Part shown: positions 1 to 44,050 of the stretch, in pieces
Layout of the letters: the number at the start of each line of letters is the position of its first letter
How positions within the stretch are numbered: position 1 is the first letter of the stretch
IMG/VR virus record: IMGVR_UViG_3300012936_000036
Span: 1-44,050 of that record
Direction: 5' to 3' (one strand)
Length of the DNA: 44,050 nucleotides
DNA from: a virus
Program-made: the position numbers and the translations under genes
Notes under the pieces: generated by a model
Databases searched by the model: none
The model's input: the letters and a program-made list of their open reading frames with translations, nothing else
Told to the model about the DNA's origin: nothing

Positions 1-365
1 TCTCTATATGTTAATACATTGCTTGTAAAAAATAGATCAAAGTTATTAAAATATCTCCACCAATTGGTTATATCTCTTGTAACCAACATGTCAACATCCA
101 TAACAATAGTTTTACTATAGGGGCTTAAATCAAAAATTTTATATCTATTTCTAAATTTTATTTGCTCATTAATACAATCATCTTGTGGAATAGGAATAAT
201 GTGATCAAATAATACTTTGTATTTTTGTGGTACATTATCATTTGTAATCAAACTTATTGATTGATTTTTATTAAATTTATGTATGCTTACAGCTAATATA
301 CATGCTTGTTGCACATAATTTGTTTTACTATTATTTTGTGCTACAAAACAAAATCCTTTACTCAT
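1..365 (-). CDS. Glycosyltransferase-like protein, partial (C-terminus beyond window)
   Basis: The visible 121 residues start at an ATG whose complement lies at 363-365, and the frame stays open to the window edge. The N-terminus (MSKGFCFVAQNNSKTNYVQQ) is clearly related to that of the next gene upstream (MTNGVLLFAHNNQKIDYVKQ). The stretch KTIVMDVDMLV carries a D90-V-D92 motif at the position of the neighbour's DTD. DxD binds metal and nucleotide-sugar in GT-A fold glycosyltransferases. The start overlaps the upstream gene's end by 8 nt, so the two are translated together. I infer a sugar transferase acting on a phage or host target; the substrate cannot be told from the sequence. Confidence 0.72.
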   Translation of the reverse strand, partial: MSKGFCFVAQNNSKTNYVQQACILAVSIHKFNKNQSISLITNDNVPQKYKVLFDHIIPIPQDDCINEQIKFRNRYKIFDLSPYSKTIVMDVDMLVTRDITNWWRYFNNFDLFFTSNVLTYR

Positions 366-1191
366 TTGCTAACACCTTATCTAATTGTGATGACAATGCA
401 AATTTATTCATAATATGAATGTTAACATTTTCGATTGAACAAATAGTATCAGCTTTCAAATGATCAGTTGTCATTATTTGCATTTTGTACTTTTCATCTT
501 TTATATCTAACAAAATATCTTTATCAGTAGTAAAAAATAGAGAACAAGGTAAATCCTGTTGCGGGTTATCTAAAACATGTAAAGCTATAGCAAAAGCATA
601 ATCATTCCGATAATTTTTTCCTTCTATTTGATATTGTAACCTATAAAAACTCCAATTATCTTTAATATGTTTTATTAAATTAAAAATAAGTTTTGACATT
701 TTATTTTTTGTAAAATAAAACACAGTTGCCCAATACATATCTATTGTAGAATCACTTACACGTTGTATTGTAGTGTCATTCCTGTTAGGATTGCAATCTA
801 TAACTTTTTTATTAATTTTAAAATTATTATTGTCAAAACAATACAGTAATTTTTTATTTCCTACAAAAAAATCTGTATCCATTACTATTGTATTTTGAAA
901 TGGCGTAATATCATATGCTTCACATCTTGTAAAATTATTCCAAGGCAATGACTCTGAATGAGTACCGTTAGAAAAACGTCTATGTTGATTTGTTTTATAA
1001 GAATTATCGATTACTATATCAATATACTTTTCATAGTATGCGAACTTTTTGTTCAGATAGCCTTTGGAATCTGTTGCAAGTGCAACAGGTAAATTTAAAT
1101 GCTTTTTAATTTTTTTTGCACAATATATTGCTTGTTTTACATAATCTATTTTTTGATTATTATGTGCAAAAAGTAATACACCATTAGTCAT
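358..1191 (-). CDS. Glycosyltransferase-like protein (GT-A fold, DxD)
   Basis: 277 residues. An N-terminal beta-strand/helix unit (GVLLFAHNN then an amphipathic helix) is followed by PVALATDS and then NTIVMDTDFFVGN, with D105-T-D107. This order matches GT-A (GT8-like) nucleotide-sugar transferases, in which DxD coordinates a divalent metal. The C-terminal half is Asn/Lys/Tyr-rich and not recognised. It overlaps the genes on both sides by 8 nt and is a paralogue of the partial gene downstream. A consensus sigma70 promoter upstream of the operon (1539-1567) suggests early expression, unlike the late fibre genes next door. Modification of host surface glycans, DNA or virion proteins are all possible. 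Family-level confidence is moderate and the substrate is unknown. Confidence 0.7.
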   Translation of the reverse strand: MTNGVLLFAHNNQKIDYVKQAIYCAKKIKKHLNLPVALATDSKGYLNKKFAYYEKYIDIVIDNSYKTNQHRRFSNGTHSESLPWNNFTRCEAYDITPFQNTIVMDTDFFVGNKKLLYCFDNNNFKINKKVIDCNPNRNDTTIQRVSDSTIDMYWATVFYFTKNKMSKLIFNLIKHIKDNWSFYRLQYQIEGKNYRNDYAFAIALHVLDNPQQDLPCSLFFTTDKDILLDIKDEKYKMQIMTTDHLKADTICSIENVNIHIMNKFALSSQLDKVLANE

Positions 1192-1513
1192 TCAGTATTT
1201 TCTCTACGCTTCTTTTTGCCTTTATTTTTTTATATTCTTGATTGTAATCAAGTAATGCTTCTTCGTACACAATTTTAATCTTAGAATAGAAATCTTGCAT
1301 GTCAATTTCAACTGGTAATAAATTATCATCTAAAATTATATCTAATTTAGAAGTAGATGTGTATGTAAGAAGTTCTGGTGTAATTGTAAACTTTCCACCG
1401 TTGTAAAAGAAAAGGGTGCTTTCAAGGAATTTTTCTTGTAATAATCTTTTCTGATTATTAATAGTTGTCATATATTGAGAAAAATCAAGTGCTTGTTGTA
1501 GTCTCTTATCCAT
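1184..1513 (-). CDS. Conserved-looking hypothetical protein, 109 aa
   Basis: First gene of the small accessory operon. It is 109 residues, charged, with an N-terminal helix (DKRLQQALDFSQYM), a central beta-rich part (LFFYNGGKFTITPELLTY) and a long C-terminal helix rich in Lys/Glu. No signal peptide or membrane segment is visible. The start is preceded by AGGAG seven nt upstream on the minus strand. It lies 8 nt into the glycosyltransferase gene and about 26 nt below a TTGACA-17-TATAAT promoter. I do not recognise the family. Its position suggests it works with the transferases or is another early-expressed accessory protein. Confidence 0.7.
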   Translation of the reverse strand: MDKRLQQALDFSQYMTTINNQKRLLQEKFLESTLFFYNGGKFTITPELLTYTSTSKLDIILDDNLLPVEIDMQDFYSKIKIVYEEALLDYNQEYKKIKAKRSVEKILND

Positions 1514-1538
1514 ACATTCTCCTATAGCGTATAGTAAG

Positions 1539-1567
1539 ATTATACAATAAAACTAACTATTTGTCAA
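1539..1567 (-). promoter_or_regulatory. Consensus sigma70-type (early) promoter for the glycosyltransferase operon
   Basis: On the minus strand TTGACA (1567-1562) and TATAAT (1544-1539) are perfect consensus boxes separated by exactly 17 bp. The 109-aa gene starts 26 nt downstream. Host sigma70-RNA polymerase should read it without phage factors, so the operon is probably early. Confidence 0.82.
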
Positions 1568-1572
1568 GTATT

Positions 1573-2526
1573 TTATGAACCTGCACTAAATTCAGTGTTA
1601 GTTGTTGTGCTAAAGGTGGGTGCAACAACATTTGACCCTGTCGCGGCAAACTTTTGTATGTTAGAAGATAAAGTACCATTTACAGATTCGTCTTCTCCTG
1701 GACCTGGCTTATATCCAGGTTGTTGGTCGCCAACGTCTGCATCGATTACTCTAATTCTTATCTGTAATGTAGTCGAACTAGAATTCTTTTTAGCATCAAT
1801 GACTACATTGTTTTCTGTATAAACACCTGCACCTACATCTTGTATGAATACTTGTTGATATGATGTAGTCATATCATACCATCCTAATCCTGCACTAGTA
1901 CCACCAGAACCAGTTTGAGTTGCTGTAGTGTGGTTGAAAATTACAGTACCCATAGTAGATAAAAGTGTTGACCAAGTATTACTCTTTGAACCACTTTGGC
2001 CTGTTAATGATAAACTAATTCTAATATCACTTCCGGTATTGAAGTAGTGCCTTGCATTATTTGCATTACTAAAATCACATGTAAAAATGTGTTGTATTTC
2101 GTTTGACCAATTTGTAGTTCTTGTTGAACCGTCAATAACGTCTAAGGTTCCTTGAGTTGGATCTATCAAAAACTTATTTGTAGTAATCAATGTGACAGCG
2201 GCATCATAATCATTATAACCACCATCTGTAGTCGATAATGAAGATGTAGTACTGCCGGTTGCATCAGCACCAATAACATTTCCTACAGCTATGTTAGCAA
2301 TACTTGCATCACTACCACTTTGATGGTTATTTGCTTTATTGATATCTGTACGCAATTCGTCCATTTGCGTTGCTGTAACTACACTGCCAGCTAAAACAGT
2401 TGAACTGGCAAGTGTTTGTCCATAACCATTTTGACCAGTACCAGTACCCATAATGGTGTTTACTCTACTCTGTAAATCATTATATTGAGCTGCTTGAATG
2501 CTATCGCCGGTATTTACTGTTGCCAT
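1573..2526 (-). CDS. Putative virion structural / fibre-associated protein
   Basis: 317 residues, rich in Ser, Thr, Gly and Asn, typical of phage fibre-like proteins. The N-terminus holds two related segments of the form TGDSIQAAQYNDLQSRVN and AGSVVTATQMDELRTDIN, which look like a repeated short helix. The rest is predicted beta-rich with no catalytic motif. It is the last gene of the late tail block and has its own GATAAATA late promoter, with AAGGA ahead of the ATG. I cannot assign it to a T4 protein. A fibre tip, decoration or neck-associated role is inferred from composition and position. Confidence 0.68.
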   Translation of the reverse strand: MATVNTGDSIQAAQYNDLQSRVNTIMGTGTGQNGYGQTLASSTVLAGSVVTATQMDELRTDINKANNHQSGSDASIANIAVGNVIGADATGSTTSSLSTTDGGYNDYDAAVTLITTNKFLIDPTQGTLDVIDGSTRTTNWSNEIQHIFTCDFSNANNARHYFNTGSDIRISLSLTGQSGSKSNTWSTLLSTMGTVIFNHTTATQTGSGGTSAGLGWYDMTTSYQQVFIQDVGAGVYTENNVVIDAKKNSSSTTLQIRIRVIDADVGDQQPGYKPGPGEDESVNGTLSSNIQKFAATGSNVVAPTFSTTTNTEFSAGS

Positions 2527-2554
2527 TGGTAATCCTTTTTATACGTATATAATC

Positions 2555-2562
2555 TATTTATC
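2555..2562 (-). promoter_or_regulatory. T4-type late promoter (GATAAATA) for the 317-aa structural gene
   Basis: GATAAATA on the minus strand, 29 nt upstream of the ATG at 2526 and touching the stop codon of the preceding gene. It matches the NATAAATA late element recognised by gp55-type sigma in T4 relatives. The same 8-mer recurs ahead of other late genes here. Confidence 0.72.
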
Positions 2563-4070
2563 TACACAGCAATCTCAATTAGACGTATTCCGGTGTCCTC
2601 AGAATCCTCTAAACTTTTACCAACTACACATAAAGTACTTGGCATTGAACTATCTGATCGTAAACCTGTTGCAGTGCCTGGTGTTGGACCTGTTACAACT
2701 ATATCACCTTTTTTAATTGGTCCTTCTACTTTACAAGGTACCCTACCTCTAAGTGCTATAGCTACGCCATCGATTTCGCTATTCATTAAGTGTGCAGGAT
2801 CTGTTGATACAACTCCTGCTAATTTATAATCACAAAATGTTTTACATTCTGTTACCTCAGCATCTCCTCCAAAAACTAATACAGTACCTGGTTCATAATC
2901 TTTGTCTGCTGTGTATTTTTCTGCCAAGTCAGCATATCTTGCCTGTGTTGCAATACCATGAAATACTTGTGCATATAAATCACCTGAACTATTTCTTGCG
3001 GCTATAGTATTTGCAGTTGCTGATGTACTTGCTGATCTGCTTGTGCCAGCAACTTCTAAAGTCTGTGCTGACGTAGCACTACCACTAAAGGTTGTTGCAA
3101 ACATAGTTCCAAAACCATGTGTTGTGCTACCAATATTTGTTACGTTTGTTCCTGTAAATGCTGACAAATTATCATATCCAGGAAGTAAAGCTCCTGATTC
3201 AATTCTTAAAGGCATCTTTTGTGCGGCAGAACCGTCTTGAACTTGTACAAAAATCTGTTGTCCTTGTTCATTAGCAATTAAGCCTTTATCATCGTCAACT
3301 ATTTTAACAACTAAATCGTTTGAATTACCTACTGTAAACCCAAAATCGCTGAAGTTAACTGTAGAATCAAATGATGCTGTGCCTGCTTGAACAAAATTAC
3401 TTGCACTTACACCGCCCAACTTATCTGCGTTAGATGCTGTACCAAAAAATCTGTGACTAGTGCTTGTTACACCGCCTGTGCTATTAATTGTATTTTTTAG
3501 CGTTACACCTTGTCTTATTACGTCAAAACCTGGATAACTTGCAGCATCTTCAGTGCCAATAGTAAACTGAATACTACTTACAATATGTATAACTTCGTCA
3601 TTAATAATACTTACAATGACAGCCCTTGCAACACCTGTGTTGTCTCTTATTGTTCTACTTTGAAATTGTGTTACGCTGTCGCCTGCTCCTTGGGGACCAA
3701 CTAGGATAAAACTTGTTCCGTTATAGGCGTATAATTGTTCGTTATTTGTATCCCACCAAAAGTCACCTTCAGAAAGTCCTGCTGGACTTGTTGCACTGAT
3801 TTCTGCACCACCTGTAGTTCTCCACTTAGTGCCATCATAAAATTTTAATTTACTATTTGCTGTATCAAACCATACTTGTCCACCGATTGGTTTTGGAGGT
3901 TGATTTGCCCCAGCAAAATTTTCTAGCAAAAATACAAAATTTTCGTTTTGTATTTCACCATATCCTGCATAATTTTTTCCTACAAGTTTTAGATCTGTAG
4001 TTTGGTCTAATGTACCATCTTCAACTACAGTAAGCTGACTTGTATCAAATTTGTTAATAGTATACGCCAT
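2562..4070 (-). CDS. Tail fibre protein with shared N-terminal module and distinct C-terminal domain
   Basis: 502 residues. Residues 1-130 form the module shared with the next two genes: a DG(T/I)xDQTTDLxLxGKNY start, GYGEIQNENFVFLLENFA, a GGQVWFDT block and a GDFWWDTNNEQLYAYNGT block ending LVGPQ. The middle is beta-rich and low in complexity. The last 125 residues (from ADLAEKYTADKDYEPGTVLV to the C-terminus) form a compact domain often seen at the tips of marine phage fibres, containing KLAGVVSTDPAHLMN. I infer a fibre or fibre-tip protein in which the N-terminal module docks and the C-terminal domain may bind host or fold the trimer. Late promoter at 4092-4099; AGGGG ribosome site. Confidence 0.8.
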   Translation of the reverse strand: MAYTINKFDTSQLTVVEDGTLDQTTDLKLVGKNYAGYGEIQNENFVFLLENFAGANQPPKPIGGQVWFDTANSKLKFYDGTKWRTTGGAEISATSPAGLSEGDFWWDTNNEQLYAYNGTSFILVGPQGAGDSVTQFQSRTIRDNTGVARAVIVSIINDEVIHIVSSIQFTIGTEDAASYPGFDVIRQGVTLKNTINSTGGVTSTSHRFFGTASNADKLGGVSASNFVQAGTASFDSTVNFSDFGFTVGNSNDLVVKIVDDDKGLIANEQGQQIFVQVQDGSAAQKMPLRIESGALLPGYDNLSAFTGTNVTNIGSTTHGFGTMFATTFSGSATSAQTLEVAGTSRSASTSATANTIAARNSSGDLYAQVFHGIATQARYADLAEKYTADKDYEPGTVLVFGGDAEVTECKTFCDYKLAGVVSTDPAHLMNSEIDGVAIALRGRVPCKVEGPIKKGDIVVTGPTPGTATGLRSDSSMPSTLCVVGKSLEDSEDTGIRLIEIAV

Positions 4071-4091
4071 TTATTACCCCTATTATAAGTT

Positions 4092-4099
4092 TATTTATC
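4092..4099 (-). promoter_or_regulatory. T4-type late promoter (GATAAATA) for the 502-aa fibre gene
   Basis: GATAAATA on the minus strand, 22 nt upstream of the ATG at 4070, in the 36-bp gap between two fibre genes. Same 8-mer as the other late promoters. Confidence 0.72.
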
Positions 4100-4106
4100 G
4101 CAAATC

Positions 4107-6047
4107 CTAAGTTACCGTCACCTGTGTTCTTGTTCCTAGACTGTAGGTCCATGTACCAGCTACGTTAGTATATTCGTAAATATATCGTGTTGCAGTAAGA
4201 CTTACAGCACCGCTGGCAGCATTGCTAGCCGCAATATCTTGTAATACGCTTTCTGAGCCTGTATCTGCAGCATCTCTAACAGAAACTACAGATTTCTGTA
4301 AAACAGAACTACTGCCTGTAGACACAGTAATATTAATTCCTGACACTGTACTGTTACTATATGATGTAGCTAAAACTTTTGCTACAGTGCCGTTTTCTGT
4401 TGTATTTGCCGCCCTTAATAATTGTAAAATATTTTTAATACTTGTGTAAGGTCCGTCGTTAGTTAAAATATCATCTGGATCTGATAAACCAGTAACGTCA
4501 ATTGGCACAATCAAAGAACTAGCAGAAATTTGGATATCTACATAGGATTTATTTGCCGCATCTGCTCCTCCTGTAGGAGTTGCTACATCAGTAATTTTAT
4601 TATTATTAAAACTTGTATCGCCAGCGGCATCAATTGTTAATCCTGCGCCTCCTACCCTACTTATAGTTTGCCCGTCTAATTTAATATTATCAATAGTAAT
4701 TTCACCAAGTGTACCAATGTTAACCAAACCTGTAGCAGTTGTTACACTAGGTGATAATTCTGTGGCTGTCAATATAGTATTACCAGCAATTTTATATCCT
4801 GGATTTGCGTTATTATCGCCCTGTGCTAAATCTATATTCTGATTACTTGTCCAAGAACTGGTAGACTGCTTCCAAGTAAAATCTTTTGAACCTCCAGAAC
4901 TTCTAACAATAATTCCTGCATCATCTATAGCAGTGTCATCACCTTCTGTACTATCATCAAGTAATCCAAGTTCAATATTTTTATCTTCTACACGTAGAGT
5001 AGATGTGTTAATGAATGTTGAATCACCTGCTACTGTTAAATTTCCTTGTACTTTTACATCGCCACTAACATCTAGTGTTGCACTAGGATTTGTTGTAAAT
5101 ATACCAACACGCTGTTCGCTTGCATCTGCATAAAAAGCATTTAAGAAACTACTACCTGTACGCACTCGTACAGCTAAATCTGCGTTACTTTGTTGTGTTT
5201 CAAGAATTGTTGTGGTACCTGAAACTTTTAATATTCCAAATTCTGTATCACCAACGCCAACACTTAAACCTGCACTGTTCTTAATTCTTATACTTCCAGT
5301 AGTTGCTCCGTTTCCGTCAGTAGGTAAAAAGTTTTCCGACGCTCTCTCATTGCCTGCGTCATCAACTAATTTTTTTGCTTTTTCTGCTGTGCCTCTCCAC
5401 CAAAAACCACTTGTAGCAGTTTCCAAACTAGTGTCAGCAATGTTAAATCCTTTAAATAATTTTTGTCTTTTTGGTGTGAACGTATCATTTGGATCTACAC
5501 TGAGTCCTGGAATAGCAAAATCTGTTGGAATAATAAAAGTTTCTGGTGAATATATACCAACTAGTGTGCCACCTAAAAATAATTTCAAAATTGTTCTTTG
5601 TACATCAGTAGTATCTAATTGACTTGCAGTCTCAAAACCAGTTTTGCCTTGTCCAGCACTATATGTCGGTCCTACTAATACTAAATCAGTTCCGTCAAAA
5701 AGATACAATTTATTGTTAAGATTATCAATCCAAATATCACCGGTCGTTAAATTACTAGGCTGTGTACTGCTTACAATTGATCCAGAGGCTGCTCTAAATG
5801 TTAACCCATCATAAACTTTTAATCTTGTGTCTTGTTTATCAAACCATATTTGCCCTACCATAGGATTGGTTGGTTGCGATGTGCTTGCAAAATTTTCTAA
5901 TAATTTAATAAAATTTTCATTAAAGTATTCTCCAAATCCCTTATAATTTTTTCCTATCAAAGTCAAGTCAGTAGTAGTCTGATCAATAATACCGTCTGTT
6001 AAGTCAATTAAAAGTTCGCCGTCTGTTCTATTGATTCTATAACTCAT
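4107..6047 (-). CDS. Tail fibre protein (long, trimeric-fibre type)
   Basis: 646 residues. Residues 1-130 carry the shared adapter module (DGIIDQTTTDLTLIGKNYKG, GEYFNENFIKLLENFA, GQIWFDKQDTRLKVYDG, GDIWIDNLNNKLYLFDGT, LVGP). The centre is a long beta-structured shaft with repeats like DVSGDVKVQGNLTVAGDSTF and an ELGLLDDSTEGDDTAIDDAG block found in many phage fibre and chaperone-type proteins. Near residue 495 is KITDVATPTGGADAANKSYV, a motif typical of trimeric fibre shafts. The C-terminus (IKNILQLLRAAN onward) is a separate domain, unlike those of its two paralogues. It overlaps the preceding fibre gene as TAATG, so translation is coupled. I infer a host-contacting fibre; the receptor is unknown. 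Confidence 0.82.
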   Translation of the reverse strand: MSYRINRTDGELLIDLTDGIIDQTTTDLTLIGKNYKGFGEYFNENFIKLLENFASTSQPTNPMVGQIWFDKQDTRLKVYDGLTFRAASGSIVSSTQPSNLTTGDIWIDNLNNKLYLFDGTDLVLVGPTYSAGQGKTGFETASQLDTTDVQRTILKLFLGGTLVGIYSPETFIIPTDFAIPGLSVDPNDTFTPKRQKLFKGFNIADTSLETATSGFWWRGTAEKAKKLVDDAGNERASENFLPTDGNGATTGSIRIKNSAGLSVGVGDTEFGILKVSGTTTILETQQSNADLAVRVRTGSSFLNAFYADASEQRVGIFTTNPSATLDVSGDVKVQGNLTVAGDSTFINTSTLRVEDKNIELGLLDDSTEGDDTAIDDAGIIVRSSGGSKDFTWKQSTSSWTSNQNIDLAQGDNNANPGYKIAGNTILTATELSPSVTTATGLVNIGTLGEITIDNIKLDGQTISRVGGAGLTIDAAGDTSFNNNKITDVATPTGGADAANKSYVDIQISASSLIVPIDVTGLSDPDDILTNDGPYTSIKNILQLLRAANTTENGTVAKVLATSYSNSTVSGINITVSTGSSSVLQKSVVSVRDAADTGSESVLQDIAASNAASGAVSLTATRYIYEYTNVAGTWTYSLGTRTQVTVT

Positions 6048-8062
6048 TAACTTGCCCCTGCGTAAATAATATAATTAAGTGTCATATACGGATTCATAAC
6101 ATTCATAGCTGTACCTAAAGTATCATTTGTTAATACTCCGCCACTATCAGGTAACGCTTGTCCTGCACCTGTAGCATTTGGTGCATCGTATATAATAGCT
6201 TCATTATCGTTTGGTGTTCCTGATACATCTCTAACCACATAATATTGATCTCCACTATCGCCGCGTAAATCGTGTTTGTGTTCAGGTAAATTCGTAACCT
6301 GTATGTTTACACTTTCAGCACCGTTTTTAGCTCCAAGCACATCTGCGGCAATATCTGTTACATTGTTAGCAGAAGCACCTCCCATATCATCTTTTCCTAA
6401 TGGGAATCGTCCTCTTAAATCAGGCACTGCAAAAAATCCTTCTGCAGGATTTGCTTTATAGGTTGTGCCAATTACAGCATACAATTGAGTGTAAGCGGCT
6501 CTAGATATTTCAGAACCATCACAAATTAACCAACCTGCTGGAGCACTGGCACCTGCGAAAGGTGCAATAAGTCCTATTGGCGTGGTTGGTACTGCATTTA
6601 GGAGACTTTGTACACTAATTTTTTTAAGTCCTGTATCTCCACTTGTTCTATTTAAAATTAATTCATCGTCACCAAATGATGACGATACGCTTGATTTTCC
6701 TGCAATAATTTGGTTACTTATTGTTGTTGAAAAAGTTTTTAAAGAACCACCAACTTGTCCGTCAAAAATAATATCCTCTGCAGATACATCTCCTGTAACT
6801 CTAAAAGTTGTAGCAGAAGTTAATTTATCCGCAGACCCTGCTCTACCACTAACAGTTCCGCTTACATTTCCTGTAAGGTTTCCTACAAAAGTAGTTGCGT
6901 ACATGTTTGCGTATTTTGTATCTGTAGAACCTATATTTCTTAAATTATTTTGTTCAGGTAAAATGTTTCTTGTAGTAACATTACCTAAAACTTCTAAATT
7001 ACCACCAATGTTTACATCTTGTGCAACACCCAATCCACCTGCTGTTCGTATAGCACCTGTGCTTAAACTTGTGCTATTTGTTGTATCTGTGTTTCTTATC
7101 ACTCCACTTGCAAGTATATTTCCTGTAACATCAAGTGCTTCGTCTGGTGCTATATTGTTTACTCCTAGACGTAAATTACTATCTACTCGCAGAATTGTTT
7201 TTAGAACTCCATCATTCTTAACTTTGAAGTCCATACTTGAACCTGCAATATTATGCTGGAATACACCTGCATTTCCAACAACACCTATGTTCATTTCAGC
7301 ATTGATGCCGTAATTTATACCACCGTTATTTTGAACATTAATAGGAAAAGCTGTTGTACTAGAAGTATCACTTCTTAAAAAATTTCCTGCTGCTACAGTA
7401 TTCCCTGCAACAATCAAATTTTCTGCTTTCTCTGCTGTACCAACATATTTAGGAGCACCGTCACCAGTAATGTTGTTTACACTCAAATTTAATCCTGGCA
7501 CTATTGTTGTAAAGCCAGGGATTTTTATTTTAGGAGTAAAATTGTCGGCTGCTATGATTGCTACGGGTTTTGCTGATATATCAATTTGTAAAACATTGTA
7601 ACTTAAATCATCTGTTCCAGTAATAACTTGAGGTGATGCACCTGTAATCAAACCATCACTAAAATCTGGACCTACTAAAACCCAACCACTTCCTGTGTAA
7701 AGATATAGTTGCTGATTGTCAGTATCTACCCATAAATCGCCTGTCAAACTTTGTGATGCTTGTGGTGCAGTAGTTGCTTTTTTCAATCCTCCGGAAGGCA
7801 CCCAATTTGTTCCGTCATAAACTTTTAGTTGTTCTACACCCGGTGTAGAATCATACCACAACTGTCCTTCAACAGGTGTGCCTGGCTCTGTTGCACTTGC
7901 AAAATTTTCTAATACATGTAAAAAGTTTTCTGCAATCGCACTTCCATATGCTGTCGTATTTTTTCCGGGCAACTTTAATGAAGTTTCTTGATTGATTGTA
8001 TTATCTTCAATAGTAATAGTGCCTTTGTTAGCTTGATCTGTATATGGTATAGTATATGCCAT
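6047..8062 (-). CDS. Tail fibre protein with C-terminal tail-collar (gp12-like) domain
   Basis: 671 residues. The N-terminal module is shared with its two paralogues (DNTINQETSLKLPGKNTTAYG, ENFLHVLENFA, GQLWYDS, GDLWVDTDNQQLYLYTGS, LVGPDF). A beta-rich shaft with DVTGNILASGVIRN-type repeats follows. Residues from about 497 form a phage tail-collar domain: PIGLIAPFAGASAPAGWLIC, then DGSEISRAAYTQLYAVIG, PDLRGRFPLGKDD and LPEHKHDL. The H-x-H near residue 593 parallels the metal-binding histidines in the gp12 collar. In T4, gp12 short tail fibres bind irreversibly to the cell surface, so this may be the functional short-fibre counterpart. Overlaps the next gene as TAATG. Confidence 0.87.
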   Translation of the reverse strand: MAYTIPYTDQANKGTITIEDNTINQETSLKLPGKNTTAYGSAIAENFLHVLENFASATEPGTPVEGQLWYDSTPGVEQLKVYDGTNWVPSGGLKKATTAPQASQSLTGDLWVDTDNQQLYLYTGSGWVLVGPDFSDGLITGASPQVITGTDDLSYNVLQIDISAKPVAIIAADNFTPKIKIPGFTTIVPGLNLSVNNITGDGAPKYVGTAEKAENLIVAGNTVAAGNFLRSDTSSTTAFPINVQNNGGINYGINAEMNIGVVGNAGVFQHNIAGSSMDFKVKNDGVLKTILRVDSNLRLGVNNIAPDEALDVTGNILASGVIRNTDTTNSTSLSTGAIRTAGGLGVAQDVNIGGNLEVLGNVTTRNILPEQNNLRNIGSTDTKYANMYATTFVGNLTGNVSGTVSGRAGSADKLTSATTFRVTGDVSAEDIIFDGQVGGSLKTFSTTISNQIIAGKSSVSSSFGDDELILNRTSGDTGLKKISVQSLLNAVPTTPIGLIAPFAGASAPAGWLICDGSEISRAAYTQLYAVIGTTYKANPAEGFFAVPDLRGRFPLGKDDMGGASANNVTDIAADVLGAKNGAESVNIQVTNLPEHKHDLRGDSGDQYYVVRDVSGTPNDNEAIIYDAPNATGAGQALPDSGGVLTNDTLGTAMNVMNPYMTLNYIIYAGAS

Positions 8063-8065
8063 TTA

Positions 8066-8680
8066 TTATTCCTCAGCTAAACCAGAAAGACTTTGTACTC
8101 TTACTGTATAATCTATCTGTATAAGTCTATTCAAACTTTTTTGTACAGGATGGAAAATGACATGTGTCAATAAATCGCCTGTTCCGTCTGGATTCCAACT
8201 TTTTAATCCTAGTTCATCAAATACATACAAACTAGCCGCACTAGATGCAGTATCAAATGCATCTTGTCCGCTTGGCTCACCGTAATCTAAAAGACAAGTT
8301 ACCAGCACATCTGTATAATTTGTACCACTTACATGTCTTATATCAATTTTGTTTCTAACAGGATCAAGATTGTTTATAGATCTATCATCTACAACCTTAG
8401 TATACGTTTGATTATAAAGGCTTGCATTAGTGCCTGTAGAATTAGGTGTTAGATATGTAATTATACCTGTAGGATCAACACTTGTTCCACCGTTACCAAA
8501 GCTCATTTCATATATCCAGCCTTGTCCTTGGTTTGCAATACTTCTAGCCAAAGCAACACTCATATTTTCATAATGAATAGCATTGCGTTTGTTTATAAGC
8601 ACTTCTTTGGTATCAGGGTCAAAGATCTTAATATGACCTTGAATTAGTACACCATTTCTTTCTTTTAATACATCTGTCAT
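8066..8680 (-). CDS. Putative baseplate/fibre-linker structural protein
   Basis: 204 residues, mostly beta-strand by composition, with no signal peptide or membrane segment. Notable stretches are GVLIQGHIKIFDPDTKEVLI near the N-terminus, NMSVALARSIANQGQGWIYE and a C-terminal HPVQKSLNRLIQIDYTVRVQ. It sits between the giant structural gene and the fibre triplet, 3 nt ahead of the collar-domain fibre, with its own late promoter. Position suggests a role joining fibres to the baseplate, as gp9, gp10 or gp11 do in T4, but I see no sequence signature for any of these and leave it unnamed. Confidence 0.7.
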   Translation of the reverse strand: MTDVLKERNGVLIQGHIKIFDPDTKEVLINKRNAIHYENMSVALARSIANQGQGWIYEMSFGNGGTSVDPTGIITYLTPNSTGTNASLYNQTYTKVVDDRSINNLDPVRNKIDIRHVSGTNYTDVLVTCLLDYGEPSGQDAFDTASSAASLYVFDELGLKSWNPDGTGDLLTHVIFHPVQKSLNRLIQIDYTVRVQSLSGLAEE

Positions 8681-8697
8681 TTTATATCCTACATTGT

Positions 8698-8705
8698 TAT
8701 TTATC
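8698..8705 (-). promoter_or_regulatory. T4-type late promoter (GATAAATA) overlapping the giant gene's stop codon
   Basis: GATAAATA on the minus strand, 18 nt upstream of the ATG at 8680. It overlaps the stop codon (8701-8703) of the 5308-aa gene. It gives the fibre genes their own late start after a 16-kb gene. Confidence 0.72.
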
Positions 8706-11700
8706 TTGGTAAGTCTACCTGCGTTGATAGCAAGAATCTTGCAATATCAGTATTACTATTACTTAATGTTTTTCCTTGTTCATTCCATATTTGCCCTATA
8801 CGTCTAACTACAATAACTTTACTATTCTCTACTGGCGTTTCACCTAGAACTAATGAGTTATTATTCAACGCACTTGTCCAAACTTCGCCGTTAAAAGTAA
8901 ATTGTATATGATCTTGTGTATACGTTGTGCCTGCTTCTGGATTTCTAGGTAACAAAGGATCTGTTGTTTTAATAATAGGTACATTATACTGTGCCGGTAA
9001 AGTTACATCACCTTCTGGTGAATCTTGAGCTATTTTTTCAGTTGTTTTAGCATAATTAGTTCTGTTATCACTAGCAAGTTCATAAGACTGAAGTGGTGTT
9101 TTACGCATTCGTTTTCCTGCTACAAATACTTCAAATTCATTTACACTGCCAGGTGTAAAATCTAAATCATATGTTTTGCTTGTGCCGTCTGCCGTAAATA
9201 TTTGAGTAACAGTTTGATCTCTATACGGTAAATTGAAACTGGATGATTGATTATACAATTCTGTGCCTTCTAAGTATAGATCTTTTACACCCGTGCCCAT
9301 TGTGCCTCTACGTATTTGTTTTAATTGTAGTCCGTCTTTTGTAAAATATTCAATACGCTCTCCATCAATAAAAATTACGCCAGGCAATCCAGAAGTTGGA
9401 TTAGGAGACGGTAATGTATCAGCATTTTCTACATGAATTGATTTATCATACCAATTTAAATTTTGTGTAAGTTTAATATTTTCTTTTCCGTTTACTGATT
9501 TATAGTGATTTCTATTTAAAATATCTTTAAACTGACGCCATCCAAATTTATTTCTTAATTGTGTATTACTGAAATGGAATGTTTCAACATTATCATTTAA
9601 GTCTAAACCACCTAAAATTTTAATTTTAGTTTTGCTAGGATCTAAATAATAATCTACCGAAGCATCTAGAAGCACACCATTTCTAGTTACCCAAACATAT
9701 TGATCGTCTATAGCAGGACTATTAAGAGGAATAAATCCATTTCTAAGATTTCTAAATTCATACCAGTCACTTGTGCTTGCATCTGGCACTATATCAGATC
9801 CTAATTCAGTAATTTTAATTACGTCTTCTGCATCAGTTGTAATTCCTAAATCATCCAATCTTAATTCATTAGTTGTTTGAGATACTGTTATTGTTTGTAT
9901 TTTTGCATTTGGATTTGTCACAGTTCTACCTGTACCAAAATTAGGATCATCTATTCTGACACTATTTACAAATAGTGCATATTTTCTATCTGGTTCTAAT
10001 GCGTTGACTAGATTAATAGTTGCTGTGCTACCGTCAACTTGATATTGCTGACTACCTAAATCAGATCCTGAAGATAATGATGTTCTTTCTACTATATCAA
10101 AACTTTGTCTATCTATACCTTGACTATCGTGGTTGCTAAATTGATATACTTCTATTACATCGCCTGTTGCATAGTCTGGACCTATATGTAATTGTCCTGG
10201 TGTCTTAATAAATTTTCCGTCAGTATCAAAATACCCAAACTTGTAATCACCACCAGACAGTGTACTATCGTCATATCCTATAATGAATACTTGTAATATA
10301 TCTCCTTCTTGACCAACGCTATCATTAAGTGTGATTGTGCTACCACTTTGTTGATCTAAAGGAAGTAAAGGATCAAATGCATCTGCACTGCTGAATGTCC
10401 AATCTTGAATAAATGTTATTTCTTTATTGTTTAAAAACACCCTAACCTGTTCATTTCCTACACTAGCTAAAGGCACTTGATATAATCTTAATCTATATTC
10501 TCTAGTTTCTGTAACCTTAAATGTTTCAGTATACCCTGCTTTTAAAATTGTGTTGTTTAATTTTACAATAGTATACCACTCATGTGGCTCCTGGATAAAG
10601 GGTGTTTGTGTAAGTTGAAAAGATGTTGTACTACCATCATGAACAAAACTATCTTTAACAACACTGCTGTAATTTTGCACTGTCCCTTCAAAAATTGCAT
10701 ATCTTATGCTTGCACCCATTTTGGGAGGTTCAGCAAAACTAATCACAACATTATTAGGTGCAATATAAGATGCATCGCTTTTTATAAGAACATGTTCAAT
10801 TTGCTTACCATCTATTGTAATTAAACTACTCATGTTTTGTGTAAATCTTATATTTGTAAGAAAATCAACAGTTGAACCGTCACCTGTAAATTCATCAATA
10901 TCTAAAATATTTGATCCACTATATTCAAGTGTCACTAAACTTACTTTTGAGTTTGCAACCGGTGCTGTCACAAAGTTAATTTGCTTTGTATCATAATCAA
11001 TAGTATAATCTGTTGTAAGTGTTTTTATAGAATTATTCACTTTAACAAATAAAGCAGTTTCTGTAATAGGGTTAGTGCCTATATCATAATTTTTTGTAGA
11101 TCCGTCACCTACATAATTTCTACTAATTATATGACTTGCTCCAACAGTAGGTCTCTCATATACTTTAATATCTACTGTATCTTGCACCCATCCAGGTACT
11201 AATTCTTCGGGGCCTTTACTATTCATCGGAGTTGTGAATCCGTCGCCATCAATATTAATGTCTTCGGGATTAAGTCCAAGTGCATTTGAATAATTCAAAT
11301 CTCCACCTTTAATGACTGCATCATAATCAATATTTGTAGGAAGGAAACTACCGTCACTAGTAGTTTTTCTAACAATTATTATATCATCAGCCGCTGTGCT
11401 TACTCCTAACTCATCTAATTTTAAAACCGTAGTAGTTCCGTCGCCTTCTATAGAACGCATTATTGCATTTGGATTTGCAAACTGAGTGCTGTCATCTGTC
11501 CAATCCGGATCATCTAATCTTACACCGTTTTTATAAAAATTATATGTAGATCCAGACTCCAGTGGTTTACTTAATGTTAATTCAACTGTTGAACCATCTA
11601 GTGTAATTACTTCATCTTCGAAAGTTGTATCGTATGTATCATAAGATCCTGTATACCAAGGTGCTGAATCCCAACCACTAGGTCCTCCAAAATCAAAACT

Positions 11701-14700
11701 TTTTACTTCAACTCCTCCATAATCTATTCCGTCCATCAGTTGACTTAAATCTTTATCTAATTGTCCAGTTTGTGGATCGTAAATTAAATTTATTCTGTCT
11801 TGTGCTTGAAGTAAACTTGTTTCTTTTTTATATGTAACAACTATCGCACTAGATATTTCTGCAGGATTTGTTAGAGTAATTCTGCCCTTATACCTATTAT
11901 AACCTTTAGAAGTATCTAAAATATTTTCGTATGTGTATTCGCTAGTAAGAAGTTCCTCACCTGCAACTGTAACGGTAATATTTGTAGATGTCATATTCAT
12001 TGGCCAATTTAAATCAAATACGTACTTTGATCCAGTGCCAACAAAATTTTCAGTTTCATTTAAAGTAGTGATAAAATATTTTCCGCTAGTTCTATCTAAT
12101 TTTACTATAGTATGCATTGAACGTACTACAGACTGACCTATAACTAAACTTAATTTTGCAGGTTTACCTGTATCACTTAAAGATCCCTGAACCGTTAATG
12201 TAGGAGCAGTAATGTATCCTTTGCCAGGATTAATTACTTCTACTGCTGTTACTCTACCATTTGCGCCTAGTTTAGTTATAGCTTTGGCTCCTGTACCGCC
12301 TCCACCTTCAATTACAAGTATAGGAGGTGATTGATAACCAATTCCACCATCGGATATTAAAATTTCTTTTACAACAAATCCTAAATTATCTAACCAATTT
12401 TTTCCAGGATACGTATCTGTATAAAAGTCTGTTCCTTGTAGTTTTCCATCAACAATTTTTAAACTGGTTGTTTCTATTTGCTCAGAATTTTGATTATATC
12501 TAGGAGGTAAATCAAAATCAGCTGTAAGTGTATTACTGTTTTCAATTTTTTCGTAACTACTTACATATTCTCTTAGTTTAGTTTTAAAAGGTTTTACTTC
12601 ATTAATATAATCTTGATAACTAGGTAAGTTATCATTATTAAATGTAATATCTTTTCTAAGTGAACCTACATTATGCTTTGCTTTGATAAAACTGGTTTTA
12701 AACAACCAGTCAACATATAATTGTTCTGCTAATACATATCGTATAGTAGCAAAAAATAATTTATTGTATTCTACTTCTAATTCCTCAATAAATAAATCAT
12801 CTTTGATTGCACCTGCAATAATTCTAGTTTCTGTTGTAGGCAAACTATCATAAAATTTTGTATCAAAACTTATCTCGTCAAAACCGTCAAAAGATGTTGC
12901 AGTATTATATAAAGTGTTTTTAAAGAATATAGTTCCGTTTTGTCTGCCTATAGTTTGGTAATTTATTGTATAATCTACTCCAGGCCTATCGTCAATTTTT
13001 CTTAGAAGTAACCAACCACCTGAACCTATATTTTTAATTTTTACAATTTGATTAATTTTGTCATCTAAGCTATCTAATTCATAAGCAAAATCAACTATGT
13101 GATCAGGTTCACTATACGCACCATATCCTGTAAGGTACCAGTCTTTGTAATCCCAATATAATGTTGTGTTGTACGATTGACTTTTAAATCTATTCCACGA
13201 ACTTGTAGCACTATCTCTTTCATATAATGACCATTTGCCTTGTATTTCTTCATCAGCATTTACTAATACAGTGAACTTTCTAATTGTTACTGTAGTTTTA
13301 TCATTATAATTTTGGCCTTGATTTGTAATTTCTACACTTGCAATAGCTCCAACATTATTCAATGTAAATGCAAATTCAGCACCCGAACCTACACCTGTAA
13401 TTGTGTAAGTAGGAGCAACAAGGTAACCTCTGCCCGGATCTAAAATTATTGCATTGATAATTTTTCCATCTTTGACTGTGACTTGCATAGTTGCTTGCTT
13501 TGCTTTTGCAACACCAAGTGTATCCAATTCAAGTTTAGTATCTACAGATGTGTCATAAATTCTTGTAAGTGTGCTTGGAGCGGGATCTTGTGAATTTAAT
13601 CTCTTAAGACTCTTACTATCAACAATTAATTGTGTCTCTAATACTTTATTAACTTTTTCAACATACTGTTTTAGTGCTTCTAGTCTATTTCTAAACCAGC
13701 TTTGTCTTGGAGAATTTAAAATTCCGTATTTTTGTTTTTCGCCTAGTGTTGGATCAGGCACAATCCTTCCGTATAGATCATAACCTACTAAACTATCAAT
13801 CCATTTAGCCTCTATATCCCTATTAGGTTTGCTACTAGCTAATCCATCAGTAAGAATTTGGTATTGATTATGAACATTAATGTCTTTATTATCTATAGTC
13901 CACCATTGAATGCCTATTGCAACATCATCATCTTGTAAATATTTTTCTACGTTTATAGGTGCAAAACTATCGTTTGTAAATAATGCTACATATTCATAAG
14001 CATTGTTCGCTGGATCTGAAATTAAATTAGCAACATCTGTAGCTTTTAATGATCTACCTTCTACATCTGGTTTAATTTTTTTGTCTTTTACCCAAAAATA
14101 GTATTTGTTAGAAAAAGTTTGGGAAATTTCATCGTATTGTTTTTTTACTGTGTATGCTGAATCAACATTTTTAGCTTGTCCGGATATTCCTATAGATATT
14201 CCTTCGTCAGTATCAGCAAGATTATTCCATTCACTAGGAAGATAGTCAGACTCTACCCATTCATATACATCAATAGTGTTTGACTCAAAAAGTTTATTCC
14301 AATTATTTGCACTGAATGTAACATCACCTTGATATGCATTATAGAACTTTGCATTTGTTAAATCCCACCACAGTTCACCAATATGATTATTGTGCCATGC
14401 ATCTGAAGGATTGTTTACAAAACTGTCATTTGTTGTTGTGTTATATACAGCAGGATCGTAATACAGTTTGAAACTTAAATTTTCTTCTGCTGTGCCTGCA
14501 ATTTTTCCTTGCACTGGATCTATATAATCTAAATATTTTAAAAGTTTTTGTGTTTTTGTATTATATAGAATTACACGCTTAATTTTATCTAAATCTACAG
14601 TCTCTTTTGCTTCCCTTATTTTTGTATAAATCTTTTTACTAGCTAGCCTATAATCTACCATGGTGCCTGAGCTTAATTTATTTGCTTTTACATTGGGTAA

Positions 14701-17700
14701 ACCTACGTATAAATGATTATCTTCTAAAAGTAAATTTCTTCCGAAATAATATACAGGGCTTAATGGTAGTTTTGTATCAGGATCTACTTCAGCATCATAG
14801 CGTAATCTATTTCCAAAAATAAGTTTGTCTACTAAGTTTTCGTAAACATATATAATGCCGCCTTCTTCATTTTCATATCTAAATTTTGTAAAGTCTTTAT
14901 CAAATGTTAATAGTTTATTATCAAAAGTTGTAATGTTAAAATTATCTGCGTTTTTAGCATTGACCGCTAAATGCTTTCCGTTGAAATTTAATTTACTGCC
15001 AAACTGTTCTGCTAATTCGTTATTTGGACTTTCAAGAGTTTGATCTAATTCCCAAGTACCAGTGTCTAAATTATTAGTTGGTTGGTTGTACTTGTAAATA
15101 TAAATTCTTCCTTGGTCATTTTTTATAGTATCATCAAATGGAGAACCTATAGCAATTTTTGTTCCGTCTTCACTTATTGCTATGCTTTCTCCAAATTCAG
15201 CATTAGTGCTTGGCGCAGTAATATCTGCACTCCAACCATATTGTCCTTTATTATTTCTGTAAACAGCAACAATATTAGGCTTATCAGTATATTTTACATT
15301 TGTAATAAGAACTTCGCCATCTAAACTTAGATCAAAGTCTGATCCAAAATCATATATGTTTGTTAATTCTATTACACTATCTAATGCACTGTCGTTTACA
15401 ACTTTTAATCCTGTGTCGTTAGGAATGTGACCCACATAATCAATCATATCGTCAGTTGAAGTCCAAAATGTTGCATCAAATACACTTGGAGTTAAATTTG
15501 TTCTAGCTGTAAACAAACTTCCATCATTGAATACAATGTCGCCGGTAAAATAATTTCTTGTTTCGTCGTATTGCCCTCTAAACTTTTTGTTCTTAGCGTA
15601 CTCCCATGAATAAGCATTTGAGTTTTCTGTTCCTTTCTTGAGGAAAAATATTTTTCCAGGATTACTTGTAGTTTCAACTTCTACTGCACTAACAAATGCT
15701 CTATACAAATCGCCGCTAAGTTTTAATTTAACTCTTGTACCAAAGTAATGATTTGAACTCCGTTGCGGTGATACAATGTCCTCTGTAATAATATATTGCT
15801 GTCCAAATCTTTCATATATAGAAATAAGTCCTTCGTTTGTAAATGTGCTTGCAGATCCTTCAGGACGGGCAGATACTTTGAATACTTCAGTCCAATCTAA
15901 ATTATCTGAAGCAGGTACATTAGCTGGCCTCGGAATACCAGCTACACTAGATGCTTTGTAGAACCAATATTCTACATCTTTTAATTCAAAAGCACTAGGT
16001 ACTGCTATTGTTGTTGCAGCATCAAATACAATCATCTTACCTATGCCTGCTGGGCTATATCCAAGACTTATTTCCTGAATTTGTCCCATTACCCTGTCAG
16101 TAGTATAGATATCAACTCTACCGAATATGTCTGGATTAGGACCGCTAAATCCTTGAGTGCCTGGTAATTGTAAAAATTTTATTTCAGCATTGTCCCCAAA
16201 TAAATCACCTTTACTCCAATTACCTGTAACATTTTTTACATAAATTGTTACATCTCTAAAGTTACGTTTATAGTACATAACTTCAGCTTGTGCCCCTGTC
16301 GTAACATCTTCAACAATTTGTCCTGCACCAGTATCAATCCATGACGTACCAATATATTGATATCTTGGAATAGGTTCAAATGGTTGGCCGTCGAGTGTTT
16401 TTGTGACTCTATAAGTTATAAAACCGTCCCATAAGTCAAATACAGTTTGTTCTTTATTAGACAATGAATAACTTAAATTAATATCACTAGGTTGTACTAA
16501 AGTGCCCACAATAGGTGCAGACATTGGTCTTGCTAAAAGTGGTCCACTTTGAGAACCAGCTAAGAAATCTATTGTACTAAACGATCCTATAATATTTTCA
16601 ATTTTTATACTTGTTGTATTTGAGGCTGTTTCAAAAACTGTGCATTTTGCGTTAGTATTATCCTGTGTAATTAATTCTCCTGCAACAACACTAGTAGGTG
16701 TGTTAACTTCTAGTGTAGTAACAGTTTTCTTAAGCCTATTCCAGTAAAATTGCAGTGTATCGCCAGGCGACAGAGTGCTTGTTAGTGCAGATGGTGCTCT
16801 AGCTACCCAGTATGGTGGTGTAAACGGATCTACAGATCCGCCAGGTCCTGGAGAACCTTGGAAACTAAGGACTTGTAATAGACTATTTTCTGTATTTCTA
16901 CTATCTATAGTAGCTGTCTCTGTATCTAAACTATTGTAATAATAATTTGTACTAGCAGAACTATCAGTTATAGCGTTTTTAATTAATAATCCTCTACCGC
17001 TGTCAACATTTGTTGTTCCTACAGCGTAAGGTGCACCGCAACGAATAAGAAGATAGCCTCCTAATTTATTTGTTGCTGTAAAAGTTTCATCATTAGGAGC
17101 TGAAGAAACATATTCTCCAACAAAGTCGTTACCGGCTATGAACAAACTATTAGAATCAGGAAATACACCATTGACATTGTTAACATATATAGTTGTACTA
17201 CCGCCAACACTAAAAGTGTAAGCAACTGTAGCTGTTGCACCTGTAGTTGTTACTATTTGTCCAATTGCTGGAACATTAGTAACTTGATCTACAAAAAGGA
17301 TAGCATCAATTTTATCACTTACAGTATGATCACCTTCTAAATATTCTTTTGTAATATACGGAATGGTTCCATTAAAAGGGTCTCTATCAGTTAGAGTAAT
17401 TTGTGTTTGATTAGCATTTGTTTTTTTGTTCCAATGAAAAAATATCTCATCTTCTAGACCAACGCCCTCATATAATTGTGCAGGAGCTCTTACTAAGAAA
17501 TGATCTGTAGTTACATTAGTAAAAGGATAATTACCGGCTAGCAGTAAATCTAAACTTTCTGCTCTCTCTTCGTCAAGATTAAGATCAAATAATATTTGAT
17601 CAAAATTTCCAAAACTAGAAAAATTGATGTTTGTTTCACTGCCTTGAATTGCATTATCTGCAGACCAGTAGCTATCTTGATAAGAAACAATATCACCTGC

Positions 17701-20700
17701 AGAGTAATTTGTTGGTCCGGAGTATGCGCCTTTGAAAACTGTTTTTACATTGGAAGCGTTTGGTGATCCAATTATAATATATTTTCCATCTTTTGAAATT
17801 TCTATACTGCTACCAAATTTTTGTCCGCTTGCACAAATTTCCTGTGTAGGTAATAGAATTTGAAATAAATTCCAATTTACAGATTCACTTGGACGTTTAA
17901 ATATGTAAACTTTTCCATCTTCATCTTCTGGAGCACCTATTGCCATTACAACATTTCTTGCATCTACACTCATTGCAACTGCAAAGTTTGTAAATGAATT
18001 ACTCGTACTTTCTGTTGTGCCTAATTTTGCAAAACTATCTTGATTTTCAAGGACTGTCCATTTATTGTTACCTTGATCATCTATCCATATTTTAAATCCT
18101 TTTTGCATAGCAATCTGAGCTATTTGATTTGCGTCATTAATATCTTTTGCTCTGACACTTCTAAATTTAGTAATTATGCCATCGGCATTTTCAAAATCAT
18201 CTGGTGGACTTTCAGACTCGAATTCTATTTTATCTAATGTAATATTTTTAACTTTATAAAACCCTTTAGCATTAGATGTTGCAAACGTTACTTTTTGGCT
18301 GCTGTCCTCTGGATCTACAGTCTGAGATGTCAAACTGACTATTCCAAGTATATCGCCTACTTTAATATCTTGCGGTGTGTTGTTTACCTGAATAGTGAAA
18401 CTATCAGTTCCTTTAGTTAATCCTACAATATCATAATCACATTGTACGTACTGGTATACATTCCAGTCAAAATTAACATTACCTACCCATACATATTGAT
18501 TATTCCTTAATTCATCAATATTAAGTGTAAGAAGATTATTGTAAGTGCCTAAAATAAAATTAACATCTTCAGGATTTACATATCCACTATCTTTTGTATA
18601 ACCTTTGCTTACTAGTTTTGTTGGGAAAGGTTTATGATTATAATTTTTTGATTTGAGGTAAGTTTGATAACTTTGAATCCTATAAATTAAATCAGTTTCT
18701 TCGCCTGTAACAATATCAGTTAATGAAATAGGCTGTGGTTTAAGTCTAAAGTTTTTCTCATTAAGTTTGTATTCTACTTCATTGAAACTTTCGTTAGCAC
18801 CATATTGCCCATCTTTTATAGCCCATTCTTCATAAAATTCTAAACTATCTTTATCTGCACTTGCTAAGGCATCAAATAGTTTCGTAAGTGCATTTTTTGA
18901 TCCTTTATCATTTATGAAACCTTGATAAAATTTATATTGACTTACATCGTCATTAATAATATTTTCTAAATATTTTCTTTTTTGATAACCTATTAAATGC
19001 TGTGCTAATTTTTGTTGTTCTGAATCAAAATTATCTGAATCTAAATCGTAAAAATCAGCAAACTGATTAATTTTATAATCAAAGTTTGCGTATAATCCAC
19101 GTCTCGGAGCTTGGTCTAGTCTTGACCAATCAGTATCTACAAATGTGCTTGTACCTGGTACTTTAAATTTTGCACTGTAAAAAAATTCTTTATATTTTAC
19201 AACATCACCAATTGCATAATCTTTCCATGCTTCCCATTCAGTTATTTTTGCATCATCATATATGAATCCAGGAATATTTAAACTACCATTCCAGTCTGAT
19301 GTTTTATATCCTAAAACTTTTATACGCTCCTGTCTATACCCAGGCTCAACGTCATAAATGATATCTCCAAATACAGTCTGATTGTCTATCAAACAAACAT
19401 GTTCTTTAGATACTAAAGGAATTTTTATGTGATATATACCATCTTCAGTATTGATAGTTCGCACACTAAAATTATTATCTGTATCTTTAGCAAATTTTAC
19501 ATTTGTTGTAGGTAAAATTTTGCCGTCGGCTTTCAATAGACTGTAACCAAAAAATGTTTCTAAGACGTTGGATGGTGTGGCATAATCGCTTTTGAAATTA
19601 ACTTTGTCTGCGCCTGGACTTAAAGAAATAACCGTGCCTGCACCCCAATTTTGTGTTGTCCAATATAAAAATTCTCTCACCGATGTCTGCCAGTCTGCGA
19701 CATCATATGTATCTGCTACAAATTGGCTAAATGAAAATCCTAAAGATTCTAAATACTTTCCGTATCCTAATATAAAATCTACAACATCCTGTATATTTGT
19801 AAATAATGTTCCATAGTTTATCTGAGATGTTTCATTACTATAATTATTACGTAAGAAAGCATCTCTTCCACCTACTGTAGGTAAAGTAGGTAGCTGTACA
19901 TATAATGAAGAATCAAATTCTCCTGCACTTGTATGTGTTTCAACTGCTCGATAAAAACCCCCGCCACTTTTAACAATTACACCTGACACGTAGGTTTTAT
20001 TCGTATCCCAAGTAACAAACGGTTCACTTACACCGCCAACATTAATTAAAGGATCGTTCTGTTTTTTAATAACAGGAAAGTAATTAAACACAGGATTACT
20101 ATTATCATAACCTTTGATGTAATAACCTTCTGTCTGTTTTTCTATTATCAATCCACTATATGTTACTTCTTGTGTAGGAAAACTGCTGTTTAAAAATATA
20201 TCATAATTTTCATCAGGCACAAAAACGTTACCTTGATTAAGTGGTGTACGACTGTCTAGAATTAATCTAAATTTATCTTTATCAGTGAATCCACCTATCT
20301 TGAAACCTATTTGGTTTTTTAAATTAAAAATATTACTTTTATATTTTGTAATATTTTCTCTTGTCAATGCAACTTGGTAATCAATAATATAGTTTATTAT
20401 ACCGCTTGTGTATATTTGAGTAGCATCATCTATTGTAGTGGAGTATACTATACTTGATAGTTGAATTTGTTTTTCTGTATCTCCGTACACAATTTGATTT
20501 GCTAAATTTCTTTTTTGCCTTACCCTATCAAATGCTGTAGCAAATACTTTAGATGGTCTGTTTATACACATTGCACGTAATAATGCAAAAGGGTATTCGC
20601 TAGATCTACGCCAAGCAGCTTCTACTGGTGATCCATCACCAAAACTGAATTGATCATTTGCAAATTCTATATTTAAATTTAAACTGACTCTACTGTCATT

Positions 20701-23700
20701 AGGACTTAACAGTTTACCTGTTGTATCTACAGGAATATTTTGTAGTAAGCCAGGACGCATATATTTTTTATCAATTTTAAATGCAGGCTGTCTGATTATA
20801 CCGCCTTGTAAATCTTCCCATAACGGTAAATTATTAGATGTATATGGTCCAGGTCCGTATTGTGTTTCCCACCAATCTGGCTTTACACTAAAACCAAGCA
20901 TTTCCCAAGGATGCGTATGAGGTCTGTCAGTATCAAATGCATACCTATATAGTTCTCGCCACCAACCTGGACAATCCTCGTTATTAGAATATCTTGTTTG
21001 ACTGTAATTAAATGTGAATGGATTTTCTCTTTGGTAATACACATGTTTTGTATATTCTAAGTCTAATAATCTTAACCAAGATAAAAATTCAGATATCATA
21101 CTATTATCTAAACTTGTCTTATCAATACCAGTTGTTCTGTACAATCCTTTTTGTAATTCGTGTATATCAAATAAAGTTTGATCATATTCTACTTTTATAT
21201 TATTGTAAATTCTTCTTTCTAATTCTAAAACAAGATTGTCTCTAAAATCTTTGTATGCTTTTATTTTACTTCCATCGTGTCCTTGAATTACCGGTGTTCC
21301 TTCAGTCCACTCTATGTAACCTTCTGGCTCAGTCACGCCATGATTTGCACTAGTGTTAGGCATGTAGAATTGTCTATTAAGTCCTACAAAGGTATGTAAG
21401 TGAGCACCACCACTGCCGCCTAACTCTGTGTCTCTAGCTTGTGCTTCTGCTAAAGTAGCGTATATAGGATAAAACCATCCTAGTTTTCCTGCGCCGTTTT
21501 GATTAGGTCCTGCAACTCCATAGATTTTATAAGGTCCAGATGGTAAATCAGGAGGTGCATCCTGTGTAGTATCGTCGATGTAAAATTCTGGTTCAAATTT
21601 AGGATATAATCCTAACTTTGTTGGTGTTGGAGGAACATAACTTCCGTTTGTATTTTCGTATTCGACAATATCAATTACGTCACCAATTTGTTTTGTGGTA
21701 TTAATTACAGCAAAACCTTCGCTATTAAATGTATACTCTTTACCATATGTAAGTTGTAATCCGTTTTGATAAACATTGACTGCTTTGTTGCTTGGATTTG
21801 TCAAAGAAAATATTTCAGATAAAGCAAAAAACTTTTGATCCACGTCTTCTATTTCGATAGAGTTAATTTTTTTACCACCAGAAGGAAGCATATCACTAAA
21901 GTAATATGGCATTTCGTTTGTTTTATCTTTATTAAGTTCTGCAATAATTTCATCTACATGTAATCTCACAGGACCTTCATATCCTAAAGTGTTTGCTATT
22001 TCTAAAAATAATCTTTTAAATTTTCCGTAATCGTATCTTGCAGACGATAATGCTTTTACAACATTACTATTTTCATCTAGTATATGATACAAACTTAAAT
22101 TTAACGGTCCAGAATGTTTTAAAAACTTTTTGCCAACTCCTGCTAATTCATCTGAAGTACCTAAATCACGTAAATTGCTAATGCCAGGAAAACTTCCTAC
22201 AAAATTATCTTTTTCTTCTACTATTGTGCGTAAATGATCATTTACTTCACCTAAAGTAAATTGATTGATATTGTTGTTTAAAGGATTTTTCTCTAAATTA
22301 GATGCAATTTCATAATAACCATTATTTGATTTATCATAAGGACTTCTAGTTTTAATTACTACTATATCATCTGCTTTTAAACTATTAGAGAAATTAATAC
22401 TACTTTCATCATTTACATTTTGTTGTATTGTGTAATCTATATCTTTTTTGTTTAACACATTGTTAACATATACACGAATCCATAAGTTATCTTTAAAAGC
22501 TGTGTTTACATACATATCTAGATCAAATTTTTTCTGATCTGCTGTTGCAACATACTGTCTTATAATTGTTTGTTCACTATCTTTCTTAGCTTTGATCCAT
22601 CCGTTAACTAAATCATAACTGCTTCTATCTTTATATTTTCTGATAAAACCTTGATCAGTATTTTTCATTTGCAAAGCATTATCTTTAGTATATGTAAAGC
22701 TATTATTCAATAAATCAAATGTGAATACAATATCACCAGTATTTTCTATGCTTCTATATGTTAACGGAAACCCTAATTCTGTATCAGCTGTGCCCGAGCT
22801 TTGTGTGTAACTAAAAATTTGGTTTCCTGTAAACAATGAAGAAGGATAAGTTGTTGTATCTGAAAATCCTATATCATTTGAATCGAAAAGATCAAATTTT
22901 GGTTGTTGATTTACGCTTGATTTATTTTGACCTTCTTTCCAATCTTGTCCGTTATAGTAAAAATATTTTCCTCTATTCTTTTCACCCTGTGTTATAAGTA
23001 CTGTTTCATTTATTTGAGGTGTACTATCTGATTCTTCGACTAGTGTAATTTGTGTGTTATTGTTTACTTTAACAAAACGCACTTTAAAAATTTTACCTTT
23101 TACTAAAGGATCAGGATCAGCTGTAAATAATACACGCATACCTTCAGTAAGATTAACTCCGTCTATATTGTATCCTGTTGATCCTTCTACAAACGAAAAA
23201 GCATCAATAGTAAACGAATCTATTAAGTTTACATTACTTTTTGATGCTGTGCCGAAATTATATAATTTTAAACCTTTTTCAAATTCTATAATAGGTCTTG
23301 CGGCCCTACTATTTTGATCAAGATTTGCAATCTGTCCGTTTAATTCTGCAGACTTTTCGATAACTTTTTTATGGAACCATCTATTGTATCTACTCCATAA
23401 ATTACCATCTTTACTGCCTCTGTTAATAACAATGTAATCTTTTTTGCTAGGAAAACCTAGTGCTTCACTAAACGGATAGTAATCAAATTCTTGTGCATCA
23501 AATTCCACTGTAATATCATCTGTAAATAAACCACTTACTTCAAGATCGTCTTGTTTGACAAGTTGTATTTCGCTGCCTACACCTTCTACAAACCATTCAC
23601 TATCTGCATATTTTGCAGGTAAAACATTTCCTAAAAATTTTACTTTCATGCCGTTTGATAAATCAAAACCTGCACTTGTAGTATAAGTTTGTTTTCCTAT

Positions 23701-24627
23701 TATTTCATTATCAACATTTATTTCAGTATTTTCTAAAATGTCTGCTACACGAATCAACCCACTTAAATTTGGATCGTCTTTAGAAATATAGTACAATGAT
23801 TCTGGTGCTGTATCAGGCACCGTAAATTCAATGATACCTTCATCTAACCAATCTTCAGTTGTAATATTTCCTTCACTATCATATTTTGTTATTCCAGTTG
23901 AATATATCAAACTTGTATTAGTTGCTTCATCTTCTGGTTCTCTGCCAGGAGCAAAAGTAATTTTTGTAACAAAAGAAATAGGGTAATTAGGTGTGTTTAC
24001 AGCAAATCTATATGTTTGTCCTCTGTATAAAGTAAAAGTAGGATTATTTGTTAAACCATCCGGTGTGAACAAATATGTCGGATTACCTTCATTATCTTTC
24101 AATCCAACTGTATATGTGCTTTGAACTTCTTTACTTTGTCCAAAAACACTTATTGTTGCTGGTCCTGTGGGCAACCAATAATATTCTCTATAATTTACAA
24201 TTTTGTCCCAATCTATATGCGGATTCCAAGCATAATATTCTTGGCTGTTTAAGTTGCTATGATTATTTGTGTTTGCAGATAACACTTTCAACTTATTAAT
24301 ATAATCATTATAGTCAGCGTAAAAATCTACATTACCTAAATCATCTTTAATTACAGCCGCTGGTTCTAATTGATAGTTTTCCCTATCTTTATTAACATCG
24401 CCAGCATAATTATCATCAGCTTTATATGCTAATGCTTGTTTCCTACCATAAAATACATTTAATTTTTCTGCAACACCTGGTTGCATCATTTGATCTAAAG
24501 TAGAATTTAAAAATTTATTGTTAAATTCAGTTCTAAAATATTTAGGTAAATGATTAGCTGTTTTTCTTTTATAATTTTTGTCACCTGCAGGAAGTGCAGG
24601 TTCTTGTTGATTGTTCTCAAAAGCCAT
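8701..24627 (-). CDS. Giant modular virion structural protein (5308 aa), gp7-position baseplate/tail protein
   Basis: One uninterrupted frame of 5308 residues, roughly 590 kDa, directly after gp6 with a TAATG junction. T4 places the wedge protein gp7 (about 1030 residues) here. The N-terminus (NHLPKYFRTEFNNKFLNSTL) lacks a signal peptide. Visible modules, with approximate residues: four WxxxxxYxxGDxVxxxxxxY units resembling CBM5/12-type carbohydrate-binding folds (near 1550, 1810, 2310, 3035); FG-GAP/propeller-like strands such as FGSSIEISKDGKYIIIGSP (near 2275) and FGESIAISEDGTKIAIGSP (near 3150); GxGYxxxPxxxxxG repeats (3735, 4100-4145); about six DGST/DGTS beta units (4340-5150), two of them in a duplicated 90-residue block; and a C-terminal GVIFIDGERIEYFTKDG segment. 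I infer a very large baseplate-associated or peripheral virion protein with possible glycan-binding surfaces. The exact role is unknown. Confidence 0.8.
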   Translation of the reverse strand: MAFENNQQEPALPAGDKNYKRKTANHLPKYFRTEFNNKFLNSTLDQMMQPGVAEKLNVFYGRKQALAYKADDNYAGDVNKDRENYQLEPAAVIKDDLGNVDFYADYNDYINKLKVLSANTNNHSNLNSQEYYAWNPHIDWDKIVNYREYYWLPTGPATISVFGQSKEVQSTYTVGLKDNEGNPTYLFTPDGLTNNPTFTLYRGQTYRFAVNTPNYPISFVTKITFAPGREPEDEATNTSLIYSTGITKYDSEGNITTEDWLDEGIIEFTVPDTAPESLYYISKDDPNLSGLIRVADILENTEINVDNEIIGKQTYTTSAGFDLSNGMKVKFLGNVLPAKYADSEWFVEGVGSEIQLVKQDDLEVSGLFTDDITVEFDAQEFDYYPFSEALGFPSKKDYIVINRGSKDGNLWSRYNRWFHKKVIEKSAELNGQIANLDQNSRAARPIIEFEKGLKLYNFGTASKSNVNLIDSFTIDAFSFVEGSTGYNIDGVNLTEGMRVLFTADPDPLVKGKIFKVRFVKVNNNTQITLVEESDSTPQINETVLITQGEKNRGKYFYYNGQDWKEGQNKSSVNQQPKFDLFDSNDIGFSDTTTYPSSLFTGNQIFSYTQSSGTADTELGFPLTYRSIENTGDIVFTFDLLNNSFTYTKDNALQMKNTDQGFIRKYKDRSSYDLVNGWIKAKKDSEQTIIRQYVATADQKKFDLDMYVNTAFKDNLWIRVYVNNVLNKKDIDYTIQQNVNDESSINFSNSLKADDIVVIKTRSPYDKSNNGYYEIASNLEKNPLNNNINQFTLGEVNDHLRTIVEEKDNFVGSFPGISNLRDLGTSDELAGVGKKFLKHSGPLNLSLYHILDENSNVVKALSSARYDYGKFKRLFLEIANTLGYEGPVRLHVDEIIAELNKDKTNEMPYYFSDMLPSGGKKINSIEIEDVDQKFFALSEIFSLTNPSNKAVNVYQNGLQLTYGKEYTFNSEGFAVINTTKQIGDVIDIVEYENTNGSYVPPTPTKLGLYPKFEPEFYIDDTTQDAPPDLPSGPYKIYGVAGPNQNGAGKLGWFYPIYATLAEAQARDTELGGSGGAHLHTFVGLNRQFYMPNTSANHGVTEPEGYIEWTEGTPVIQGHDGSKIKAYKDFRDNLVLELERRIYNNIKVEYDQTLFDIHELQKGLYRTTGIDKTSLDNSMISEFLSWLRLLDLEYTKHVYYQRENPFTFNYSQTRYSNNEDCPGWWRELYRYAFDTDRPHTHPWEMLGFSVKPDWWETQYGPGPYTSNNLPLWEDLQGGIIRQPAFKIDKKYMRPGLLQNIPVDTTGKLLSPNDSRVSLNLNIEFANDQFSFGDGSPVEAAWRRSSEYPFALLRAMCINRPSKVFATAFDRVRQKRNLANQIVYGDTEKQIQLSSIVYSTTIDDATQIYTSGIINYIIDYQVALTRENITKYKSNIFNLKNQIGFKIGGFTDKDKFRLILDSRTPLNQGNVFVPDENYDIFLNSSFPTQEVTYSGLIIEKQTEGYYIKGYDNSNPVFNYFPVIKKQNDPLINVGGVSEPFVTWDTNKTYVSGVIVKSGGGFYRAVETHTSAGEFDSSLYVQLPTLPTVGGRDAFLRNNYSNETSQINYGTLFTNIQDVVDFILGYGKYLESLGFSFSQFVADTYDVADWQTSVREFLYWTTQNWGAGTVISLSPGADKVNFKSDYATPSNVLETFFGYSLLKADGKILPTTNVKFAKDTDNNFSVRTINTEDGIYHIKIPLVSKEHVCLIDNQTVFGDIIYDVEPGYRQERIKVLGYKTSDWNGSLNIPGFIYDDAKITEWEAWKDYAIGDVVKYKEFFYSAKFKVPGTSTFVDTDWSRLDQAPRRGLYANFDYKINQFADFYDLDSDNFDSEQQKLAQHLIGYQKRKYLENIINDDVSQYKFYQGFINDKGSKNALTKLFDALASADKDSLEFYEEWAIKDGQYGANESFNEVEYKLNEKNFRLKPQPISLTDIVTGEETDLIYRIQSYQTYLKSKNYNHKPFPTKLVSKGYTKDSGYVNPEDVNFILGTYNNLLTLNIDELRNNQYVWVGNVNFDWNVYQYVQCDYDIVGLTKGTDSFTIQVNNTPQDIKVGDILGIVSLTSQTVDPEDSSQKVTFATSNAKGFYKVKNITLDKIEFESESPPDDFENADGIITKFRSVRAKDINDANQIAQIAMQKGFKIWIDDQGNNKWTVLENQDSFAKLGTTESTSNSFTNFAVAMSVDARNVVMAIGAPEDEDGKVYIFKRPSESVNWNLFQILLPTQEICASGQKFGSSIEISKDGKYIIIGSPNASNVKTVFKGAYSGPTNYSAGDIVSYQDSYWSADNAIQGSETNINFSSFGNFDQILFDLNLDEERAESLDLLLAGNYPFTNVTTDHFLVRAPAQLYEGVGLEDEIFFHWNKKTNANQTQITLTDRDPFNGTIPYITKEYLEGDHTVSDKIDAILFVDQVTNVPAIGQIVTTTGATATVAYTFSVGGSTTIYVNNVNGVFPDSNSLFIAGNDFVGEYVSSAPNDETFTATNKLGGYLLIRCGAPYAVGTTNVDSGRGLLIKNAITDSSASTNYYYNSLDTETATIDSRNTENSLLQVLSFQGSPGPGGSVDPFTPPYWVARAPSALTSTLSPGDTLQFYWNRLKKTVTTLEVNTPTSVVAGELITQDNTNAKCTVFETASNTTSIKIENIIGSFSTIDFLAGSQSGPLLARPMSAPIVGTLVQPSDINLSYSLSNKEQTVFDLWDGFITYRVTKTLDGQPFEPIPRYQYIGTSWIDTGAGQIVEDVTTGAQAEVMYYKRNFRDVTIYVKNVTGNWSKGDLFGDNAEIKFLQLPGTQGFSGPNPDIFGRVDIYTTDRVMGQIQEISLGYSPAGIGKMIVFDAATTIAVPSAFELKDVEYWFYKASSVAGIPRPANVPASDNLDWTEVFKVSARPEGSASTFTNEGLISIYERFGQQYIITEDIVSPQRSSNHYFGTRVKLKLSGDLYRAFVSAVEVETTSNPGKIFFLKKGTENSNAYSWEYAKNKKFRGQYDETRNYFTGDIVFNDGSLFTARTNLTPSVFDATFWTSTDDMIDYVGHIPNDTGLKVVNDSALDSVIELTNIYDFGSDFDLSLDGEVLITNVKYTDKPNIVAVYRNNKGQYGWSADITAPSTNAEFGESIAISEDGTKIAIGSPFDDTIKNDQGRIYIYKYNQPTNNLDTGTWELDQTLESPNNELAEQFGSKLNFNGKHLAVNAKNADNFNITTFDNKLLTFDKDFTKFRYENEEGGIIYVYENLVDKLIFGNRLRYDAEVDPDTKLPLSPVYYFGRNLLLEDNHLYVGLPNVKANKLSSGTMVDYRLASKKIYTKIREAKETVDLDKIKRVILYNTKTQKLLKYLDYIDPVQGKIAGTAEENLSFKLYYDPAVYNTTTNDSFVNNPSDAWHNNHIGELWWDLTNAKFYNAYQGDVTFSANNWNKLFESNTIDVYEWVESDYLPSEWNNLADTDEGISIGISGQAKNVDSAYTVKKQYDEISQTFSNKYYFWVKDKKIKPDVEGRSLKATDVANLISDPANNAYEYVALFTNDSFAPINVEKYLQDDDVAIGIQWWTIDNKDINVHNQYQILTDGLASSKPNRDIEAKWIDSLVGYDLYGRIVPDPTLGEKQKYGILNSPRQSWFRNRLEALKQYVEKVNKVLETQLIVDSKSLKRLNSQDPAPSTLTRIYDTSVDTKLELDTLGVAKAKQATMQVTVKDGKIINAIILDPGRGYLVAPTYTITGVGSGAEFAFTLNNVGAIASVEITNQGQNYNDKTTVTIRKFTVLVNADEEIQGKWSLYERDSATSSWNRFKSQSYNTTLYWDYKDWYLTGYGAYSEPDHIVDFAYELDSLDDKINQIVKIKNIGSGGWLLLRKIDDRPGVDYTINYQTIGRQNGTIFFKNTLYNTATSFDGFDEISFDTKFYDSLPTTETRIIAGAIKDDLFIEELEVEYNKLFFATIRYVLAEQLYVDWLFKTSFIKAKHNVGSLRKDITFNNDNLPSYQDYINEVKPFKTKLREYVSSYEKIENSNTLTADFDLPPRYNQNSEQIETTSLKIVDGKLQGTDFYTDTYPGKNWLDNLGFVVKEILISDGGIGYQSPPILVIEGGGGTGAKAITKLGANGRVTAVEVINPGKGYITAPTLTVQGSLSDTGKPAKLSLVIGQSVVRSMHTIVKLDRTSGKYFITTLNETENFVGTGSKYVFDLNWPMNMTSTNITVTVAGEELLTSEYTYENILDTSKGYNRYKGRITLTNPAEISSAIVVTYKKETSLLQAQDRINLIYDPQTGQLDKDLSQLMDGIDYGGVEVKSFDFGGPSGWDSAPWYTGSYDTYDTTFEDEVITLDGSTVELTLSKPLESGSTYNFYKNGVRLDDPDWTDDSTQFANPNAIMRSIEGDGTTTVLKLDELGVSTAADDIIIVRKTTSDGSFLPTNIDYDAVIKGGDLNYSNALGLNPEDINIDGDGFTTPMNSKGPEELVPGWVQDTVDIKVYERPTVGASHIISRNYVGDGSTKNYDIGTNPITETALFVKVNNSIKTLTTDYTIDYDTKQINFVTAPVANSKVSLVTLEYSGSNILDIDEFTGDGSTVDFLTNIRFTQNMSSLITIDGKQIEHVLIKSDASYIAPNNVVISFAEPPKMGASIRYAIFEGTVQNYSSVVKDSFVHDGSTTSFQLTQTPFIQEPHEWYTIVKLNNTILKAGYTETFKVTETREYRLRLYQVPLASVGNEQVRVFLNNKEITFIQDWTFSSADAFDPLLPLDQQSGSTITLNDSVGQEGDILQVFIIGYDDSTLSGGDYKFGYFDTDGKFIKTPGQLHIGPDYATGDVIEVYQFSNHDSQGIDRQSFDIVERTSLSSGSDLGSQQYQVDGSTATINLVNALEPDRKYALFVNSVRIDDPNFGTGRTVTNPNAKIQTITVSQTTNELRLDDLGITTDAEDVIKITELGSDIVPDASTSDWYEFRNLRNGFIPLNSPAIDDQYVWVTRNGVLLDASVDYYLDPSKTKIKILGGLDLNDNVETFHFSNTQLRNKFGWRQFKDILNRNHYKSVNGKENIKLTQNLNWYDKSIHVENADTLPSPNPTSGLPGVIFIDGERIEYFTKDGLQLKQIRRGTMGTGVKDLYLEGTELYNQSSSFNLPYRDQTVTQIFTADGTSKTYDLDFTPGSVNEFEVFVAGKRMRKTPLQSYELASDNRTNYAKTTEKIAQDSPEGDVTLPAQYNVPIIKTTDPLLPRNPEAGTTYTQDHIQFTFNGEVWTSALNNNSLVLGETPVENSKVIVVRRIGQIWNEQGKTLSNSNTDIARFLLSTQVDLPR

Positions 24628-27600
24628 TAGTAACCATATCCTCCACCACCGCCGGAGCTACCGCCGCCGCCGCTTGACCCTGATCCGCCTGATCCTGAAC
24701 TACCAGAACCACTAGAGCTACTTGAACTGCTAGAGCTACTTGAACTGCTAGAGCTACTTGAACTTACTGTTGTGCTACTTGTTGTAGTTGTAGATGTGTT
24801 CACATTGCTGTAAGAAGTAGTGCTAGTTGTCATACTACTACTTTGTATTCCTATGTTACTTGCACTACCGCTTGTAGTAATACTTCCTGCAGCTACTATT
24901 TGATTAGCTGTAACTGCATCTATAATCTCAATATCATTTACGGTTGCACCACTTATAAAAATTTCATCTACTTCTGATTTTATTTCAAATAAACTTCCAA
25001 AAGTTTGAGTTGCATCTTCTGGTACAATTAAAAATGTTACTATATCAGGTGACATTTCTTTCATGACGTAGGTAGATAATTCTGAGAAATAAAATTTCTC
25101 ACCAAAATCCCAATTTTCTAAAGCAAAAAATTGATTTATTAAACCTATGACCCTTGACTTTATATCATTGTCATTAAGGACTACATCAGGATTTTTAACA
25201 ACTTTAAATTTTCCTTGCAAACTGCTCTCCGCTCTACTTCCAAATAAAACTCTATATTTTACAGGATGATAAACTATTTCATCACTTAAAGATTTAATTT
25301 TTGATAAATCTGATCCATAACTTGTAAACAATTGATCGCTGGAGGCAGGAAGAGGTTTACGTGCAATAGTCCCATCTAAAAATTGTCTAAATTGTGTGTC
25401 ATATCCTCTGGTCAATATGTAGGTGTCAATTATGTTACTACTGCTAGGATCAATACGTGAAGTATCGTCTGCGGCGTGTACATATTGAAACTTTATATTT
25501 TCTCTACCTACATATGCTTGGTAATCTGTAGTAATAGATGTATTACCTAAAGTTTTATTATATATTTCAAATATATTTTCATCTATAAAATAAAATACTC
25601 GTCCATCTGTATACGGGCTAAGAGCACCAAGTTCACTTTTATTTTGGAATATAATTATGTTCAATTTATCATTACTAACAAAATTATAATCAACAACTCC
25701 GTCAGTTGTTACAAATTTTTGCAAAAATATATATTTTGTAGTAGGGTTAACATTAGGTGCTACTATTTCTTCAAAAATTTGAGGATCATCTACAACACCA
25801 TCATCGTCGTTGTCAAAAAAGGTAACTTGCACTTTTTTAGAATTTACATATCCTACAGTGTCTCTGTATTCTTCAGTTATTTCCCAGTTTTGATCGGTGG
25901 TAAAATTTGTAATACTATCTGGCTTGTTATTATTATTTAAAACGATAATTCTATCTTTAACAACTTTGCCAGTCAAATTATTATAGATTTTGTCACTACT
26001 GTCAAAATAAAATCTTATCTCTGCATCAGACTCAAAAACGTATCTTGCACCTCTATAATCAATATTGTAAGTTTCGCCATCAGTGGTAAATTTAAGTAAC
26101 CAACTACTATCAATTTTTTGTCCACTTATATCCCCAGTCTTACCTATACTAAATGCAGAGGTAACATCAAGATTACTTTCTGTAATTAATCTCCATTGTC
26201 CTATATTTCTATCAAATCTTAATCCAAATGTTTTATACGAAAATATTTGATCTACTAATTGTGTCTTTACATCGCTTTCTATTGTTTGTGCAACACTTGG
26301 ACGTATTTCTACAAGCTGTGCATCAGTAGGTATTTCGTCGTTGACTAAAACAGCTCCTGTGCCATCAGTGTTATCAGTAGTGCCGTTTCCATTGACGTTA
26401 ACAATTTTTACCCATTTGTAAGTTACTGCACCCATATAATTAGCTTCACCAGTTTTGAGTGTTCCATCAGGTGCAAAATGTTTACCTGCAGGAGCAATAA
26501 ATTTTACAGTTGATCCTGGTTTAATTAATTTTAAAACACTTGTGGTAAAATTACCTAAAGTCTGTTTAATTTCATTTACATTAGAAAAGTATCCAGTGCT
26601 GATATTTGTATCTTTTGTAACTTGATTCCAAGTGATTGTTAAGTCTGTTGTATCAACAGCAGGATATTCACTAAAATAATAATTTCGTATTTTTTTGCTT
26701 GCAAGTATAGGTTCTATAGTGTTAAGAATAATACCTTCAATATCAGTTTGTGTGCTGAAAGTAAATTTTTCTTTTGTATTAAGAATTTCTTTATACAATA
26801 CACCGTCGGTACCAAATAGATTTGTTTTACTATATTTGCCTGTTGCATCTACTAAATCAAAATATCTTGATATTCCGCTTGTAGTCCTGTTAACACTTTT
26901 TGCTTTTATAATTTCCTGGCTTATTGTTAAAGGTCCAATTTGGTAATCTTCAGCCGTGATTAATCTGTTTTGTGTATAGTACGTTGCAGGTGCTTTTTGT
27001 TTTATGTTTACATTTGTTTCAGAAACACTTGCATTGTCTACTGTGTATTTTAACTCATACACAACTGTCATAGTTTCTATTTTTCCGATACGACTTACAT
27101 AGGTAATATCTATAGATACCCCTCTCATGTCGTTTGGAGTAATTACAAGATTTTGATTTCTACTTGTTCTATAATATGTTCTAAAATCGCCTTGTGGTAA
27201 ATTACCAAAAGTTCCATCGGCAAATATTAAGCTAACTCTGTCTTCTATTCTAGATAGTACACTGAAAATATTACGAATTTTTTTATTCAAACTATTGTAA
27301 ATTACATTGTTACCTTCAACAGCATCAACTTTAGTCCAAAGTTCATTTTCGTTACCTTCTGAATCTAATTTATATAACCAAATATCTGAATTGTTTATAT
27401 TTGTTGCATCTATACTTACGGTTTGATTTGTGCTTGGATTTACAACACTAAAATCGCCCGAGTCTAAACTACCTTGTCTAAAGTGGCTAAAGAATCCTGT
27501 GTTTGCACTTCCAGCACCTCTACCATCTTCACGGTAAAGTAAACTAAAAGCATTTCCTGGTTTAGGTGTTTCTTCTACAATAGATGAGTCTGTAATATCT

Positions 27601-28250
27601 GTTGATACGATATCAAAGTTTGTGCTTTGTCCATCAATGTTTTGATTTATACTAAACACAGGCACATTTGTATTATTTGAATTTAATCTATATTGTTCAG
27701 TAGGAATGCCGTCTATTATTTCTTTTTTAACAGGTTTACCAACTACCGAATTAACCGGCATTGCTCTGTTAAGAACTTTTACAAATTGTTCATACCAGTT
27801 TGGGTTTGCTGGATCGTTCCAAAGTATTGTTTGATTTTCTAAATTTATGTTATTTGAATCAACAAAGGATTCAGTAGTTGTTACACTTGCAATTTTAAGA
27901 ATACCATTTGCCGCAATATTACGTTTAGGATTGTAACTAAGCAATCTTGCTAATCTAAGCACACTTTCACGACGTTCTGCAAGTTCTAAATAGTTTTCAC
28001 GTGCATTTAGATCCATTCTAAATGCTAAGTTTTGTCCTAAAAATGCTATTAAATCAATTAGTGCAAGGTACTCTGAACTTTCAATATAATCGTTAAAATC
28101 TTCAGGATAATTATTCCTTAGATAATTGATCATAGTGCGTCTTAAGTTATCAAAATCATAACTTTTGAAATCAGCGTTTCTATAAGTTTGATAGATACGC
28201 TTCCAATCTTCTGCTACTAATAATCTATTTTGTCTGTCTGTTGATGACAT
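24627..28250 (-). CDS. 6: Baseplate wedge protein gp6-like, with Ser/Gly-rich tail
   Basis: 1207 residues; T4 gp6 has about 660. The N-terminal 120 residues are the recognisable part: LLVAEDWKRIYQTYRNADFK, YDFDNLRRTMINYLRNNYPE, SSEYLALIDLIAFLGQNLAF and RENYLELAERRESVLRLARL. These are typical of gp6/J-like wedge proteins that form the inner iris of the baseplate. The large central region has beta-rich inserts (PDVVLNDNDIKSRVIGLINQ near residue 1030 is again wedge-like). The last roughly 65 residues are almost only Ser, Thr and Gly and end GGGGGYGY. The underlying DNA has an 18-bp tandem repeat. Late promoter 18 nt upstream, AAGGA ribosome site, TAATG junction to the giant gene. Confidence 0.9.
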   Translation of the reverse strand: MSSTDRQNRLLVAEDWKRIYQTYRNADFKSYDFDNLRRTMINYLRNNYPEDFNDYIESSEYLALIDLIAFLGQNLAFRMDLNARENYLELAERRESVLRLARLLSYNPKRNIAANGILKIASVTTTESFVDSNNINLENQTILWNDPANPNWYEQFVKVLNRAMPVNSVVGKPVKKEIIDGIPTEQYRLNSNNTNVPVFSINQNIDGQSTNFDIVSTDITDSSIVEETPKPGNAFSLLYREDGRGAGSANTGFFSHFRQGSLDSGDFSVVNPSTNQTVSIDATNINNSDIWLYKLDSEGNENELWTKVDAVEGNNVIYNSLNKKIRNIFSVLSRIEDRVSLIFADGTFGNLPQGDFRTYYRTSRNQNLVITPNDMRGVSIDITYVSRIGKIETMTVVYELKYTVDNASVSETNVNIKQKAPATYYTQNRLITAEDYQIGPLTISQEIIKAKSVNRTTSGISRYFDLVDATGKYSKTNLFGTDGVLYKEILNTKEKFTFSTQTDIEGIILNTIEPILASKKIRNYYFSEYPAVDTTDLTITWNQVTKDTNISTGYFSNVNEIKQTLGNFTTSVLKLIKPGSTVKFIAPAGKHFAPDGTLKTGEANYMGAVTYKWVKIVNVNGNGTTDNTDGTGAVLVNDEIPTDAQLVEIRPSVAQTIESDVKTQLVDQIFSYKTFGLRFDRNIGQWRLITESNLDVTSAFSIGKTGDISGQKIDSSWLLKFTTDGETYNIDYRGARYVFESDAEIRFYFDSSDKIYNNLTGKVVKDRIIVLNNNNKPDSITNFTTDQNWEITEEYRDTVGYVNSKKVQVTFFDNDDDGVVDDPQIFEEIVAPNVNPTTKYIFLQKFVTTDGVVDYNFVSNDKLNIIIFQNKSELGALSPYTDGRVFYFIDENIFEIYNKTLGNTSITTDYQAYVGRENIKFQYVHAADDTSRIDPSSSNIIDTYILTRGYDTQFRQFLDGTIARKPLPASSDQLFTSYGSDLSKIKSLSDEIVYHPVKYRVLFGSRAESSLQGKFKVVKNPDVVLNDNDIKSRVIGLINQFFALENWDFGEKFYFSELSTYVMKEMSPDIVTFLIVPEDATQTFGSLFEIKSEVDEIFISGATVNDIEIIDAVTANQIVAAGSITTSGSASNIGIQSSSMTTSTTSYSNVNTSTTTTSSTTVSSSSSSSSSSSSSSSSSSGSGSSGSGGSGSSGGGGSSGGGGGYGY
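24712..24763. repeat. 18-bp tandem repeat (about 2.9 copies) in the Ser-rich tail of gp6
   Basis: The unit CTAGAGCTACTTGAACTG (plus strand) is repeated exactly at 24712-24729, 24730-24747 and, for 16 of 18 bases, 24748-24763. On the coding strand each unit encodes six serines using mixed codons. Its length is a multiple of three, so copy-number change would keep the frame. Confidence 0.92.
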
Positions 28251-28267
28251 AATACAATCCTTTTTAA

Positions 28268-28275
28268 TATTTATC
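28268..28275 (-). promoter_or_regulatory. T4-type late promoter (GATAAATA) for gp6
   Basis: GATAAATA on the minus strand, 18 nt upstream of the gp6 ATG, in the 49-bp gap after gp25. It starts the transcript for gp6 and the giant gene. Confidence 0.74.
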
Positions 28276-28299
28276 GAACAATGTTAACTACGTATATAA

Positions 28300-28752
28300 T
28301 TAGGCGGTCAAAAAGCCTGCATTTTCGTCAAAAGTTAGTTTCATTCTTTCCGATATATTATATGGCAAATATTCTAAATCTATTTCAATTTGTATTCCAC
28401 TTTCAAACTGATCTACTGTTACATTTTTTACTTTTACACGAGGATCAGCATTGACAATTCTAGTAATGTTTTGTGTAATTGCATCTTTTAATCCCGGTGT
28501 AAGTGGTTCAAATAAGACATCCCAAATGATTGTACCAAATGTAGGATCTGAAAGTTTTTCTCCTTGTCTAATATGAAAATGATTTATAATATCTTGTTTT
28601 ATTAATGCCATATCATAAAGCACAGGATTTGTATTATTAGGATTTACAGTGCTTATGCCACGATAATATTTTGATCCAAGCTCATAAGAGTCTGTTCTCT
28701 TGTTACCTTTTACAGTAATGTCTTTAAATAATTTTTTTTCTAATGAGCTCAT
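28300..28752 (-). CDS. 25: Baseplate wedge protein gp25
   Basis: 150 residues, close to the family's usual 130-150. It shows the gp25/lysozyme-like wedge signature: DMALIKQDIINHFHIRQGEK, then DPTFGTIIWDVLFEPLTPGL and ITQNITRIVNADPRVKVKNV. In contractile tails gp25 joins the gp6 dimer core of the wedge and contacts the sheath initiation site. It lies 7 nt after gp5 and just before gp6, the same neighbourhood as in T4-like phages and type VI secretion clusters (TssE). Confidence 0.94.
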   Translation of the reverse strand: MSSLEKKLFKDITVKGNKRTDSYELGSKYYRGISTVNPNNTNPVLYDMALIKQDIINHFHIRQGEKLSDPTFGTIIWDVLFEPLTPGLKDAITQNITRIVNADPRVKVKNVTVDQFESGIQIEIDLEYLPYNISERMKLTFDENAGFLTA

Positions 28753-28759
28753 ACTATAT

Positions 28760-30418
28760 TTAACCGTTTGTTTTCCTGAATGTATCTCTTACTGTTCCTG
28801 CTGTGCCTTTACCTGGTGTCGTTACAGTGCTACTATCTGTTTTGTCAGGTGTATGTAAAGTAGGATCTATATTTTCATGTCCGTCCCATGGTTCAAAAGA
28901 AGGCAGTCTCATAGGTAAATCTGCAGGTGTTGCTGATGTGGCAGACGATGCAGACGAAGGTGATCCGCCAGCAGACCCTGCCATACCTCCTCCTATTGTA
29001 TCTGGAGGATGTGTTGATCTTACTAAAATACCTTTTACTTCCTGTGCCATCATATTTGCAGGTGTCTGAATATCTCCTAATGCTTTTATGCCGCCATCAA
29101 CCTCTAAAGCAGAACCTGCTACAACTTTAGTAGAATCTAAATTTAAGTTTCCACTTGTTGTAATTTTTCCATCAGAGCCTATTTTCAAACTCATATCAGC
29201 ACCTGATTGTAAATTCATTTGATCAGCTGTCAAAATATTCATTTGCTCAGTTGATTCTAAATTCATTACATTATCTGTCTTTAGACTCATAGGAGAGACA
29301 GACTCTAATCTCATTTCATTTCCTGCTTTGATATTAATATTATTCGTTGCTTCTATATTCATATCTCTTTCAGCCTTGATGTTTAAATCATTTTCAGTTC
29401 TAATACTAATACTATCCTTTGCATAGATATCAATTTTTCCATTTGCCGTAAGTTCAATCCAACTGTTTCCACTACCATGAGCAATGTAAATTAAATCTTC
29501 AGAATTATGTAATAAAATTTGGTGGCCGGTTCTTGTCTTTAATTTCATAAACTCATTATGAGGTTTTGTAGGATCTCCGGATTCTCCTTTTTCAACATTT
29601 GCATATTCACTACCGCCTTCTTTTGCAGACGATTTTCTTAACATAGAAGCATCGCCATCATCCATTATAAAATGACTACCGCCTAGTCTACTAAAAGGAA
29701 CTTGACTTTGAGCAAATTTTTCTCCGTATGCAACTTTAGGTTTTCCTGGACGTCTATCATATGGTCCTGGAGTACTAATGCCAAATACCATACTAGGTGC
29801 TTCTCTTCTAGCACTGCTTGTATTTGTTCCTCTAGTATGATCATCTAGCAACCCAGCAACTTCTAATTGATTTTTAGTATCTTGAGATACTGGTTTGATA
29901 AACTGTGTAGGGTCTTTACCATTACCGGATTCTAATGCTTTATTATATTCACCTACAGGTAATGGTTTAGATTTTATTGTATCATTATATGACGTAGACG
30001 CACCTCCAGGTAACATAAAATTCATATTTTTATCTTGTATACAACCAAACCAAAAACCTTGTCCATAATTTTCTTCTGCAAAGAAGACTAAAACTTTTAC
30101 ACCAACATCAGGTGGAATAGCCCACATGCCATAACTTTTCTGAGTATTATCATATCCTGCATTTTTTGTAACTCCGGTCCTTGGTGTTACACCATAAAAA
30201 GGACTTACATATGTGCATGGAATTGTATAACCGCTACTAGTATCTGAATCTTCATTTCCTGCTTGAGTCGTTTTTAATATTTCAACTTCAAGTCTACCCA
30301 TAAAATCAGAATCTAAATGGTTTCTTATTCTTCCTAAAAAAGGACCATTGCCTTTCATCCAATCAGGAGCAATTCCTCTTGTTAACCTATTGACACGTTT
30401 TGGATCATTAATTGCCAT
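28760..30418 (-). CDS. 5: Baseplate central spike / hub protein gp5 (no lysozyme domain seen)
   Basis: 552 residues. Residues about 20-150 form the gp5 OB-fold: GNGPFLGRIRNHLDSDFMGR, LEVEILKTTQ, YGMWAIPPDVGVKVLVFFAE and FWFGCIQDKNMNFMLPGG. Residues about 335-430 are the triple-stranded beta-helix spike, with short repeats such as DLNIKAERDMNIEATNNINI and MRLESVSPMSLKTDNVMNLE. T4 gp5 carries a lysozyme domain between these. Here that interval (150-335) lacks a recognisable lysozyme core and is Lys/Gly/Ser-rich. A Pro/Ser/Thr-rich C-terminal tail follows the spike. It pierces the outer membrane during contraction by family analogy. TAATG overlap with the hub gene upstream. Confidence 0.9.
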   Translation of the reverse strand: MAINDPKRVNRLTRGIAPDWMKGNGPFLGRIRNHLDSDFMGRLEVEILKTTQAGNEDSDTSSGYTIPCTYVSPFYGVTPRTGVTKNAGYDNTQKSYGMWAIPPDVGVKVLVFFAEENYGQGFWFGCIQDKNMNFMLPGGASTSYNDTIKSKPLPVGEYNKALESGNGKDPTQFIKPVSQDTKNQLEVAGLLDDHTRGTNTSSARREAPSMVFGISTPGPYDRRPGKPKVAYGEKFAQSQVPFSRLGGSHFIMDDGDASMLRKSSAKEGGSEYANVEKGESGDPTKPHNEFMKLKTRTGHQILLHNSEDLIYIAHGSGNSWIELTANGKIDIYAKDSISIRTENDLNIKAERDMNIEATNNINIKAGNEMRLESVSPMSLKTDNVMNLESTEQMNILTADQMNLQSGADMSLKIGSDGKITTSGNLNLDSTKVVAGSALEVDGGIKALGDIQTPANMMAQEVKGILVRSTHPPDTIGGGMAGSAGGSPSSASSATSATPADLPMRLPSFEPWDGHENIDPTLHTPDKTDSSTVTTPGKGTAGTVRDTFRKTNG

Positions 30419-32820
30419 TATCTTGGTCCCATCGCTCGATCAGCTTGTTGTTGATTAGTAGAAACTTCGGATGCACCTGCACCTTTTTTGTTGCTATCAG
30501 TCTTTGCCTCTTTTGCTTTTTCTTTTTTAACTTTATTGCCTTCTGTAGTAGGCACAGCTTTTGTATCTTCGCCTGGTTGATTTCTTCTTCTGATAAGTTG
30601 CATTTTTTGTGTAAACACACCTTCAGAAAAACTATTAGTAAGCAAAGTGACATTGTACAATCCACTAAATGCTCCAACTGGTGTAACTCCTAGACTAGGA
30701 AAATCCATGTAATTTCCTTGACTGTAATCTAAAGGTGTTTTAAAATTAAGTAATATATCAACTTCACTACTTTGATAATCCATTGTACCGTCTGCTGTAA
30801 TATTAATGAGAGGAGTTTCTGGTGCGTTATAATTTCCCATTCCGCTATCTGCAATATAATAAGGATCTCCCCATATTGTCATCTCAGCTGTAACTAAATC
30901 TACAGGACTATTAATCAAAGCATCGTTAAAATCTCTTGCTATAGAAGTCTTTATTGTTTCTATATCTCCCCCTCCAACATTTCCAGTAGAATTATCAATT
31001 TTTTCTTGCACAGCAACATTTCCAGATTGAGATAAATTCGCACTATCGCCTTCTGTAAGTTCTACTTCGGTTTCGTCTCCCTCTCCTGCAGCTGATTCTT
31101 CTCTGCTGTCTTTAACTCCTGCTTTTGTTTTACCTCCAAAAGGTGTAATTGCTGTAAAAAACGCCACATCAAAATTAATATTGAATTCTAATATATCATC
31201 ATTTTTTCCAGAGTATATATAATCATATTCTTTACATGCTTGTCTTTTTAAATTTTCTATACCTGGAGTAGCTTTGGTACTTGGTTGATATCTACTTACA
31301 TGTGCCATGAACGGAACAACTCTATATACATATATTTTTGGTGATGTTCCTAACTGATCCATGTGTTTAGGATCTGTAATATTAAACACATCAGCTTCTA
31401 CTTTAAACCAAGGAATAAATCCATTTGCATCTGGCTCAGTATCTAGAATTTTTTGTCCGTATTCACTAACCAAAATTAGTTCTTCTATAATTTCTTGAGT
31501 TGTAGTACCAGCTTTAAAAGTAAAGGTTCTGAGATTATTGCTTATTTGCACTTTTCCTCTTTCAAATACCCCCGGCTTGCCTTCAACTTCTACAAACTTT
31601 GGTCTTCCGAAAGGTTGTTTACCTCCATCTAGAAAACTTTTTACTATTTTAGACTTACCTATTTCATTAATATTTTCTTCATTCTCTGCATATTTTTTAA
31701 TGCTGTCACCTATATCACTTCTTTTTACAACAATTCCCAATAGTTTTGATAATTCTGCATCAAAATCAGCTGGTAGGGGAGCATTTTCTGTACCAGTAAT
31801 AGATTCATATATTTTTCTTTTATCTTCTTCAGAGAATCCGTTAGCACCTGCACTTACTTCACTTGGATTGACAGTTGCGGCATCTACTTTTTGTTCTGTA
31901 CCTCCAAGACTTTCAGTAGCAGAGTCCCTTTTCGTAGGAAATAATATCACATATTCGTCTGGTGTAACTACTTCTTTGGCCTTTTTCTTTTCTTGATTCC
32001 TTCTGTTTACATGTTGAGATAAACTCTGGCCGCCTTTTTGCAAAATTTCATGTAAAGTACGTCCTGTAATTTGTACATCTGTTTTAATGCTTTGTACTTG
32101 ATTAGTAAGAGCAGTTTCGTGCCAAGGAATACATTTTACATTGTATACACTTCCGCCTTCTGTCACTTCAAAATCAATATTTGCCAATTTTAATGGAAAT
32201 ATTCTCCTTGTGCCTGGTTTTTTGACTCTTTGTCCGTTGCCGTCCCAACCTTCAAATTCAACACTAAGCACAAAAGGAGCCATTAAGTAGTTTTTATGTC
32301 CACATCGTAAACTTGCAACTTGCAATGCCTGCAAAAACAAACCCATACTGAGTGGTTCTGTCACATTAAAGTCAATTGATGTAGCATTTGTTTGTTTCGT
32401 ACGAGGATTAAAGCCGATAATTGATTCTATATTAACATTATCAATATAATATTCAACTTTTCCAAAATTTTCATACGCAGTTGCGGCTCCATCGCCCGCA
32501 CCTCCTCCGGATTTTAAAATTACTACTGAAGGATCTTGTATTCTGTAAGTTAAGTCTGGAAAATTTATTTCAAAATTATTTAAACATCCTAATGTAAAGA
32601 TGTAATTATAAGATGCAAAATCTCTTAATTCATTAGGAAAAGGTGGACCACCACCTACAAAGGAAGTTAATAAATTTGCAACATTTTGCACACCTTTTAC
32701 AAAGTCCGGTACGTTTTCTGGTTTTACATTATATTCAGGTGCTACTGTTGCTCCTACTTGTCCAGTAGCAGACCCTGCAACTGTATCAGTTCCCACTCCT
32801 AGTTTAATAAGAGGATCCAT
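30418..32820 (-). CDS. Baseplate hub protein (gp27 position, tentative)
   Basis: 800 residues, about twice T4 gp27 (391). It lies between gp53 and gp5 and overlaps gp5 as TAATG. The N-terminal third is beta-rich and structural: NELRDFASYNYIFTLGCLNN, NFGKVEYYIDNVNIESIIGF and HKNYLMAPFVLSVEFEGWDG. The centre (about 270-380) is Lys/Glu-rich and looks like a flexible insert. Around 430-560 a second beta region follows (TFKAGTTTQEIIEELILVSE, GFIPWFKVEADVF). The C-terminus is a charged Lys/Ala/Gln tail. gp27-like hubs form the trimeric torus that carries gp5, which fits the gene order. I see no diagnostic motif, so the gp27 link is inferred from position. Confidence 0.75.
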   Translation of the reverse strand: MDPLIKLGVGTDTVAGSATGQVGATVAPEYNVKPENVPDFVKGVQNVANLLTSFVGGGPPFPNELRDFASYNYIFTLGCLNNFEINFPDLTYRIQDPSVVILKSGGGAGDGAATAYENFGKVEYYIDNVNIESIIGFNPRTKQTNATSIDFNVTEPLSMGLFLQALQVASLRCGHKNYLMAPFVLSVEFEGWDGNGQRVKKPGTRRIFPLKLANIDFEVTEGGSVYNVKCIPWHETALTNQVQSIKTDVQITGRTLHEILQKGGQSLSQHVNRRNQEKKKAKEVVTPDEYVILFPTKRDSATESLGGTEQKVDAATVNPSEVSAGANGFSEEDKRKIYESITGTENAPLPADFDAELSKLLGIVVKRSDIGDSIKKYAENEENINEIGKSKIVKSFLDGGKQPFGRPKFVEVEGKPGVFERGKVQISNNLRTFTFKAGTTTQEIIEELILVSEYGQKILDTEPDANGFIPWFKVEADVFNITDPKHMDQLGTSPKIYVYRVVPFMAHVSRYQPSTKATPGIENLKRQACKEYDYIYSGKNDDILEFNINFDVAFFTAITPFGGKTKAGVKDSREESAAGEGDETEVELTEGDSANLSQSGNVAVQEKIDNSTGNVGGGDIETIKTSIARDFNDALINSPVDLVTAEMTIWGDPYYIADSGMGNYNAPETPLINITADGTMDYQSSEVDILLNFKTPLDYSQGNYMDFPSLGVTPVGAFSGLYNVTLLTNSFSEGVFTQKMQLIRRRNQPGEDTKAVPTTEGNKVKKEKAKEAKTDSNKKGAGASEVSTNQQQADRAMGPR

Positions 32821-32821
32821 T

Positions 32822-33124
32822 TTACATTCCTAACAATTTTTTCAATGATTCTGATTTAGGTAGGTAAATTCTAGTTCCTGCTTCAATGTCGTATATTGGA
32901 TCTTTTATAATATCCATGTTCCTTTGTGCAAATACCCACCATAAATTTTGGTCATCATATAAATCATATGCCATTAAGTCTGGTCTATGAGTATATTGTT
33001 CTTCAATAGTATACAATCTGTCATCGTCCTCGGCAGGTACAGGCCTAATTGATAAAATATCCAAGTATTGTTTTCCTGCAAGTTTTGTAGAGTGCCAAGG
33101 ACTGTTTTGTTTATATATCGCCAT
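32822..33124 (-). CDS. 53: Baseplate wedge protein gp53 (short form)
   Basis: 100 residues; T4 gp53 has 196. The block YTHRPDLMAYDLYDDQNLWW followed by VFAQRNMDIIKDPIYDIEAG matches the gp53 core (RPEELANAIYGNPQLYWVL in T4). The end (GTRIYLPKSESLKKLL) has the look of a LysM-like peptide. gp53 stabilises the wedge and lets wedges join around the hub. It overlaps gp48 as TAATG and is 1 nt from the hub gene. The family call is good; the short length is usual among marine relatives as far as I know. Confidence 0.84.
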   Translation of the reverse strand: MAIYKQNSPWHSTKLAGKQYLDILSIRPVPAEDDDRLYTIEEQYTHRPDLMAYDLYDDQNLWWVFAQRNMDIIKDPIYDIEAGTRIYLPKSESLKKLLGM

Positions 33125-33975
33125 TAGATAAATCCACCACTACCTTTGACATAATTGCCATTTACAAACTTTTGTAAGCTAAAGTTTTCAACTGCACGTC
33201 TACTGTATATAGGTTGTACTGTACATTGTATATTACTTCTAGTTGGTACGTGACTTCCGCCAGGTCCTACACCTTTACAAAAAATATAATCTACATCTTG
33301 GTTAAGTTCAACAGCAAATTGTGTAACAACTACAGGAACATTTTTAAAAACATAATCACCGTAGCCATTTAATTTTACAACAGGTGGTGGACTACCTTGT
33401 GCAGGAGTATTACCATATGCCATTTTTGAAACGCTTCTTAGATAATGCACAGCCGCTAACCAATATTGTCCTTCAAGAGCATTTTCAACTGTAAAATCTC
33501 CTGTAATACTAAATTGATCCACTTGAGAGTTTTGATATGCAAAGAATGGATAATTACTATGTATAGGCTTTATAGGCGAATAAGCAGCACTATGAGTCAC
33601 ATAAATTTGAGGAGTGTATGGCCAAACTAATCCATTTGTTCTAGTAAGTGGAGCGAGTATAGGACTTGATGTGAAATTTCCAGGCAAACTTAATCTAACT
33701 CTCCAGTCTCCTGGAGCATCAGAATTTTGACCCCAAGTAGCTTCACCAAAGTCAAAGTCATCAGATTGTTGGGCACCCAATATTCCGGTTGCTCTAAGGA
33801 ATTTACCAAAGGAAGATTCTTGCAGATTATCAATAAAGGCATCTTTTGCCCTAGATCCTACATTAGAAATGTTTTCTCCAATTTCACCTACCCAGTTAGG
33901 AGTAGAAGAAGTTGGAGCAGCACTATTTCTAGCTTGCGATTCTGCTATTCTTTGTATCCTATCTTCATATGCCAT
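33124..33975 (-). CDS. 48: Baseplate tail-tube cap protein gp48-like
   Basis: 283 residues. After a polar N-terminus (residues 1-65) comes a tube-like beta domain: WRVRLSLPGNFTSSPILAPL, GLVWPYTPQIYVTHSAAYSP, IHSNYPFFAYQNSQVDQFSI and GQYWLAAVHYLRSVSKMAYG, then FKNVPVVVTQFAVELNQDVD. In T4, gp48 and gp54 cap the hub and start tube polymerisation. The fold resembles the tube protein gp19, and gp54 cannot be excluded. It is first in the late baseplate operon, with AAGGAG upstream and a late promoter at 33998-34005. Confidence 0.83.
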   Translation of the reverse strand: MAYEDRIQRIAESQARNSAAPTSSTPNWVGEIGENISNVGSRAKDAFIDNLQESSFGKFLRATGILGAQQSDDFDFGEATWGQNSDAPGDWRVRLSLPGNFTSSPILAPLTRTNGLVWPYTPQIYVTHSAAYSPIKPIHSNYPFFAYQNSQVDQFSITGDFTVENALEGQYWLAAVHYLRSVSKMAYGNTPAQGSPPPVVKLNGYGDYVFKNVPVVVTQFAVELNQDVDYIFCKGVGPGGSHVPTRSNIQCTVQPIYSRRAVENFSLQKFVNGNYVKGSGGFI

Positions 33976-33997
33976 ATTTTTTTATCTCCTTATAACT

Positions 33998-34005
33998 TAT
34001 TTATT
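33998..34005 (-). promoter_or_regulatory. T4-type late promoter (AATAAATA) for the gp48 operon
   Basis: AATAAATA on the minus strand, 23 nt upstream of the gp48 ATG. Its last two bases overlap the -35 box of the divergent gp55 promoter, so polymerase on one should block the other. Confidence 0.72.
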
Positions 34006-34032
34006 GACTTTTTTAACTACGTAGTTTATAAT
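34004..34032 (+). promoter_or_regulatory. Sigma70-type promoter of gp55, with a palindrome in the spacer
   Basis: TTGACT (34004-34009), a 17-bp spacer, and TATAAT (34027-34032). The spacer holds a perfect 12-bp palindrome, AACTACGTAGTT (34015-34026), which could be an operator. The gp55 start codon is 24 nt downstream with GGAG at 34047-34050. It has the same design as the promoter ahead of gp47. Confidence 0.84.
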
Positions 34033-34055
34033 AAGAGTATTAAAATGGAGAAAAG

Positions 34056-34892
34056 ATGAGAAAAATCAACTATCTTAACAATAAAGACATACTTGCAGAA
34101 ATAGCAAAGTCAAAAAACACATTTTGTAGCTATACTGATCAAGAATATGCACAATATGATATTATTTTACCAAGTTTAGAAAAAATTAATATCAGAACAA
34201 TAGCCGAAGCAAAACGGAACAAAGCAAAAAGACTAACAATGAAAGCCTTTGAAGCTGCTAAAGCTGAAGGTAAAAAAGTAAAACAAGCCGAATTTGAAGT
34301 AGATTATAAAAAGATTGACAAATATGAGCTTGTATTTAGAATAATGACATTTGACCATGTGCCAGAAGAACCAGGCAGAAAGAAGAATCCTAAAACTATT
34401 GCAGATACTAAAGTTAAGGTAAATTTTCCGCCTTTTCAACACTACAAATTTAATGACAAAGATGAATTAATATGTATTGGAAAAAGCCACTGGGAAGGTG
34501 GTATGGAAAATGGGCATTTTACAATGGTTCAAGGAAAAGCAACAGATAAACTAGCAATGATGTGGATGAAGCTATGTGAAAGATATGCTACTAGAGGTAA
34601 TGTTAGAGGTTATACATATAATGACGAAATGAAAGGTCAAGCTATACTACAATTAGCACAAATAGGACTGCAATTTGATGAATCAAAATCAGCAAATCCG
34701 TTTGCATACTATACAGCGGCAGTAACAAATAGCTTTGTTAGAGTTATAAACTTAGAAAAACGCAATCAAAACATAAGAGATGACATACTCGAAATGAATC
34801 ACATGAACCCAAGTTACACAAGACAAGCGGCAGGTGAATGGGAAAATGCTATGAAAAGAGAAAAAGAACTGCGCCAGCAAAATAATAGTTGA
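34056..34892 (+). CDS. 55: Late-transcription sigma factor gp55
   Basis: 278 residues; T4 gp55 has 185. It begins MRKINYLNNKDILAEI, like the T4 N-terminus (YNYVNNKELLQAI). The sigma region-2-like part lies at about 165-245: TDKLAMMWMKLCERYATRGN, YTYNDEMKGQAILQLAQIGL, FDESKSANPFAYYTAAVTNS and FVRVINLEKRNQNIRDD. This part binds core polymerase and the late -10 element. Residues about 35-150 are a Lys-rich insert containing PEEPGRKKNPKTIADTKVKV and DELICIGKSHWEGGMENGHF, absent from T4. gp55 directs polymerase to NATAAATA promoters such as those found here. It has its own sigma70 promoter and begins the plus-strand early operon. Confidence 0.93.
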   Translation: MRKINYLNNKDILAEIAKSKNTFCSYTDQEYAQYDIILPSLEKINIRTIAEAKRNKAKRLTMKAFEAAKAEGKKVKQAEFEVDYKKIDKYELVFRIMTFDHVPEEPGRKKNPKTIADTKVKVNFPPFQHYKFNDKDELICIGKSHWEGGMENGHFTMVQGKATDKLAMMWMKLCERYATRGNVRGYTYNDEMKGQAILQLAQIGLQFDESKSANPFAYYTAAVTNSFVRVINLEKRNQNIRDDILEMNHMNPSYTRQAAGEWENAMKREKELRQQNNS

Positions 34893-34917
34893 CTTTTGTC
34901 AAAAAACACTTTATAAT
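34889..34917 (+). promoter_or_regulatory. Sigma70-type promoter for the gp47-gp46 operon
   Basis: TTGACT (34889-34894), 17-bp spacer, TATAAT (34912-34917), followed by AAG as in the gp55 promoter. The -35 box overlaps the gp55 stop codon. TTGAC and GTCAA within 34889-34902 form a small inverted repeat. Confidence 0.83.
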
Positions 34918-34939
34918 AAGCAAAAGAAAGGTATGACAT

Positions 34940-35950
34940 TTGTTTAATAAAGCCGCAGTCTTTACTGATATCCATTTTGGATTAAAAGGTAATAGCAAAA
35001 TTCACAACGACGATTGTGAACAATTTATCGATTGGTATATTGACCAAGCAAAACAAAATAACTGCGAAACTGGTATATTTTGTGGTGATTGGCATCATAA
35101 TCGTAACAGTCTTAACTTAACAACTATGGATGCTACTATAAGATGCCTAGAAAAACTAGGTTCAGCATTTGATAAGTTCTATATGTTTGTAGGTAACCAT
35201 GATTTATACTACAAAGACAAAAGAGATGTAAGTTCTACAGAGTTTGCACGGCATATTCCTGGCATAACTGTAGTTGAAAAGTTTACAGAGATAGAAGATG
35301 TTGCATTAGTTCCTTGGTTAGTAGGTGACGAATGGAAAAAAATACAAAAATGTACGTCGAAATACATGTTTGGGCATTTTGAATTACCACATTTTTATAT
35401 GAATGCAATGGTGCAGATGCCAGAGCATGGTGATTTACGAGCTGAACATTTTGTTAATCAAGATTATGTATTTTCAGGGCATTTTCACAAAAGACAGAAG
35501 CAAGGAAAAATACATTATATAGGAAACGCATTTCCCCATAACTATGCAGACGCATGGGACGATGATCGAGGCATGATGGTGTTAGATAGACAAAATAACA
35601 CAGAACCTCAATATATTAATTGGGAAGATTGTCCTAAGTATAGGACAACTACGCTTAGTAAACTACTTGATCCTAAATCAGATATTATTAAACCTAACAT
35701 GTATTTGCGTGTAACGTTAGATTTGCCAATATCTTATGAAGAAGCACAATTTATAAAAGAAACATACATTAATAATCATAAATGTAGAGAAATAACACTT
35801 ATTCCGCAAAAGCAAATAGAAGAAATTAGCACAGAACTTGATATTACACAGTTTGAAAGTGTTGATGAAATAGTAGCAAAGGAGATATCAGCAATAGATA
35901 GTGATAATTTTAATAAAAAAATGTTGCTAGATATCTATAATGAACTTTAA
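34940..35950 (+). CDS. 47: Recombination endonuclease subunit gp47 (Mre11/SbcD-like)
   Basis: 336 residues. Calcineurin-type phosphoesterase motifs are in order: D10-I-H12 (FTDIHFG), GIFCGDWHHNRN with D50, VGNHD at 84-88, FGHFELPHF, and SGHFHKRQ near 180 with H-x-H. These bind the two metals of Mre11 nucleases. With gp46 it resects DNA ends for recombination-dependent replication. The start is TTG: the only nearby ATG (34933) reads into a stop after four codons, and AGAAAGG lies about 9 nt before TTG, with the product beginning FNKAAVFTDIHFG as in relatives. The stop overlaps the gp46 ATG by one base (TAATG). Confidence 0.94.
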   Translation: MFNKAAVFTDIHFGLKGNSKIHNDDCEQFIDWYIDQAKQNNCETGIFCGDWHHNRNSLNLTTMDATIRCLEKLGSAFDKFYMFVGNHDLYYKDKRDVSSTEFARHIPGITVVEKFTEIEDVALVPWLVGDEWKKIQKCTSKYMFGHFELPHFYMNAMVQMPEHGDLRAEHFVNQDYVFSGHFHKRQKQGKIHYIGNAFPHNYADAWDDDRGMMVLDRQNNTEPQYINWEDCPKYRTTTLSKLLDPKSDIIKPNMYLRVTLDLPISYEEAQFIKETYINNHKCREITLIPQKQIEEISTELDITQFESVDEIVAKEISAIDSDNFNKKMLLDIYNEL

Positions 35951-37725
35951 TGATTAAAATAAAAGATTTAACAGTAAAAAACTTTATGAGTGTGGGTAAC
36001 CAGACTCAAGCAGTAGATTTTAATAAAGAACAATTAACACTTGTACTGGGTGAGAACTTAGATCAAGGTGGAGATGATGCTGGTTCAAGAAACGGTACTG
36101 GTAAAACTACAATAATAAATGCATTATCATACGCACTTTATGGAAATGCACTTACAAATATCAAAAGAAACAATTTAATTAACAAAACCAATAGCAAAGG
36201 TATGTTAGTGACACTCCATTTCGAAAAGAATGGTGTTGATTACAGAATTGAAAGAGGTAGATCTCCTAACATAATGAAGTTCTTCATAAACAATGAAGAA
36301 CAAGAACTAATTGACGAAAGTCAGGGTGATAGTAGAAAGACACAAGAGTATATAAATGACTTGTTGGATATGAGTCATGACATGTTCAAACATGTTGTTG
36401 CACTAAACACATACACAGAACCATTCTTAAGTATGCGTACAAATGATCAACGTGCTATTATCGAACAACTATTAGGAATAACAATACTTAGTGAGAAGGC
36501 AGAATCATTAAAAGATCAAATTAAGCAAACTAAAGATGCTATTACAGAAGAAAACGCTAAAATTACTGCTATACAAAGCAGTAATGAAAAAATACAAGGT
36601 ACTATTGAGGGATTAGAAAGAACACAGCGAGCATGGCAAGCTAAAAAGAATCAAGATATTGAAAAGTTAACACAATCTATCGACGAACTTGAACATTTAG
36701 ACATTGAAATAGAACTGGATGCCCATGATAAATTACAAAATTGGACTGAACTAAACAATGCTATTACGGCTCTTAACAAAGAAAAAAGCACACTTGAGAG
36801 TGCATTACTACGTGCGGACAAATCAGTAGAAAAAGCTGAAAAAGACATCGCAAATCTTGTTGATGCTACATGTTACACATGTGGACAAGCACTTCAAGAC
36901 GATAAAAAAGTAGAGCTTGAATCTAAAAAAGAAAAAGAACTGACTGATGCAAAAGCATATCAGACCGAAGTTAGTGACAAACTAAAAGAAGTGATTGACG
37001 GATTAGCAGACATTGGAGATATTAACGGGCGACCTAATACTTTTTATGAAACAGCTAAAGAAGCATACGAACATAGACAAAATGTAGATACTTTGAAGCA
37101 AACTTTACAAAACAAAAATGATGAGATAGATCCTTATCAAACTCAAATAGAAAATTTAAAAAATACTGCAATGCAAGAAGTAACTTGGGATACTATGAAC
37201 AGCTTGACTGATTTCAAAGATCATCAAGAATTTTTACTTAAACTATTAACAAACAAAGATTCTTTTATACGTAAAAAAATTATTGATCAAAACTTATCTT
37301 ACTTGAATAATAGACTCACATACTATTTAGATAAACTTGGATTGCCACATCAAGTAGTATTCTTAAATGATTTATCAGTAGAAATTACACAACTTGGTCA
37401 AGATTTAGATTTTGACAACTTGTCAAGAGGAGAACGTAATAGATTAATACTTGGCATGAGTTTTGCATTCAGAGATGTTTGGGAAAGTTTATATCAAAAC
37501 ATAAATTTACTTTTTATTGATGAGCTAATAGACAGTGGTATGGATACATCGGGTGTTGAAAATTCACTTGCAGTAATTAAAAAGATGGGCAGAGAGCGTA
37601 GCAAAAATGTGTATCTTATTTCACATAAAGATGAACTAGTTGGTAGAGTTAATCATGTTTTAAAAGTAATAAAAGAAAATGGATTTACTTCTTATGAAAA
37701 CGATGTAGAGATTGTTGAATCATGA
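35950..37725 (+). CDS. 46: Recombination endonuclease subunit gp46 (Rad50/SbcC-like ATPase)
   Basis: 591 residues, near the T4 length (560). The N-terminal ATPase half has the P-loop SRNGTGKTTIINALSYALYG at 46-65. Its first glycine is replaced by serine, and it follows a short Asp/Gly-rich stretch. Coiled-coil arms occupy roughly 170-300 and 320-400, with the zinc hook C308-Y-T-C311 at the apex. The C-terminal half has the ABC signature LSRGERNRLILGM near 490, Walker B LLFIDELIDSGMD near 520 and the switch histidine in YLISHKDEL. It dimerises via the hook, clamps DNA and drives the gp47 nuclease. It overlaps gp47 by one base and the 67-aa gene by four (ATGA). Confidence 0.95.
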   Translation: MIKIKDLTVKNFMSVGNQTQAVDFNKEQLTLVLGENLDQGGDDAGSRNGTGKTTIINALSYALYGNALTNIKRNNLINKTNSKGMLVTLHFEKNGVDYRIERGRSPNIMKFFINNEEQELIDESQGDSRKTQEYINDLLDMSHDMFKHVVALNTYTEPFLSMRTNDQRAIIEQLLGITILSEKAESLKDQIKQTKDAITEENAKITAIQSSNEKIQGTIEGLERTQRAWQAKKNQDIEKLTQSIDELEHLDIEIELDAHDKLQNWTELNNAITALNKEKSTLESALLRADKSVEKAEKDIANLVDATCYTCGQALQDDKKVELESKKEKELTDAKAYQTEVSDKLKEVIDGLADIGDINGRPNTFYETAKEAYEHRQNVDTLKQTLQNKNDEIDPYQTQIENLKNTAMQEVTWDTMNSLTDFKDHQEFLLKLLTNKDSFIRKKIIDQNLSYLNNRLTYYLDKLGLPHQVVFLNDLSVEITQLGQDLDFDNLSRGERNRLILGMSFAFRDVWESLYQNINLLFIDELIDSGMDTSGVENSLAVIKKMGRERSKNVYLISHKDELVGRVNHVLKVIKENGFTSYENDVEIVES

Positions 37726-37925
37726 TTGAAGATGACACACATGACTTGCTTACAAAAGCATACATGGAATATTTTAAAGCAAATGAAAATTTTGAAGCAC
37801 GGAACAGCGTTAGAACACACGGTGCGGCTAGAAAATGGCTTCGTGAAATACGAACACTAGCCAAACTAAGAATGGATGAAATACACACAAAACACAAAAC
37901 CAAGAAAGACCAAGGCACTGAATAG
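37722..37925 (+). CDS. Small basic conserved-looking protein, 67 aa
   Basis: 67 residues, highly charged and probably all helical. It starts within the gp46 stop (ATGA), so it is translationally coupled. The core GAARKWLREIRTLAKLRMDE resembles the ARKxLxEIRKLxKxxRxEI pattern of Hc1 histone-like and related small phage helical proteins, which hints at nucleic-acid binding. This is a weak resemblance. No Cys or catalytic motif. The operon suggests a role with DNA recombination or replication. Confidence 0.72.
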   Translation: MIEDDTHDLLTKAYMEYFKANENFEARNSVRTHGAARKWLREIRTLAKLRMDEIHTKHKTKKDQGTE

Positions 37926-37943
37926 GCATGGGTAAGTATCCAT

Positions 37944-38366
37944 ATGCAATGGACTTATCAAGGAAAAAATATAGACACACTACCGCAAGACATTGAAGGT
38001 TTTGTATACTTGATAACAAATCTTACCAATAATAAAAAATACGTAGGCAAAAAATTAGCCAAATTTAAAACTACAAAGCCACCGCTCAAAGGCAAAAAAA
38101 ACAAAAGGCGCGGATACAAAGAAAGCGATTGGAAAGAATACTGGGGATCCTCAGATCATTTACTTGAAGACGTTCAAACACTAGGTGAAAATAATTTTAC
38201 TAGAGAAATTTTACATATGTGTCCAAGCAGAGGCGTTATGAGCTACTTAGAGGCTAAGGAACAATTCGACCGTAGAGTATTAGAGACAGATGAATATTAC
38301 AACGGAATTATTAATGTGCGTGTCGGAAGTTCAAAAATTCTTAAAGAACATTTAAAGGCAATATAA
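37944..38366 (+). CDS. GIY-YIG family endonuclease (SegE-like)
   Basis: 140 residues. The GIY-YIG core is G19-F-V-Y-L (in GFVYLITNLTNN) and K-Y33-V-G35 (KKYVGKK). After it come a Lys/Arg-rich loop, DWKEYWGSSDHLLEDVQTLG, a conserved-looking NFTREIL and SYLEAKEQFDRRVL, which supplies the usual glutamate. This pattern matches the SegE-type GIY-YIG domain proteins of T4-like phages, many of which are free-standing homing endonucleases. The short gap after the 67-aa gene (18 nt) places it last in the gp47-gp46 operon. It could be a selfish element or a host-DNA or competitor-DNA nuclease. It borders the structured gene-free stretch. Confidence 0.84.
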   Translation: MQWTYQGKNIDTLPQDIEGFVYLITNLTNNKKYVGKKLAKFKTTKPPLKGKKNKRRGYKESDWKEYWGSSDHLLEDVQTLGENNFTREILHMCPSRGVMSYLEAKEQFDRRVLETDEYYNGIINVRVGSSKILKEHLKAI

Positions 38367-38692
38367 GGACACTGTTTGATCGAGATAGCTCGATCCGCTT
38401 TGAGTGCATGTATTCACATGTGCAGAATCTAGCGAGTCCAACAGGCTGTATGCTACGAAAACTCCTTGCAAAGGAACGAAGCGGGAGGTATAATACAGGA
38501 TACTTGCATATTCTGCAAGTTTTATGTATTAGATGTCGACGTAGGTTGGGAAAGGTCAGAGCCCAGTAGCAAAGTCAAATACCTACTTCCGATCTCGGCT
38601 GTGCGAACTCACATGAAGCTAGGGATGATGGGACCTCGTGTAAGGTTCCGTCTGACTAAACAATCTACATGAAACGTAAGTGCTTCGCACTT
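38367..38692 (+). ncRNA. Candidate structured non-coding RNA, family not recognised
   Basis: No convincing gene lies in this stretch. By line counts it is about 45% G+C with one 60-base row at 55%, against about a third in nearby genes. Perfect helices are dense: GATCGAG/CTCGATC (38378-38395), ACTTGCA/TGCAAGT (38502-38520), GTAGGT/ACCTAC (38541-38586) enclosing TGGG/CCCA, GGGACCT/AGGTTCC (38630-38649, one G-U) and AAGTGC/GCACTT (38678-38692). Long-range options are CTAGC/GCTAG (38429 with 38618) and GGAC/GTCC plus CTGTT/AACAG (38367-38444), which cross as a pseudoknot. A possible internal promoter is TTGCAA-17-TATAAT (38466-38494), so the 5' end is uncertain. It does not look like tRNA, tmRNA, RNase P RNA or a group I intron core. 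Strand is inferred from neighbours. Confidence 0.5.
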
Positions 38693-38694
38693 AA

Positions 38695-38702
38695 TATAAA
38701 TA
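38695..38702 (+). promoter_or_regulatory. Exact T4 late promoter TATAAATA
   Basis: TATAAATA, identical to the T4 late consensus, 77 nt before the chosen start at 38779. A second element, AATAAATA, follows at 38714-38721. These place the 341-aa membrane-protein gene in the late class, unlike the early genes upstream. Confidence 0.74.
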
Positions 38703-38713
38703 CATAAAGCAAG

Positions 38714-38721
38714 AATAAATA
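38714..38721 (+). promoter_or_regulatory. Second late-promoter-like element (AATAAATA)
   Basis: AATAAATA, 12 nt after the TATAAATA element, 58 nt before the start codon and directly before the first leader hairpin. It may be the real start or a tandem late promoter. Confidence 0.5.
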
Positions 38722-38763
38722 GTTTGAGCGATAGCGAAAACTTGTGTTAGCGTAGCTAACACA
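38721..38763 (+). promoter_or_regulatory. Two stable leader hairpins before the ribosome site
   Basis: Hairpin one (38721-38742): AGTTT/AAACT, tandem GA-GA mismatch, GC/GC, GATA loop. Hairpin two (38743-38763): a perfect 9-bp stem, TGTGTTAGC/GCTAACACA, with a GTA triloop of the very stable GCGNAGC type. The second ends just before the TTAGGA ribosome site at 38765-38770. No T-run follows, so it is not a typical terminator. A role in mRNA stability or translation control is inferred. Confidence 0.6.
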
Positions 38764-38778
38764 CTTAGGATGTTAAAA

Positions 38779-39804
38779 ATGAAAGTACATGAAATATTAG
38801 AATCACTTGATATCAAACAAGTAGGTGACGTTTGGCGTATTGTTGATACAACTAAAGGTGATTTTGCATCTTCTGTAGTTTTCAACACAGCTGGTGAAGC
38901 TGAAGAAGCTCGAGATAAATTACAAGCGAAAGCACCAGCTAAGAATACCAAGTCTAACAAAACAGATACAAGCACTAAAAAAAGAGGTGTAGTCAGTAAG
39001 GCACTGTATAAAGATCCTGATGAATTTGCCAAGATGAAAGCTGATAAAGTAGCTAAAGGCGGCACTATAAGAAAGTTGTGGGCAAAAGCAAGCGAGTCGG
39101 GGATGGGAAAATTCATTAAAGGAATGCAAGGCTTACCACTTTTTAAATTAATACTTATAGTCATGCCGGCAGTAGAAGCAAATAGAATAATGGATGACTA
39201 TGCAAAAAATTATTTTTACAATGGATGCAAGTATGGCGACAATCCAGATTTACCATTTGATGAAGATATAGGTAAACAAGGACTTGCACTAAGCAAAGTT
39301 TGGCAAGCTGAAATGCAAAAAGCAAGATATGAAATGTCTTCAGTACTTGCTACAGGTATGATATCTTTTGTATCAACGGCAGCAGTATTTTTCAAAAGAG
39401 GTAGGCAGTTTTTACAAACTCTGAGTTTGGTTGGAGTACTAGCTGGACCTTACACTTGGCTTGGATCGATACTTACATTTATAGTAGGAGTAGGATCAAC
39501 AGCTGCTGCATCATGGGCACTTGCTTACATATCAAGAAAAACAGCATTGTGGAATGGATTATCTAGTATTTTAGTAGATAGATGGTTTACAGAACCAAAA
39601 ATGGAAGCATTGATGAAACATGTGTTTGGAGCATACTGTGTTGAAGGTCATGATTTTTCAGCACCAAAAACATTTATTAATGAATCCAACGAAGCTGACG
39701 CTAGGAAGCAAATTGATTCTGTAAAAAAAGAACTTCAAAAAGATAAAAAGTTTATGAAAGTTTTCAAGATACTTAAAAAACAGGCTAAACAAAAGGCAAT
39801 TTAG
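38779..39804 (+). CDS. Late-expressed predicted membrane protein of unknown function
   Basis: 341 residues from the ATG at 38779. The alternative ATG nine bases upstream overlaps the ribosome site AGGA (38767-38770), which sits at ideal distance from 38779. N-terminal part: MKVHEILESLDIKQVGDVWR then a small domain ending near residue 50, followed by a Lys/Ala/Thr-rich linker. Hydrophobic segments: LPLFKLILIVMPAVEA (about 120), SSVLATGMISFVSTAAVFF (about 195-212) and a long LVGVLAGPYTWLGSILTFIV stretch to AAASWALAYI (about 225-260). The C-terminus is Lys-rich coiled helix. It could be an ejected virion protein, internal head protein or inner-membrane protein; I cannot decide. The 3' end overlaps the minus-strand gp26 frameshift ORF by 20 bp, tail to tail. 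Confidence 0.78.
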   Translation: MKVHEILESLDIKQVGDVWRIVDTTKGDFASSVVFNTAGEAEEARDKLQAKAPAKNTKSNKTDTSTKKRGVVSKALYKDPDEFAKMKADKVAKGGTIRKLWAKASESGMGKFIKGMQGLPLFKLILIVMPAVEANRIMDDYAKNYFYNGCKYGDNPDLPFDEDIGKQGLALSKVWQAEMQKARYEMSSVLATGMISFVSTAAVFFKRGRQFLQTLSLVGVLAGPYTWLGSILTFIVGVGSTAAASWALAYISRKTALWNGLSSILVDRWFTEPKMEALMKHVFGAYCVEGHDFSAPKTFINESNEADARKQIDSVKKELQKDKKFMKVFKILKKQAKQKAI

Positions 39805-40024
39805 TCTTAGTAGTTGTTTCTATATTTTCTTCAGCAATTTTATTAATAACTTCTTTATCGTCAGATGTAATTTTATACATCACATCTTCATATGTAAATG
39901 CTCCACGCATGTACCAAGCTAATTTATATGCTGTATATTTTAGTTGTTTTGTTTTGGTTTCAAGATCTTCTGATAGCTTTAAGATATCAGATTCCTCGAG
40001 CGGAATGAGTTGGTTCCGAAAAAA
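39785..40024 (-). CDS. Overlapping -1 frame ORF downstream of gp26 (gp51-position tail-assembly protein), reached by frameshift
   Basis: The frame is open from 40063 (after a TGA at 40066-40064) to a TAG at 39787-39785, 92 codons. It has no ATG, GTG or TTG until an internal ATG about 45 codons after the slip site. The product reads like a real protein: LIPLEESDILKLSEDLETKT, YTAYKLAWYMRGAFTYEDVM and ENIETTTKTKLPFV, mainly helical. A T TTT TTC heptamer in the gp26 frame (40024-40018) would place ribosomes here after a -1 slip, giving a 356-residue gp26-fusion (279 + 77). In T4 gene 51, the hub-assembly catalyst, follows and overlaps 26, so this is the positional gp51. Rare ATT initiation is the alternative. 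Confidence 0.72.
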   Translation of the reverse strand, partial: FFRNQLIPLEESDILKLSEDLETKTKQLKYTAYKLAWYMRGAFTYEDVMYKITSDDKEVINKIAEENIETTTKTKLPFV

Positions 40025-40854
40025 CTCGAGTAATCCACTGAAACACCTGTTTTGTATACTTGATCACAGTCTTCGCCAGAACATTTCATATCAAATTTTG
40101 GAATACCCCAAGCATCATTAATTTGAGACACACTGGTTTGCAGTTCTCCGTAAAATTCACTGTCATTGTTTACAATGAAGTTTTCTATTTCTGCAAGATT
40201 TGTTTCCTGTTGATCTCCTGATGAAATTGTAGAAACATGTCTCAAAGTTAATTTAAGATTTAGTTTTGTTCTTGCATCAAACAGGGCTTGTCTTTGTTTA
40301 TCTGCTTCTTCATCTGTGATTTCAGCTTTTTCAAGTTGAACTAATTGTTTTTCGATAACAAATGATTCTCTTGAAAATTCTGTGAACTCTTTATATGTAA
40401 GAGGTCGTAAATTGAAAGTTAAATCTTTCAAATGAATTTGTTTTGTAGGTTCATGCGATGCTAATCCATCTAGTATAGCTGGCAATTTTATATCTGCTGT
40501 ATTCTCAGCACTGCACTTTGGACAATTAGCTGTTATAGGCATTTCTTCTCCATAAGTAGCAATTCGTATTGCCATTAACACATAATCTATGTCAAAACCG
40601 ACCAAACTCCAAGGGTCTATAATTAAAGGTACGCAACTTTTAATAACGTCAACTGTAGCCTGCCCTGAAAACAATGCATCAGGCGTCTTTAACATTATCT
40701 CGTCCATAGTATTCATTCCAAAAACAGGAATTTGAGTATATTGACAATCCTGAACAATACCGTTATTATAGTAAACTCCTTGCGATGGTAAGTCAATATA
40801 TATTTTTGGCTGTCTTTTGTATTTTTCTAAAAAACTGCTCACATTATTCTCCAC
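39979..40854 (-). CDS. 26: Baseplate hub assembly protein gp26 (zero-frame product)
   Basis: 291 residues (T4 gp26 is 208). It matches the T4 baseplate-protein family: LPSQGVYYNNGIVQ near residue 23, GMNTMDEIMLKTPDALFSG at 46-64, IKSCVPLIIDPWSLVGFDID at 71-90 and YVLMAIRIATYGEEM. A zinc-ribbon-like pair is present, C111-P-K-C114 and C258-x4-C263. The last 12 codons after the slip site form a short alternative tail (GTNSFRSRNLIS). In T4 gp26 works in central hub assembly. It is divergent from the tape-measure gene, with a late promoter at 40887-40894. A -1 frame ORF overlaps its 3' end. Confidence 0.9.
   Translation of the reverse strand: MENNVSSFLEKYKRQPKIYIDLPSQGVYYNNGIVQDCQYTQIPVFGMNTMDEIMLKTPDALFSGQATVDVIKSCVPLIIDPWSLVGFDIDYVLMAIRIATYGEEMPITANCPKCSAENTADIKLPAILDGLASHEPTKQIHLKDLTFNLRPLTYKEFTEFSRESFVIEKQLVQLEKAEITDEEADKQRQALFDARTKLNLKLTLRHVSTISSGDQQETNLAEIENFIVNNDSEFYGELQTSVSQINDAWGIPKFDMKCSGEDCDQVYKTGVSVDYSSFFGTNSFRSRNLIS
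39995..40030 (-). other. Candidate -1 ribosomal frameshift site with hairpin in gp26
   Basis: On the coding strand the heptamer T TTT TTC (40024-40018) is in phase as agT TTT TTC. Directly after it, CGGAA (40018-40014) pairs with TTCCG (40005-40001) around an 8-nt loop. Flanking CTCGAG copies (40030-40025 and 40000-39995) can pair with each other and extend the stem, with the T-run as a bulge. This has the form of phage tail-chaperone frameshift signals. Confidence 0.68.
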
Positions 40855-40861
40855 ATAAATA
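40854..40861 (+). promoter_or_regulatory. Possible late promoter (CATAAATA) for the tape-measure gene
   Basis: CATAAATA on the plus strand, 64 nt before the ATG at 40926. The first base differs from the other late elements. It is the only NATAAATA form I see in this orientation in the gap. Confidence 0.42.
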
Positions 40862-40886
40862 CATTATATTGTAATGTACTTATACA

Positions 40887-40894
40887 TATTTATT
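40887..40894 (-). promoter_or_regulatory. T4-type late promoter (AATAAATA) for gp26
   Basis: AATAAATA on the minus strand, 33 nt upstream of the gp26 ATG, in the 71-bp divergent gap. Confidence 0.7.
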
Positions 40895-40925
40895 ATGTGC
40901 GTATATAACTAAGGTATGAAATAGA

Positions 40926-43127
40926 ATGGCAGATGTAAATTTATCAGAAGACAGTATTAATCGTTTAGCGGATTTAATTACCTCAAAAAGCAAAGAGGGC
41001 AATAAAGATGCTAGAGGAACAAAATTCAGCACTCAAGACTTAGCGAAATCAGGAAAAGATCTTGGACAAACAATGTTTACAGCAGATGCTGGTTTCAAAA
41101 ATTTAACAGGAGCAGTAAAAGACGCTACAAAAGCTATTCCTATTGTTAATAAATTTTCATCTGCTATTGATTTTGGTACTGGTTATATTGATGAGACTGC
41201 TGATACATTTAGAACACTTTCTAAAGTAGGTGGCGGTGCGGCAGGGGAATTATTTCAACTTAGAATGAGAGCTGCAGAATCAAGATTACCTTTAGACACT
41301 TTTGCTAGTTTGGTTGCAAACAATTCTGAACTACTTGCAGGTTTTGCAGGCGGAGTAACAGGCGGCGAGAAAAGACTTGCAGAAATGGGCAATGCGTTAT
41401 TTCAAGATGGCATAATAGAAAAATTCTTAAATTTAGGTTACAGTGTAGAAGAAGCTGTTGAACTTTCATTAAAACAACAAGCAGTACAGCGTAGACGTTT
41501 TATGATGGAAGAAATGTCAGCTACAGATCAAGCCGCAGCCACGGCAGCTTATGCAAAAGATCTTTCAGTAATTGCAAAACTCACAGGTAAACAAGCAGAT
41601 CAAATAGCTGATGAAATGAGAGCGGCACAAGCAGACGGAGCAGTAAGAGCTAAAATGCGTATGCTTGAGAAGCAAGGTATAACAGGAGCAACCGCAGCTA
41701 ATGAAGCGGCTATGTTAGGAATGGCCAAAGGTAGTGAAGCACAGAAACTTGCAATGAAAGAAATTTTAACATTAGGTGCTCCTGTATCCGAAGCGGCAAG
41801 AAACTTTGTAGCAGCCAATGGGGCCGCAGCAGATTTGATGTATCAGACAAAGGCAGCAATTGAAAGTGGAGATGCTGCAGGTGCTAAAAAACTTTCTGAA
41901 CAATCTTTAGCGGCGGCGATCGAATCCGGCGATAGTATGGAAAATTTATATGTAGCTACATTGAAAAGTGTAAGTGATTTTGGTGCTACACAAGCTGAAG
42001 TTTTAGAACAAACAGCAAATGTTACAGATCAAATTCTTGAACAACAAAAAGAGATGAGTGAGACAAACGGAAGATTTGTGACATTAAGTGAAGCATTTAT
42101 AGGCACACTAGCCGAACTAAACAAAGAAGTTGATGAAATGGCTAGAGGTACAGGCGAAGGAAGAAAATCACTTAAAGCATCAAACACAGCAAATGCGGCG
42201 GTTGTAGACGAAACAAATAAAAATATTCATAAATTAAATGAGGAATTAGAAGGTAATTCATTAGTACAAGGTGCTTTAGATAATGTAACTGAAAATGTTG
42301 GTGACGTAGTAGGCGAGTTAGGAACAAAAATAAGAGACGGCGTAGATTTCATCGGTACGATGACAGGTGATAAACAAGCTGAAATGGCTAGAACTCTTGA
42401 ACAAGCAGGATTGTCAGAAGCTGCCGACGTACTAAAAAATGCTACTGATAATCAAGCTAAACAGAAAGCTACAGAATTATTAATTAATGAAGGATACCTA
42501 GATGCACAAGGAAACCTTACCCAAAGCGTTATAGATGCGGCTAAGAAAAATAACGAGAATCTTGCTAATCAATCTACATCAGGTGTAGGAAGTAGTGGTC
42601 CAATAGAATTAAAAGATGAGAATCTTTTACCGGAAAAATCTGCACCTATAAAAGATACTGTGATGAGTGTATTGAAACTTTTAGGTATACCGTTTCCTAT
42701 GAGCGGCAGAGAATTAGGCGGACCTGTAGAATCTAGTAAGATGTATACAGTAGGTGAAGCAGGACCAGAAATGTTTATGTCAAATACAGCTGGTAATATT
42801 ATGAGTAATCAAGATTTACAACTAGCGACATTGGGTCCAGAATTAGGTAACAAGTTTTCAACGTTGGCACAGGAAATGCAAGCATTTGGAGCTCCTATTA
42901 CACAAGCTGCTCAAGAAGCAATGGCCAGTGGCATTACTCCAGAAGCACTACAAAAAATGGAAGATACTATGAACCAAGTGAAAAATCAAATATCTGCTCC
43001 GGATACAGCTTCTAGTCCGGACCTAATTAAAATGATGCAACAACTGGTTGATATAAATAAAAAGACAATGGAAACAGCTAATAAGACGTATAGAACCTGG
43101 GATAACGCATTAAAGGGCATAAATTAA
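40926..43127 (+). CDS. Tail tape-measure protein (gp29-like role)
   Basis: 733 residues, mostly Ala/Glu/Lys-rich helix. The diagnostic segment is at about 593-617: RELGGPVESSKMYTVGEAGP then EMFM and NTAGNIMSNQDLQ. This is the GGPVxxGxxYxVGExGPExF motif common near the end of phage tape-measure proteins. The N-terminal region (NLSEDSINRLADLITSK, FSTQDLAKSGKDLGQTMF) is polar. A Gly/Ala-rich stretch (RMRAAESRLPLDTFASLVAN onward) is moderately hydrophobic. At 0.15 nm per helical residue the length predicts a tail of about 110 nm, T4-like. Sequence similarity to T4 gp29 is not obvious. It lies between gp26/gp51 and the portal, with AAGG before the ATG. Confidence 0.82.
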   Translation: MADVNLSEDSINRLADLITSKSKEGNKDARGTKFSTQDLAKSGKDLGQTMFTADAGFKNLTGAVKDATKAIPIVNKFSSAIDFGTGYIDETADTFRTLSKVGGGAAGELFQLRMRAAESRLPLDTFASLVANNSELLAGFAGGVTGGEKRLAEMGNALFQDGIIEKFLNLGYSVEEAVELSLKQQAVQRRRFMMEEMSATDQAAATAAYAKDLSVIAKLTGKQADQIADEMRAAQADGAVRAKMRMLEKQGITGATAANEAAMLGMAKGSEAQKLAMKEILTLGAPVSEAARNFVAANGAAADLMYQTKAAIESGDAAGAKKLSEQSLAAAIESGDSMENLYVATLKSVSDFGATQAEVLEQTANVTDQILEQQKEMSETNGRFVTLSEAFIGTLAELNKEVDEMARGTGEGRKSLKASNTANAAVVDETNKNIHKLNEELEGNSLVQGALDNVTENVGDVVGELGTKIRDGVDFIGTMTGDKQAEMARTLEQAGLSEAADVLKNATDNQAKQKATELLINEGYLDAQGNLTQSVIDAAKKNNENLANQSTSGVGSSGPIELKDENLLPEKSAPIKDTVMSVLKLLGIPFPMSGRELGGPVESSKMYTVGEAGPEMFMSNTAGNIMSNQDLQLATLGPELGNKFSTLAQEMQAFGAPITQAAQEAMASGITPEALQKMEDTMNQVKNQISAPDTASSPDLIKMMQQLVDINKKTMETANKTYRTWDNALKGIN

Positions 43128-43128
43128 T

Positions 43129-44050
43129 ATGAGTTGGAAAAAATATTTTACACCTGTGCCTACAGCTGATAATGCAACAGGCAGTTATTCACCGTTAAGC
43201 GGAAGAAACGCATCTTCGCAACCAGGACCAGCAAGGTCTAATTATTCTTCATTTTTACCTGATGTGTATGTAGGTACACCTAACCGTATTGAAAGATACG
43301 GACAATACAATACAATGGATATGGATAGCGAAGTAAATGCCGCATTAGACATATTAGCTGAATTTTGTACTCAAAAAAACAAAAAGAATGATACACATTT
43401 TGATTTTAAATTTTATAAAAATGCAACTAATTCTGAAGTAAGAATACTAAGTGAATATTTGAAACAATGGTATAAAATAAACAGTCTCGAAAATAGAATG
43501 TTTAGAATTTTCCGAAATGTATTCAAATATGGAGATGGATTTTTTCTACGAGATCCAGAAACAAAAAAATTATATCACGTAGATCCTGCAAAAGTAAATA
43601 GAATTATTGTTAATGAATCTGAAGGCAAAAGACCTGAACAATATGTTGTTAAAGATGTGACTTTTAATTTTAAAGACATGGTTGCAACTAAAGCATTACA
43701 AACAAATGGCAATGTTACAGGTGGCGGATCAGGATATCTTACAGGCGGCGTAAGAGGAATGACTGGTACAAACACAGGACAATTAGGAAATAGATTTACT
43801 GTTGAACAAGGCGAAATTGCAGTAAATGCAGATCATGTATTTCATTTAAGTTTGTCAGAAGGATTAGATAACAATTATCCATTTGGTAATTCATTACTAG
43901 AAAGCATTTTCAAAGTTTACAAACAAAAAGAATTACTTGAAGATGCGATTATTATATACCGTGTGCAAAGAGCACCGGAACGTAGAGTTTTTTATGTTGA
44001 TGTTGGTAACATGCCATCACACCTTGCTATGCAGTTTGTGGAGCGTGTAA
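43129..44050 (+). CDS. 20: Portal vertex protein gp20, partial (3' end beyond window)
   Basis: The 307 visible codons start at an ATG one base after the tape-measure stop. Portal signatures include RIERYGQYNTMDMDSEVNAA, LDILAEFCTQKN, MFRIFRNVFKYGDGFFLRDP, LYHVDPAKVNRI and, at the end, ELLEDAIIIYRVQRAPERRV followed by FYVDVGNMPSHLAMQFV. These belong to the gp20 core widely used as a marine myovirus marker. The 12-fold portal fills the special capsid vertex, starts head assembly and passes DNA. A Gly/Thr-rich loop (NVTGGGSGYLTGGVRGMTGT) lies near residue 195. The ORF runs off the window. Confidence 0.95.
   Translation, partial: MSWKKYFTPVPTADNATGSYSPLSGRNASSQPGPARSNYSSFLPDVYVGTPNRIERYGQYNTMDMDSEVNAALDILAEFCTQKNKKNDTHFDFKFYKNATNSEVRILSEYLKQWYKINSLENRMFRIFRNVFKYGDGFFLRDPETKKLYHVDPAKVNRIIVNESEGKRPEQYVVKDVTFNFKDMVATKALQTNGNVTGGGSGYLTGGVRGMTGTNTGQLGNRFTVEQGEIAVNADHVFHLSLSEGLDNNYPFGNSLLESIFKVYKQKELLEDAIIIYRVQRAPERRVFYVDVGNMPSHLAMQFVERV

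Follow-up and report, generated by a model that had tools for sequence, protein, structure and literature searches.

A gp26-type gene on the minus strand of the window (the whole stretch of DNA analyzed, 44,050 nucleotides from a marine T4-like bacteriophage, IMG/VR record IMGVR_UViG_3300012936_000036) very probably encodes a T4-type tail assembly chaperone, which would be made in a short form of 287 to 291 amino acids (aa) and a long form of 352 to 356 aa via a -1 frameshift and would serve the adjacent tape-measure protein. The comparative evidence for -1 programmed frameshifting, drawn from sequences, is very strong. That ribosomes slip here in cells, and how often, is inferred, and so is the role as a chaperone, which rests on family (T4 literature) and gene position. 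The features of the locus are as follows.

40926 to 43127, plus strand: probable tape-measure gene, 733 aa, divergent from gp26 (phrog_1538 match and motif GGPVESSKMYTVGEAGPEMFMSNTAGNIMSNQD).
39979 to 40854, minus strand: gp26-type gene, 0 frame, short form (TAC-N) (PF12322 and phrog_150 matches, start analysis).
40018 to 40024, minus strand: slippery heptamer T TTT TTC, 0-frame AGT TTT TTC, re-paired as TTT TTT.
40001 to 40018, minus strand: CGGAA/TTCCG hairpin, possible stimulator, from the last base of the heptamer on (RNA fold prediction).
39960 to 39999, minus strand: second predicted stem, weak possible stimulator, CTCGAG/CTTGAG around CTGATA/TATCAG (RNA fold prediction).
39979 to 39981, minus strand: 0-frame stop TAA of gp26, about 12 codons past the heptamer.
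39785 to 40024, minus strand: putative -1 frame C-terminal domain (TAC-C), 79 codons plus stop TAG (dN/dS, gp51-tail homology, predicted helical domain).

The gp26-type open reading frame (ORF) matched PF12322 T4_baseplate (E 4.5e-14, 53.1 bits against a curated cut-off of 24.5) and the phrog_150 (baseplate hub) profile (E 1.3e-15). A start at GTG 40854 yields a short form of 291 aa and a fusion of 356 aa, the sizes proposed in an earlier note on this DNA. GTG 40842, preceded by the SD GGAG at 40852-40849 (6 nt upstream), yields 287 and 352 aa; it has the better ribosome site and is the likelier start. Thus, the proposed sizes stand only if GTG 40854 is used.

The heptamer reported in the earlier note was found in phase within the gp26 frame at 40024-40018, in the context AGT TTT TTC GGA. 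This copy is unique: no other in-phase TTTTTTC occurs in the 14,167 codons of 22 window ORFs, the main genes. When the same ORFs were searched for an in-phase X XXY YYZ with a -1 frame that outlasts the stop by over 20 codons, two sites were obtained, the heptamer included. The whole -1 open frame runs on the minus strand from 40063 to its stop at 39787-39785. It has the 92 codons claimed and, also as claimed, lacks a standard start before its middle: the earliest ATG, GTG or TTG is ATG 39910, codon 38 counted from the slip. On the opposite strand, a 344-aa ORF (window 38770-39804), which had no family match above chance, overlaps the -1 ORF by 20 bases at their 3' ends.

Conservation of the site was analyzed in several sets of relatives. 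A viral-contig scan for window relatives yielded 53 loci with identities from 85% to 31%, and all loci uncut by a contig end contained the in-phase T TTT TTC followed by a -1 ORF of approximately 74 to 107 codons. The same arrangement was detected in the cultivated jumbo phages Atu_ph07, Serratia BF, PA5oct, and 121Q. The first relative set comprised 32 distinct overlap sequences with identity down to 27%. In window relatives, the -1 product begins with FFR, and a WYMRGG...NLS.EER...KEN core is present in most of them. Among cyanophage-type and related loci, T TTT TTC was found in 81 of 81 and the -1 ORF in 80, the remaining one being cut by the contig end. The site is also present in S-RIM8, P-SSM2, Vibrio Bakedbeans, Sinorhizobium Phosso, Cronobacter GAP32, Stenotrophomonas BUCT608, and the KVP40-like R10Z; XacN1 has the variant T TTT TTT and RHph_I34 the variant T TTT TTG. 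Among phage records, no window relatives were found at the DNA level, and in viral contigs no loci related to Vibrio Bakedbeans gp26 were confirmed.

Exactly TTTTTTC was present in 77 of 79 gp26-type clusters (80% identity; loci with in-phase T6 and a -1 ORF), which span jumbo phages, cyanophages, and one KVP40-like phage and were drawn from 146 loci having in-phase T6, the loci being chosen by the T6 run. A codon-usage null gave approximately 10^-51 for TTT TTC given Phe-Phe and a further 10^-17 or so for the preceding T-ending codon, values that show direction and not true probability, as the null ignores shared ancestry and the locus selection by T6. The prediction that relatives would keep the heptamer and the -1 ORF and would likewise lack an early start was thus borne out.

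The -1 frame also appears to be maintained as protein. Past the 0-frame stop, dN and dS were 0.085 and 0.74 for the nearest relative (L001), 0.155 and 0.63 for L002, and 0.26 and 0.82 for L003. The resulting ratios of approximately 0.12, 0.25, and 0.32 indicate purifying selection on the -1 domain at the protein level. Between the slip and the 0-frame stop, the overlap is almost invariant among the nearest relatives. For structure prediction, the gp26 part and the C-domain were modeled as two separate pieces. The gp26 model had a pLDDT of 84, with 0-frame residues 282-291, just past the slip point, disordered. The C-domain alone was predicted as a helical bundle (pLDDT 88).

A PDB structure search with the gp26 model gave no match at E ≤ 0.001, solved chaperones included. 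A TAC-N fold was not found in this search, so that the likeness to lambda G would be analogy in working, not homology. The C-domain model had no match in the PDB search, and Pfam and NCBIfam searches with this domain returned nothing credible. In BFVD, the gp26 model matched gp26-type and unnamed phage proteins only. The unnamed ones include proteins of phiKZ-like jumbo phages (Ralstonia RSF1 and RP12; Erwinia phiEaH2), with weak fold similarity; these are possibly undetected chaperones.

The relation to T4 was addressed by profile comparison. Full PF12322 profile matches were obtained for T4 gp26 (E 8.8e-64) and T4 gp51 (E 3.9e-52). The two proteins align with each other, gp51 being longer by a C-terminal part; judged by these alignments, gp26 (short) and gp51 (long) are paralogues, which supports the earlier suggestion that the T4-type hub genes correspond to the G/GT chaperones. 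Aligned from the slip point, the cyanophage -1 domain matched the T4 gp51 tail with hhalign probability 97 (E 4e-11), and the window-group -1 domain matched the second half of this tail with probability 89 (E 2.7e-6). None of 100 column shuffles reached either score, and phrog_634 and phrog_150 tie the cyanophage -1 domain to gp51. When the -1 domains of the window group and of the cyanophages were compared directly, profile to profile, the match was weak (probability 2.8, E 0.016), which we count against the frameshift reading. The alignments with the gp51 tail make the -1 domain a homologue of the extra part at the C terminus of T4 gp51.

T4 genes 26 and 51 do not overlap, contrary to the earlier note: they are divergent and lie 50 bp apart. 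Nine gp26/gp51 phages each carried two PF12322 genes and lacked TTTTTTC where gene 26 ends; the 21 other records checked had a single PF12322 gene. The two-gene arrangement of the T4 family was not found in records related to the window, which carry one PF12322 gene; the window record itself is a fragment. In a phylogenetic tree, Straboviridae gp26 and gp51 formed one clade (support 100/98), with gp51 as one group within it, which fits a single gp26/gp51 duplication within the Straboviridae lineage. On balance, we favor a scenario in which frameshifting at T TTT TTC is ancestral for T4-type chaperones and was replaced by duplication in the T4 family, gp51 being the fixed long form. T4 would therefore be the textbook exception to G/GT frameshifting. 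Because the tree is unrooted and its deep branches are long, the direction of change is given by parsimony and is not proof.

RNA elements that might stimulate slipping were compared as well. The CGGAA/TTCCG arms at 40018-40014 and 40005-40001 are present and fold into a stem in the RNA prediction, as the earlier note had stated. The CTCGAG/CTCGAG frame around this hairpin is not conserved: in L001, the 85%-identical relative, the upstream CTCGAG is GCAAG, and in the predicted fold of the window the downstream CTCGAG pairs with CTTGAG, not with its upstream copy. The hairpin is kept in L001 and L002, with 4 bp left in L003. Retention of the hairpin in two close relatives and loss of CTCGAG at 85% identity suggest that the stimulator, if any, is lineage-specific. 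The second predicted stem lies in a 73-nt region with z = -2.07 and is absent from L002 and L003.

Cyanophages have an SD-like GAGGG approximately 8 nt ahead of the slippery site (mean duplex -6.2 vs -2.4 in controls). In the window group, the same duplex-energy comparison with controls revealed no excess of an SD-like stimulator over background. Predicted 10-bp stems follow the site in L026, L038, and L048, and strong post-site stems occur in several window-group lineages, for example GGCUUUCGAC/GUCGAAAGCC. A search for a group-wide stimulatory stem found five consensus pairs, one of them compensatory, in A3 and none in A4; the stems are therefore considered lineage-specific. The stimulatory RNA is lineage-specific, and that of the window is weak; we count this against the frameshift reading.

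The -1 ORF could instead be a separate gene with its own start codon or with re-initiation at the gp26 stop. Annotators wrote such a gene for 121Q, BF, P-SSM2 (gp51), and others, and an ATG lies at or beside the gp26 stop in 121Q, BF, R10Z, BUCT608, and RHph_I34. Moreover, Vibrio 1.244 and Pseudomonas Cygsa01 have TAATG and no slippery site. Along with the Ackermannviridae phage Mutine, which also lacks the site, they are among a few T4-like phages that count against the frameshift reading. However, the first ATG, GTG or TTG of the window falls 38 codons inside the conserved domain, this domain starts at the slip point in almost every locus, the PA5oct -1 ORF has no start codon anywhere along it, and a free ORF would not need an invariant TTTTTTC. 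We therefore give a separate gene little credence.

Transcriptional slippage, in which RNA polymerase slips on T6 and mRNAs one base shorter encode the fusion, is about as improbable. The site is indeed a T run within an AT-rich genome, but T6 is short for polymerase slippage, and the heptamer ends in C in 77 of the 79 clusters, although slipping would be easier on a T run of greater length. The SD-like elements and stems, which stand at ribosomal-site spacing in several lineages, also speak for the ribosome. The least probable explanation, to which we attach hardly any weight, is that a frameshift mutation broke up an ancestral fused gene, leaving the conserved FF and the overlap as a remnant from which no regulated product is made. 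The in-frame fusion of the domain within Straboviridae gp51 would suit such a remnant, but the -1 frame shows purifying selection and is open in essentially every locus, and the heptamer is invariant at the codon level.

Several loci depart from the common arrangement. In Salmonella phage Mutine (L158, around 2328), the C-domain ORF is kept without a heptamer and without an early start codon, and the Ackermannviridae-type loci L161 and L064 likewise retain this ORF without T TTT TTC. Synechococcus phage S-SCSM1 (L060, 3178-3374) has kept TTTTTTC, with the C-domain ORF in the +1/-2 frame, reflecting either a sequencing indel or a different shift. Five loci (L056, L058, L159, L160, and L162) have the slippery site plus an ATG at or beside the gp26 stop and could make both a fused and a free C-domain.

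The tape-measure gene expected beside the gp26-type gene was also found, with an identification that is probable and not certain. The 733-aa neighbor is divergent from gp26 and matched phrog_1538 (tail length tape measure) with E 9e-6 in its C-terminal part only. It contains GGPVESSKMYTVGEAGPEMFMSNTAGNIMSNQD, which we take to be a tape-measure-type C-terminal motif, and it is adjoined by a Portal_T4 gene at 43129 on the plus strand. T4 gp26 and gp51 are classed among the chaperones of hub assembly, and the virion does not contain gp51 (PMC3004832).

With frameshifting, most ribosomes would read gp26 to its own stop and make the short form. On some ribosomes, the tRNA-Phe on TTT and TTC would slip back by one base and re-pair with TTT TTT, and these ribosomes would continue in the -1 frame, yielding the long form with an extra 77-residue helical domain. 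If the proteins work as lambda G and GT do, the tape-measure protein from the neighboring gene would be coated by the short form, and the long form, present in few copies, would bring in other parts of the tail. In the T4 family, the two forms would come from two diverged genes, with gp26 as the short form and gp51 as the long form in which the -1 domain is fused in frame.

As in lambda G/GT and P2 E/E', a short form would be accompanied by a rarer -1 extended form, the slip is close to the end of the first ORF, and the tape-measure gene is adjacent. Unlike lambda G/GT, the window protein belongs to PF12322 and not to the lambda G family, and its gene does not directly precede the tape-measure gene but diverges from it. 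With T4 gp26/gp51 it shares PF12322 and the match of the -1 domain to the gp51 C-terminal extension, but T4 uses two divergent genes, and its gene 26 ends without a slippery site, whereas the window would rely on a single, frameshifted gene. Wide conservation of G/GT frameshifting, with T4 excepted, is described in PMC5009743. In the Vandenendeviridae/Andersonviridae (phage Adele), chaperone -1 frameshifting occurs at GTTTTT (PMC12846349). The window shares with this system the T-rich -1 site and a downstream ORF earlier annotated as a separate gene, but belongs to other phage families.

The chaperone idea for T4-like phages appears in Vladimirov, Gautam and Davidson 2022 (Virology 566:9-15), the title of which makes the case for some mechanism that is not frameshifting. 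This work is cited in a passage of PMC10274946 for T4-like phages that carry a long fused gene besides a short one, and in one of PMC12846349 for slippery sites of the poly-T kind in such phages. Overlap of the present finding with that study is likely. The window locus is a well-supported case of known frameshifted chaperones, and its mechanism is not new.

The finding would connect genes 26 and 51 of the T4 hub, which have long been puzzling, with the chaperone system that tails use in general, with one gene family taking three routes to two forms: frameshifting, a C-domain that has its own start, and gene duplication. Many genes that are annotated as 'gp51' or as hypothetical in cyanophages and jumbo phages would be fragments of the frameshift product, and gp26 annotations in these phages would omit the long form. 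Elsewhere in the window, an in-phase TTTAAAG lies near the end of a segE-like GIY-YIG gene (37944-38366, plus strand) with a -1 frame that outruns the stop; this site looks like chance. The minus strand at 8701-24627 is occupied by a single ORF of 5308 aa.
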